From NCBI GenBank assembly GCA_020152595.1, contig JAIGNY010001798.1, positions 236,501 through 300,500 on the forward strand: a stretch of 64,000 nt of DNA, given 5' to 3'. Positions 1 to 64,000 of this stretch are shown here, piece after piece. The notes under the pieces are model-generated. The model worked only from the letters and a program-made list of their open reading frames with translations. It had not been told where the DNA came from and did no database searches. How positions within the stretch are numbered: position 1 is the stretch's first letter; the number at the start of each line of letters is the position of its first letter. This stretch comes from Chiridota heheva (taxonomy: Eukaryota > Echinodermata > Holothuroidea > Apodida > Chiridotidae). The position numbers and the translations under genes are program-made.

Positions 1-3000
1 TCTTTCCATTCCATAATAAATTACCTATGCATTATCTTTCCATAAAGGAGAAGAGTACAAAGCATAACTACTAGTATTACCTATGCATTATCTTTCCATA
101 AAGGAGAAGAGTACAAAGCATAACTACTAGTATTACCTATGCATTATCTTTCCATAAAGGAGAAGAGTACAAAGCATAACTACTAGTATTACCTAATGCA
201 TTATCTTTCCATAAAGGAGTATTACCTATGCATTAAAGAGAAGAGTACAAAGCATAACTACTAGTATTACCTATGCAGCATAACTACTAGTATTACCTAT
301 GCATTATCTTTCCATAAAGGAGAAGAGTACAAAGCATAACTACTAGTATTACCTATGCATTATCTTTCCATAAAGGAGAAGAGTACAAAGCATAACTACT
401 AGTATTACCTATGCATTATCTTTCCATAAAGGAGAGAAGAGTACAAAGCATAACTACTAGTATTACCTATGCATTATCTTTCCATAAAGGAGAAAGAGTA
501 CAAAGCATAACTAAGTATTACCTATGCATTATCTTTCCATAAAGGAGAAGAGTACAAAGCATAACTACTACAAGTATTACCTATGCATTATCTTTCCATA
601 AAGGAGAAGAGTACAAAGCATAACTACTAGTATTACCTATGCATTATCTTTCCATAAAGGAGGAGAAGAGTACAAAGCATAATTATCTTAGTATTACCTA
701 TGCATTATCTTCCATAAAGGATAAAAGAGTACAAAGCATAACTACTAGTATTACCTATGCATTATCTTTCCATAAAGGAGAAGAGTACAAAGCATAACTA
801 CTAGTATTACCTATGCATTATCTTTCCATAAAGGAGAAGAGTACAAAGCATAACTACTAGTATTACCTATGCATTATCTTTCCATAAAAGGAGTACAAAG
901 CATAAAGTAGTACAAAGCATAACTACTAGTATTACCTATGCATTATCTTTCCATAAAAAGGAGAAGAGTACAAAGCATAACTACTAGTATTACCTATGCA
1001 TTATCTTTCCATAAAGGAGAAAGAGTACAAAGCATAACTACTAGTATTACCTATGCATTATCTTTCCATAAAAGGAGAAGAGTACAAAGCATAACTACTA
1101 GTATTACCTATGCATTATCTTTCCATAAAGGAGAGAAGAGTACACAAAACTACAAGTATGCATTATCTTTCCATAAAGGAGAAGAGTACAAAACATAATT
1201 AGTATTACCTATGCATTATCTTTCCATAAAGGAGAAGAGTACAAAGCATAACTACTAGTATTACCTATGCATTATCTTTCCATAAAGGAGAAGAAGTACA
1301 AAGCATAACTACTAGTATTACCTATGCATTATCTTTCCATAAAGGAGAAGAGTACAAAGCATAACTACTAGTATTACCTATGCATTATCTTTCCATAAAG
1401 GAGAAAGTACAAAGCATAACTACTAGTATTACCTATGCATTATCTTTCCAAAAGGAGAAGAGTACAAAGCATAACTACTAGTATTACCTATGCATTATCT
1501 TTCCAAAAAGGAGAAGAGTACAAAGCATAACACTAATTACTAGCATTATCTTTCCATAAAGGAGAAGATTACAAGTATTACCTATGCATTATCTTTCCAT
1601 AAAGGAGAAGAGTACAAAGCATAACTACTAGTATTACCTATGCATTATCTTTCCATAAAGGAGAAGAGTACAAACATAACTACTAGTATTACCTATGCAT
1701 TATCTTTCCATAAAGGAGAAGAGTACAAAGCATAACTACTAGTATTACCTATGCATTATCTTTCCATAAAGGAGAAGAGTACAAAGCATAACTACTAGTA
1801 TTACCTATGCATTATCTTTCCATAAAGGAGAAGAGTACAAAGCATAACTACTAGTATTACCTATGCATTATCTTTCCATAAAGGAGAAGAGTACAAAAGC
1901 ATAACTACTAGTATTACCTATGCATTATCTTTCCATAAAGGAGAAGAGTACAAAGCATAACTACTAGTATTACCTATGCATTATCTTTCCATAAAGGAGA
2001 AGAGTACAAAAGAATGCATTATCCTAGCATTATCTTTCCATAAAGGAGAAGAGTACAAAGCATAACTACTAGTATTACCTATGCATTATCTTTCCATAAA
2101 GGAGAAGAGTACAAAGCATAACTACTAGTATTACCTATGCATTATCTTTCCATAAAGGAGAAGAGTACAAAGCATAACTACTAGTATTACCTATGCATTA
2201 TCTTTCTATGCATAAAAAGAAAAGAGTACAAAGCATAACTACTAGTATTACCTATGCATTATCTTTCCATAAAGGAGAAGAGTACAAAGCATAACTACTA
2301 GTATTACCTATGCATTATCTTTCCATAATAAAGGAGAAGAGTACAAAGCATAACTACTAGTATTACCTATGCATTATCTTTCCATAAAGGAGAAGAGTAC
2401 AAAGCATTACTACATGCATTAGTATTACAAAGCTATGCATTATCTTTCCATAAAGGAGAAGAGTACAAAGCATAACTACAAGTATTACCTATGCATTATC
2501 TTTCCATAAAGGAGAAGAGTACAAAGCATAACTACTAGTATTACCTATGCATTATCTTTCCATAAAGGAGAAGAGTACAAAGCATAACTACTAGTATTAC
2601 CTATGCATTATCTTTCCATAAAGGAGAAGAGTACAAAGCATAACTACTAGTATTACCTATGCATTATCTTTCCATAAAAGGAGAAGAGCATTAAAAATAA
2701 CTACTAGTATTACCTATGCATTATCTTTCCATAAAGGAGAAGAGTACAAAGCATAACTACTAGTATTACCTATGCATTATCTTTCCATAAAGGAGAAGAG
2801 TACAAAGCATAACTACTAGTATTACCTATGCATTATGCATTATCTTTCCATAAAGGAGAAGAGTACAAAGCATAACTACTAGTATTACCTATGCATTATC
2901 TTTCCATAAAGGAGAAGAGTACAAAGCATAACTAGTATTACTAGTTTTACCTATGCATTATCTTTCCATAAAGGAGAAGAGTACAAAGCATAACTACTAG

Positions 3001-6000
3001 TATTACCTATGCATTATCTTTCCATAAAGGAGAAGAGTACAAAGCATAACTACTAGTATTACCTATGCATTATCTTTCCATAAAGGAGAAGAGTACAAAG
3101 CATAACTACAAGTATTACCTATGCATTATCTTTCCATAAAGGAGAAGAGTACAAAGCATAACTACTAGTATTACCTATGCATTATCTTTCCATAAAGAGG
3201 AAGAGTACAAAGCATAAGTACTAGCATTACCTATGCATTATCTTTCCATAAAGGAGAAAAGTACAAAGCATAACTACTAGTATTACCTATGCATTATCTT
3301 TCCATAAAGGAGAAGAGTACAAAGCATAACTACTAGTATTACCTATGCATTATCTTTCCATAAAGGAGAAGAGTACAAAGCATAACTACTAGTATTACCT
3401 ATGCATTATCTTTCCATAAAGGAGAAGAGTACAAAGCATAACTACTAGTATTACCTATGCATTATCTTTCCATAAAGGAGAAGAGTACAAAGCATAACTA
3501 CTAGTATTACCTATGCATTATCTTTCCATAAAGGAGAAGAGTACAAAGCATAACTACTAGTATTACCTATGCATTATCTTTCCATAAAAGAAGAGTACAA
3601 AGCATAACTACACTACTAGTATTACCTATGCATTATCTTTCCATAAAGGAGAAGAGTACAAAGCATAACTACTAGTATTACCTATGCATTATCTTTCCAT
3701 AAAGGAGAAGAGTACAAAGCATAACTACTAGTATTACCTATGCATTATCTTTCCATAAAGGAGAAGAGTACAAAGCATAACTACTAGTATTACCTATGCA
3801 TTATCTTTCATAATAAAAGAGAGCAAGTATTACAAAGCATAACTACTAGTATTACCTATGCATTGTCTTTCTATGCATTATCTTTCCATAAAGGAGAAGA
3901 GTACAAAGCATAACTACTAGTATTACCTATGCATTATCTTTCCATAAAGGAGAAGAGTACAAAGCATAACTACTAGTATTACCTATGCATTATCTTTCCA
4001 TGCAAAAGGAGAAGAGTACAAAGCATAACTACTAGTATTACCTATGCATTATCTTTCCATAAAGGAGAAGAGTACAAAGCATAACTACTAGTATTACCTA
4101 TGCATTATCTTTCCATAAAGGAGAAGAGTACAAAGCATAACTACTAGTATTACCTATGCATTATCTTTCCATAAAGGAGAAAGTACAAAGCATAACTACT
4201 AGTATTAAGCATAACATAACTATTATTACCTATGCATTATCTTTCCATAAAGGAGAAGAGTACAAAGCATAACTACTAGTATTACCTATGCATTATCTTT
4301 CCATAAAGGAGAAGAGTACAAAGCATAACTACTAGTATTACCTATGCATTATCTTTCCATAAAGGAGAAGAGTACAAAGCATAACTACTAGTATTACCTA
4401 TGCATTATCTTTCCATAAGGAGCATTATCTTTCCATAAAGGAGAAGAGTACAAAGCATAACTACTAGTATTACCTATGCATTATCTTTCCATAAAAGGAG
4501 AAGAGTACAAAGCATAACTACTAGTATTACCTATGCATTATCTTTCCATAAAGGAGAAGAGTACAAAGCATAACTACTAGTATTACCTATGCATTATCTT
4601 TCCATAAAGGAGAAGAGTACAAAGCATAAACTACTAGTACAAACATTATTACCTATGCATTATCTTTCCAAAAAGGAGAAGAGTACAAAGCATAACTACT
4701 AGTATTACCTATGCATTATCTTTCCATAAAGGAGAAGAGTACAAAGCATAACTACTAGTACCTATGCATTATCTTTCCTATGCATTTTCTGTCCATAAAG
4801 GAGAAGAGTACAAAGCATAACTACTAGTATTACTATGCATTATCTTTCTTTCATAACTACATAAAGGAGAAGTACAAAGTACAAAGCATTATCTTTCATA
4901 ACTACTAGTATTACCTATGCATTATCTTTCCATAAAGGAAAAGAGTACAAAGCATAACTACTAGTATTACCTATGCATTATCTTTCCATAAAGGAGAAGA
5001 GTACAAAGCATAACTACTAGTATTACCTATGCATTATCTTTCCATAAAGGAGAAGAGTACAAAGCATAACTACTAGTATTACCTATGCATTATCTTTCCA
5101 TAAAGGAGAAGAGTACAAAGCATAACTACTAGTATTACCTATGCATTATCTTTCCATAAAGGAGAAGAGTACAAAGCATAACTACTAGTATTACCTATGC
5201 ATTATCTTTCAATAAAGGAGAAGAGTACAAAGCATAACTACATTAGTATTACCTATGCATTATCATTTTTCCATAAAGGAGAAGAGTACAAAGCATAACT
5301 ACTAGTATTACCTATGCATTTTCTGTCCATAAAAGAGAAGAGTACAAAGCATAACTACTAGTATTACCTATGCATAATCTTTCCATAAAGGAGAAGAGTA
5401 TAAAGCATAACTACTAGTATTACCTATGCATTATCTTTCCATAAAGGAGAAGAGTACTAAAGCATAACTACTAGTATTACCTATGCATTATCTTTCCATA
5501 AAGAACAAGAGTACAAAGCATAACTACTAGTATTACCTATGCATTATCTTTCCATAAAAGAGAAGAGTACAAAGCATAACTACTAGTATTACCTATGCAT
5601 TATCTTTCCATAAAGGAGAAAAAGTACAAAGCATAACTACATAAAAGTATTACCTATGCATTATCTTTCCATAAAGGAGAAGAGTACAAAGCATAACTAC
5701 TAGTATTACCTATGCATTATCTTTCCATAAAGGAGAAGAGTACAAAGCATAACTACAAGTATTACCTATGCATTATCTTTCCATAAAGGAGAAGAGTACA
5801 AAGCATAACTACTAGTATTATTTATGCATTATCTTTCCATAAAAGGAGAAGAGTACAAAGCATAACTAGAAGTAGTATTACCTATGCATTATCTTTCCAT
5901 AAAGGAGAAGAGTACAAAGCATAACTACTAGTATTACCTATGCATTATCTTTCCATAAAGGAGAAGAGTACAAAGCATAACTACTAGTATTACCTATGCA

Positions 6001-9000
6001 TTATCTTTCCATAAATAAAGGCATAACTACTAGTATTACCTATGCATTATCTTTCATAAAGAAGAGTACAAAGCATAACTAGTATTACTTTCTATGCATT
6101 ATCTTTCCATAAAGAGAGAAGAGTACAAAGCATAACTACTAGTATTACCTATGCATTATCTTTCCATAAAGGAGAAGAGTACAAAGCATAACTACTAGTA
6201 TTACCTATGCATTATCTTTCCATAAAGGAGAAGAGTACAAAGCATAACTACTAGTATTACCTATGCATTATCTTTCCATAAAGGAGAAGAGTACAAAGCA
6301 TAACTACTAGTATTACCTATGCATTATCTTTCCATAAAGGAGAAGAGTACAAAGCATAACTACTAGTATTACCTATGCATTATCTTTCCATAAAGGAGAA
6401 GAGTACAAAGCATAACTACTAGTATTACCTATGCATTATCTTTCCATAAAGGAGAAGAGTACAAAGCATAACTACTAGTATTACCTATGCATTATCTTTC
6501 CATAAAGGAGAAAGAGTACAAAGCATAACTACTAGTATTACCTATGCATTATCTTTCCAAAAGGAGAAGAGTACAAAGCATAACTACTAGTATTACCTAT
6601 GCATTATCTTTCCATAAAGGAGAAAGTACAAAGTACAAAGCATTATCTTTCCATAAAGGAGAAGAGTATAACATAACTACTAGTATTTACATTATCTTTA
6701 TGCATTATCTTTCTTTCCATAAAGGAGAAGAGTACAAAGCATAACTACTAGTATTACCTATGCATTATCTTTCCATAAAGGGAGAAGAGTACAAAGCATA
6801 ACTACTAGTATTACCTATGCATTATCTTTCCATAAAGGAGAAGAGTACAAAGCATAACTACTAGTATTACCTATGCATTATCTTTCCATAAAGGAGAAGA
6901 GTACAAAGCATAATAACTACTAGTATTACCTATGCATTATCTTTCCATAAAGGAGAAGAGTACAAAGCATAACTACTAGTATTACCTATGCATTATCTTT
7001 CCATAAAGGAGAAGAGTACAAAGCATAACTACTAGTATTACCTATGCATTATCTTTCCATAAAGGAGAAAGAGTACTAGTATTACCTATGCAAAAAGCAT
7101 AACTACTAGTATTACCTATGCATTATCTTTCCATAAAGGAGAAGAGTACAAAGCATAACTACTAGTATTACCTATGCATTATCTTTCCATAAAGGAGAAG
7201 AGTACAAAGCATAACTACTAGTATTACCTATGCATTATCTTTCCATAAAGGAGAAGAGTACAAAGCATAACTACTAGTAATTACCTATGCATTATCTTTC
7301 CATAAAGGAGAAGAGTACAAAGCATAACTACTAGTATTACCTATGCATTATCTTTCCATAAAGGAGAAGAGTACAAAGCATAACTACTAGTATTACCATT
7401 ATCTTTATGCATTATCTTTCCATAAAGGAGAAGAGTACAAAGCATAACTACTAGTATTACCTATGCATTATCTTTCCATAAAGGAGAAGAGTACAAAGCA
7501 TATTACCTACATTACATAAAGGAGAAGAGTAGTATTACCTATGCATTATCTTTCCATAAAGGAGAAGAGTACAAAGCATAACTACTAGTATTACCTATGC
7601 ATTATCTTTCCATAAAGGAGAAGAGCACAAAGCATAACTACTAGTATTACTATGCATTATCTTTCCATAAAGGAGAAGAGTACAAAGCATAACTACTAGT
7701 ATTACCTATGCATTATCTTTCCATAAAGGAGAAGAGTACAAAGCATAACTACTAGTATTACTTCTTTCATATGCATTATCTTTCATTATCATAAAGGAGA
7801 AGAGTACAAAGCATAACTACTAGTATTACCTATGCATTATCTTTCCATAAAGGAGAAGAGTACAAAGCATAACTACTAGTATTACCTATGCATTATCTTT
7901 CCATAAAGGAGAAGAGTACAAAGCATAACTACTAGTATTACCTATGCATTATCTTTCATAAAGGAGAAGAGTACAAAGCATTATCATTATCTTTCCATAA
8001 AGGAGAAGAGTACAAAGCATAACTACTAGTATTACCTATGCATTATCTTTCATAAAGGAGAAGAGTACAAAGCATAACTACTAGTATTACCTATGCATTA
8101 TCTTTCCATAAAGGAGAAGAGTACAAACATAACTACTAGTATTACCTATGCATTATCTTTCCATCCAAAGGAGAAGAGTACAAAGCATAACTACTAGTAT
8201 TACCATAATTATCTTTCCATAAAGGAGAAGAGTACAAAGTAGTATTACCTATGCATTATCTTTCCATAAAGGAGAAGAGTACAAAGCATAACTACTAGTA
8301 TTACCTATGCATTATCTTTCCATAAAGGAGAAGAGTACAAAGCATAACTACTAGTATTACCTATGCATTATCTTTCCATAAAGGAGAAGAGTACAAAGCA
8401 TAACTACTAGTATTACCTATGCATTATCTTTCCATAAAGGAGAAGAGTACAAAGCATAACTACTAGTATTACCTATGCATTATCTTTCCATAAAGGAGAA
8501 AGAGTACAAAGCATAAAGAGAAGAGTACAAAGCTACTACAAGTATTGTCTTTCCATAAAGGAGAAGAGTACAAACATAACTACAAGTATTACCTATGCAT
8601 TATCTTTCCATAAAAGAAGAGTACAAAGCATAAGAAGAGTACAAAGCATAACTACTAGTATTACCTATGCATTATCTTTCCATAAAGGAGAAAAGTACAA
8701 AGCATAACTACTAGTATTACCTATGCATTATCTTTCCATAAAGGAGAAGAGTACAAAGCATAACTACTAGTATTACCTATGCATTATCTTTCAATAAAGG
8801 AGAAGAGTACAAAGCATAACTACTAGTATTACCTATGCATTATCTTTCCATAAAGGAGAAGAGTACAAAGCATAACTACTAGTATTACCTATGCATTATC
8901 TTTCCATAAAGGAGAAGAGTACAAAGCATAACTACTAGTATTACCTATGCATTATCTTTCCATAAAAGAGAAGAGTACAAAGCATAACTACTAGTATTAC

Positions 9001-9799
9001 CTATGCATTATCTTTCCATAAAGGAGAAGAGTACAAAGCATAACTACTAGTATTACCTATGCATTATCTTTCCATAAAGAGAGAAGAGTACAAAGCATAA
9101 CTACTAGTATTTCTAGTTTTACTATGCATTATCTTCCATAAAGGAGAAGAGTACAAAGCATAACTACTACATAAAGGAGAAGAGTATTACCTATGCATTA
9201 TCTTTCCATAAAGGAGAAGATTATCTTTCCACAAAGCATAAAGTACAAACTAGTATTACCTATGCATTATCTTTCCATAAAGGAGAAGAGTACAAAGCAT
9301 AACTACTAGTATTACCTATGCATTATCTTTCCATAAAGGAGAAGAGTAAAAGCATAACTACTAGTATTACCTATGCATTATCATTATCTTTCATAAAGAG
9401 AAGAGTACAAAGCATAACTACTAGTATTACCTATGCATTATCTTTCCATAAAGGAGAAGAGTACAAAGCATAACTACTAGTATTACCTATGCATTATCTT
9501 TCAATAAAGGAGAAGAGTACAAAACATAAGTACTAGTATTACCTATGCATTATCTTTCCATGAAGGAGAAGAGTACAAAGCATAACTACAAGTATTACCT
9601 ATGCATTATCTTTCCATAAAGGAGAAGAGTACAAAGCATAACTACTAGTATTACCTATGCATTATCTTTCCATAAAAGGGAAGAGTACAAAGCATAACTA
9701 CTAGTATTACCTATGCATTATCTTTTTATAAAGGAGAAGAGTACAATGCATAACTACTTGTATTACCTATGCATTATCTTTCCATAAGGAGAATAGTAT
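1..9799. repeat. Tandem satellite, 56-bp unit, about 175 copies
   Basis: The whole stretch repeats a 56-bp unit that can be recognised by the pieces TATGCATTATCTTTCCATAA, AGGAGAAGAGTACAAAGC and ATAACTACTAGTATTACC. Most units are near identical. Scattered units carry small indels, truncated or fused repeats (for example near 2010-2030, 4190-4220, 4840-4900, 7500-7540, 9170-9250). The array starts before base 1 and fades out at about 9790-9799, so its full length is unknown. Because 56 is not a multiple of 3, the short open frames inside it (for example 938-1198 and 6544-6744) exist only where indels restore the frame; they are not genes. The unit contains the palindromes ATGCAT and ACTAGT. No spacer-like unique sequence is present. 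Confidence 0.97.
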
Positions 9800-10832
9800 A
9801 TTCTGTCCTAATTATCACAATGAAACAGCATTTTATTCTTTGAAATCTGCTTTCATATTCTGTCGCTCATTTTCTAGTTAATTTTATGTTAGTTAATGAA
9901 GACAAAGAACATAATGCATCAAACTAGAATTTTAGCACTCAGTAGACTACTCCGCCCCACTTTCCCACTTCATTCCCCCATCCTAAATATAATGCACCTC
10001 CGATCCTAGAGTCATCAAGTTTTATCCCCAAAGAATCTCTTTCTCACTTTTGATCTGTTTTGCTCATTTGCATTCTAAACACTTCATATACCCTCTGGCT
10101 GATTTCTTTCAAGGTTGTATCATTGTTTCAGTTTTATTCAGGCTAAGCGTCCATTGTTTGAGTTCTTTTCAGGCAAGATTCATATTTATTATTTTCCTTG
10201 CATGCATTTTCCTTTGTTACCATCACAACTTGACTTGATTTTTAAATAGTCTGGAAAATTGATTGTTTTAATTCCTTTCAGGGCATGGATTGATTCTTCA
10301 GCACATTTAAATGGAAAGTTTCAATATGACAGAGCTAACCCTTAAACATCCCCATCTCTCCATTTCTTCCCTTCCCGTTCCAATATGACCCAAATTTTAA
10401 TATCTTCTTCATTAAGTAGTGAAAAAACCACACACCACATTTATTCAATCATCTGTTCTTCAGATATCTTGATGACAAATGAGGCCAAACAAAAACATAA
10501 CCTACAACCATCCAACTTCCTTGGTGCAGGTGACTATAAGTGGTAATATCAAGATGAGAAGGTAAGATCCTAGTTAGCTAAAAAAATCCATGGTAATATA
10601 ATTGATCAAATTTGTGGTGTAGAAAGAACATACAAGGGAAGAGATTTATGGGACTAGGGTTGGAAAATAAACACATACCTAGATGGCTGGGTAAAGAAAT
10701 TGAATGTTGGGCTGAGCGGAAAATAGTGAGATTATGTATGAAATGTGACAAGTGATATCTAGGCATCATCCTACATACCAAATAACAAACATTATTAATG
10801 TACGATAAATTACAGCGGTGTAAGGTTCTTAC
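9800..10832. other. Unique-looking sequence without a recognised gene
   Basis: AT-rich sequence directly after the satellite. I see no conserved protein in any frame. A 62-codon frame at 10050-10238 (+) is hydrophobic but has no recognisable family and no splice context, so I do not call it. If the exon at 10833-10968 is real, this stretch would be part of its following intron. Confidence 0.6.
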
Positions 10833-10968
10833 TTTCATCGGACTGCAAGCTCTTGAGAGAAGTTGCAATGAGAATGATGATGAGTATCAGCACCGCCACC
10901 ACTGCACCTCCAATAATGTACATCTTGTTCTTACCCATCTTCACTTCTGCAAGGTTTGCTTTCTTGTG
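10833..10968 (-). CDS. Candidate first coding exon of a single-pass membrane protein (signal-anchor exon)
   Basis: On the minus strand a pyrimidine-rich tract followed by AACAG (acceptor at 10969-10970) opens an exon. Its ATG lies at 10938-10936 in a good context (GAAGATGG). The exon encodes 35 residues plus one base and ends at a consensus donor, GTAAGA, at 10832 and below. The peptide starts MGKNKMY, followed by a continuous hydrophobic helix (residues about 8-27, rich in V/I/L) and a short polar tail (SLKSLQSDE). A short basic N-terminus, one transmembrane helix and a following LxSxE-type segment resemble the anchor of some SPFH/band-7 domain proteins, but the diagnostic domain is not present, so the family is a guess. 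No downstream exon could be recognised between here and the 9.8-kb satellite at the left edge. The exon may belong to a gene with a very long intron, or be an orphan fragment. Confidence 0.35.
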
Positions 10969-11049
10969 CTGTTAAGAAAGATCCAAAAGCTTTTATGGTT
11001 ACAATGTTTTTTTTGTGAGTTTTTTCGAGCTGATAGATTTTAAAAGCCA

Positions 11050-11287
11050 TTGAAATATTGGACATGACATGAATTGTTCTGAGATATCATGTTTACAAGC
11101 TCTTTCAGCAAAACCATATCTAGCCCGCCCACTATGGATATTAATGAAATTCAATGTGGTTTTTTTTTAAATAAAATGAACATGTACAAAGTAGCTAACA
11201 TCATAATCCTGCTAAATATGAAACAAAACAGACATGTGGCTGTTAAAATATGAGCATTTAAAGCTTTTTACAGTAAGCCCCGCCTAC
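11050..11287. repeat. Old ~298-bp repeat, left part (split by hAT insertion)
   Basis: This stretch is similar to the repeat units at 14574-15060. Shared landmarks are 'gagatatcatg(c/t)ttac', 'gcccgcccactatg', 'atgaacatgtac', 'gctaacatcataat' and 'taagccccgcctac'. It ends at the 8-bp sequence CCGCCTAC (11280-11287), which is duplicated on the far side of the hAT element at 12207-12214. Confidence 0.8.
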
Positions 11288-12206
11288 CAGAGGTTGTGTT
11301 ATAATTTTTTGCCTGGCGTAGTTGCTTACGACAAGCCCTTAAAGTTCAGCGTATTTTGTAATTTTTCCGTCATAAGTGCAGGGCATTGATTGCGTAATGT
11401 ACAGGGCATTGCTTGCTAGCGAAGCATGCAAGTAATTGTTAACACACACACTTGTGTAGACCTGCCTCGCTAAAGTGAATGAAAATTGCGTTTAAAATAC
11501 CAAAAACATTACAAAATCGGACTAATATTATCATAAAAGATATTAAGAAAAAGTTCCTACCCAATCCTTGTATAATTGTTGAGTCATGAAATTAGGGTTA
11601 ACAATCCCAAAATAAACTAGAAAATACTTTTGTTTGTCGTATTCAAACTTTCATGAGGTTTTAATGAACTTTGACCAATAGTCAACGATAATATACTATT
11701 CAAATCTCGAATACGCCTACTTCTTTACAGTATAGTAACTTGACTTGCAGACTGTAATCACTTCACAGATACACGATCAACACAATACAGGAGGAAAGAT
11801 TAATCCTAGCTAATAATATCATTGACAATTGACTGCCTGCATTCAAAACAAGATCAAAACTTTCACGTACACTGTACAGTGTACGTACATCATGTATAGA
11901 GTCTATGTACTAGCCTATATGTGTTTATGACAGCACTACGGGCATGTTTAATCATTTAGCCGTTAGTCTCGTAGTTGTGTCATTGTCCTTTTATTTATGA
12001 GTAATTTAAAATCTTTTTTGTGTGAAATAAAACTTTGAATCGCATCAGAGGTAAGATGTTCATGATCTTTATTTATGTTAATGAAAAACTCTGGCATAAA
12101 TTTCCACATGCTATATCTAAATCTTACGGCGCAGGTACAGCCTGTGTTGTAAGAAATTTCAGCCATGGCGTAATATACGACAAATTTTTCGTCAATGCGA
12201 TCTCTG
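11288..12206. mobile_element. Non-autonomous hAT-type DNA transposon, 919 bp
   Basis: The element begins CAGAGGTTGTGTT and ends with the inverse of CAGAGATCGCATT; the two termini differ only by transitions. It is flanked by a perfect 8-bp direct duplication, CCGCCTAC (11280-11287 and 12207-12214). It interrupts a recognisable repeat that resumes immediately afterwards. An 8-bp target duplication with CAGNG-type ends is the known signature of the hAT superfamily. The interior encodes no transposase: the short frames at 11963-12166 and 12035-12226 show no hAT motifs. The direct subterminal motif GGCGTA...TACGACAA occurs near both ends. Mobilisation would need a transposase supplied in trans. 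Confidence 0.85.
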
Positions 12207-12452
12207 CCGCCTACTTATTAATATGAATGACATCACCAAAAAAAAAAGCCAATTGGGCACATCTACAGATCATGGGCTGTACGTGTACAAAAATGACAGG
12301 AAGCAAATTTACTGTTCTTGAGATACTGTGCTTACAAACTCTTTTCAACAAAATCTTGTTAAGCCCCGCCCATTATGCATAATGTACTTAAACATTTTTG
12401 TACCATGAACATGTACTTATCAGCTAACAACACAATTACACCAAACATGAAA
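12207..12452. repeat. Old ~298-bp repeat, middle part
   Basis: This continues the repeat interrupted at 11287. It starts with the second copy of CCGCCTAC, then 'ttattaatatgaatgacatcacc', and continues with the landmarks 'gggcacatctac', 'gatactgtgcttac', 'aagccccgcccattatgcat' and 'ccatgaacatgtac'. It is interrupted again at about 12452 by the composite element and resumes at 14574. Confidence 0.8.
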
Positions 12453-14573
12453 CTAGAAGGGACAATACAGTCATGGTTCGCATGCCCATGCAAATTGGCA
12501 CTCATATTATTAACCCTGCCAATTATAAAAATGGCATCTCACACCAAGTCCCACATAGCATCCCATGTATCACACAGCATCTCACCCAATGTCCCACATG
12601 GCATCCCACCCCATGTCCCACATGGCATCCCACCCCATGTCCCACAGGGAATCCCATCCTATGACCCACATGGCATTCCATCCTACGTCCAACATGGATC
12701 ACATCCCATGTCCCAAATGACATCCCACCTCATGTCCCACATGACATCCCATGCCTTGTCCCACATGGCATTCCACCATATCTCCCACATGGCATTCCAC
12801 CATATGTCCCACATGGCATTCCACTCTATGACCCACAGGGATCCCATCCTACATGTATGTCCCACATTAATCCAACCATATGCACCACATGACATCCCTC
12901 CCTATGTCCCACATGGCATCCCTCCCTGTGTCCTGCATCAGTGGCTTCCCACCTGATGTTCCACAAAGCATCCCACCATATCTTCCACATGGTATCCCTC
13001 CCAACGTCCCAATGACATCCTACTTTATGTCCCACATGGCTTCACATCCCATGTCCCACATTCCATGTCGCACATGGCATCTTATCCCATGACCCCATGA
13101 CCTCCTACCCTATGGCCCACATAGCCTCCTACCCCATGTAACACATGGCATCCTACCTTATGTCACACATGGCATCCTACCTTATGTCACACATGGCATT
13201 CCAAGCTATGTCACACTCTGTGTTACTCGTGGCATCCCACCATGTCCCACATGGCATTCTACCCTGTTCCACATGGCATTCCACTCCATGGCATCCCCCC
13301 GTCCACATGTCCCACATGGCATCCCACACCATGTCCCACATGGCATCCCACCCCATGTCCCACATGGCATCCCACCCCATGTCCCACATGGCATCCCACC
13401 CCATGTCCCACATGGCATCCCACCCCATGTCCCACATGGCATCCCACCCCATGTCCCACATGGTATCCCACCCCATGTCCCACATGGTATCCCACCCCAT
13501 GTCCCACATGACATCCCATAGGCTCCATAAGAAGTCTCATCCTAGCTACTGTATCACAGTCCCTGATTGAGCATACTAAGTATGAAAGTGTCAGTTCCTA
13601 TGACAACTTATATGCAAATGACTTGTTGAAATAGGGTGGGACGCCATGTCCCACATGACATCCCATGTACCACATGACATTCCATCCCATGGCAATCCAC
13701 CCTATGTTCTACATGGCATTCCATCACATATCCTACATGGTATTCCACCCTGTTCCACATGGCATCCCACCCCATGTCCCACATGGCATCCCACATGGCA
13801 TCCCACATGGCATCCCACCCTGTCTCACATGTCCCATAGGCTCCAAAAGAAGTCTCATCCTAGCTATCACAGTCCCTGATTGAGCATACTATGTATGAAA
13901 GTGTCAGTTCATATAACTTATATGCAAATGAGCTGTTGAATAAGAAAAAAGGTGGAGTCAAATAATTATGCGTGATATAGCCCTTGGTGTATACAACGTA
14001 GTAAATATTATATCATATGTCCCTTGTGGCCCCCATCCATGTCCCACATGGCATCCCTCCCTATGTCCATATGCAATCACATCCTGTCACACTCCCTGAC
14101 TAAGCATACTAGATAAATACAAAGTTTGGTCAGGTAATATACTGTAGCAACTTTATGCAAATGAGCACAATAATAAAGGTGGAGTTTAAAAATCATGCCT
14201 GATACAAGTGTTGGTGCCCAAATATTTTGAAGAATTTTAAGGATTTTAAATCTCAAGTGCCACAAGAGAGACTTGAAGATCTCTGAAGAATATTGGACAA
14301 TTAAATCATTTTACACTTATCTTCTAAGAAATTATCAAATGTTTTGTAGACATTTTAAGGAAACTAGTCATCAATCCTGTCTTAAGTATCTCTGAAAAAC
14401 TTTATAAGGGAATTCTAACTTTTTATAAGGATATCTGAAGAAACTTTAACTTTTTCTGAGGAACTCTGAAAAAACTTTAACATTTTCTGAGGAAATCTCA
14501 GGACAAATTTGTGGACGGCCGGACGGACGTAATCACCATTACATAGGTTCGCATAATGCTTCGCATGCGAACC
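12453..14573. mobile_element. Composite interspersed element with internal 24-bp minisatellite (copy 1)
   Basis: A second, partial copy lies at 62203-64000, so this is a dispersed element. Its left end carries CTAG (12453-12456), then GGTTCGCATGC (12475-12485). Its right end carries the inverse GCATGCGAACC (14563-14573), which also forms a hairpin with GGTTCGCAT at 14546-14554. The core is a 24-bp minisatellite, followed by three diverged blocks that each carry 'cacagtccctgattgagcat'-like and 'tatgcaaatga' motifs (about 13555, 13868 and 14090). A 3' part is AT-rich with 'ggacggccggacggacg'. It lies inside the ~298-bp repeat, which continues on both sides. Inverted subterminal motifs plus a tandem-repeat core recall HINE/Helentron-type elements, and both copies read CTAG followed by T when viewed on the minus strand. 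The superfamily is not settled. Confidence 0.7.
12530..13530. repeat. 24-bp minisatellite core of composite element, copy 1
   Basis: The unit can be read as CCCACATGGCATCCCACC plus CCATGT (24 bp). It is most homogeneous at 13310-13510 and decays leftwards to about 12530. Because 24 is a multiple of 3 and the unit has no stop in several frames on either strand, long open frames appear on both strands (12375-12956, 13145-13570 and 13177-13509, for example). These are repeat artefacts, rich in MSHMASHP-like or MWDMGWDA-like octapeptides. A further short block lies at 13645-13835. Confidence 0.95.
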
Positions 14574-15060
14574 AATAAAGCAGACATGCTGTTGTTGAAA
14601 AATAACATTTCCAGATATTTACATTGAGCCCCGCCTACTCATTTATATGCATGACATCGCCACCAAAACAATAGGGCACATCAATGGACCATGGGCTATT
14701 ATGTGTAACAAATATGAAATAAAGCCCACCATTCTTGAAATACCATACTTACATGCTCTTTTCAACAAAATCATGTTGATGGCCTGCCCACTATGCATAT
14801 TAATGAAGTCAATATTTTTGTACCATGAACATGTATACACTAGCTAACAACATAATTAGATCAAATATGAAACATAGCAGACACACTTGCCACAAAATAA
14901 ATATTTCAAGATATTTACATTAAGCCCCACCAACTCATTAATATGCATGACATCGCCACCAAAAACAATAGGATACATCTACGGACCATGTGCTATCTGT
15001 GTACCACATATAACATGAATCTAGTATACCATTATTGAGATATCATGCTTACGAGCTTAC
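14574..15060. repeat. ~298-bp tandem repeat, right part
   Basis: The landmark 'tgcatgacatcgccaccaaa' occurs at about 14648 and again about 298 bp later near 14946. The strings 'gccccgcctactcatt' and 'gccccaccaactcatt' precede it in the two copies. The pieces at 11050-11287 and 12207-12452 belong to the same array, which has been split by two insertions. Confidence 0.8.
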
Positions 15061-15186
15061 TGTCACAGACACGCATACCCACACGTACACACATACATGA
15101 AAAACATACATACACACACACCCCAAAACACACACACATATACATACATACATACATATACATACATACATACATACATACATACA
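15061..15186. repeat. (AC)n and (ATAC)n microsatellite
   Basis: Runs of CACA and CATACATA make up most of this stretch. A further (ATAC)n run lies at about 15708-15735, just beyond the adjacent LINE tail. Confidence 0.95.
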
Positions 15187-15695
15187 GTATTTAATTAAAC
15201 TCATTCGATCGCTCCTTTGAAGTTTTTGCCTCCAAGGAATGAAATACCCTCCCTTTATGTATAAGAAATGCTCCATCACTTACTTCTTTTAAACATGATT
15301 TGAAAATGCTTTTTTTTAAACTGTATTTCAGTGACTTATTCTAACTTTTTGAATATATATATATATTTGTATTTTTTTTTTTTAACCCTAGGTTTCACCT
15401 TTTAATGCATTTTAATTGTTTGATGACTGTTTTATTTCTCTTAGTGTTTTGTGTTTAAGATTGGTAGTTTTGCTGCATTTTCATTAACTGTTTTATCTTA
15501 TTTATGTATCTGAACTGAACGTTTTAAAACTTAACTATTTCTTTTATTCGCATACTGCTGATATTTTAGCTTTTGGGGTTTTAGGTGTTGAATCATATTT
15601 ATTTTGTTTCTTTTATGTATTGATAAGTAATGCTCTTGTAAAGCACTTAGAGCTTTCTTTTAGAATGAATGCTATATAAACATATTTTAATAATA
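15187..15695 (+). mobile_element. LINE 3' end (reverse transcriptase C-terminus and tail)
   Basis: The first ~130 bases translate to a decayed version of the common LINE C-terminus (NTLPLYVRNAPSLTSFK-like, 15240-15310). A long AT-rich 3' UTR follows, ending with 'aagcacttagagctttc', 'gctatataaa' and a TAA-rich tail. This type of ending is common in L2/CR1-like LINEs. The copy is strongly 5'-truncated and non-functional. Confidence 0.7.
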
Positions 15696-15949
15696 ATTAA
15701 TAATAATACATACATACATACATACATACAAACAAACATACTGTGAAAGATATCTTGTATTTTAGATTATGTATAGCGCCACCGATCGGCTGAACTACTG
15801 AGCTGATAACCTTCATGGCCTATTTGATCAATCTGATGCATTCATTAGTGGTTTATTGTTCTTTTTATCATACATTTTACAGAAATATTAGAGTTTAGAT
15901 CTTAACTAGATAATATTTAAGTTATTTAGAGGCAGAATTGGTTTTTTTG
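15696..15949. other. Spacer with short microsatellite, no gene seen
   Basis: After the (ATAC)n run the sequence is AT-rich and shows no recognisable protein or repeat landmark. Confidence 0.5.
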
Positions 15950-18262
15950 GGGATGGCAAAGAATTCTTTGGTAACCTCACTAATAACATTAGGATTAGGG
16001 AACAGAGTCTATGTACAGGTCTTTCGTTTGATTACTCCCGTCGTTCAATTATTGGCAAGTACAGTATACCACCAAGAGTGAATAGAGGGTCTGACATTTC
16101 AAGTGATCACCACTTGATACGGACCCGGATCTGATTGAAACTGAAAGGAAAACCGATAGCAAAGACACGTCGATCCAAGTATGATACCACCAAGTTACAG
16201 CAACCAGCAATTACAGAAGATTTTTTGGTTGAACTATGAAATAGATGTGAAGTTTTACAAGACTGCTGTGGTGAGACTGAAGTACCTGATAACATTAAAA
16301 AAAATGGAAAGTAAATTGAAGAGGTATACAATGAGGTTGCCTTAAAGGTCCTTGGGTACAAAAAGAAGGGCCAAAAGCCGTGGATCAGCAGAGAAAGTTG
16401 GAAATGTGTTGAGGAGAGAAAACAGCTGAAAATTAAGATTGAGAATGTCCAGTCAATTAGGATTAAAGATATTATGAGAGCTAAGTATGCTGAAAAAGAC
16501 AAAGATGTGAAGAAAAGCTTAAGGAGAGATAAAAGAAAGTGGGTTGACGACTTTGCTACAACTGCAGAGGAAGGAGCTAGAATGAGGAGAATGAGAGATC
16601 TTTACAAGATAACCAAAACAATTTCCAATGAAAGGACTAAGGTTGGGAGTGCTATAGGAGACAAGGATGGGAATCTTTTAACGGATAAAAAATTTAAAAA
16701 AACAGAGTTTCCAGTTCCTAAGATATAACATGTGACCCTGAAATAGACGAAATCAGTACCAGTTATATATATTACAAGAAGTGAAATAAAAGAGACATTG
16801 ATCTTCATCAAAGATTAACAAAGCTGCAGGCAAGGATAATATAACTGCAGAGTTGTTAAAAACTGATATATGCACATCAGTATGCACATCAGTATTATGG
16901 CTCGAAGAGCTGTTCAAAATTGTATGGGAAAAGGAAGTTATACCAAAATCATGGAAGCAAGTACTGATAACAAACATACCTAAAGTCTACTGTATGCAAT
17001 AACTGGCATGGAATAACCTTAACATCCATACCAAGCAAAATAATTGGAAGAGTTTTAATCAACAGAATTAGAAACGGTGTTGACAGTAAGTATGAGAGAT
17101 GAACAGGCTGGATTTCGAAGAGGAAGGAGTACCACTGAGCAAATTTTCATCCTGCGCAACATTCTAGAACAGGCGGCTGAATGGCAGTCAACCATATATG
17201 TCGCCTTTGTTGACTTCAAGAAGGTGTTTGACCCAGTGCACAAAGAAAGCCTCTGGAAAATAATGGCAGCCAATGGTATTCCACAAAACAGAATATGTTT
17301 AAAGCGTTATATGAAGACAGTGAATGTGCAGTTATAGATGGTGGTGTGGAATCTGAATGGTTTCAAGTCAATTGTGGTGTAAAGCAAGGTGATGTAATGC
17401 CAGGGTTCCTTTTTCTGATGGTGGTAGACTGGGTGATGAGGAAAACGACTGATGATAACAGGAATGGAATTAGATGGAAGCTCATGTCAACCCTTGAGGA
17501 CTTAGATTTTGCTAAGAATATCACTCTACTTTCATCTACATATCAACAAATGCAAACCAAAGTGACCATGCTCAATCAATATGCTGCACAAACTGGGCTA
17601 AGAATTAATAAGGATAAGACAGAGTTCATGAAAGTTAACAGCAAATGCGCAAATAAAGTTTGTATCGATAACCAACAACTAAATGAAGTTAACAAGTTCA
17701 GATACCTTGGTGCAACAGTAAGCTTACAAGGTGGTGGCGAAGAAGATATCCAAAACAGAATCTCTAAAGCAAGAGTAGCATTTTTGAAGTTAAATAAGAT
17801 GTGGAACTCAAGCACATTCTCATAATATACAAAAATAAAAATGTTTAACTCTCTCGTTAATTCTGTACTCTTGTATGGTTGCCAGACATTTATGTTGAAA
17901 TGCTACAGGAGAATTTTGAAGATCAGATGGCCATATGTAATATCTAATGATGAAATACTGAGAATCACTAAACATGACAAAATCAGCACTGAAGTAAAAG
18001 AGGGTGGAGGTGGATTGGTCATGTGATGTGCGTGAGCACTATTAAGCACTGTGTGACAGCTATGATGTGGAAACCAGAGGGGAGAAGGAAAGTTTGTCGT
18101 CCTAGGACAACCTGAAGAAAGACAGTCGAGAAAGAGAGGAATGTGATGGGGTGGAGTTCGTGGACAGAAGCCAGACAAGTTGCAAATATCAGTTCAGTGG
18201 AGAGAGTGCGCTGCAGCCTTATGGGCCAGGAGGCCTGAAGAGATTAGGTGAGGTGAGGTGAC
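15950..18262 (+). mobile_element. RTE-type LINE, 5'-truncated and inactive
   Basis: Broken frames on the plus strand read as one endonuclease/reverse-transcriptase polyprotein. The end of the endonuclease is recognisable at 16100-16140 (SDHHL motif). It is followed by a basic linker (16474-16728), RT fingers with DEQAGFRRGRSTTEQ (17097 on), GVKQGD (17380-17397) and a C-terminus with KFRYLGATVSLQGGGEEDIQ. The organisation and motif wording match RTE-clade LINEs of the kind often mis-annotated as 'craniofacial development protein 2-like'. The catalytic box, normally FADD, reads FAKN (17508-17519). There are frameshifts near 17310 and 17840 and stops further on. The copy ends in a short AGGTG-type tandem tail (18246-18261). 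Neighbours are spacer DNA on the left and a BEL/Pao remnant about 450 bp to the right. Confidence 0.85.
17077..17825 (+). pseudogene. RTE reverse transcriptase core, frameshifted, catalytic aspartates lost
   Basis: Two overlapping frames (17077-17337 and 17295-17825) carry the RT core. Palm motif A appears as VAFVDFKKVFD, then GVKQGDVMPGFLF, then LEDLDFAKNITLLSS. Motif C therefore has lysine and asparagine in place of the two aspartates that bind the metal ions. A single frame change is needed between the two segments. By family knowledge this copy cannot reverse transcribe. Confidence 0.85.
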
Positions 18263-18715
18263 AGTATACCACATGTGTTGTAAAGTATTGATGTTACTCT
18301 GAATGCTTAATGCATGATGTACAGCATCACTACATGTCAGGTCTCTCTAGCTATGTAACTTATCATCACAAAATTCTCAAATATTTATATGTATTACACT
18401 ACTTTGTACTCATTGATATTTTGATCTTTGCAGGAAAAAAACATCGACATCATCATCAACAACCCTGTGACAGTACTTTGTGCCTACCTTGGTTAGCTAC
18501 CAGTTTTATACATTTCTTTTATGGTCCGTCGAGCCAGAATTGAGTTCCTGTTACCAAGTACATCCTTACCAGACGTACACTTTTTACCACAGTTGCGACC
18601 TATACACCGTACCTCCAACCACCATCCTGTTTCACAAGTACCAAAGTAGGCCCATTATATCATCCATTTTATCACATCAGTACTACCTGTCGAACACAAT
18701 ATGGCCAAAATAATT
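18263..18715. other. Spacer without recognised gene
   Basis: AT-rich. Open frames at 18310-18543 and 18480-18713 have no recognisable motif and no splice context; I do not call them genes. Confidence 0.5.
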
Positions 18716-21185
18716 AAAGAGCTAGATTGAAAGACAAAACTTTCAAGGCCAAATTTACTTGTTTAACCAACGATATGAACTTACTCATCACACAAGAAAG
18801 ACCAGGTCCTGAAGTCGAAGAAGCTTCTAAAAGGACAACAAACCCATGAGGACTAAGTAGTCAAAACAGAAGATGAGGAAGAATTCCTTAAACATGATCA
18901 GTGGATAGAGCAATGTCAAGAAAGGTTCTTGAAGTTAACAACAACCCAAAAGGGACTATATTAGTATGAACGAAACTAAACCAAACGCTGCAGCTCCAGA
19001 GGATGTCCCAACAATTGTGTTTCCCCCTTCCAATCCACCAACCAGGCCACCACTATCAGACATACCTGTCCTGTACCAACCCCCACATCCACTATCACCC
19101 ACAGATGCAGCCTTGAAAACTGATCACCTCCACTTTTCACCTCTTTGTATAGCGTTCCAAAGCCATCACTCCCCATGTTCACTGGTGGGAGAGAAAAAGA
19201 CTTTGCCATGTTGAAAATGGCTCTGGATAGTTTGAACTGAGTCCATCCTTCTTTAAATGAACATTATGAACATAATAAGTAATCGTTTAGGCAGTAATCT
19301 AAAAAGATTAGCATTTATGCATGAAAATGCACCATACACTGCTGTCATGCAGGTCTTATGGACGAAATATGGGCAACCTCGTCAATTAGTACAGAGTGAA
19401 TTAGGACGCATTATGCAGGCCCCAGTAATTAAACTCAATGATCAAGATGGGTTCAAAAATTTTGCCTTGAATGTCAATTCCCTTGAAGGCATGTTAAAGT
19501 CCCTTGAGGGTCAAAATAGGTATAAACTCTGGTGTGGGTCCCATGTTGATTGTTTACCCCCTCATATAGAGATCAATTTGTTTAATTTTGCATTACCAAA
19601 AACATTCTTGAACCAAACACCGATAAACATATAATCTTGTTCATTTAATTGATTGGCTTAAACTTAAAGCTAGGGCCCGAATTAGGTCCCACCATCCATC
19701 CATCCATCCATCCATGTTCATTTGTAGTAGGCGCCTTTTCCATAGGATACAAAGCGCCCAGAATGCTGCCCCAAAGTTCAGTAAGTAATACATGATTAAA
19801 AAAGAAAAGTCTTAAGACGTGTTTTGAACTGTCCAAGTGAACTGGCATGGCGAATGTGTGAAGGCAAAGAGTTCCAAACATGGGGTGCTGCAGCTGAAAA
19901 AGCCCTAGAACCAGCTTTGGTGTTAGTTCTGAGTTCAGTCAGGAAGTTTTCAGAAGAGGAGCGAAGGGATCGTGCTGGTGTATAAAGTTTCAGACTGTTG
20001 GATATGTATTCAGGTGATTGATGTATCAGGGATTTGTAGACAATAACACATGTTTTGTATAAAAAAAAATATATAAAAAAAAAGCCAGTGATCTCTATTG
20101 GGAGAACATACAACCACGTCCACCAAACTATAAAGGGCAGTCATCAAGTTCCTATTTTGTCAAAGAAAATCCTAAAGCCTATTGTCCTTTCTGTAACAGT
20201 ACCGATCATTTTCTTGGCAAGTGAAAGGATTTTCATAGCTTCACAACACATCAGGTCATAGACTGGATACAGACAGAGAATTGCTGCTGGAAATGTGGTA
20301 GGAAACATAAGCCAGAGAAATGTACCCTCAAAAGACCTTGTAACATTTGCAAGGAAGTTCATCTGACCGTTCTTCACGTAGCGATAAGCAAAGGAGCAGC
20401 CAGGCCAAAACCGTTTGTCACCATGTACATTGATAAAGATCAGCGCCGTCACAATGTAATGTTGAAGATAGTACCAGTCAAGCTTTATGGACCAGGAGGA
20501 TACATAGATACACATGCCATTCTCGATGATGGGTCTATGAGAACAATCATACTAGATGAAGCCGTCCAGCAATTAGACCTTAAGAGGGGAGAAAGATGAT
20601 ATTCTGCTTACAACTGTCCGCTAACAACCTACTAAATGTACAGGCCATACAGACTCCTTGCAAGTATATCCAATTGAACAACCAAGTAAGCAACATCCCA
20701 TTCAAGTACCTTTTGTACTCCAGTCTTGCGCCTTTCAGACTACTCTCTTATCCTGTCCAGTCACTGCAGAAATGTTGGGCACACCTTAAGAAATACCATA
20801 ACCAAACTTATCCGTTCACACCCCACTCATCTTAGTTGGTTCTGACAATGCACATCTGATTTTACCAGAAAAACCCGTCATACTAGGACCCTCAGGGTCA
20901 CAGGCTGCAGTGCGAACTAGGTTGGGGTGGACACTACAAGGTCCATCTAGTCTTCTGAGGATTAAACATGAATTTTGCCACTTGATTACAGTCAACCCAA
21001 ACAAGAACCTCCTAGGTGACATTCAGAGACTTTCGCAGGTAGATGTTATGCCCTTTACCAAACTAGCAGTTCGGTCCAAATACTGGAACAGAGAACTATT
21101 AGGGTGGACGTAGATGGTATTAAGAGATATGCCACACCATTAGTGCACAAAAATGATGGTACAGTACCGCCCACATTAAATTGGC
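18716..21185 (+). mobile_element. BEL/Pao LTR-retrotransposon remnant (gag, zinc knuckles, protease, start of RT), split by a LINE
   Basis: The plus strand carries, in order: a decayed gag N-terminus (18716-18960); a gag segment at 19257-19634 with GQPRQLVQSELG, FALNVNSLEGML and CGSHV motifs typical of BEL/Pao gag; zinc knuckles at about 20183-20360 (CPFCNSTDH and CWKCGRKHKPEKC, then CNIC); and an aspartic protease with DDGS at 20525-20536. Next comes the pre-RT segment with LILVGSDNAHLILPEKP and RTRLGWTLQGP (20820-20945). Frames are broken by stops and indels, and most of RT, RNase H and integrase is missing. I see no LTRs. A minus-strand LINE fragment lies between gag and the zinc knuckles (about 19665-20090). 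The copy is dead. Confidence 0.85.
19665..20090 (-). mobile_element. LINE C-terminal fragment inserted into the BEL/Pao gag region
   Basis: The minus frame 19796-20113 ends with LINE C-terminal wording: IYKSLIHQSPEYIS, SRAFSAAAPHVWNSLPSHI and FKTRLKTFLF. Downstream (towards lower coordinates) lies a 3' UTR with 'gggcgctttg', ending in a (GGAT)n run (19687-19713 as CCAT on plus). That is the expected 3' tail of a target-primed insertion. It separates two parts of one BEL/Pao remnant, so it inserted later. Confidence 0.75.
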
Positions 21186-22440
21186 CGTCGCATCGTGTAT
21201 AGTGATCACAATCAAATTTTTATACCGAAATCCTGAACAATTGCAAACGTTTTAATTATACAACGGTAAATCAAGATTGAACGATATATCGTAATATCAC
21301 GCACCGACGATATCGTACATTCTAGCTGCATAAACAGTAGTACGTAATATCGTGATTTCAACTTGAGTGCATCCAGATTCGTAACTTAAATTCAGCTCGG
21401 TTTTTTTCTTTCTTTTTTCCACGTTTTTTTGGTAGGTCGTAATTACATCAATTTCTGCGTAATAAGTTCATATTGTGCGAGACAAAGTTTGAGAATCGAT
21501 ATTGTCTCGAGGTTTGCAGGACAATCTTAGTATCATTTGCCTAATGGTTCTACTAGGGGCTACGCTTACATGAAAAAATACTAATTAGGCCTAAAATTGT
21601 GTTCAAATATTGACACCATATATGTATTATAAAATGTATTTTGCACAATATGCTGTAGTTAAATTGACCTTTGCCCTCCGTATCATCGATAATCGACCAA
21701 AACAAGATGGCAACAACCATTGAGTTGCACATTAAAATTTATACAAAACGGCTTATAACTTTTTTTAGAAGCATATTTTTTCTCAGCTGTCACTGAAGCA
21801 ATTTAAATAATGCTAAACAGTGTATGGCTACACGTACCCTGGCCTGAAGTGTACCAATCATGATGGCCATGAAATCGAATGCTTCCCCCTCCCTCACCCC
21901 CTAACAAAATTTAATAAGAATAGCCTACACCGAAAATGGTGTAAATTTCATTTGATACAATTTTGGTCATGATTGTTAGGCTATTTTTATTCCATGAAAA
22001 TCTAATGTTATGTTCTCTCTTGTTTCTTTCTTTTTAGGGAGATAAGTATACTTTATCCTTGTATTATTTATTTCTTTTACTTCCCTAATTACTGTTTAGC
22101 ATGCTATATTTAATTGGTTTTATATCGTCTTCAATGAGTTTTCTTTGGTTTTTCTGCACGATTTTGTTTTCATTCTTGTTGATCGCATTTCCTAAATGAC
22201 AGATCATGAATCAAAAGGATATTTCTTCTCTTCGTCTTATTGTTTACTTACAGTATATGAGTCCATTATCCAACATTCAAGACCAAGGTTCTTGGGAATT
22301 GACCCCTTTGACTGCCCCTGCTCACAGCATAAGCAATGAGTACAAATGTTTTGAGAGTAAAAAAATTTGTTTCGAAATCATATATTTATATTTTAGAAAA
22401 AAGCCTGATGGAGAGGGGGAGGTACATTAACCCTGGGGCA
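21186..22440. other. Spacer; cluster of ATATCG palindromes, no gene recognised
   Basis: Between 21270 and 21350 several inverted words occur close together ('acgatatatcgt', 'cgacgatatcgta', 'taatatcgtga'), as is often seen at the ends of DNA-transposon MITEs. I could not define paired ends or a target duplication. The rest is AT-rich, and the frame 22206-22430 shows no family. Confidence 0.45.
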
Positions 22441-22765
22441 TACTCCCCCCACTTTGTGTATACAAAATCCGCCCTATGTGACAACATTTAATTTGTATAG
22501 ACGTCTCTATACATACTTCCAAGAAATGTTCGTCAATACAAACACTAGTCAATATACCCTACGATCAAATCGCCAAAAGAATTTCAAAATACCATCCACG
22601 AACTGTGTAACACTGGGTGAACGCTCATTTGCAGTTGTTGATGCACCAAAACAATGGAATACCCTTCCCAGTGAAGTGCGAGAATGTACAAACGAGCATC
22701 AACTCCGTAAGGCTTTGATCCATAAGACGGCTATGAGCCGTAAGACCGCAGAGCTGTAAGCCATA
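22441..22765 (+). mobile_element. LINE reverse transcriptase C-terminal fragment
   Basis: The frame 22454-22759 contains the familiar LINE ending: TLRSNRQKNFKIPSTNC, LGERSFAVVDAPKQWNTLPSEVRE and a short terminal helix. No RT core remains. It is an isolated 5'-truncated fragment next to the degenerate tandem array that starts at about 22850. Confidence 0.7.
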
Positions 22766-22849
22766 AGTTACGCCCATGGAGATAACTAGCACCGTCCATG
22801 AAAGTCCATTTACTTGAATAGATTAATCTAAATGATGTTATAACATGCA

Positions 22850-24260
22850 CTGTAAACAACACAGGCCGTTACGTTAGACAGATTCTTGCAACCTTGGAAG
22901 TGTGGGGCCGGTGGCTATGGCCTGTCCGGCTATGAACTTAGTTACGGTATTTTAATATCTCGTTACATATAGCGTATACTATATGGGTCGTTAACATTGA
23001 TAATTGTTACAACCATTCTAATATAGTGTAACGTGCGGCGTATTCTGTATAGGCTGTTAACGTTGAACAGGTTGTTGCAACCATGGAGCTGGTGGCTACA
23101 GCTTATCCGGTTATAGACTCCTAAGTTGTTTTAAAGCCTCGTTAACATACCTCGTATACTATACGAGCCTTAAACGTTGACGTTGATTATTAACCTTATT
23201 ATTTAAAGTTATTGTAATAATATGTTAACGTCCTATATACTATATGCGCCGTCAACTTTGAACAGGTTGTTGCAGCTGTGGAACCGTTGCCGCTGGCTAC
23301 TTATGTCAGAATCTTAACTTATGTTAATTAGATATGGCGTTAACGTATGGCGTATGCTATACGGGCGGTTAACTTCGGAAGGTTGTTATAACCTTAAGTG
23401 GGGCTGCGGAGCCAATGGCTACGGATGTGGAGAAAACTGATACCGTACGCTGTACAGGTCATTAACTTAAATGCCGTTGAGCTTAACGTGCCGTTGCCTT
23501 TAACAGTTACCACGGTTGTGGATGGAGTTAAATTTACGAGTGTTCGTACTGCATATGCTATACGAGCCGTAACTCAGTTTGCTTCTCTTTATCACGGAGC
23601 TATAAAGCTAATGGCTACATGTGGAGGACTACCACCATACTCAGTATCTGTCCCTGTTATAGAGCCGTATGGATTTACGATAGCATAAATGTACTGCATA
23701 TGCTATAGGAGCTGTGAACTTAGTTACTTCTAATTACCACGGAGCTACGAAGTTAAGTGTCTACATGTGGGGGACTACCACCATACTCAGTACTCGTCCC
23801 TGTTAGAATAACTTGAAGTATTAAGGAGCCGTATGGATTTACGTTAACGTTAACATACTATCTATGCTAAACAAGCCATTAACTCAGATTACTTCTATTC
23901 ACCATGGAGCTATAAAGCTAGTGGCTACATGTGGGGGACTACCACCATACTCAGTACGTTTCCCTGTTAAAATAATGGCCACGGAACCGTGTAGCTCTTG
24001 GCTATTTGTACAAGAGGAAATGTAGTTTACGTAGTTTAAGCTACACTTCCTATAAGATTTGATCTATTATCACTTTACTACGTGGCTGAACAGCTAGTTG
24101 GTACATTTCCGGATTTACCGTACACTGTACGTTACGCCGTTTAATTCCCATGGAGCCAATCGGACCCATTCACCGGAGGCATATGGACCTGTAAAGCTTA
24201 GCTATGGACCCATATGGAACCATAGCAAAGTTAAATAGCAGGCCATTAACTCAGAGAGCT
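22850..24260. repeat. Highly diverged tandem array with conserved TATAC/TATAG and GTTAAC core
   Basis: A motif of the form GCGTATACTATACGGGC followed by a GTTAAC-like word recurs about every 65-150 bp (near 22972, 23038, 23153, 23233, 23350, 23443, 23551, 23697 and 23860). It alternates with '(c)catggagct.gtggctac' words. Three later units (about 23551, 23697, 23870) are longer and share 'ctacatgtgg.ggactaccacc' and 'actcagta' with much higher identity. The frame 23398-23688 spans several units and resembles no known family; I treat it as a by-product of the repeat. Confidence 0.7.
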
Positions 24261-24553
24261 GAGATCGAGAGAAGGAGTGCTGGGTGAAAAAAACAAAGTA
24301 AAGAGAAGGGGGTGGGAGTGAGGACTAAATATGGTTGTAGAGGGAAGCATGATGAAGGAAGGAGATAATTTTATCCAGAGTGTTTTTCTGGAAGAGTTTA
24401 GCTATCGAGTTGCGGGGAGCAAGGGAAGCTCTGGGAAGGTTGTACAGGGGCAAGCAAGGAGGATGTGGTGGACAGTGAGGGTGCAATGGCAATTGTTGCA
24501 GAGGGGTTGAGGGGAGCCAATAAGGAGGTGGGGGTGAGTGAGGTGGGTGTGAC

Positions 24554-25243
24554 CTATTTTATGACGGGTAATATAAACGTTGTCGACACGAGAGAGGTTG
24601 TTGATGGTGGGTTTGATTGGAATGGCGGGCTAGATGACGTGGAGTTTGTTATCAATTTAGGAGTCCCATGAGATTTGCCAGCGGTCACGAACAAGGGAAG
24701 CGATAAGCGGTTTGATGTCAGAAAGGGTTTTGGGAAATGAAAATGGGGTAGGGAGAGGTTAAGGGCAATCTTAGAGTCTGCATCAGTCCTGTCAATGCCA
24801 GGGATGCCAACATGGCTGGTAAGCAAGAGAAAAGTATACTTTTCCTGCAGAGGATAGCAAAAGGAGTTTCCAGAGGAGGCGGTGGGATGTGAAGTTATCC
24901 CATTTAAGATGGAGTAAAGAAGTAAGAACAGCCTTGGAGTCAGAGAAGATGGCAAAGCAGCTGAGCAGAGAGTACTCAATAAAGTTGAGGGCGAGAGGAT
25001 GACCTTTGCCTCAACTGAAAAGATGGACGAGTAGTCGGGAAGCCTACTACTGAGGGTGATGTCTTGAATGACAGCAGCAGCAGCTGTCTTGTCGCCTTCC
25101 TTGAAACCATCAGTATAGATGGAAGTGTAGTTTGAGAGTTGGTTTTTGATTTGGTTATGGAGATTGATGAAGAGCTTAGGGTGGGTTTGGGTTTTGTGAT
25201 GAGTGGAGAGGTCCAGATTGATAGAAGGGAGGGGGTGGCCCAA
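24554..25243 (-). pseudogene. LINE RNase H domain
   Basis: The frame has IYTDGFKEGDKTAAAAVIQD (first catalytic Asp in TDG), a later SVEAK (Glu) and SHVGIPGIDRTDADSKIAL, matching the final RNase H block. The order and spacing fit the RNase H of I-like LINEs, where it removes the RNA strand after first-strand synthesis. Decay elsewhere in the element makes activity unlikely. Confidence 0.8.
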
Positions 25244-25610
25244 AGAGGAAAAGTGGGCCAGGAGAAGGTGCCAAAAGTGGCGGGTTTAATGCTGAGATGG
25301 AGGTCTGATTTAATGTGTAAGCTAAAGGGAGGGGATAGGGTTTTAGTCCTATCAAAGATGGTGGAGAAATTGGGGTACCTAATGAGGTTGTAAACAGGGT
25401 TCTGGGTGTTGTTGAGGACTCTAAAAAGCATACGAGAGGCTAAGCTTTCTACACCTTAGCAGAAAGGGGGGTTCGTTGGCTTCAACATAAAGGCTGGTGA
25501 TTGGGGAGGTCCTGTAGACACCCAGACAAAGCCTAAGGGCTTCATTTTAGATTGTGTTGATGTGGTTGAGGTATGAGTTGTGAGTAACACAGTAGACAAT
25601 ATTGCCGTAG

Positions 25611-26413
25611 TCAAGCTTGGCACGAATGGTGAGCCTGAAGATTTTGAGGAGAGCATGGCGGTTTGCACTCCAAGTGGTGTACCTCCAAGAGGAGGCGGAG
25701 AAGGTTAAAGGAGCTGTTGCATGTCTGTTTGATGTTGCTGATGTGTTGCTTGTAGAAGAGCTTGGGGTCTAGAGTTAAACCCAAGAACTTCGTGTTTTTA
25801 ACTTTGGGGATGCGATTGCCATTGAGCACGAGGTTCGGGTTGAGGTGGAGGTTGTTAAAATGACAGAAGTGCATGCAGACTCTCTCGTCTTTGGAGAATT
25901 TAAAACAGTTATTGTTGCACCAGACTTGCAGCTGGTTGAGGCAGAGTTGGATCCTATTTTCGACAAGAGGAAAGCTAGTGGAGTAGAAGATGGTGAAGTC
26001 GTCCACGTAGAGGGTAAGTTTGATGTTGGGGCCAAGGTTGTCCGCGATGTCGTTAATGCTCAGCTTAAAGAGAGTGGGGATAAGGGTTGGAGAGGGTGTA
26101 GCCAATACAAACTTGGAACTGCCTGGGTGAGAGGAAGTTTTGAACAAAGATGGAAAGGTGGCTTCTGTGGCCAATGGTGTAAAGTTTGCAGATAATGCCG
26201 TATTTCCAAGTGGTGTAGCAAGCTTTCTCAAGGTTGCAAAAGATGGCGGCAATGAGGTGTTCCTTTTTTTGCAAAGGATTCTCGAATAGCGGTGTCGAGC
26301 GTAATTAACTGGTCTAGGGTATTGCGGCATTTCCGGAAGCCGCTTTGGTGAGGGGAGACGATTCTGTTGGTCTCAAGGAACCAGTTTAGTCTATGGTTAA
26401 TGATCCTGTCCAT
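25611..26413 (-). pseudogene. LINE reverse transcriptase, frameshifted, YVDD retained
   Basis: Two minus frames (26228-26413 and 25611-26330) give the RT: SPHQSGFRKCRNTLDQL (fingers), then a decayed palm A, then LTLYVDDFTIFYST with the catalytic YVDD intact. FLGLTLDPKLFYKQHI and the thumb follow. The frame changes between fingers and palm, so the protein is not produced as one piece. Confidence 0.85.
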
Positions 26414-27387
26414 AATTTTACAGAGAAAACAGGTGAGGGCAATGGGGCAGTAGCTGGAGGAGTTAGTACCATCCTTCCCGGTTTAGGGACGGGGATGACA
26501 ATAGCTGTTCTCCAGAGAGCGGGAAAAGAGTGTGAGGACCAAATGTGGTTGAGGATGTTAAGTAGAGTAGTGGTGGCCTTGTTGGGGAAGTGTTTCAGGA
26601 ACTGGTAGGGGATATTATCTGGGTCCTTGGAGGTGCAGCCAGCATCGTGGATGGCTTGGTTTAATTTAATTCATTTAATTAAAGGTGAGAGGGGTATTGT
26701 AGCTCTCTATAAGTTGTCGGAGGGAAAGGTGATACTCCGGGCTTTATCGCGAGCTTTTTTGGCTTTGAAAGCATTGGGGTAGTTGGCTGAGGACGAAATG
26801 TGGCTGAAAGAGGTGGCAAGGTGGTTAACGATGTCCTTTTTTATGGTGAGAAAGTTACCATTCCAAGAGAGATGGGAAATGGGAGACTTGTCCACCCTGC
26901 CGTGAGAGCTGTTAACTATTCTCCAAATCTTTTAAGTGGGGGTGTTGGTAGTGAGAGAAGAGATGAAGTTGTTCCAAGTGTTGGTTTTACTGTCCTTGAT
27001 ACTGCACCTGGCCTTGGCACAGCTGATGCGAAAGTTGAGGTTGTGGGTAGTCGAGCTAGTTTTGAAGTTCCCGAGGGCCCTTTTCCTGTTCTTGATGGTG
27101 GTTTTGCAGTCATTAGGTTTAAGGGGGAGGAAGGGGGGGGGGGAATAGAGCAGGTGGCAATGTTAATAAGGATGTTACTGAAGTTTGACATGGGATCCTC
27201 ACCATCGAGGAAATGAGGGGAGAGGTGCGAGTCACAGAGTGTTTGAAAAGGGGCCAGTCAGCCTTCTCAAGGTTCCAATTGGGGGTGTGGTCTGGAGGTG
27301 TGGTCTGTGGGGGTTTGAAAGTTAGAGTGTATAAGAAGAGGGTAATAGTCACTACCACAGAGATCAGCGATTACCTTCCAGCTAAAA

Positions 27388-27870
27388 TCAAGGAGGTTGG
27401 GGGAACAGATAGATAGGCCGATACAAGTAAGGGAGCCTGTGGCAGGGTGAAGGTAAGTAGGTCGGGGAGTTAGTGTTCAGCAAGGAGAGGCTGTGCTGTC
27501 GAAGAGTGTTTTCGATGAGCTTGCCTCTGGGGGTGGTGGTATTGGAGCCCCACAGAGGGTTGTGGGCATTGAAGTCACCAAGAAGGATGAAGGGAGAGGG
27601 AAGCTGAGAGATGAGGTTGTTAAGGCTGGTTGGCTGAACGTTGGTGTTGGGGGGGGGGGAAGAGGGGAGATAAATATTGCAAGGAATGATGGTTTTGTGG
27701 AGGGAGATAGACATACAGATGGCCTGAAGGTCGGTGTTAACATGAACAGGGGTGTGTGGGATATTGTGTCTAATGAGAATGGAGATGCTCCCACAGGCAC
27801 TGTCGGCATCCCCTTGATGTTTGTGATAGCAAGCAAAGTTGTCGAGGGAATAATGGTCATTGGTTTTCAA
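27388..27870 (-). pseudogene. LINE APE-type endonuclease fragment
   Basis: The frame contains FILLGDFNAHNPLWGS, the conserved 'GDFNAHN' strand of APE-like LINE endonucleases, preceded by a matching beta-strand series (AICMSISL, IIPCNIYLPSSPP). The DH motif at the end of the domain lies beyond the frame break. In an intact element this domain nicks target DNA to prime reverse transcription. Confidence 0.8.
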
Positions 27871-28588
27871 GAAGGTTTTTTTGTAGGCAGAAGACGACCG
27901 GGTTGAAGGTGGTGGCCAGAAGGTCTATTTCTTCAGAATTGGCCTTAGGCTTCTTATGTTCCATTGTATAATGTTGTGAATGTTATTGTAATTGTTTATG
28001 TTGCACGCCATAAGGAGGCAGGAGATTAACTTAAGGAAGATCTGTTGGGTCTGAGTTGGCTTATTTTTTTTTTTGATCTGTCCCTGTTTCTTTAAGAGCG
28101 GTTGTTTTCGAAAGTTGGACGAGAAGTATGTTCAGTAATCAAACAATCCATGTTCTCTTCCGTGTCATATTTGTGGGTTTGGATGGTGGGCTGTTTGTTG
28201 ATTGGTTGTTGGTTGGTTTGATAATTGTTTAATAGCTAGGTTGGCTTGAGTTTGATGTTTGATGGCATTAGAGGTGTTGGGGTAGGGGACGGCGGGAGCC
28301 TTAGAGGAGGAAGGAAGGTTGGGGAGAAAAGTGGTGGTGGTGGTTTGGGTAATGGGTGTGGTTGGCTTACTGGCAATGGTGATGGGCTTAGGACTGAGTA
28401 AGAAGAGCCAAGTGAGGTCGGTTTGGGTATGTGAGTCAGTTTTAGTTGTGTTAGGGGGGAGGGGGGGGGGCAATATTGGTGTTAGAGAAGACTGCGCTCG
28501 AGTAGGATGGTTTAGTGTGGAGGAAAGCGAGAAACTGCTTCCTGGCCTCCGGGTAAGTGATGTTGGGATTAAGGGATTTTAGTTTGGT

Positions 28589-28777
28589 TTATTTGCTTTT
28601 CCTGAAGCCAGGTGGGGCAGTCTTTTGAGGAGGGATGATTAGCTGGGTGCAGTGTGGGGTGCTGGTGCAGGAGGCGCTGTCATGGTCCAGGGCTCCACAG
28701 TTGCCACAGCGCACTTGGCTGCGGCAGGAGTTTTCTCCAGGTGTGCACTCCAGGAAAATACAGTTCAGAGACATCAT
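28589..28777 (-). pseudogene. LINE ORF1 C-terminal CCHC zinc knuckle
   Basis: The frame contains CGNCGALDHDSASC, a C-x2-C-x4-H-x4-C knuckle, within a cysteine-rich context. Such knuckles end the gag-like ORF1 of many LINEs and bind nucleic acid. The N-terminal part of ORF1 is missing, so the element is truncated here. Confidence 0.75.
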
Positions 28778-28790
28778 TGTGTTATTCTGT

Positions 28791-29414
28791 TGTGACTTAC
28801 ATACATTAAAATAACAGTCCTAATTATGTAAGGGAACAGGCCCAAATCCCCCAGAGTACTGATCACAGCCAAAACACTTATATTCTCTCCATTCACACAC
28901 CAGAAATAAACCTCTAACAATAGAAGCTGTACTTTGGACTGGCACATATCATAGCTTCAGCTTTACAAGTGCACCCAGGAAAAGTTTGCGTAGATCTTGC
29001 TTGTTTTTACCTCCCTTGAGATGAATATACATTAAAAGCCTAATATATTTTCTGTATCTAACTTTTGTGATTATTTTGCTGTATTTCATCTCTTCATGTT
29101 TGATGCTGCACATTTAAATAATGTTTCTGGGTTTTTTTCCACAGCTGAAGACGAAATAAAAACACCTGAAGCTAAAATATAAACAGCTGAAGCTACAACA
29201 AAAAATACATGCCGCCCAAGTTTTCTTTCAAATTCAAATTATGAAAAAAAATATATCTAGTATACTTCGATCTATCTCATTTGTTTCTTTTGATTGGAAA
29301 TGTGTTTATGTTCAGAATTAAATTGAAAACTTGGGCTGCTTTGCATTGAAGTTATATAAGAAATATACAAGTATATTCATCTCTTTGTTATTTCTTATTT
29401 TGCTACTTACTTAC
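28791..29414. other. Spacer without recognised gene
   Basis: AT-rich. Near 29145-29200 the words 'acagctgaag' and 'gaagctaaaata' recur as a small tandem duplication. Nothing else is recognisable. Confidence 0.5.
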
Positions 29415-29422
29415 TTCTCAAT

Positions 29423-29725
29423 TAGTGTTTACACGGGTACCCGAAATATCCGCGTACCGACCGATTGAGTTGCTACCCTGTTCCGAAAATACGGCTCGGG
29501 TATGGATTTTCATAATATTACCAATTGCAAACTGTTTCTGTTTCAGAATTGTATGTTAATAGAATAAATCTTAACTTGTCACAAGATTTTACAAGGTACA
29601 TTGTTAGATTTTAACACATACTACTTTTGCGAAAAATACTGAAAAGGCCTTGTCGGCAGGTCGGATACCCGACCGATAATGCAGGACGGTACCCGGTCCG
29701 ATTTTTGGACCAGGTGCAAACACTA
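29423..29725. mobile_element. hAT MITE, 303 bp, with 8-bp target duplication
   Basis: The left end is TAGTGTTTACAC and the right end is the inverse of TAGTGTTTGCAC. The perfect 8-bp duplication TTCTCAAT lies at 29415-29422 and 29726-29733. Inverted subterminal motifs follow (GGGTACCCG and CCGACCGA on the left; GGTCGGGTA and GGGTACCG on the right). These are hAT hallmarks. It is far too short to encode a transposase. Confidence 0.92.
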
Positions 29726-29733
29726 TTCTCAAT

Positions 29734-30645
29734 ACACAAGAAAATAAATATTTCCAACAGACCATGCACTGGCAACTGACTACGATCCTAAATATGGTAA
29801 ACCCTCCTATCAGAATTCCTGGGTTTACTTACAGATATCGTGTTAGTATGATTTGATTCCGTTTCAACTTTCCCACTCCGTCTGCAATACCACGTGTATT
29901 TCAATTAGACCCCAGCACTAATGAACGCCGTGCACTGATTTGAGACCCCAGCACTAATGAACAGCGTGCACTCATTTGCGAAGACCCTCCAAATCATGTT
30001 CCATGATAAACTTTTAAGCCTGTTAATATGAATTTCTTCTGTCACCTCTTAAAGGTGGTGATCTAAACATTGTATTAAAACTTACATAAAATTATCTGAG
30101 GTTACGTACGTCATGCAAGCCTTAAGAAACATGATAATAATTAGGTTTTTGTACCTTCAAAATGTTGCTATCCCACGATACACGTTCCAAATGGAAAGTG
30201 AACACGCGCTCTAGAATTGACCCTATAAAGTGCCGCTTCAATAATTAAAGTAGTATGTTGCATTTTTAAACATAACAATTTCTTCTTCAAATTTGTATTC
30301 AATTCCTAAGAAAAATAAGAGCCTGACGCCTTTTCTTTCCATTCACCTACTAAAGAAAGGTCTTTAAAGTCCCCCACCACGACCTGATCTTAATGTTTCC
30401 AGTTTATAAGGCATAGATCCGATTGTCTTCTTTTTCAGTATCAGTTTTACTCAATTCATGAAAGAAACGAGAGCCGCCGCCTTTTCTCTCCATTTACCTA
30501 CTGAAGAAATGTCTTAACTCCACCTTCCCCCCACCCACCCTCCCCGTAAGATATGATTTTAGTGTTCCCACTTATTTATACTTGGAAAGGTTTTTCAAAG
30601 CCCCCCAACATGATTTTAATATTATCACTTTTAGTCCCACACCAA
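29734..30645. other. Spacer with small local duplications
   Basis: A ~35-bp direct duplication beginning 'gaccccagcactaatgaac' lies at about 29909-29985. A diverged tandem duplication of about 150 bp covers roughly 30290-30600; both halves share 'gccttttct(t/c)tccatt.acctact' (about 30328 and 30479). No gene recognised. Confidence 0.6.
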
Positions 30646-30649
30646 CCAG

Positions 30650-32540
30650 AAAATGCTCTAAATCACCAGTTTATACCTTGTGCAACCAGCCGCTAAAACA
30701 TGTCAACTCCTACTAGAGCTGTGAATGTTTAGGGATAATAGTAAACGTGTACACGCCCAAAAATGCAAGCGTGTATCGTGTACACGCGTTTAGTACCGTA
30801 ATTTTCAGAAATACACCAAAATTGCTCCAAAAAATCGCGCAACCAGTATGGCAAAAGTACTGTCTCCATTACCTAAATAGACGCTGAGTTTGGCTTTCAA
30901 AATCGTAAAAAGTTTACTTCTACAGTATAAATCATCATTTTTATGGAAAATATGCATGGAAATTCAGTTAAGAAAAAACAGATAACTTTCTTTCAATGTC
31001 ATTTAAACTCAACATCGCGTAACTTTTTTGTCCTATTTGCTACGGCTTTCGAAATTCTTCTGTGAAAATCTTGCATACTAGGCCTATGATATACCTCGTC
31101 GTAAAACATTTCAAAACTATGCCACCACCACCAGAAAGTTCTGAAATATCAGTCCTCTCGAAAAAATGGCTGCCATCTTTGCGACGCATGCAGAATTTCA
31201 GCTTTGTTAAAACATTTTACTGTTTGTTTATTATGCAATATTTTTTCTTTCTTGCAAAATTTAATTGACTCATCAGGTAATATTTACATGTAAATGTACT
31301 GATTGTCACCATTCAAGTATTTTTCAAGTGTTTTTTGGTCGATTTAACAGCTTGTAAAACGGGCCTTGATTGCGTGGGATTTTAGGCCTTGTGGCCTAAC
31401 ATTAGGCCTATTGTTAGTTTCATTGTTTACTGCTGCACATTCGCGGTGCATTTTACAAGTTAGATTACTCAGATTTTGGCGTAATCAAAGTGCATAATAT
31501 CCTCATTCATTGGTGATTACGGCGCATTTGTGATTCTCACATTTAAAAAAAGGTTATGCTAATCAGGTTTACAGTTTGTAAAAAGTCATTGATTGGAATT
31601 TTGTCAGCTGAATGTGTGTGTGATTTGAATCATGAATGATCATATTGATTTTTAATGGCAAGACTGACTATGAAAACAATTACTCGCAATGCAGTATTTA
31701 GTAAACGTTTACAAGATTTGCGAACGTGTAGCGTGTACACTCTAAACGGTCACAGCTCTAACTCCTACCCGTACCTTGGTTTTGAAATTGATAATAAACT
31801 CAGATGGGATACACATATACACAACATCACCAACAAAGCAAACTCTGTACTTGGCCTAATAGGACGTAACCTCTCAAACTGTCCCACTGACGTTAAAACC
31901 ACTGCATATAAAGCTCTAGTTAAGCCAGTACTTGAGTATGCATCAGCAGTTTGGGACCCCCATCACCAGTGCGATGTAGATAAGCTTGAATCAATTCAAC
32001 GGAGAGCAGAGAGGTTCTGTATGGCAGACTACTCTTATAAATCCAGTGTCATTAGCATGCTTCATAAATTAGATTGGACCCCTGCTAATAACAAGAAGGA
32101 ACACCAGTCTAAAATTGCTACATTAAATCAATAAGTCTTGTCGCCATTGATAATGATAACCTGATCCCAAACGCAAGAATTAATACAAGAAATAACCATA
32201 ATCTGAATTTCCACGTTCCTTATGCTAAAAAGAATGTTTATAAATACTCCTTCTTTCCTCAAACACTAAAAGATTGGAATGCTTTACCATCGGACATTGT
32301 ACATGCACCAAGTCTAAACTGTTTCAAGGCTAAACTTGCTAAGCTTGTTAATTGATATTTTGTATTTTTCTCATACTTTTGCTACAGTACATGGTTGGCG
32401 CTCATGTCCTCTAGAAGGATTTTTGCCGACTTAACCTATTCAGATTCAGAAAGCAAGCAGTTATCTATGTTTTGCAAATATCAGCCTGAAGTTTAAAGTG
32501 ATAACAATAATTTTCGCATAAGACTGAAAAAAAAAATAAT
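30650..32540 (+). mobile_element. CR1-type LINE copy, 5'-truncated, interrupted by a hAT element
   Basis: Codons at 30650-30713 (KSPVYTLCNQPLKHVNS-like) join across the hAT insertion to 31769-32134 (PYLGFEIDNKLRWDTHIHNIT and onward). Together they correspond to the RT thumb and C-terminal region of the minus-strand CR1-type LINE at 32541-36410. The C-terminus (KDWNALPSDIVHAPS-like, 32270-32330) and a 3' UTR follow, with 'ttggcgctcatgtcctct' and a direct counterpart in the other copy. Stops and indels make it inactive. Its 3' end abuts the 3' end of the other copy. Confidence 0.85.
30714..31760. mobile_element. Non-autonomous hAT transposon, 1,047 bp, inside LINE coding sequence
   Basis: The termini are TAGAGCTGTGAATGTTTAG and the inverse of TAGAGCTGTGACCGTTTAG. 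The 8-bp duplication ACTCCTAC lies at 30706-30713 and 31761-31768. Removing the element and one duplication rejoins the LINE reading frame seen uninterrupted in the neighbouring minus-strand copy, so the boundaries are independently confirmed. Longer subterminal inverted words rich in GTGTACACG occur at both ends. Frame 31062-31268 and other short frames show no transposase motif. Confidence 0.95.
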
Positions 32541-32730
32541 GGTCTTCAAACATAGCCAAGGCTATGTTTATTATAATTTATGGCATTATTAAGATGACAG
32601 CAAGATTATAAGAATATCTAAATCTGAATCGGTTAAGTTGACAAAAATCCTTAAAGAGGACATAAACGCCAACCGAGCGTAAAAAGTTTGAGTAAAAAAA
32701 AACTATTTAGCAATACAAGTGTTAGTAAGT

Positions 32731-34190
32731 TTAGCTTTGAAACACTTGAGACTTGGTGCATGTACAATGTCTGGCGGTAAAGCATTCCAATCCTTTGGTG
32801 TGTGAGGGACTAAAAGAGTGTTTATATACATTCTTTTTGGCATAGGGAACCTTGAAATTAAGATCATGATTATTTCTTGTATTAGTTCTGACGGTGGGGA
32901 TAAGTTCATCTTTATTGATGGAAACAAGATTGTTATTGATTTTATATAGCACATGTAGCCGGTTGTTGTATCTTCTTGTTTTTAGCAGGGGCCAATCTAA
33001 TTTATAAAGCATGCTTTTTACACTAGATTTATAAGAGTAGTCTGCCATACAGAACCTGGCTGCTCTTCTTTGAATAGATTCAACTTTATCCACATCGCAC
33101 TGGTGATGGGGGTCCCAGACTGCTGATACATACTCAAGTACTGGCCTGACTAGAGCTTTATAAGCAGTGGATTTAATGTCGGTGGGACAGTTTGAGAGGT
33201 TACGTTTTAATAGGCCAAGTACAGAGTTAGCTTTCTTGGATATGTTATGTATATGTTTATCCCATCTAAGTTTATTATCAATTTCAACACCTAGGTATGG
33301 GTTGACATGTTTTAGTGGCTGGTTGCATAAGGTATAAACAGGTGATTTAAAGCATTTCTTAGAGGAAATTGACAAGATGTAGCATTTAGAGAGGTTGAAA
33401 TTCATTTGCCATTTGTTTTGCCATTGTTCAAGTTTGTTAAGATCATCTTGGAGGATTTGTTGGTCAGAGGGGTTATCAATTGTTCTGTACACAAGGCAGT
33501 CATCAGCAAACAGTCTAACTGTGCTGTTTATATTATCAGGGATGTCATTGACATAAAGAAGGAAGAGTAATGAACATAACACAGTACCTTGTGGTACACC
33601 GGATACAACCTGTTTAAAATCAGAGTTTTCACCATCACAAACAACACGCTGGATGCGGTTGTTGAGGAATGATGCAAACCAGGCCAGGAGATTTCCATCA
33701 ATGCCATAGGCGGATTGTTTGGATAACAGGCGCTGGTGTGGGACTTTATTAAAGGCTTTTGAGAAGTCAAGAATAGCCATAGAGACATTACTGTTTTGGT
33801 CAATTTGTTCGGAGATATCATTTATTGTTAAGAGGAGTTGTGTTTCAGTCGATCTTTTTGCACGGAAGCCATGTTGTAAATCAGTTAAGACATTATGCTC
33901 ATCAAGGAATTTCATCACATGTGAGTGGATTATATGCTCAAGGATTTTACTACAAATGCAGGTGAGTGAAATAGGTCTGTAATTAGCTGGGTTTTGTTTA
34001 TCACCTTTTTTAAAAACGCTACATATGTTTGCTTCTTTCCACTTGTTAGGAATAGTACCACTATCGACAGAGGTTTGAAAGAGATCAGTTAGAATTTCAT
34101 AGAGGTCATCAGCGTGTGTTTTTAGAAACCATGGTGGTATTTGGTCAGGACCTGAGGCTTTGTTGGGGTCTAGGTTATGAGTTGCTTTTT
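32731..34190 (-). pseudogene. CR1-type LINE reverse transcriptase
   Basis: The frame is open from about 34190 to the stop near 32731. The first methionine-type start in it is a GTG at 33918, but coding similarity begins upstream with NLDPNKASGPDQIPPWF and FKKGDKQNPANYRPISLT. It is followed by LQHGFRAKRSTETQLL, MAILDFSKAFNKVPH (motif A), SGVPQGTVLCSLLFLLYVND and VRLFADDCLVYR (motif C, aspartates kept). The thumb follows with YLGVEIDNKLRWDKHI and a CR1-like C-terminus. It would act in target-primed reverse transcription. The RT itself is nearly intact, but the endonuclease upstream is broken. Confidence 0.88.
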
Positions 34191-34724
34191 GACACCCTGT
34201 GGGGTAATTATAAGTTGGTTTATTTTGCTGTTGGACAGTGGTTTAATTACAGGGATTTGGGAGGTGTTTTCTTCTGTAAAAACACTGAAAAACTGGTCAT
34301 TTAAAATGTTAGCTTTAGTTTTAGTAGATCAGACACACCTACAGAGTTACTTCTTAATCTTTCGATAAAGGACCAGAATGCCTTTGGGTTTTCGTTAAGT
34401 GAGTTTTCAAGTTTATCACAGATGAAGGTGTTTCTAGCTTCTTTGAGGTTTTATAAAGTTTTTATAGGTAGTCCAGTCATTGGCTTGTTGATTAGACTTA
34501 GCTTTTTTAAACAGTTTGTTTTTTCCTGCAGAGATGGCATTGGATACGGGTGAACCAGGGCAGATTTAGTTTAGTTGAGGTGAATTTGTGAGGCGTGTTT
34601 TTATCAATAATCAGTTTAATTTCCTGTTCAAAGAAATTCCATTTTTCATCAACATCATCAATGGAGTTATTGAATTGAGTATAATATTGAATTGTAAATT
34701 TGGTCAGGTCTTCTTTTATTCGTT

Positions 34725-35149
34725 TTATGAGAGCTTTTTCTTTAAATAGATTTTACGTTTAGGCAACTTTTTACGAGAAGGGGAGATATTTAGGGTCAGT
34801 TCAACAATATCATGGTCACTTATACCGGGAATGACATTAGCTGAGGTAACAGCTGGTGAATTGTTAGTAAAAACAAGATCAAGGATGTTGTTATCTTTGG
34901 TGGGTGACTGCACCATTTGTGTAAAATTGAATGAATTGGTCACTTCAAGAAGAATTTTGGCTGCTTCGGAGGAAGCGTTAGTTCCTGAGATAATGTTTTG
35001 ACTCCGGTCAATATTAGGTTGGTTGAAATCACCAGCAAGAAAACATTGTTTATGTCAGCATTTTTACCAAGCTTTTGAAGGGATTTTTTCAACTCAAGTA
35101 GGCTAGTAAGATCATTGTGACTGGGTCTGTAAAATGTTCCTATATACAT
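34725..35149 (-). pseudogene. CR1-type LINE endonuclease remnants
   Basis: Two short frames contain YIGTFYRPSHNDL (35149-34940) and SPTKDNNILDLVFTN plus ISDHDIVELTLN (34943-34725). These are the middle and the terminal SDH-type motif of an APE endonuclease. In-frame stops between 35290 and 35150 and a decayed GDFN-like region show loss of function. Confidence 0.8.
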
Positions 35150-35291
35150 GCTCTTTTCCTTAGGAAATTAAAATTTGGCCCAAAAAATTTCACAGTCAGT
35201 CTAATTTAGTGAGCTTAGTGAAAACCAGGTCATTTTTTATTGCCTGTAATACACCACCATAGCCATTTGAATTTATATTTCAGTGAACGAC

Positions 35292-36068
35292 TTAATAGTT
35301 GTCCGGGAAAATTTCAGCGCTAGTAATTTCGGAATTAAGCCAGCTTTTAGTGCCAATAATGACATCTGGGTCTTTTTCTTTGATAAGACTTTCCACGGAG
35401 GCCGTCTTGTTTCCAACACTCTGAAAGTTGATAACAAGAAGTTTTAGAACCTTCCTTTTTTCCCTTTTGGGATTTGTTATTAATTTGACATCGGGATGGT
35501 GGTTGGACCCCGAGTCAAGGCCAGAAGAACAATTTTGAAGTGGCTCATATGAGTTAGTACAGTTGATGGAATTGTTAGTTGAGAAGAAAGAATCAGAGAA
35601 GTTCATGAAGTCACAAGTGTCACACACCCAGGTACAGCTAGAATGCATGAGATCGCTGTATTTTGAGTCGTCATTGCTACAGCACTTAGTGTGGATCCAT
35701 AGATCACAATTGTCACACTGTGCAGCTTTTTCGGATCTCCTACACTGGAGTCCACACAAGCCACAAGGTGCCAAACATTCCGAACAAAACCAATCATCAG
35801 ATGATGATGCAAGAGTATTGTAAGCTGCATTACTAATGCCTGCACACTTACTATGAACCCACGAGTCACAATCATCACAACAAATACCTTTCTGGTTATT
35901 TTTGACAGATTTGTTGCATTGTTTGCAAGGATATTTTGGGGAGGGTCCAGGATTGCTTTCAATATCACAGAAAGGGAAAGGAGTAAAAGGAGTAATTTTC
36001 TCCTGCGTGAGTTGAATTTTGACAATTTCCAACTTGATTTGTACAAATGTAATTGCCCATCCATACAA
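35292..36068 (-). pseudogene. CR1-type LINE N-terminal frame: 2A-like motif, two PHD-type fingers, start of endonuclease
   Basis: The 258-residue frame has DIESNPGP at residues 35-42. A first PHD-type finger spans residues about 48-95 (CKQC, CCDDCDSWVHSKC, WFCSEC). A second cysteine-rich finger spans about 102-153 (CGLC, CDNCDLWIHTKC, WVCDTC). A Ser/Asn-rich linker follows, then LLVINFQSVGNKTASVESL and DPDVIIGTKSWLNSEI, the first strands of an APE endonuclease. It ends at a stop after FPDNY where family members continue. PHD fingers and 2A-like sequences are both known from CR1-clade LINEs of invertebrates. Whether the natural start is the local ATG at 36068 or lies in the upstream frame (see the separate entry at 36070-36388) cannot be settled here. 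Confidence 0.85.
35943..35966 (-). other. 2A-like ribosome-skipping motif DIESNPGP
   Basis: Codons GAT to CCC on the minus strand encode D-I-E-S-N-P-G-P, matching the 2A consensus D-x-E-x-N-P-G-P. In known 2A sequences the ribosome fails to form the Gly-Pro bond and restarts at Pro, giving two products from one frame. Here that would release a short leader from the PHD/endonuclease/RT protein. Activity is inferred from the motif; the residues before it (TPFTPFPFC) are not the usual leucine-rich helix in this frame. Confidence 0.75.
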
Positions 36069-36069
36069 A

Positions 36070-36388
36070 GATAAGTTGCAAGTGAGTGATTTGAATAATC
36101 ACTAGAGCCAAACAAGACATGGTAACCACTTCCTGGGGCATTTAGAGGCAAATTTGATGCCCGAGTTGAATGAGGTTGCGACGAATACAAGAAGTTTAGA
36201 GAGTCAGAGACTCGGGAGTATGTTAACAAAAACAGTACAGGGAAGACGAGGTTGTAAGTGAAAATGAACATGATTGGTGGCAAGAAGAATGAATATACTT
36301 GACAAACAGGAAACACAGACAGGTAGAGCAAATAAACACTGTAATACAGAAAAGAATATGAATGAAATGACGTATAGAAAACAAACAA
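36070..36388 (-). pseudogene. Hydrophobic upstream frame of the CR1-type LINE
   Basis: A minus-strand frame from an ATG at 36388 encodes several aromatic/leucine-rich hydrophobic segments (FLYYSVYLLYLSVFPVC and FPVLFLLTYSRV, for example). It stays open past 36070 into SRRRKLLLLLLS (to about 35975), just ahead of the 2A motif but in another frame. Leucine-rich residues normally precede 2A, so a frame change close to 35970 may separate the natural N-terminus from the motif in this copy. It could also be an independent upstream frame. Confidence 0.5.
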
Positions 36389-36410
36389 TAAACTTACTCA
36401 GGTCGCAGGA

Positions 36411-36924
36411 TTAATAATGTTCCGATCACCGAAAAAACGTGGAAATGGTAATAATACAAATAGTGTGTTAGGCTATATAACATTAGGTTCACAACCGTTA
36501 TGCAAAAATATAAAAAAACACAAAAACTGCATTAATAATAACAAAAACAAACAGACAGGCAATGAAAAGCACGAATAATTTGCAGAAACGTAAAACAATA
36601 ATGTATATCTAAGTGGGGTAAGAAAAATCCCCAGTTAAGAGGTAAAATATCCAATAAATAAATCTGGTTGTGAAAAATACGTCTGCACTCAACTTTGTAC
36701 GCTCTCTGCCTTGTATACATGTACATGTATCTAAGTATATTTACAATTAGGCCTATAGCTAAATCTAAGTTTTATGGCACACATGTAAATTGTAATTCGA
36801 AGTAGAGATGATGAAAAATATTCTTAATTTCCTGAATAATTATTTACTACATGACCATCCTTTTCTGAATACAAAAAGTACGAAGGCTTTATCGGAAATA
36901 TTTAATGGTGTAGGCCCTATTAAG
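36411..36924. other. Spacer without recognised gene
   Basis: AT-rich sequence between the 5' end of the CR1-type LINE and the duplicated block that hosts the gypsy element. No motif recognised. Confidence 0.5.
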
Positions 36925-37124
36925 GGGGGTCGGACATCCGGGAATGTTGTGGTGCACGGCGACGTAACAATACTTTTTTGACAATCTCGAACTTCAGTCA
37001 AAGGGGAAAACAAACAGTGAGTTATCATTGCAGTCAAGAGAAGAAAAACATGTTTGTTGTCATTTTGCTAAAAATACTCGGCAGAATTCAATTTTCTTAA
37101 CAAATGTTGTGTATCAGACAGTAG
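36925..37124. repeat. Left half of a duplicated ~580-bp block, copy A
   Basis: The sequence beginning 'ggacatccgggaatgttgtg' (about 36932) is matched nearly base for base from about 42050. It ends with GACAGTAG at 37124, where the gypsy element begins; the right half resumes at 41662. Confidence 0.88.
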
Positions 37125-37308
37125 TCTTTAGATGCTATTTCAAGAACTCGTGATTAAACACACAAAAAAAGGATAAAAACATGTAACGAATTTGTTCCTG
37201 TCTTTATCTATTGACTACTGTGTTAAGCGCCCGCAAGGGCGCATTCACTTATACAAGAAGCTAAATAGTTGCTTGGATTAAAGCTACATTACGGCCAAAT
37301 ACATAACA
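37125..37308 (-). repeat. 3' LTR of the gypsy element
   Basis: Read on the minus strand it begins TGTTATGTATTTGG and matches the LTR at about 41465-41661 over most of its length, with scattered substitutions and a deletion near its outer end. The shared core includes 'taagcgcccgc.agggc' (plus strand). Confidence 0.9.
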
Positions 37309-37380
37309 TCCCTCCCCTTTTCGAATGAGAACACAAGGTCAAACTGAAAACTACATTAAAACCAACATATTTTTTTTTTC

Positions 37381-38814
37381 TCATTTTACTTCAACACAGA
37401 AAATCTTCCAAGTATTTGGGTGGCCTACGGATTCTCTGGGGTTTGGGCGATGAACAGGTATTTCCCTGGGGTTTCCCTCGGCTAGGCACTCTTGGAAATT
37501 GGGTGGAGTTTTTAGTTCCCCGGCCTCATTTGACATTTCCTGTGTCAATTCCCCTGTCCCGGGATGAAGTTTCTTCATATGTGCTACATTGCGTTTATAC
37601 AGGACTCCTTCTGGGGACTGCACTGTAGCCTGGCCCCCCAACTTGTCAACCACCTCGAAAGGCATTTCATGGAAGGGCGCCGTTAATCTATTTTGTTTAG
37701 GCTGGCGCACCAAGACTTTATCCCCCCTTTTTATGTCACTGACCCTTGCCTTTCTTGCCTGATTGGCGTAATCCTTCCCTTTTTGCTTCATTTCCCTATC
37801 CCTATCACGTATGTTTTTAACTTCCCTCTGAGGGGTTTTCCACTGAGGAACTTTGGTCTTTTCTCTTGAACAGGAGTTCAGCCGGACTACTACGAGTCGT
37901 GCTGTGTGGTGTGGACCTGTATGCAAGAAGGAATGTTCTGAGTTCCTTTTCCCAGTCTCCTTTGTGAAGCTGGGCTATTTTCAGCCTTTTTAATAAGGTC
38001 CGATTTTGTCTCTCCACCTCCCTATTGGCTTGTGGCCAAAGTGGCGTTCTGTGCCTGTGTTCTACACCACAATTGTGTAAGTATTCCTGAAACTCCCTTG
38101 AGACAAAATTTGCCCCATTATCTGTTTTCAGGGAATCGGGGTACCCATGAGTAGCAAACATGTTTTCTAAACTATTGATGAGTTTTCGAGGAGACAGTTG
38201 ATCTGAGAATATCGACCTCAAAATATCTACTATAATAGTCAAACCAATATGTATCTCCCATCAGAGAGCGGCCCTCGCAGGTCGGCCGCCAAATCTACCC
38301 ATGCTTCACTGGGCAGTGGTGTTGATGAAACGGCTTCAGGGTGTTGCATCTGCCCGACCACCTGACACTCGTGACAAGATTCACATTTGTTTTCCATGTG
38401 CCGGTCTACCCCTGGCCACCACACCTTGGAACAGAGCCTTTCTCTGCACTTCACGTTGCCCTGGTAACCCTCATGGGCGAGTTCAACCACTTGCTCCCTC
38501 AAATTCTGGGGGATTACAATTCTGGTCTCTCTTAAGACAACTTTACCCACCACTGCTAATTCATATCTAACTGCTTTGAATTTTGCTGGTAATTCATCCC
38601 AGTTTTCTGACAAGATGCACCTCCTCAAGGTACTGGTCTCCTCATCCTTACTAGATTCGTATTCAATATCCCTAATTGAAACTGCCTTTGGTACAGCATT
38701 CTTTGCTATGAACCTAACATACTCTTCAGTATTGTCATATGGTTTTGGCTCTTGCTTCGTCAAACATGACAATGAATCAGCAATATTTGTCTCACCCAGA
38801 ATATGTTTTACCAC
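37381..38814 (-). pseudogene. Gypsy integrase, in three frames
   Basis: The first frame (38814-38239) has the zinc-binding region with HEGYQGNVKCRERL, VWWPGV and CESCHECQ, and the first catalytic Asp region (AWVDLAADLRG). The second (38242-37817) has SLKTDNGANFVSREF (second Asp) and NREVERQNRTLLKRL (Glu). The third (37926-37381) holds the C-terminal DNA-binding part with RGDKVLVRQPKQNRL and VLYKRNVAHMKKLHP. All DDE residues remain, but the frame breaks prevent one continuous enzyme. Confidence 0.88.
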
Positions 38815-38853
38815 GAACCCATACGGCTAGAGGCGTATATAATACCCACCGCT

Positions 38854-39180
38854 CTACACTAGCTGAAGGTTTCGACTTCTTCGAGTATATAAACTCAAGG
38901 AGCTTGTGGTCTGTAAGCAGCTCGAATCTGATACCATCAAGTATGTATGGAACCTTTCGCATGCCCAGACCAGAGCTAGCGCCTCCTTTTCGGTTTGAGA
39001 GTATCTTCTCTTTACGTCTGTGAGACTCCTACTGGCATAGGATATTACCCGGTTTTGACCACTTTGGGTTTGGACCAGTACAGCGCCTAAGCCTACTGGT
39101 CCTGCGTCAGCTATAATCTGGGTCTTTGCCTTTTTATCAAAGTACCCCAAGGTTTCTGAACTACTAAGGGCCTGCATCAA
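38854..39180 (-). pseudogene. Gypsy RNase H, frameshifted
   Basis: The frame has TQIIADAGPVGLGAVLVQ (first catalytic Asp), ISYASRSLTDVKRRYSQTEKEALALVWACERFH (Glu helix) and then leaves the family reading frame after FHTYLM. A break near 38920 ends similarity. Confidence 0.85.
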
Positions 39181-39222
39181 AGCTTTGAATACATTTTGTT
39201 GTTCGGGTCCCCACCTGAAAAG

Positions 39223-40188
39223 TTAATTCTTTTTAGTCAACCTTCGTAATGGTTCTAAAACAGTGGCTAGTTCTGGGATAAATCTAGCACAATACTGGAC
39301 CAGACCCAGGAAGCTACGGACCTCGGAACTAGTTTTGGGTTCACTAGCTTCTTTGACAGCTTTTACCTTCTCTTCGGTTACATCTATCCCCATTTTGGAC
39401 AACTTGTAACCCATGAATATCAGCTCTGGCATTCTAAATTCACATTTCTCTTTGTTTAGTGTCAAACCTGCTTGCTTAATCTTTTCTAGCACTTTGAACA
39501 GCCTTTCATCATGCTCTTTTGCATTTGTACCATGGACAATAATATCATCAAAAATGTTGTGGGCCCCCTCACACCCCGCAATTGTTTGCTGAATGATGTG
39601 CTGATAAATTTCCAGTGCTGAACTAATGCCAAACATTAGTCTTTTATATCGGAAAAGCCCTTTGTGAGTGGCAAATGTTGTGACATCTCTCAAATTTTCC
39701 ACCAGTTCAATTTGGTGGAATCCCCATTTTAGATCTAGTTTGCTAAACACACAACTGCCATTCATATCATGAAGCACCTCCTCCACTGTTGGAATGGGGT
39801 ACCTTTCACGGATGATGGCTTCATTGGCCTGGCGCATATCCATGCACAGCCGAATGTCATCCCCTGACGGTTTAGGGGCGCAGACTATAGGGCTAACCCA
39901 GGAAGTGGGCCCTTTAACTTCCTCGATTATGTCTATATCTTTCAATTCATTCAACTTCTTTTCTACTTTGTTTCGAATGCCAAAAGGAATTCTACGGGTT
40001 TTTTGTGCCACCGGTTTCACGTTTGGATCCACAAACATCTCTGCTTGATACCCTTTTAATTTCCCAAACCCTGTAAAACATTCTGGGAAACATTTGTGAA
40101 TATCGCCTGAATCATCAGGCTCTACCATGTAAACCTGGGGCCCAAAAGAAAGGACTTTCAACTCTTGCGCCGTATCCCTGCCAAGCAA
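39223..40188 (-). pseudogene. Gypsy reverse transcriptase
   Basis: A 321-residue frame carries the gypsy RT series: PVAQKTRRIPFGIRNKVE, SPIVCAPKPSGDDIRLCMDM, YPIPTVEEVL, FSKLDLKWGFHQIEL (motif A, DL) and FATHKGLFRYKRLMFGISSA. It continues with NIFDDIIVHG (motif C, DD retained) and MGYKLSKMGI. The frame stays open through the connection domain (RSFLGLVQYCARFIPELA). It is the best preserved part of the element. Confidence 0.92.
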
Positions 40189-40481
40189 CAGGTATCCTTC
40201 CCCTCTAATACATAAAATTCAACATTTTCTGAAACTTTGTTTTCAATATTCAGGGTGGCGGTAAACTTGCCAAGTATATCTAAAGGCTTAGGGTCACCAT
40301 AGGGATATAATGTTTTTTGAACTTTTTCAGACCTACACTTGATCTTTCCAGCTTTTAAGGTCCCCCATGTGCTTTTCCCCATGACTTTGCAAGAAGCGCC
40401 TGAATCCATGAGCATCTCCATTTCGACACCTTTAATCATAGCCTTCACTTTTCCCGTCCTTGGCGTATCATCGATATTCAC
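40158..40481 (-). pseudogene. Gypsy aspartic protease
   Basis: The frame contains MLMDSGASCKVM, the D-S/T-G active-site turn of retroelement proteases, with a plausible flap and second hydrophobic strand following. It overlaps the start of the RT frame by about 30 bases in a different frame, so either a frame change or natural frameshifting separates them. Confidence 0.8.
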
Positions 40482-40527
40482 AGGAAAGGCGTACTCGTTA
40501 TCGGTCCCCTTTTACGCAATTAACCGT

Positions 40528-41417
40528 TTAACGCCCTGCTGCATGTCCATTCCTGCTTGATTTTGTTTTACACATGATAGCAAAATGGCCCGGCAAGCTG
40601 CACTTTGAGCAGCTTGCCCCTTTTGCAGGACATGCAGGGTCTCTGGCATAATGTCCCTTTCTCCCACAATGGTAGCATGCATCCCCACTTCCATTATTTT
40701 TGGTGGCGTTTTCTCCTTTCGAGTAGTTTCTATTACTGTTTCTGTACCATTTAACAAAACTTGACCTACCTCTTTTGCTGGATAGGCCTACACTGTTTAT
40801 ATCGCTTTTCGTGTAACTACTACTTGCGCTGTTCATGTGGTGTGATTGACTGTTCAGTTCCATGCTCCGCATTTGGCTCTTCTAGCCTCGAGTGCCCTTG
40901 CCATACCTTGAAGTCCATTCAAGTCTAGATCTGTCCCTTTAGATAACAGTTTATGTCGTAATTCATTGATCTGCATTTGTCAATAGCTTGGTCCCTTATG
41001 TTATTCTGTAATTCACTACCAAAATCGCAGTTCAGGGCTTGTCTATGTAGTTTTGTCACAAATTGGTCTACAGTTTTGTTGTCATCTTGCATGATCTGTC
41101 GGAATAGATGGCGCTCGTAAGGAATGTTAATTTTCGGGCTAAAATATTCCTCCAGCATAACCATTGCTTTTTAATATACCTCAAGCGTTGGAGATCCCTC
41201 ACTAGTTTCCGGCGGTACTAAAGTTTAGAAAAAATCTTGTAGGTCTGGACCGCCTGTTTAGGAGTAACGTCTTTTTCTGTATTGCGTCCTTCAGTCCTTT
41301 ACTTATAACATAATACTCAAATCCTCTTTTCCATTTAAGAGCCATCGCTGCCATTTCTCCTGATAAATCTAGAGGCATAATTTTGTCAACATTCAATGCC
41401 ACAGTCATTTTTTCCAA
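40528..41417 (-). pseudogene. Gypsy gag with two CCHC knuckles, frameshifted
   Basis: Three minus frames (41202-41417, 40925-41164, 40528-40872) cover gag. The middle one has a capsid-like YERHLFRQIMQDDNKTVDQF segment. The last contains CYHCGRKGHYARDPAC and CSKCSLPGHFAIMC, two nucleocapsid knuckles. Gag would package the element RNA. The breaks between frames indicate decay. Confidence 0.85.
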
Positions 41418-41464
41418 AGATAATGTTCCAGTTATTAGAAATAATGTTTATCCTCGTCGCCAGT

Positions 41465-41661
41465 TTTTTAGATGTCTTCTTAGATTCTTTTAGAAGAATT
41501 CGTGATTAAACACACAAAATAAGGATAAAAACATGTAACGAATTTGTTTCCGTCTTTATCTATTGACTACCAAGTTAAGCGCCCGCGAGGGCAGCATTTA
41601 CTTATACAACAAGCTAAGTAGATGCTTGGATTAAAGCTACATTACGGCCGAATACATAACA
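41465..41661 (-). repeat. 5' LTR of the gypsy element
   Basis: Read on the minus strand it begins TGTTATGTATTCGG at 41661 and ends next to TGGCGACGAGG (primer-binding-like). The inner edge is placed within a few bases by comparison with the other LTR. Confidence 0.85.
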
Positions 41662-42040
41662 GTAGTTTCCAACATATATAAGTACCATTAATTTTCGCTG
41701 ACTGGCTGAGGCGACACAAGTATTCATAAAAAATATCCTATTGACTGTAATGATAAAGTTTCCCTTAACTTAGCAAAACCGTACTGAGCCCGTACACGGT
41801 TACGTCGAACCAACCACCTCAATGGACTATAATTGAGTTAGGATCAGCTCGGAAGCTCGCAGCCACTTCCACAAATTACTTCGAAGTGAACCTCTATTTG
41901 CCTTGACATTACACGTAAAGTTAGGGGGAAACTTCGCGAGGACCTAGGCTACCGTAAATTAATAAATTCAGTTCAAAAAATTATAATATTTTCGTGGAAC
42001 TACTAAGTTACTTAACAGGTAATATGAAAATTTTCAGCAC
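41662..42040. repeat. Right half of the duplicated ~580-bp block, copy A
   Basis: Continues copy A after the gypsy element from GTAGTTTCC. It matches 42239 onward ('ttttcgctgactggct.aggc', 'ccgtactgagcccg.acacgg'). Confidence 0.88.
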
Positions 42041-42047
42041 ATTGAGG

Positions 42048-42450
42048 GCGGACATCCGGGAATGTTGTGGTGTACGGCGACGTAACAATGCTTTTTTGAC
42101 GATCTCGAACTTCAGTCAAAAGGGAAAACAAACAGTCAGTTATCATTGCAGTCAACGGGAGAAAAAACATGTTTTTTGTCATTTTGCTAAAAAAAACTGA
42201 ACATAATTTATTTTTCTTAACAAATATTGTGTATTAGACAGTAGTTTCCAATATATATAAGTAACATTAATTTTCGCTGACTGGCTAAGGCGACACAAGT
42301 ATTCATAAAAATATCCCATTGACTGTAATTATAAAGTTTCCCCTTCAACTTGGCGAAACCGTACTGAGCCCGCACACGGTTACGTCGAACCGACCACCTC
42401 AATTGATTTAAGCCGGTAGGCTAACGACAATCCATAGAATATCACACAAT
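42048..42450. repeat. Duplicated ~580-bp block, copy B, with the empty gypsy target site
   Basis: Copy B carries both halves joined as GACAGTAGTTTCC at about 42237-42249, with no insertion. Copy A and B lie about 580 bp apart once the gypsy element is discounted, so they form a tandem pair. Confidence 0.88.
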
Positions 42451-43444
42451 TTCTTTTATTTACACTACTGAAGATAACGAATATAAAAAAGTGTGTCTTA
42501 CTTATCGACAAATTCTCCTTTTCAAAGTTCCACAAAATTCAATGTTAGTTGTTAACCTGCGAATCGGGCGTAACGCGATGTGCGGTAACGATATTCTAAC
42601 GTTAAAGTTACGTAATGTAACAAGTTTGTTACTCATGACATGGAGACGTGTTGCCAGATAAAGAATGGTAGAACTCATCAACTCCTAAACTCATGAGTGT
42701 ATTCTAAAACATAAGCAAGAGATTCGACAATGGGAAGGGTGGGGGGGGGAGGGGTCTAATTAAGCAACATTTAAAAATATGATAACAAAAAATGTCCATC
42801 CTTGCCAAGAAATAAAACTATTTATATTCCTCTTCTGGCAAGAGGAATATGCCTATTAGAGATTTATAGATAACATACTAACATAGGCAGTATTGCGGAG
42901 AGGAAGGTATTTCGGGAGAGGAAGGTTCATTTTTTCGGAAGGGAGATGGTGCAGGGGCGTGGGGTTTACGGGGAAGGGGTGAAGGGAAGGCCACGTTAAA
43001 GGGGAGGGTACGTTCATATGGGAATGTTTGGTTTATACGATTGCAATAATCTCCTAAACTGTGCAAAACGCTCTGAAAAATCGTACATCTTTTGCACTTC
43101 AGACGTTATAACTAAAGAGTCTCTGAATATTGTTTTACTTGAATTGAAGTTGAATTTATTATCTATCGTTTGAGACCATTTTTGTTTGATTATTAGAAAA
43201 GTACTGTGCTTTGTAAACTATAAAATGAGTTTTTTCTTCTTTTTTTTTTCCAGGGAGAGCGCAAGCAAAATCACAAGGTCACCGCCGCTCTGACCTTTTG
43301 TAAATTATGAATGCTATAGTATTTGGGAGCCATTTCACAAGGCCCGACAATTAACATATGCCTATTTACCATATATATATAAAATCTAACGTGATTGGTG
43401 CAAAAAAGGGCCCGTGCTTTGCAACAAATAGAAATTGATGAATA
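42451..43444. other. Spacer without recognised gene
   Basis: Between about 42885 and 43020 the sequence is GA-rich, with 'gggagggtacgttca' wording shared with the minisatellite at 44030-44440. The rest is AT-rich with no family recognised. Confidence 0.5.
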
Positions 43445-43454
43445 GAAACATTTT

Positions 43455-43732
43455 ATCTACCTACTGTGGTGTAGCGGTTATCATACCTGTCTACAAACCA
43501 CGAGGCCCCGGGTTCAATCCTGGGGTGGGTAGACACGCCAGTGCACCACAACTGGTTATCAAAGGCCGTGGACATTGACTTAGTTGTCGATGTTATGTCT
43601 GTCCGTACGTCGTACCTGTGTTCTCGTCCGGGTCGTATTAAGCGTTTCGTGATAGCATTTGTACTATCATAACCGAATACGCAGGCGACGACCCCGCCAT
43701 TGTAATTGTGTGTTCAACTCTCTCTCTCTCTC
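43455..43732 (+). mobile_element. tRNA-derived SINE, about 278 bp
   Basis: The head resembles a tRNA. Box A TGGTGTAGCGG (43467-43477) and box B GGTTCAATCC (43511-43520) match the split RNA polymerase III promoter consensus, and CTACCTA at the start can pair with TGGGTAG after box B. A ~200-bp non-tRNA body follows and the element ends in a (TC)n tail (43719-43732). It is flanked by an imperfect target duplication, GAAACATTTT (43445-43454) and GAAAACATTTTT (43733-43744). Head, body and tail with flanking duplications are the standard SINE architecture. The partner LINE is not identified. Confidence 0.85.
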
Positions 43733-43744
43733 GAAAACATTTTT

Positions 43745-44029
43745 CCGTCCGCTTATGTATCCCTCTATTTTAATTCTGACGTAATCCTAGGGCGCATACA
43801 TTGCATGGACTGTACTATTGTGTGCAGAGGGTTTCCTGTTGTAAACATGCTGTGGAGAGGCAAATAAGTTTTTCCAGACCGTTTTTCAAAGTTTCTCATC
43901 AGTGCGCCTTGTCTAAGAAACTTTTGAAATGAAGTTGCATGTGTACTAAATTTAATTTGTTTTGCTTTAAAGATATTTCATTAGAACTGGCTAGTTGTTA
44001 AATAAAATGTCTAAAGTTCCATTCCACAT
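43745..44029. other. Spacer, no gene seen
   Basis: No motif recognised between the SINE and the next minisatellite. Confidence 0.4.
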
Positions 44030-44440
44030 GGTCTTGCAGGGTACGTTCAAGGGGAAGGGTACGTGTAAAGGGGAGGGTGCGTTCAAGGAAGCGGGTAAGT
44101 TCAAGGGGCGGGTATGTTCAAGGGGGTACGTTCAAGGGGAGGGTGCGTTCAAGGGGGAGGTACTTTTAAGGGGGAGGGCACGTTCAAGGGGGATGGTACA
44201 TTCAAAGGGGAGGGTGTGCGTTCAAGGGGGCGGGTGCGTTCAAGGGGGAGGGTACGTTAAGCGGGAAGGGCGTGCAAGGGGGAGGGTGCGTTCAAAGGGA
44301 GGGTGCGTTCAAGGGAAGGGTACGTTCAAGGGGGAGGGTACGTTCAAGGGGAGGGTATGTTTAAGGGGGAGGGTATGTTTAAGGGGGACGCTACGTTTAA
44401 GGGGGAGGGATTCAAGGGGGAGGGGTTCAAGGGGGAGGTA
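44030..44440. repeat. GA-rich minisatellite, ~18-bp unit
   Basis: Diverged copies of GGTACGTTCAAGGGGGAG, many with one- or two-base indels. The open frame at 43995-44441 is a by-product (G/R/K-rich peptide). Confidence 0.92.
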
Positions 44441-44699
44441 GAGGGGTACTTCACCTTTTTCTCAATTTAAAGGAGACATAAATTATGATGGAATCATTGC
44501 TCCATAATTAGGTAAGGGGATTAAAATCTAACCAACTATTGAAATCTTGTGAATGATGAAACTATTTCCCCAACAGGGACAAGAATTGTAATGCATTTCT
44601 TTACCAATTTTATTCCCAATTGATGTGACACAAAGTTTTCACCCCATGTTTTGATAATTCATGAATACACTTAAATGTTTATTGACCCTAAGCGTACAA

Positions 44700-45180
44700 A
44701 ACAGCGGATTGCTAAGATGGGCCCTTTTTCTGATCACCTTCCCCGATGTGGGTGCCCCTTTCTTGGACTTTAGTGGTTGCTAAGATGGGCCCCTTTTCTG
44801 ATCGCCTTCCCCGATGTGCGGGCCATTTCATTGACCTCGTTGGTTGCTTAGACAGGACCCCATTTTTGATCGCTTTTCCATATGTGGGGGACCTCTTGCA
44901 TGGACCTCATCAGTTGCTTAGACAGAGCCCCTTTTCTGATTGCCTACCCCGTTGTGGGGCCCTTTTCACGAACCTCGTTTGTTAATAAGATGGGGCCACT
45001 TTTCTGATTGCCTTTCCTGTTGTAGGGGCGCTTTCATGGACCTCAACTGTTGCTAAAATGGGGCTCTATTTCTGAGTCTTCCCTGATGTGGGGGGGCCCT
45101 TTTATAGACCTCGGTGGTTGCTAGAATGGTGCCCCTTTTCTGATCGCCTTCCCCACTGTGAGGGCCCTTTTCATATATAC
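44700..45180. repeat. Tandem repeat, ~68-bp unit, about 7 copies
   Basis: The words 'ttgctaagatggggcc', 'ctgatcgccttcccc' and 'catggacctc' recur with spacing of 67-70 bp. Frames across it (44746-44985, 45088-45303) repeat the same short peptide and are not genes. Confidence 0.9.
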
Positions 45181-45944
45181 TGTGTATTAGAAAGGATTAA
45201 AAAATTATTTTATAGTGTGAATGTGATGATGTTAAGTTATATTGTATTTTTACAGGTGAAAATTTTCAGAAAGGTCCCCACATTTCTAAATCTGGCTTGC
45301 TAGTAGTATTAAAGTTTTCGATAATTACAAAACTTGTGTTAGATTGCTTCGGGAGGTATGAAACTTGGTCAGAAGAAGTTTTTTGTTTATTCTATCAAAT
45401 GAAATGAGGATTCTGTCAAACTTCATGTCCCCTTTAATATATTTTGTATGTTGATGTTTGCAACTCAGTGTAATCAGTGTGCTTTCACCCCCAATCACAC
45501 ACACACACACACACATGCACTTCTGATAGGCATATGATTTTAAGACTTCCTCCCCCTCCACACACACTTTTGCTACGCAAATGCCGCATATGACGTATTG
45601 ACATCCAATAACATTCATACATTTTGGGGGATCTAGAGTAGCAAGAAACTTGACAAGCAAAATGCTAATTACGTTTTCAAATACAATTTTTGCTGTTTTC
45701 AAATATTGTATGAATTGGCACAAAAGACACCTATTGCTTAAAGCATACAACACAACACAGACAGTATGGCACCACCAATACTAAGGGAATTCATCTTGTA
45801 ATCCATGAGTGTCAGAAAAGTTTGTCCCTTTCCTCTTCTTCTCAAGGCAAATATTTATATGTACCTCTTCGGTCCGTGTACGTTTCGGCCAATCATTTTC
45901 GGAGAGGGTAAGGGTCAGAGGCGGCAGAAGATGTTTGAATCTGG
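45181..45944. other. Spacer with (CA)n run
   Basis: A (CA)n run lies at about 45495-45516. The minus frame 45325-45753 contains it and shows no recognisable domain, so I do not call a gene. Confidence 0.55.
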
Positions 45945-46720
45945 GGCACAGGATCTGAGGCACAGGATCTGAGGCACAGGATCTGAGGCACAGGATCTGA
46001 GGCACAGGATCTGAGGCACAGGATCTGAGGCACAGGATCTGAGGCACAGGATCTGAGGCACAGGATCTGATCTGGCACAGGATCTGAGGCACAGGATCTG
46101 AGGCACAGGATCTGAGGCACAGGATCTGAGGCACAGGATCTGAGGCACAGGATCTGAGGCACAGGATCTGAGGCACAGGATCTGAGGCACAGGATCTGAG
46201 GCACAGGATCTGAGGCACAGGATCTGAGGCACAGGATCTGAGGCACAGGATCTGAGGCACAGGATCTGAGGCACAGGATCTGAGGCACAGGATCTGAGGC
46301 ACAGGATCTGAGGCACAGGATCTGAGGCACAGGATCTGAGGCACAGGATCTGAGGCACAGGATCTGAGGCACAGGATCTGAGGCACAGGATCTGAGGCAC
46401 AGGATCTGAGGCACAGGATCTGAGGCACAGGATCTGAGGCACAGGATCTGAGGCACAGGATCTGAGGCAGGATCAGGCACAGGATCTGAGGCACAGGATC
46501 TGAGGCACAGGATCTGAGGCACAGGATCTGAGGCACAGGATCTGAGGCACAGGATCTGAGGCACAGGATCTGAGGCACAGGATCTGAGGCACAGGATCTG
46601 AGGCACAGGATCTGAGGCACAGGATCTGAGGCACAGGATCTGAGGCACAGGATCTGAGGCACAGGATCTGAGGCACAGGATCTGAGGCACAGGATCTGAG
46701 GCACAGGATCTGAGGGGCAC
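45945..46720. repeat. Highly homogeneous minisatellite, 14-bp unit, about 55 copies
   Basis: The unit is GGCACAGGATCTGA and nearly all copies are identical. Irregular units occur at about 46070 and 46470. Three units make 42 bp, and the minus strand has no stop in any frame, so long minus-strand frames (45781-46704, 45893-46750) of SDPVPQILCLRSCA-type repeats appear. They are artefacts of the unit. Confidence 0.97.
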
Positions 46721-47075
46721 TTTCTGTTGTATTTTCAAAGCATGTAGCACAGCAATATATACAAATTCGTAGGGTCAACCCTCGTCCCCACCCAACATTT
46801 TTCCCCTTCTTTTTTATTTACAGTTTCAGAAATTATATATATTTTGGTCCAAAATTTGGAAAATAGAACAACATTACTGACTTCTAATCAGCTTGTAGAA
46901 TGAACAATTTTCAGGTTAGTTATGGCAGTATGTGCAAAAATTGAAGTTGGGACCGGCTCCTCGGGCCCAGCAGCGCCCCTATGTGTATCTTACAAGAAAG
47001 AAAGTTCATGTTGGGGGTCAAATACTCACTTCTGAAAATTGTGGTGTCATACCCCCCACCCCCCTCCTTCACTCA

Positions 47076-47110
<35 letters not shown>

Positions 47111-47227
47111 CCGGCGCCTATGTTAATGTTAATGGGTCCAAATTGAAGCATAGAATTGCCCTTCTTTTGGGCATTATTACGACTAGGGAATAAACTTCTT
47201 CAGCCCTTCCAAAAATTAATTCAGAGA
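46721..47227. other. Spacer with (CA)n run
   Basis: A (CA)n run occupies about 47078-47107. No gene recognised. Confidence 0.55.
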
Positions 47228-48188
47228 CATCTCCCTGTTTGACCCCTATGCATCTCCCTGTTTGACCCCTATGCATCTCCCTGTTTGACCCCTATGCATC
47301 TCCCTGTTTGACCCCTATGCATCTCCCTGTTTGACCCCTATGCATCTCCCTGTTTGACCCCTATGCATCTCCCTCTTTGACCCCTATGCATCTCCCTCTT
47401 TGACCCCTATGCATCTCCCTGTTTGACGCCTATGCATCTCCGTTTGACCCCTATGTATCTCCCTGTTTGACCCCTATGCATCTCCCTGTTTGACCCCTAT
47501 GCATCTCCCTGTTTGACCCCTATGCATCTCCCTGTTTGACCCCTATGCATCTCCCTGTTTGACCCCTATGCATCTCCATGTCCCCTATGCATCTCCCTGT
47601 TTGACCCCTATGCATCTCCCTGTTTGACCCCTATGCATCTCCCTGTTTGACCCCTATGCATCTCCCTGTTTGACCCCTATGCATCTCCCTGTTTGACCCC
47701 TATGCATCTCCCTGTTTGACCCCTATGCATCTCCCTGTTTGACCCCTATGCATCTCCCTGTTTGACCCTATGCATCTCCCTGTTTGACCCCTATGCATCT
47801 CCCTGTTTGACCCCTATGCATCTCCCTGTTTGACCCCTATGCATCTCCCTGTTTGACCCTATGCATCTCCCTCTTTGACCCATATGCATCTCCCTGTTTG
47901 ACCCCTATGCATCTCCCTGTTTGACCCTATGCATCTCCCTGTTTGACCCCTATGCATCTCCCTGTTTGACCCTTATGCATCTCCCTGTTTGACCCCTATG
48001 CATCTCCCTGTTTGACCCCTATGCATCTCCCTGTTTGACCCCTATGCATCTCCCTGTTTGACCCCTATGCATCTCCCTGTTTGACCCCTATGCATCTCCC
48101 TGTTTGACCCCTATGCATCTCCCTGTTTGACCCCTATGCATCTTCCTGTTTGACCCCTATGCATCTTCCTGTTTGACCCCTATGCATC
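47228..48188. repeat. Minisatellite, 23-bp unit, about 42 copies
   Basis: The unit reads CATCTCCCTGTTTGACCCC plus TATG. Most copies are identical; occasional variants include CTCTTTGACC and a shortened unit near 47578. Confidence 0.97.
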
Positions 48189-49139
48189 ATGGACATGTCA
48201 AACTGCTAATTTAATTGTGTCAAAGTCAACATGATCATTTTATTCTTTCATCCAAAGCTCCTGTGATTGTTGTTGCAGAACATAAACTAAATGATTTTTT
48301 CCTTCCGCTTTAAGGTTCATACTGACACGAAAGAAATCAAATCAGTACACAGGAAGCAGTAAGTGCAAGATAGGTGCCACTGAATGTATTTTACAGTAAA
48401 ACATATCAATAACACATCTGGCAATTATGTTATAAATATGCTAACAAATTATTGTTTTAGTTTGAATAAAACCTTACAAGAAAGAAGAACATAAGGCAAA
48501 CAGACACAATATGATAAGAGCATTTTAAACATAACTTTTTAACTAGAACTGTCGGAAGGACAGTATGCTCGACTATTCAAAGCTAGTATTGAGAATGGGG
48601 TTATAGAGGAAAGTATATACAGAAATACGTTAGCAGGGCAGATGATTTTAAATTACTTGAGCTGTAAAAGATGCACTTACATTTTCATTTGCACTACAAG
48701 CTTCAAAATATCTTTTGTGTTTTCCAAGGTATATTACAACGAAAAAAGGCTTAAGATTACCTCACCCAGTAACTCAGAAAACATGTAAAACCTAGCAGTC
48801 TTTATAACTACAACACCTCTTTTAGTTCTATCAATTGAATAACAAAGAAAGGAGAGGCCCTGACTTGCCAATGTCAATGTAAGAATGCCATTTAACCCCC
48901 CCCCCCCCCTTCCTTCCCTTTTTCAACCTGTACCCTCCCCAACCCCCACACATTACCAGATCTACATCCTGGATTGTAATACAACTTCCAATTTAAGAAA
49001 ATATGAGTGTCAAGCAAAGTCAAGCAGCATGGAAAATGTACAATAACATTAAAGCAAAATTATGCGAAACAATATTGCTGGACGTACGACAAACTAGACA
49101 TTGAAAACGATACAAATCCCCTCACGCTAATTATATATT
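48189..49139. other. Spacer without recognised gene
   Basis: AT-rich with a C-rich run at about 48896-48910. No protein or repeat family recognised. Confidence 0.5.
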
Positions 49140-49385
49140 CCAGACTGCTCACATTCTATCCCAACCTGTCCCAAATGTCATCCCATGTCTATACTCCATG
49201 CAATCACACCTGAAAACCAGATACTGTATGTCATTCCACCACTTGATGACCCACATGCCATCACAACTGAAATCCAGTGCCAATCCACCCTGTCTAACAT
49301 GCCAACACATCCTGACCAACATCTCACCGCACCCTGCCCTACATACAATTCCACCTTGTCCCACATGACCTCATCCTAATTCCTT
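49140..49385. repeat. Strongly decayed relative of the 24-bp minisatellite
   Basis: Recurrent 'atgccatcac', 'cccacatg' and 'catcccatg' words, irregularly spaced, resemble the core of the composite elements at 12.5 and 62.3 kb. No element ends are visible, so this is either an old copy or a separate degenerate array. Confidence 0.5.
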
Positions 49386-49639
49386 CAGCTACTTTATCAT
49401 TGTGTCATCTTCTACCCCACATTCTGCTTATTGTTTATATTTATCCAACCCCTAAATTAACATTCTTTAGAGGGGAGGAAACTTATTTGCTTCTTCATTC
49501 ATGGCAAGACAAGCATTTTAATTGCTATTCATGTCAGGAATATCAATATCATAACAAAACTATAAATGTAAAGTTAGTAGGCCATAAGCCATATATTTTT
49601 GATCTCAGGTCAAACATATTGCAGCAAAGGCACACTATG
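49386..49639. other. Spacer, no gene seen
   Basis: AT-rich; frame 49400-49651 shows no domain. Confidence 0.4.
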
Positions 49640-50575
49640 CCTCACCATTAGGTGTGAACAATGCTCTTCACATATACTGTATGATCATTTGTTTAAGCAA
49701 AATCATCATACCCACTTTAATTCAAGAGATACCACATATACAAACATTTTCATTGCTATGCAAATAGGCTAATTATTATGCACACACAACCCCCCAATCA
49801 TGCTCAACTGAACAGTACCAATGCCCTTTACCACTAAACCAAATAGCAAGTTATTATCTCAGGTTAAATATTTTATGCAAATCTATTGTTATGCAAATAA
49901 CCTAATTAATATGCACACTACACCTCACCATTAGGTGTAGGTAGACAATGGTCTTCACATATATGATCATTTGTGTAAAACAAAATCCCCACTCCCACTT
50001 TAATTTAAGAGATATCATAGATACAAATATTTTCATTGTTATGCAAATAAGCTAATTAGTATGCACACACAACCCCAATCATGCTTATTTGAACAGTACC
50101 CATGTCCTCTACTCCTGTGCCAAATTACATGAATGTACATCATTCATAACTTAAGTTATGCTCTCATGAATGTTAAACATTTTGTACAAAAATATGTTAT
50201 TCAAATAACCTAATATGCACCTCACCTCATGCATTAAGTGTAGATAATGATCTTCATATAGATGATCATTTGTGCACAAAATCCCCACATCCACTCTAAT
50301 TTAAGAGATATCATAGATACAAATATTTTCATTGTTATACAAATAAGCTAATTAGTATGCACACACCTCTAATCATGCTTACTTGAACAGTACCCCTATG
50401 CCAAGTTACATGAATATACACCATTCATAACTTAAGTTATAAAACCTTTAACCAAAACTTTAACCTGACAAATATCTTCATTGTTATGCAAACAAGCTAA
50501 TTAGTATGCACACACAACCCCCCAATCATGCCCATTTGAACAGTACCCATGTCCTCTACCCCTCTGCCAAGTCAC
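49640..50575. repeat. Tandem repeat, ~280-300-bp unit, about 3 copies
   Basis: The words 'caccattaggtgt' and its variant 'catgcattaagtgt' occur near 49643, 49926 and 50227. Each is followed by '(tt)cacatat.tgatcatttg', 'aagagatatcatagatac', 'gcaaataagctaattagtat' and 'aatcatgc...gaacagtacc'. Copies are diverged. No coding capacity. Confidence 0.85.
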
Positions 50576-50910
50576 ATGAGTGTACAACATTCAAAAAAGT
50601 GTATCTTGATTTTGTTGTTAAATTTCCTCAAATGGAGGATAATTCCATACAGTACTTTTTTATTTCAGGAGGTGAGAAAGGAGGGAGGGGGGGGGAGAGG
50701 GTCCTTCCTCCAAATTACCAGAAGAATTTCAGTCCCCCACTTTTTCAGAAGATTACAGTACTTAATTTGAAATTTCAACTTATAATGCAAAAAGGTTTCA
50801 TAAATCAGTACATGTTTTTTGGTCATTTGCTACACCTTAAATTAAACTCCAGACATGGAGACTAAAGTGATACCTCCATGCTTCAGAGCTGCACAAAACA
50901 ACAATGAAGA
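50576..50910. other. Spacer with a G-rich run
   Basis: Contains GGAGGGAGGGGGGGGGAGAG at about 50680-50699. The frame 50506-50865 is not recognised. Confidence 0.4.
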
Positions 50911-51189
50911 CACTCAAGCAAAGATAACCAGCAAGTCACTCAAGCAAACATAACCAGCAAGTCACTCAAGCAAACATAACCAGCAAGTCACTCAAGCAAA
51001 CATAACCAGCAAGTCACTCAAGCAAACATAACCTCAAGCAAACATAACCGTTACTCAAGTCACTCAAGCAAACATAACCAGCAAGTCACTCAAGCAAACA
51101 TAACCAGCAAGTCACTCAAGCAAACATAACCAGCAAGTCACTCAAGCAAACATAACCAGCAAGTCACTCAAGCAAACATAACCAGCAAG
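50911..51189. repeat. Minisatellite, 26-bp unit, about 10 copies
   Basis: The unit reads CACTCAAGCAAACATAACC plus AGCAAGT. One shortened unit lies near 51030-51055. Confidence 0.95.
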
Positions 51190-52815
51190 GGTGATTAACA
51201 GGGATAGTATTCCACACAACAGAGGATATTGTGCACTGTAGTGTAGTGTGACCAAAGGGTACCTCCTTGGTGTAAATAGTCAGCTGCAGGCAATTATTTA
51301 CACATCAGCACATAATTTCCAGTTTTGACTGCAGATTTTAATGAAAATGAAAATCATTAGTTGTTCTGCTCCTTAAAGTTTTAAACAGTCAGACCCGACC
51401 TAATACATAACCAGGTCGGGTCAGATGTTTCCTCTTTATTTTCTTTATTCTGAAAACCTTAGTTGTTGTGGAAGTTGGTGCTGAGTATCATATTAGCAAT
51501 GGATGAAGTCCTTATTGTGTGGTTATTTTAATTAAGATAAAGTGGTCTCACTATTTGCTACAGTAAGTTTGTGGTTATGATTTGCTGGAACAAATTTTTA
51601 AGGAGAAGGACAAGTCATGATTGCTTTATTCTAGGTAAGCAAACAGTAAATGAAAAACTAAATACACCCCCGTGTGGAGATTTTCATGCTCTTCCAGATT
51701 GTCAAATTTCAGAAGTCTTTTGCCAAAAACCACCGACTAAATAATTTCAAAAACAGGAGACGAAAATTAACAGAAATTCCCACTCTATAACCTCAACTTT
51801 GTTGAGCTAAAAACCATTATTATATCTCTAATTTTTTAAGAAAATGAAAGATCATTTTAAGATATGCTTTGAAAGTTTAGCTACTGGACATAAACAGTAT
51901 ACTACTTCAGTAGAGTACCTATATGTGACACAACAGTATGATGAAGAAACATAAAATTGCAAAAATTCATGGAAAATCAATGCAAGCATAAAGATTTTTA
52001 GACACAGAGGTTGGTGGAAGCCCCTATGGGAAGGAGGGGGGGGGGGCAAGACAACATTTTTGTTTGAACAATTTTTCCCCAACACCCCAACCACAGTACG
52101 GGGAAAATGTTTTCAAAAATGTGTGTATTCTTTTTCAAAACAAGTCTACCCACGTCCGCTTCACCCAGGAACTACAGCCCTGCATTCAGGAACCACAAAA
52201 AGTCTTCGAAAGTACTTAGTGAGCTTTAACACCTTTCCTTTCCATCTCTCCTTTTTCTTTCTTCCCATTTCTCTTCTATATTTTTTTCCTTTTTTTTCCT
52301 CATCTGTTTCTTTGTAGAGAACTGACAAATTTCTGGGATCACTGGTGTCATGGCTTGCCACCCCTGTTAACTGCTACCAAATTAAACCATTAAGTAGCAA
52401 TCAATCCAATGTAAATTTCCTATACAAACATCAAAGCAACACTTTTACTTCCTAAAAAGTGCCAAACATAAATATATGACTGAAGATCTAGACTTTCACA
52501 GTTCACAAAATTTAGATTGCAAACTTAGTGCCCACATGAGTTTCTCTCCTCTTCAATACCAACAAACAAAACAAAACTTATCTTAAAAGTGCATTTTGAA
52601 GAATCATAACAAATATAAATGTTGAAATTTTGAGTACAAACCTTTATGGCTATGGTGCAAGTGCTACAGTGCTGACAAATATGAGTTGTATTTCTTGTAT
52701 ATGCAAATGTGAGTCTAATAAAGTGAGAGTCTGTATAACCTAATAACTTTATGTGTCTTACAGTGTAAAAATAGTTAACAAGTCTATACAAATTTGTATA
52801 CAAAATCTGAAACAC
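51190..52815. other. Spacer without recognised gene
   Basis: AT-rich. A short inverted pair 'agacccgaccta' / 'ccaggtcgggtc' lies near 51391-51422 and could form a hairpin. Frames at 51852-52094, 52060-52317 and 52525-52845 show no family or splice context. Confidence 0.5.
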
Positions 52816-54078
52816 CTGGGAATTGCTTTTCATCTGATTCGTCAAACTCTACCTAACCATCAAATTAAGGTATGTTAGGAGTGACTGTATACATTTATGC
52901 ATTTCTTTCCTTCTTGGGAATTGCTTTCCATCTGATTCTTCAAACTCAACCTAACCATCAAATCTAGGTATGTTAGGAGTGACTGCATACATTTATGCAT
53001 TTCTTTCCTTCTTGGGAATTGCTTTCCATCTGATTCTTCAAACTCAACCTAACCATCAAATCTAGGTATGTTAGGAGTGACTGCATACATTTATGAGTTT
53101 CTTTTCTTTTTGGGAATTGCTTTCCATCTGATTCTTCAAACTCAACCTAACCATCAAATCTAAATATGTTAGGAGTGACTGCATACATTTATGTGTTTCT
53201 TTTCTTCTTAGGAATTGCTTTCCATCTGAATCCTTAAACTCAACCTAACCATCAAATATAGATATGTTAGGAGTGACTGCATACATTTATGCATTTCCTT
53301 CCTTCTTGGGAATTGCTTTCCATCTGAATCCTTAAACTCAACCTAACCATCAAATATAGATATGTTAGGAGTGACTGCATACATTTATGCATTTCTTTCC
53401 TTCTTGGAAATTGCTTTTCATCTGATTCTTGGAACTCAACCTAACTATCAAATCTAGGTATGCTAGGAGTGACTGCATACATTTATGCATTTCCTTCCTT
53501 CTTGGGAATTGCTTTCCATCTGATTCTTCAAACTCAACCTAACCATCAAATATAGATATGTTAGGAGTGACTGCATACAATTATGCATTTCTTTCCTTCT
53601 TTGGAATTGCTTTCCATCTGATTCTTGGAACTCAACCTAACCATCAAATCTAGGTATGCTAGGAGTGACTGCATACATTTATGCATTTCTTTCCTTCTTG
53701 GGAATTGCTTTCCATCTGATTCTTGGAACTCAACCTAACTATCAAATCTAGGTATGCTAGGAGTGACTGCATACATTTATGCATTTCTTTCCTTCTTGGG
53801 AATTGCTTTCCATCTGATTCTTGGAACTCAACCTAACCATCAAATCTAGGTATGCTAGGAGTGACTGCATACATTTATGCATTTCTTTCCTTCTTGGGAA
53901 TTGCTTTCCATCTGATTCTTGGAACTCAACCTAACCATCAAATCTAGGTATGCTAGGAGTGACTGCATACATTTATGCATTTCTTTCCTTCTTGGGAATT
54001 GCTTTCCATCTGATTCTTGGAACTCAACCTAACCATCAAATCTAGGTATGCTAGGAGTGACTGCATACATTTATGTGT
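52816..54078. repeat. Tandem repeat, 99-bp unit, about 12-13 copies
   Basis: Each unit contains GGAATTGCTTTCCATCTGAT, 'actcaacctaaccatcaaat' and 'aggagtgactgcatacattt'. Two sequence subtypes alternate ('cttcaaactc' in the left units, 'cttggaactc' in the right units), suggesting local spreading of variants. Confidence 0.96.
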
Positions 54079-55313
54079 TATTTCCTGCTTTTGAAAGAGA
54101 ATACTCTCTTGACAATGCTAACAATGAATTTGAATTTTGACTTTAAGACAGAAGTCCCTTCAAGTTTTACCTGAGATCAACCAACGTTTCATATATACTG
54201 ACATAAACAAATTAAATGTGAGGAATGTTCCGAGTTTACAGTTACATGCAGCTCTTCTAATATTCATTTTGTTACAAAAACAAAAAAGCAATTAACAGCA
54301 TCAATCAGCTCCGACTTCCACAATCCTTCTTATCCACCAAATATTCTACATATTTCATTTTCCTCCACTTGTTTGATAATAAACTGATCATAAGTTTATG
54401 GTAAAATCTAATCTTAATAAGAGTAATTACGCTATCCTTCCTTCAACAATAAAATTAAATGTTTTACGGTGCTATACAATGATAAGAAAACCTTTCAAAA
54501 TGTGTTGGCTTGTCTACCGATTCATGATTAAACCTTTCCAATCTTTTGACTTTATATAATCCCCTCCTCCAAATCTGGAAAGTACACTCAATTATTTGTT
54601 ACTCACAACTACTTCATACCACTACAGCATAATGTAAAGCACCTGGACAGTTCTTGATAACAAACTATAATTGCATTGAAAATTTGCATATGCAGTTTGT
54701 ATTGAAACTGAACAAGAAAAGAAGCCACACATTTTAATAAAAAAGTGTCAACAGTACAAACTAAATGAGTCGAGATATGTGTTCTTAGTTAAAAGTCTTG
54801 ATCTCGATTTTTGATCAGTTACACTCTGGTATGCTCAACAAAGCAAAGTTTATTGAAGAGTGTCATATAAAAATAGGAAAGGATTGCTTGTTATGTGGTC
54901 CACCTGAAGGTGCTTCACGTCGAGCGCAACTGACTCTATTAATGTGACTGATTTGAAGAAAGCCAATTATGAGTGAGAGGAAAACCAACAACAACGAGAA
55001 GGTATCGAACCCACACACATGTGAAGAAACAATGGTGCAAAACCAGAGCTTAAACCACTGACAAACATATAAAACAAACAAACATAAGAGGATAAAAGAC
55101 TTGATTCACGCACAAGGTAAGCTTGCCAATCATGTTAAGTGATCAAATTGCCGCTTCAATGGATCCAACATTCCGTGTCATTAACACTGGAAGAATGCCC
55201 TCCCTCAATAAAAACTAAAAACTATTTTTGCCTTATTAGCCTTATGCAGCTTTTACACACCTTTAGCAGTTCCTACTACAGCAATGATACAAAAACAGAT
55301 AATTTCTCCAAAC
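54079..55313. other. 3' flank and probable 3' UTR of the zinc-finger gene
   Basis: No second gene is visible here. On the minus strand an AATAAA signal occurs at about 54849-54854, some 460 bases after the stop of the zinc-finger gene, and is a plausible polyadenylation signal. The frame 54863-55081 has hydrophobic stretches but no family. Confidence 0.5.
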
Positions 55314-57087
55314 TTAATTATTTTCATCTTTCTTAGGCCTACCTCCACCAGTATGCCCAAGCTGCCATAAGTCAATCCCGTGGTATCGCTTCAAATGGTT
55401 TTTCAGGCTGACATTATGAGTGAATGACTTCATACAGTTGTGACACTTGTACGGTTGTTCGCCCGTGTGCTGTCGCATGTGATTCTTCATGTTCGTTTTC
55501 TGAGTGAAGCCACGATGACACGTCGGACATTTGAACGGTTTCTCTGTGCTGTGGATAGCTTCATGTTTGTCACGATGTTTCTTAGAATTAAACTTCTTCT
55601 TGCAAATTCCGCAGCTGTAGAGGTCGTGGGGTTTATGCATTATTCTGATATGTCTTGATAAGGACTGAGGTCTCATTTCTTTACCACAATATTGACACAT
55701 AGCTGTAGACAGATCCACATGAACTCTGCGATAATGGAACCGAAAGTAAGTCTGAGGAAAGTCCTTGCCGCACACATCACAAAGCATGCTAGGACTAACT
55801 CGCTTACAGCGATGCATATCACACTTTTTCATCCACCGAATCTTAATTTGACAGTAGGGACAATGAAGGGTGAGTTTGATCCATCTTTCTATGAGTGCAA
55901 TAACTTCCCTACTTTCAAAAGGATCTAGTTCAATTTGTTTTCCTCCTTGTGCTGACACGGCATCACCCTGCACGGAATCAGCATCCCCCTGCTTGGCATC
56001 AGCATCCCCTTGCGCGGCACCCCCCTGCATGGCATCCCCCTGCACACAATCATAACTTTTGTTGGACTCTGATGACTGATCCCCTACAGCAGGATTGTCA
56101 TTTGAATTTGTGACAGTCTTACACTCTGCAACCGAAAAGGCTGCTTTAGTACAGGGTGGACTTATGGTAGCTGCAGAATTGTCTGGATCAACAGCAGAAC
56201 CTATGGAGGAAATGGTAACTTTCTCCTTCTGGATTCCAGGTTGAGATGCAACTTCCAAATGTGGATTGAGTCGGGTTCCTTGACCGGTATCTTCAGCCAT
56301 GTTCCTTTGCATAATCTGAGCACCAATATGAAAAGGCAAAGAAGAAGATCTGTTGAAAGCGGATGAGCCACCGTGGACATTATATGCAGCAGAATATGGG
56401 GAAACACTGTTTTGAAGCAAAGGAGGAACTACCTGCGCTCCTGGGTGGATTGGTATCCCGATCGGAGGAAATGCTCCACTCATTCCATATTGACTTAAGT
56501 TAGATGCACCATCAAGAACAGGAGCAATGGAAGTTAACGAATATGCGGCACTATCGTGTCCTAAGTGTGATGTACCATATAGGTTAAAAGCATTTTCAAA
56601 TGATGGAAATCTTGCCTCTGTTATAACCCTGGGACTTGAAGCACTTCCCTTTCCATTATCATGGGAATTCCCCATCTCAAAGGTTTGGAATTCTTGGGGT
56701 TTTGATATTGTATTTTCTTCTAGCTGTGAAGCTTCAAATTCTTGAGATGGCGGACGATTGTCAACAGCCTTCTTCATATCGTCTTCAATAAGATCATACA
56801 ACGTCTTGCCTTGGTACTCCTCATGGTACACAAATGCTACATCTTCTTTGGGTTTGTTCTTTTTCTTTCTACTTTTTTTTTCTGGCAATGTTGCTTCTTT
56901 CTGTGCTGCTTTCAAGGCATTTTCCGCCAACATTTTCTTCAAGAAATCCACAAGATCCGATGTGATCTCAAGGTGCTCCGTAAGAAGATGCAGACATGTG
57001 CTGCGAGTATCACCCGTTTCAAATGAACACATCTTACATTCGTACATTTTCAAAAGTTCAACCCATCTCACTCTCCTGATGATATGC
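55314..57087 (-). CDS. C2H2 zinc-finger protein, last coding exon
   Basis: A minus-strand exon starts after the acceptor TTGTTCTTTTCAG (AG at 57089-57088) and runs about 590 codons to TAA at 55316-55314. The frame is open right up to the acceptor, so the protein continues upstream. One C2H2 finger lies near the exon start (YECKMCSF...HLLTEH). A basic KKSRKKKNK patch and a long Ser/Gly/Pro-rich region follow, then a QGDA-type low-complexity tract (56050-55945). Towards the end come CPYC with an atypical partner set and then five fingers: CDVCGKDF, CQYCGKEM, CGICKKKF, CPTCHRGF and CHNCMKSF. The last fingers are joined by STEKPFKC and TGEQPYKC linkers, and the tail is GRPKKDENN. Such fingers bind DNA in the nucleus, but the target is unknown. 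This is the best host gene in the window. I cannot assign an ortholog. Confidence 0.9.
56905..57040 (-). other. N-terminal C2H2 finger and following helix in the zinc-finger protein
   Basis: The finger C-x2-C-x12-H-x4-H (CKMC...HLLTEH) stands alone, about 390 residues ahead of the C-terminal cluster. It is followed by a predicted amphipathic segment (SDLVDFLKKMLAENALKAAQ). The separation suggests a role different from the DNA-binding cluster. That is inference only. Confidence 0.6.
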
Positions 57088-57751
57088 CTGAAAAGAACAA
57101 ATGAATGAATTGCAATAAAGTCATGTAACTAATATTTGGTTGTAATCATAACCAGACCTTAAAACTTTTTAATGCTCAAGCAATGTTATTATTTATTTTT
57201 TTCTGGTCGTTTCGTATTAAGGATTCACAATTCACTTTCCCAGTTGCACATAATACCCAAAAATAATATCTGGACATACATACATTTATATCAAGTCTGC
57301 CTGTGGCACAACCAATTTTCTAGTAAAATTGGTGTAAGACAAAATATTTTAAGGAATTCGATTGTCTCAATAGTAGACTTTGCAAACCAGTCACATCTCA
57401 ACAAATGGTACAGAACTGAAAACTGAAATATCTCCTAAACAGAATAAGATTTTTGAATGCTTTCTTCTGCAGTTTGTTTCTTTTAAAGTTTTCTTTCGTA
57501 AATGATGGACATGTTTGACCACTGACATAATCTTTCAATTGGTCCCTGTACTGAAAGCTTGAAAGTTAATGTCTAATCAGTTATAGATTAATAACACCTG
57601 GCATTTTGTGCCTTTATGAAATACTGAAAAAGTGAAACATCAAATTTTGAAAGAACAATCTTAAAATATGCACAAAGCTTATATCTTCATAGAAGATTGG
57701 TTGATCATCCTTCTTAGAAGTTTTACTTCATGTGAAATTTAGTTTTTTGAA

Positions 57752-58476
57752 ATCACATAGTATGTTGAAGGTACAGATCATATAGTATGTTGAAGGTACA
57801 GATCATATAGTATGTTGAAGGTACAGATCAAATAGTATGTTGAAGGTACAGATCATATAGTATGTTGAAGGTACAGATCATATAGTATGTTGAAGGTACA
57901 GATCATATAGTATGTGGAAGGTACATATCATATAGTATGTTGAAGGTACATATCATATAGTATGTTGAAGGTACAGATCATATAGTATGATGAAGGTACA
58001 GATCATATAGTATGTTGAAGGTACAGATCATATAGTATGTTGAAGGTACAGATCATATAGTATGTTGAAGGTACAGATCATATAGTATGTTGAAGGTACA
58101 GATCATATAGTATGTTGAAGGTACAGATCATATAGTATGTTAAAGGTACAGATCATATAGTATGTTGAAGGTACAGATCATATAGTATGTTGAAGGTACA
58201 GATCTTATAGTATGTTAAAGGTACAGATCATATAGTATGTTGAAGGTACAGATCATATAGTATGTTGAAGGTACAGATCATATAGTATGTTGAAGGTACA
58301 GATAATATAGTATGATGAAGGTACAGATCATATAGTATGTTGAAGGTACAGATCATATAGAATGTTGAAGGTACAGATCATATAGTATGTTGAAGGTACA
58401 GGTCATATAGTATGTTGAAGGTACAGATCATATAGTATGTTGAAGGTACAGATCTTATAGTATGTTGAAGGTACAG
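57752..58476. repeat. Intronic minisatellite, 25-bp unit, about 29 copies
   Basis: The unit reads ATAGTATGTTGAAGGTACAG plus ATCAT. Few variants. It joins directly to the next array at about 58477. Confidence 0.97.
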
Positions 58477-59080
58477 GGGGTCACTGGTTAAGTGGGGTCA
58501 CTGGTTAAGTGGAGTCAGTGGTGAAGAGAGGTTGCTGCTTAAGAGGGGTCACTGGTTAAGTGGGGTCACTGGTTAAGATGGGTCACTGGTTAAGAGTGGT
58601 CATTGGTTAAGAGTGGTCACTGGTTAAGAGTGGTCACTGGTTAAGAGTGGTCACTGGTTAAGAGTGGTCACTGGTTAAGAGTGGTCACTGGTTAAGAGTG
58701 GTCACTGGTTAAGAGTGGTCACTGGTTAAGAGTGGTCACTAATTAAGAGTGGTCACTGGTTGAGAGTGGTCACTGGTTAAGAGTGGTCACTGGTTAAGAG
58801 TGGTCACTGGTTAAGAGTGGTCACTGGTTAAGAGTGGTCACTGGTTAAGAGGGTCACTGGTTAAAAGGGTCACTGGTTAAGAGTGGTCACTAATTAAGAG
58901 TGGTCACTGGTTAAGAGTGGTCACTGGTTAAGAGTGGTCACTGGTTAAGAGTGGTCACTGGTTAAGAGTGGTCACTGGTTAAGAGTGGTCACTGGTTAAG
59001 AGTGGTCACTGGTTAAGAGTGGTCACTGGTTGAGAGTGGTCACTGGTTCAGTGGTCACTGGTTCAGTGGTCACTGGTCAG
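58477..59080. repeat. Intronic minisatellite, 17-bp unit, about 35 copies
   Basis: The unit is GGTCACTGGTTAAGAGT. The left edge is more variable ('aagtgggg', 'aagtggag') than the middle. Confidence 0.97.
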
Positions 59081-60025
59081 GATCATCTTAGGACTGTCCT
59101 CCTCACTTTCTCAACAGTTGTTAATATATATTTTTCAAAATATGAATTTTTGAGGGATGTGAGCATGTGATGTCACAACTAGTTGTTTCCACAAATATCT
59201 CCTCAAACAGAATAAGATATTGGAGTAGTTTCTTCACCATTTTGTTTCTTTTGAACTCCTCTTTCATATATGATGAACTTGCCTGACCACGTAGCTAATG
59301 TTTTAAATAATTAGTTCTCAGAAATCACATAGATTTCTTATAATCTACATCATATTGCCTCTAGGCGTCACAAACTCTTTAAAGGTACAGTATATGGATG
59401 TATAGAGGCAACATTAGCTAAATTGGTTTAAAGGTACATGTATATGAACAGGTAGAGATTTGTCCATTAATATGTTCCTTTTAATATTCTGAACATTTCA
59501 TTAACATACATCTATAAGAAATTTCCACTCGTTTCTGAGATATTCGCAAAAAAGTGAAAAGCCAAGAAATAGCTGGACTTCCACTATTAAAAAAGGTGTG
59601 TTACGTAAGAATATGGACACAGCAAGGCCTACAATGCATAACTTTCAGTGTCACTGTCTCACATTGATCTACTGTAGGCAACTTTAAAACATCAGTCTCA
59701 TTGAATCAAACATCCAAATATCGCTTAATTAGCGATATGCAAACTATTTTAGGACATTTTCTAATGAATAAAGAAGAAATACTGACTCAAGTTCTGATCC
59801 ATTGTTTTTTTATGATTGGTGCAGTCCACTTGTTACTTTAGGCTGTAAGTATTACTGTATGGTACATTGTAACTTTCACATAATGTTAGTGTTGTACTGT
59901 CCTATCCTTACATCACAAAAAAACCAATACGTAATGAGCATACATTGGAGACCTAAAAATAAGCCAGATTTTTCACATTTCGGGATTGATTTTGTAAGAA
60001 AGTGTTTGTGGTGAGTGTTATGAAG

Positions 60026-60303
60026 GACATTTGTATTATTTTATGCAAAGTGGTTGCTACCTGTCCATGTACAGTACCTGTAGGGCATTTGTATTATTCT
60101 ATGCAAAGTGGTTGCTACCTGTCCATGTACAGTACCTGTAGGGCATTTGTATTATTCTATGCAAAGTGGTTGCTACCTGTCCATGTACAGTACCTGTAGG
60201 GCATTTGTATTATTCTATGCAAAGTGGTTGCTACCTGTCCATGTACAGTACCTGTAGGGCATTTGTATTATTCTATGCGAAGTGGGTGCTACCTGTCCGT
60301 GTA
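60026..60303. repeat. Intronic tandem repeat, 58-bp unit, about 4-5 copies
   Basis: Each unit contains GGTTGCTACCTGTCCATGTA and 'gggcatttgtattattctat'. The frames 60002-60199 and 60166-60351 only reflect the repeat. Confidence 0.95.
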
Positions 60304-60639
60304 CCTTTAAAAACCATCACAGTGGCAAAACGTTCATTAAAATTGGTTTAAAATTGACGATTGTATTGGCATTTGAAATCTCTGTCATCAATATGCAATG
60401 TAAATCCTTAGTTTCTATTTGCATGTCATAATTCTTTGAAGTGATACAGCAAATTCTGAGTCTTCTGCAATTTCTAGCAGGAACAGATTTTCCAATCATT
60501 CTTAGTGACTCAGATAATTTAGAAATGACAATATTTAAACACACTTTTTGTGCATGTGATGATACTGAAAACTAATAAATACTTATAGAGTACTATGAGT
60601 AATTTTTCAACAATGCGAGTATCAAAAACAAGATGTGTT

Positions 60640-61260
60640 AGTTTTTGATTAGACGAATTCGCAAATACTTAACGAGAAATGCAGCTGAAACTCTTGTCCA
60701 TGCTTTTGTGACATCGCGCATCGACTCAAATAACTCCCTCCTATATGGGGTTCCAAACATCCAGCTGAAACGCCTGCAAAGACTCCAAAATTTTGCGGCT
60801 CGCATCATCACCCGCACAAAACAGTCTGAACACATAACACTTGTGCTTGCAGATTTACATTGGCTGCCAGTTCCGCAGAGAATCACTTTCAAGGTTTGCT
60901 TGATAATTTACAAGTGCCTGAATGGTATAATGCCCTCTTATTTATCTACACTTTTCAATGACTATGTGCCAACACGTTGTGGTTTACGATCTTCATGTAA
61001 AGACTGCTTCAAGAGTATAATGCAAAAACACAATGGGGTGACAGATGTTTTATGATTGGAGCAGTGAAACTTTGGAACTCATTGCCATTTGCACTCAAGT
61101 CATCACCCAGCACCAACATGTTCAAAAGGAACTTAAAAACATACCTGTTCAAAGAGACATTCTGACTGTGACTATAGCTGATACATTTATTATTGTTGTG
61201 TTTGCAAAAGCACCATGAGCATAATTTTTTTGATGGATACCGGTGCTTTATAAATGTTCA

Positions 61261-61291
<31 letters not shown>

Positions 61292-61292
61292 G
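60640..61292 (+). mobile_element. LINE C-terminal fragment with (ATT)n tail, inside the intron
   Basis: The frame 60645-61055 reads RIRKYLTRNAAETLVHAF, LLYGVPNIQLKRLQRLQNFAARII and LHWLPVPQRITFKVCLIIYKCL, the standard C-terminal region of L2/CR1-like LINEs. After a frame change, VKLWNSLPFALKS-like and a terminal FKRNLKTYLFK-like segment follow (61062-61165). The 3' UTR contains 'ggtgctttataaatgttc' and ends in (ATT)n at 61262-61292. 5'-truncated and inactive. Confidence 0.88.
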
Positions 61293-61472
61293 CAGCTCCT
61301 TAAGAAGATTTTCACCTGTCTGCTCTGTCATACATCATAAATCAATTATTTATCAAATTTAAACCAGCTAAAAGCTCAAAAACTGAAAGTGCAAAATCAA
61401 CCACTGATCTGCTCAGATTTTAAGACAATTTGTAAGCAATATAAAAATTGCCCACAGACCTTGGTCACTTAC

Positions 61473-62075
61473 CCTGGTCCTCTTTTCTTCTTGTCTGGTT
61501 TGACCTCGTCTGGGATGTCATACCCCTGTGCCCTAAGCCGCCTTTTTCTGCCTTCTTCAATCAACAAGAGATCATCATTTTCTGGTTCTGAATCAGATAC
61601 ATTGTCTGAGCTCGAATCTTTTTCAGATGGTTCATATTCCGATGAATCTTTTCCCAGGTCGGTTGAGTCAGAATCAAAGAAGAAATCTCCCTCTTCCTCT
61701 CCATCAGTGACTTCCTCATCATTATCTGCCATGACGTTAACCCCTTCATCTTTGCTGCTATCACTCCCCGAAATCTGAAACTTGGCTACACCCTTTTCTG
61801 TAAGCGTTTTTATATTGATGTTCAGTTTTGAGCATTTTTCTTCAGTTTCAGTCTCTAATTCAGCTTGAACAACAATTTCACAATCGCTGTTCATTTTGCG
61901 AGATTGCTTTGCCTTCTTTAATACTGGGGGAGAATTTACACGAATTGATTTGGGAAACTTTTGTTTTCTTTTACTGGAGGAACTCTTGCTGGGTGCGCTC
62001 ATCAATTCAGCATCTCCTTCTTTCTGTGTGGAAGGTAAAGGCTCTGCCTCCAGTTTTTTGTCAGAAACTTCAGCT
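61473..62075 (-). CDS. C2H2 zinc-finger protein, upstream internal exon (acidic, nuclear)
   Basis: Minus-strand exon between acceptor TTATGTTTCAG (AG at 62077-62076) and donor GTAAGT. It encodes about 200 residues in one open frame. Segments in order: a Lys/Ser-rich part with KSSSSKRKQKFPKS (nuclear-localisation-like), PPVLKKAKQSRK, a Glu-rich helix and then a long Asp/Glu/Ser-rich acidic tract (DEEVTDGEEEGDFFFDSDS onward). It ends with GRKRRLRAQGYDIPDEVKPDKKKRGPG split across the junction. Splice phase fits the exon at 55314-57087, which makes both parts of one protein. The frame is open past the first ATG (62002) back to the acceptor, so this is not the first exon. The 5' exons lie beyond the window or past the repeat element at 62.2 kb. 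Confidence 0.8.
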
Positions 62076-62202
62076 CTGAAACATAATGAGTAAAATTGAT
62101 AAGCTTGTCAGAATAATTATCAAAATATCTGAAAACCACCAGCCAAGAAACCAGTGGTGTGTCTAAAGGGGGCTATTAATGGCTTATCATATTAATCATA
62201 GA

Positions 62203-64000
62203 CTAGAACGGTAAATAACGTCATGGTTCGCATGCCCATGCAAATTGACACCCATATTATATGACCCAGCCAATTATAAAAATGGCATTTCACACCAAGT
62301 CCCACATGGCATCCCATGTACCACATAACATCTCACCCCATGTCCCACATGGCATTCCACATGGCATCCCATTCCATGGCATTCCACCATATCTTCCACA
62401 TGGCATCCCACCCCATGTCCCACATGACATCCCATGTCCCACGTGGCATTCCATCATATGTCCCACAGGGCATCCCATCCTATGACCCACATGGCATTCC
62501 ACCCTATGTCCCACATCCCATGTACCAAATGACATCCCACCTCATTTCCCACATGACATCCCCCGCCTTGTCCCACATGGCATTCCACCATATCTCCCAC
62601 ATGGCAAAGCACCATACAGTGTCTCACATGGCATTCCACCATATGTCCCACATGGCATTCCACCATGTCCCACATGGCATCCCATGCTATGACCCACATG
62701 GATCCCATCCTACATGTATGTCCCACATTAATCCAACCATGTGTACCACATGACATCCATCCCCATGTCCCACATGGCATTCCTCCCTGTGTCCCGCATC
62801 AGTGGCTTCCCACCTGATGTTGCACATAGCATCCCACCATATGTTCCACATGGTATCCCTCCTAATGTCCCAATGACATCCTACTTAATGTCCCACATGG
62901 CATCACATCCCATGTCCCACATCCCATGTCCCCATGGCCTTCTACCCTATGTCCCACAAAGCCTCCTACCCTATGTCACACATGACATCCTACATTATGT
63001 CACACATGGCATCCTACCTTATGTCACACATGGCATCCTACCTTATGTCACACATGGCATCCCAACCTGTCACACTCTGTGTTACTCGTGGCAACCGACC
63101 ATGTCCCACATGGCACTCTACCCTGTTCCACATGGCATTCCACCCCATGTCCCACATGACATCCCATAGGCTCCATAAAAAGTCTCATCCTAGCTATCAC
63201 AGTCCCTGATTGAGCATACTATGTATGAAAGTGTCAGTTCATATAATAACTTATAAGCAAATGACTTGTTGAAATGGGGTGGGACGCCATGTCCCACATG
63301 ACATCCCATTTCCCACATGACATTCCATCCCATGGCAATCCACCCAATGTCCTGCATGGCATTCCACCACATATCCTACGTGGCATTCCACTTGGTTCCA
63401 CATGGCATCCCACCCCATGTCCCACATGGCATCCCACCCCATGTCCCACATGGCATCCCACCCCATGTCCCACATGGCATCCCACCCTATGTCTGACATG
63501 ACATCCCATAAGCTCTATAAGAAGTCTCATCCTAGCTATCACAGTCCCTGATTGAGTATACTATGTATTAAAGTGTCAGTTCATATAATAACTTATATGC
63601 ATATGAGTTGTTGAATAAGAAAAAAAGGTGGAGTCAAATAATTATGCCTGATATAGCCCTTGGTGTATACAACATGGTTAATATTAAATCATATGTCCTT
63701 CATGGACCCCATCCATGTCCCACATGGCATCCCTCCCTATGTTTATATGCAATCACATCCTGTCACACTCTCTGACTAAGCATATTCAATAAAAAAGTCT
63801 GGTCAGGTCATAATACTGTAGCAACTTTATGCAAATGAGCACAATAATAAAGGTGGAGTTTAAAAAATCATGCCTGATACAAGTGTTGGTGCCCAAATAT
63901 TTTAAAGATTTTTAAGGATTTTAAATCTCAAGTACTACAAGAGAAACTTCAAGATCTCTGAAGAAAATTGGAAAATTATATCATTTTACAGTTATCTTCT
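62203..64000. mobile_element. Composite interspersed element with 24-bp minisatellite (copy 2, cut by window end)
   Basis: Starts with the same CTAG (62203-62206) and GGTTCGCATGC (62225-62235) as copy 1, in the same orientation. It continues with the same minisatellite, the same three blocks carrying 'cacagtccctgattgag' and 'tatgcaaatga', and the same AT-rich 3' part up to the window edge. The flanking sequence to the left differs from copy 1, as expected for a dispersed element. Internal array lengths differ between copies. Confidence 0.75.
62285..63510. repeat. 24-bp minisatellite core of composite element, copy 2
   Basis: Same unit as at 12530-13530, most regular at about 63400-63490 and decayed to the left. 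The open frames on both strands (62316-62753, 62741-63169, 63234-63542 and others) are by-products of the stop-free 24-bp unit. Confidence 0.93.

Follow-up and report, generated by a model that had tools for sequence, protein, structure and literature searches.

The window, i.e. the whole 64,000-nucleotide stretch of Chiridota heheva DNA which we have analysed, holds on its minus strand a LINE copy with a 2A/StopGo core in front of two PHD fingers and an APE endonuclease. The parts of this copy are the following, with coordinates given as positions in the window.

32616 to 36705, minus strand: LINE copy of about 4.1 kb, decayed yet full length, with termini shared by most of the long copies of its family
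36272 to 36705, minus strand: 5' untranslated region, before the leader ATG
35967 to 36271, minus strand: leader reading frame MFIFTYNL...RRRKLLLLLLSLS; in this copy it is frameshifted by the loss of one base directly ahead of the 2A core
35943 to 35966, minus strand: 2A/StopGo core octapeptide DIESNPGP, exact motif
35775 to 35927, minus strand: PHD finger 1, C4HC3, Pfam PF00628; the closest solved structure is the Pygopus PHD
35613 to 35765, minus strand: PHD finger 2, C4HC3, Pfam PF00628
35295 to 35450, minus strand: start of the APE endonuclease (VLKLLVINFQS...), assigned by reading; a stop at 35294-35292 ends the frame in this copy
34725 to 35054, minus strand: rest of the endonuclease, Exo_endo_phos_2, PF14529, E 8.1e-07
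32731 to 34242, minus strand: reverse transcriptase and C-terminal region, RVT_1, PF00078, E 5.5e-32

The earlier note on this DNA reported an exact DIESNPGP followed by two PHD fingers and an APE endonuclease, and both statements were borne out. The octapeptide is present at 35966-35943 (minus strand), where it is the single match in a six-frame scan of the window for D-x-E-x-N-P, and it continues in frame with SPKYPCKQC... into the PHD fingers. The frame which carries it is 268 amino acids long from stop to stop (36098-35292, minus strand), covers both fingers and the start of the endonuclease, and is matched by Pfam PF00628 in two stretches (E 3.8e-11). The Pfam match for the endonuclease falls in the next piece (34725..35054), not in the start piece (35295..35450), and both this remainder of the endonuclease and the reverse transcriptase pieces stand in frames other than that of the motif. 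The note also had this arrangement in one reading frame, which is right for the family and wrong for the window copy, where the stretch 36388-35967 is out of frame with the motif because one base is missing just before it. From the leader ATG (36271-36269) to the GAT codon there are 305 bases in this copy and 306 in the family majority, the lost base belonging to the glycine codon (position p11) that precedes the D of the core. There is no methionine ahead of the motif in the motif-bearing frame of the window copy, and the in-frame peptide found there, EKITPFTPFPFC, is without a leucine-rich SG context. The frameshift before the motif and the broken frames rule out an active element at this locus, and the window copy is a dead member of its family.

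The surroundings of the copy are rich in repeats. Two stretches on the plus strand, 31649-32355 and 30462-30716, are fragments of the 3' part of this LINE or of a closely similar one, in the orientation opposite to the main copy; they show up as inverted repeats (31767-32081 with 32988-33302, 89% complementary) together with three shorter pairs. Upstream of the LINE, at 37381-40218 on the minus strand, there are open frames which by eye resemble reverse transcriptase, RNase H and integrase of a Ty3/gypsy-type LTR element. Large tandem arrays are found from position 1, at about 44000-60300, at 12500-14100 and at 62300-63800, and their periods are about 56, 14, 25, 23, 17 and 98 bases; the 24-base arrays near 12.5-14 kb reappear near 62-63.8 kb, where some stretches are 90-93% identical.

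The family of the window copy, which we call family A, was sampled with a 601-base query; 40 matches, the window's included, were scored of 516 first-look candidates, and the family alignment is made up of the window copy and 39 fetched copies, 20 long and 19 short. Among the 20 long copies the 5' end lies at most 7 bases from 36705 in 12 and the 3' end at most 6 bases from 32616 in 15, some of the fetched stretches stopping short of the 3' end. The element ends in GATTCA-type repeats, and no poly-A was seen at this end in 15 copies and the window copy. The 5' untranslated region of the family majority contains two short upstream open reading frames of 18 and 30 amino acids. The coding part of the majority then reads in one frame MFILTHNLVFPVLFLLTYSRVSDSLNF...KLSKFNSRRRKLLLLLLTLSGDIESNPGP-SPKYPCKQC, with 109 residues up to NPG, and leader and motif together terminate in RRRKLLLLLLTLSGDIESNPGP. 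A leader peptide in front of the motif, as proposed in the earlier note, is therefore found in the family, and at 109 residues it is longer than the word "short" used there implies. The note would have been contradicted by a family consensus lacking NPGP; the consensus keeps it. Each of the core residues D(V/I)ExNPGP is kept in 37-40 of the 40 copies, and the exact core is present in 29 of them, the window's among these; a core of the form (D/G/C/N)(V/I)ExNPGP is found in the window copy, in the family majority and in a sister family, A'. ATG, leader and motif are open in one frame in 12 of the 40 copies, or in 14 when two with a changed ATG are included, so that a frame which is continuous on both sides of the 2A exists in the family and not in the window copy. 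Stops or indels interrupt the frames of every one of the 20 long copies; one of them, L013, keeps one modal frame. The arrangement leader-2A-PHD-PHD-endonuclease is real at the family level.

The context of the core can be compared with the StopGo classes described by Li et al. (2026; PMC12846837). According to that paper, D-type cores strongly prefer G at p11, and leucine-rich upstream motifs end in (A/S/C)G and accompany D at p12 and S at p15; when characteristic upstream residues were mutated, activity was nearly abolished in almost all cases tested. The family majority has LLLLLLTLSG upstream and thus shares with the viral leucine-rich active class (LLLLSG-like) the leucines, the SG, the D at p12 and the S at p15, the difference being that family A is a LINE and not an RNA virus. 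Judged by these residues family A fits the leucine-rich StopGo class, and the window copy does not.

Behind the motif the family majority shows the C4HC3 pattern twice. Finger 1 has its best solved-structure match in the Pygopus PHD (1e-08), and its tyrosine and tryptophan align with two Pygopus residues which we take to be those of the binding pocket; this is compatible with a putative methyl-lysine reading by finger 1. A single-sequence AlphaFold model of the PHD part was uninformative (mean pLDDT 32). Of the 20 long copies, 17 have leader and PHD in a common frame; the first piece of the endonuclease agrees with the PHD frame in 10 of 20 and the second in 9 of 19. A single open reading frame spanning from leader to endonuclease is well supported. 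Its continuation to the reverse transcriptase is likely, and L013 has all seven pieces in one frame; one continuous frame up to this domain is not demonstrated, because among 19 copies the reverse transcriptase follows the PHD frame in 8 and a second frame in 7. Short tandem repeats instead of poly-A at the 3' end are a mark of the CR1/L2 lineage, and the element has both these repeats (GATTCA-type) and the APE endonuclease and reverse transcriptase (PF14529 and PF00078). We classify it on these features as a multi-copy LINE of the CR1/L2 lineage, possibly with a single ORF. The narrower CR1 label used before is putative, and the element may belong to another clade of the lineage.

The number of motifs to be expected by chance was calculated with a first-order Markov model of the window, which gives 0.0004 per window for D-x-E-x-N-P-G-P and 0.00005 for D(V/I)ExNPGP, the latter corresponding to about 0.8 per 1.1 Gb. 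In the assembly to which the window belongs (1.1 Gb, 3744 contigs) a DNA pattern for D(V/I)ExNPGP, which omits the GTG valine codon, is matched 350 times (165 and 185 by strand) and its reversed form 0 times; a DV-only pattern is matched 41 times, against 1 for the reversed control. Sorted by codon string, the first 100 listed of the 350 hits consist of 63 A-like, 15 A'-like, 13 B-like and 4 C-like cases and 5 others.

Family B (13 copies) has a leader of 79 amino acids whose start, MEPHSIKLKNLSLSVLILLLSIRITTGA, looks by eye like a signal peptide; downstream follows, also by eye, an endonuclease without PHD, and a Pfam search with one downstream piece of this family gave no match. Over the 112 codons that follow the motif, the variants shared among B copies (L048-L051, L060, L061, L077-L083) show an odd excess of nonsynonymous changes, 19 against 1 synonymous. 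In family C (L052-L054) and in the hits L056, L058, L114-L118 and L120, which make up several LINE-like families, a DVExNPGP site is situated between a leader and a coiled-coil protein. These downstream proteins resemble LINE ORF1s by eye, partly only in another frame; for family C the comparison with Pfam and PDB gave only weak matches of coiled-coil type, all under the Pfam cut-offs, and "ORF1-like" is therefore a by-eye reading. The leaders of C and L058 begin with MGIS..WR..IG.F, and none of four leader types had a match in Pfam. Four further hits (L055, L057, L059, L121) are decayed or ambiguous. In one copy of family A, L014, a different LINE is inserted in the PHD region (sense strand 3061-5586), and in this nested LINE LHPNPGP precedes a PHD match that is weak (E 0.00095, under the Pfam cut-off). 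Since the motif precedes differing proteins, the placement of 2A seems to be independent of the downstream protein. Families B and C and the single hits were all found via the motif, and its conservation in them is for this reason no evidence. One scan of one collection of viral contigs revealed no relatives.

Copies decay after insertion, and selection was therefore sought between families; the singleton variants in A have N/S values of 0.89 to 1.65 of the neutral expectation, depending on region, i.e. near or above it. The comparison was made with A', a diverged sister family with a homologous leader. Between the two majority sequences dN/dS is 0.18 for the leader (81 codons, bootstrap 95% 0.06-0.34), 0.15 for the PHDs, 0.23 for the linker and 0.19 for the endonuclease part, and the last 120 bases before the ATG have diverged with indels. 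The A' copies of this first sample were found via the motif, and a second sample was therefore drawn with a motif-free query (40 scored of 762 candidates; 30 newly fetched, 10 from the earlier set). The exact core is present in 23 of these 40, one copy (L100) without a homologous leader being counted as a miss here and left out of the 39-copy majority. This majority is identical to A over the core and matches that of the first sample over leader and 2A, and it gives for the leader a dN/dS of 0.19 (0.07-0.40, 87 codons). The 36 base changes in the leader alter 13 residues, where the neutral mean is 24.1 and none of 5000 simulations gave a number as low. Variants found in at least 4 copies of A have, relative to neutral, N/S values of 0.30 in the leader (4 N, 5 S), 0.38 in the PHDs (4, 3), 0.37 in the endonuclease (7, 6) and 0.97 before the ATG (5, 2). 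From the 2A through the endonuclease, nonsynonymous changes make up a smaller share of such shared variants in A than of the singletons (P 0.00014); the leader taken by itself shows no difference of this kind in A (P 0.33), and in A' alone the shared variants of the leader are not reduced (0.90). The shared variants of family B show no purifying selection in its leader (1.69), and selection on the leader is therefore claimed for A/A' only. There the leader appears to be preserved by selection, and its dN/dS, similar to that of the PHDs and the endonuclease, makes it very likely that this is a translated protein under selection.

The explanation which we favour, and consider probable as a whole, is that StopGo releases the selected 109-residue leader and that PHD-PHD-endonuclease, probably with reverse transcriptase, is made free of it. 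It builds on the observed motif, its context and frame, the conservation among copies, and the selection between A and A' on leader, PHD and endonuclease. In intact copies the leader would be translated first, ending in the class-typical StopGo peptide LLLLLLTLSGDIESNPG, and the ribosome would most likely skip the Gly-Pro bond between NPG and P. The leader would thereby be set free as a separate protein, and PHD-PHD-endonuclease, and probably the reverse transcriptase, would be made next, starting with proline. The leader would then be a selected gene product in the place where other LINEs have ORF1, and the PHD fingers of the second product may bind chromatin.

A second role for skipping depends on how the leaders begin. 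Ranked by hydrophobicity among 752 ATG peptides, those with unknown residues being excluded, the leader N-terminus is at the 96th percentile in A, the 95th in A' and the 99th in B, against the 32nd in C and the 67th in L058. The frame before the leader ATG is also hydrophobic and the sense strand is T-rich, so the hydrophobicity is partly compositional. The hydrophobic start suggests membrane targeting by the A and B leaders, and since it is present in family A, skipping may in addition keep the enzyme from travelling to membranes with the leader. The same N-termini in A, A' and B could be taken to mean dual targeting: skipping would be incomplete by design, and a part of the PHD-endonuclease-reverse transcriptase would stay fused to a signal-like leader and enter the secretory pathway, for which PMC4981915 offers a precedent in the 2A signal sequences of sea-urchin NLR proteins. 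We find this unlikely, as C and L058 carry the motif without a hydrophobic N-terminus, the T-rich strand explains part of the hydrophobicity, and a membrane-bound endonuclease-reverse transcriptase would presumably have no evident use.

It is still less probable that the motif is a relic, StopGo having once been used while recent master copies start translation downstream or make one fused protein. Such a view would agree with the decay of the examined copies, and dN/dS of the 2A codons alone does not speak to it. The purifying selection on these codons which the earlier note made a test of its proposal was not significant: in the first comparison 29 codons with 6 base differences gave 0.59 (0.06-1.91), and with the second A' sample 5 differences in 23 codons gave 0.48 (0-1.84), differences too few for selection on the segment to be judged alone. 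What argues against a relic is that the leader seems to have been selected since the split of A and A', and that the end of the segment is near-identical in both majorities; they share the last 13 residues, TLSGDIESNPGP, and the flanking leucines, and differ there in one L/F exchange and in two residues where the 22-residue segment begins. That the motif is a chance octapeptide in junk reading frames, as the lack of an open in-frame leader in the window copy might be taken to indicate, is extremely improbable in view of the genome-wide excess over the reversed pattern and the conservation across copies. We thus return to release of the leader by StopGo as the preferred reading.

2A recoding is already known from APE-type LINEs, as PHD fingers are from CR1/L2 LINEs; family A is a new family. 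Odon et al. reportedly described 2A-like sequences in APE-type non-LTR retrotransposons (MBE, 2013), active ones being said to occur in the CR1, L2, Rex1 and Ingi clades and their presence to correlate to some degree with one-ORF elements; Heras et al. are said to have described a 2A-like sequence in L1Tc in 2006. Family A resembles these LINEs in having the 2A core within an APE-type LINE product; what may set it apart is the 109-residue leader before the 2A, for which there is evidence of selection, and the two PHD fingers after it. In addition, this genome seems to place 2A before coiled-coil proteins; if their by-eye reading holds, the C-like cases would be exceptions to the one-ORF correlation.

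Metcalfe and Casane (2014; PMC4120745) described CR1 and L2 subgroups, apparently with one ORF, in which a PHD finger is N-terminal; their Type IIIA, the single-ORF PHD LINEs, comprises CR1 subgroup 6 and L2 subgroup 4. No functional work on LINE PHDs was known to these authors, who suggested general targeting during integration. Family A shares with Type IIIA a PHD upstream of the endonuclease and possibly the single ORF, and the Pygopus PHD (2vpb) is among the top matches both for several of their subgroups and for finger 1 of family A. It deviates in having two C4HC3 PHDs instead of one, and in the 2A-terminated leader in front, of which the Results and Discussion of PMC4120745 make no mention. 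The sea-urchin NLR proteins (PMC4981915) also have a 2A near a hydrophobic N-terminus. They are products of host immune genes, and their signal consists of a 26-residue 2A-like sequence right at the start of the protein, whereas the 2A of family A closes a 109-residue leader. A partial literature search covering parts of PMC4981915, PMC4120745, PMC12846837, PMC5972666 and PMC11512398 yielded no description of 2A and PHD in one LINE, and on this basis we do not claim that the combination is unpublished.

A wider and tentative view, which we hold possible rather than probable, is that the LINE StopGo leaders of this genome form a self-standing module. Varied leaders would be placed before PHD-endonuclease-reverse transcriptase, before plain endonuclease-reverse transcriptase and before coiled-coil ORF1; the leader of the PHD family would be selected and would have taken the role of ORF1, perhaps at membranes, with the enzyme half freed for the nucleus.

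To our knowledge, 2A in LINEs has been discussed as a means of product separation, and little has been said of the upstream product. In family A this product is now testable, being 109 residues long, present in many copies and having a dN/dS like that of the enzyme domains. It opens the question which protein serves such LINEs instead of ORF1p, and whether the effect of skipping is to hold a membrane-seeking leader apart from a possibly chromatin-reading endonuclease-reverse transcriptase.
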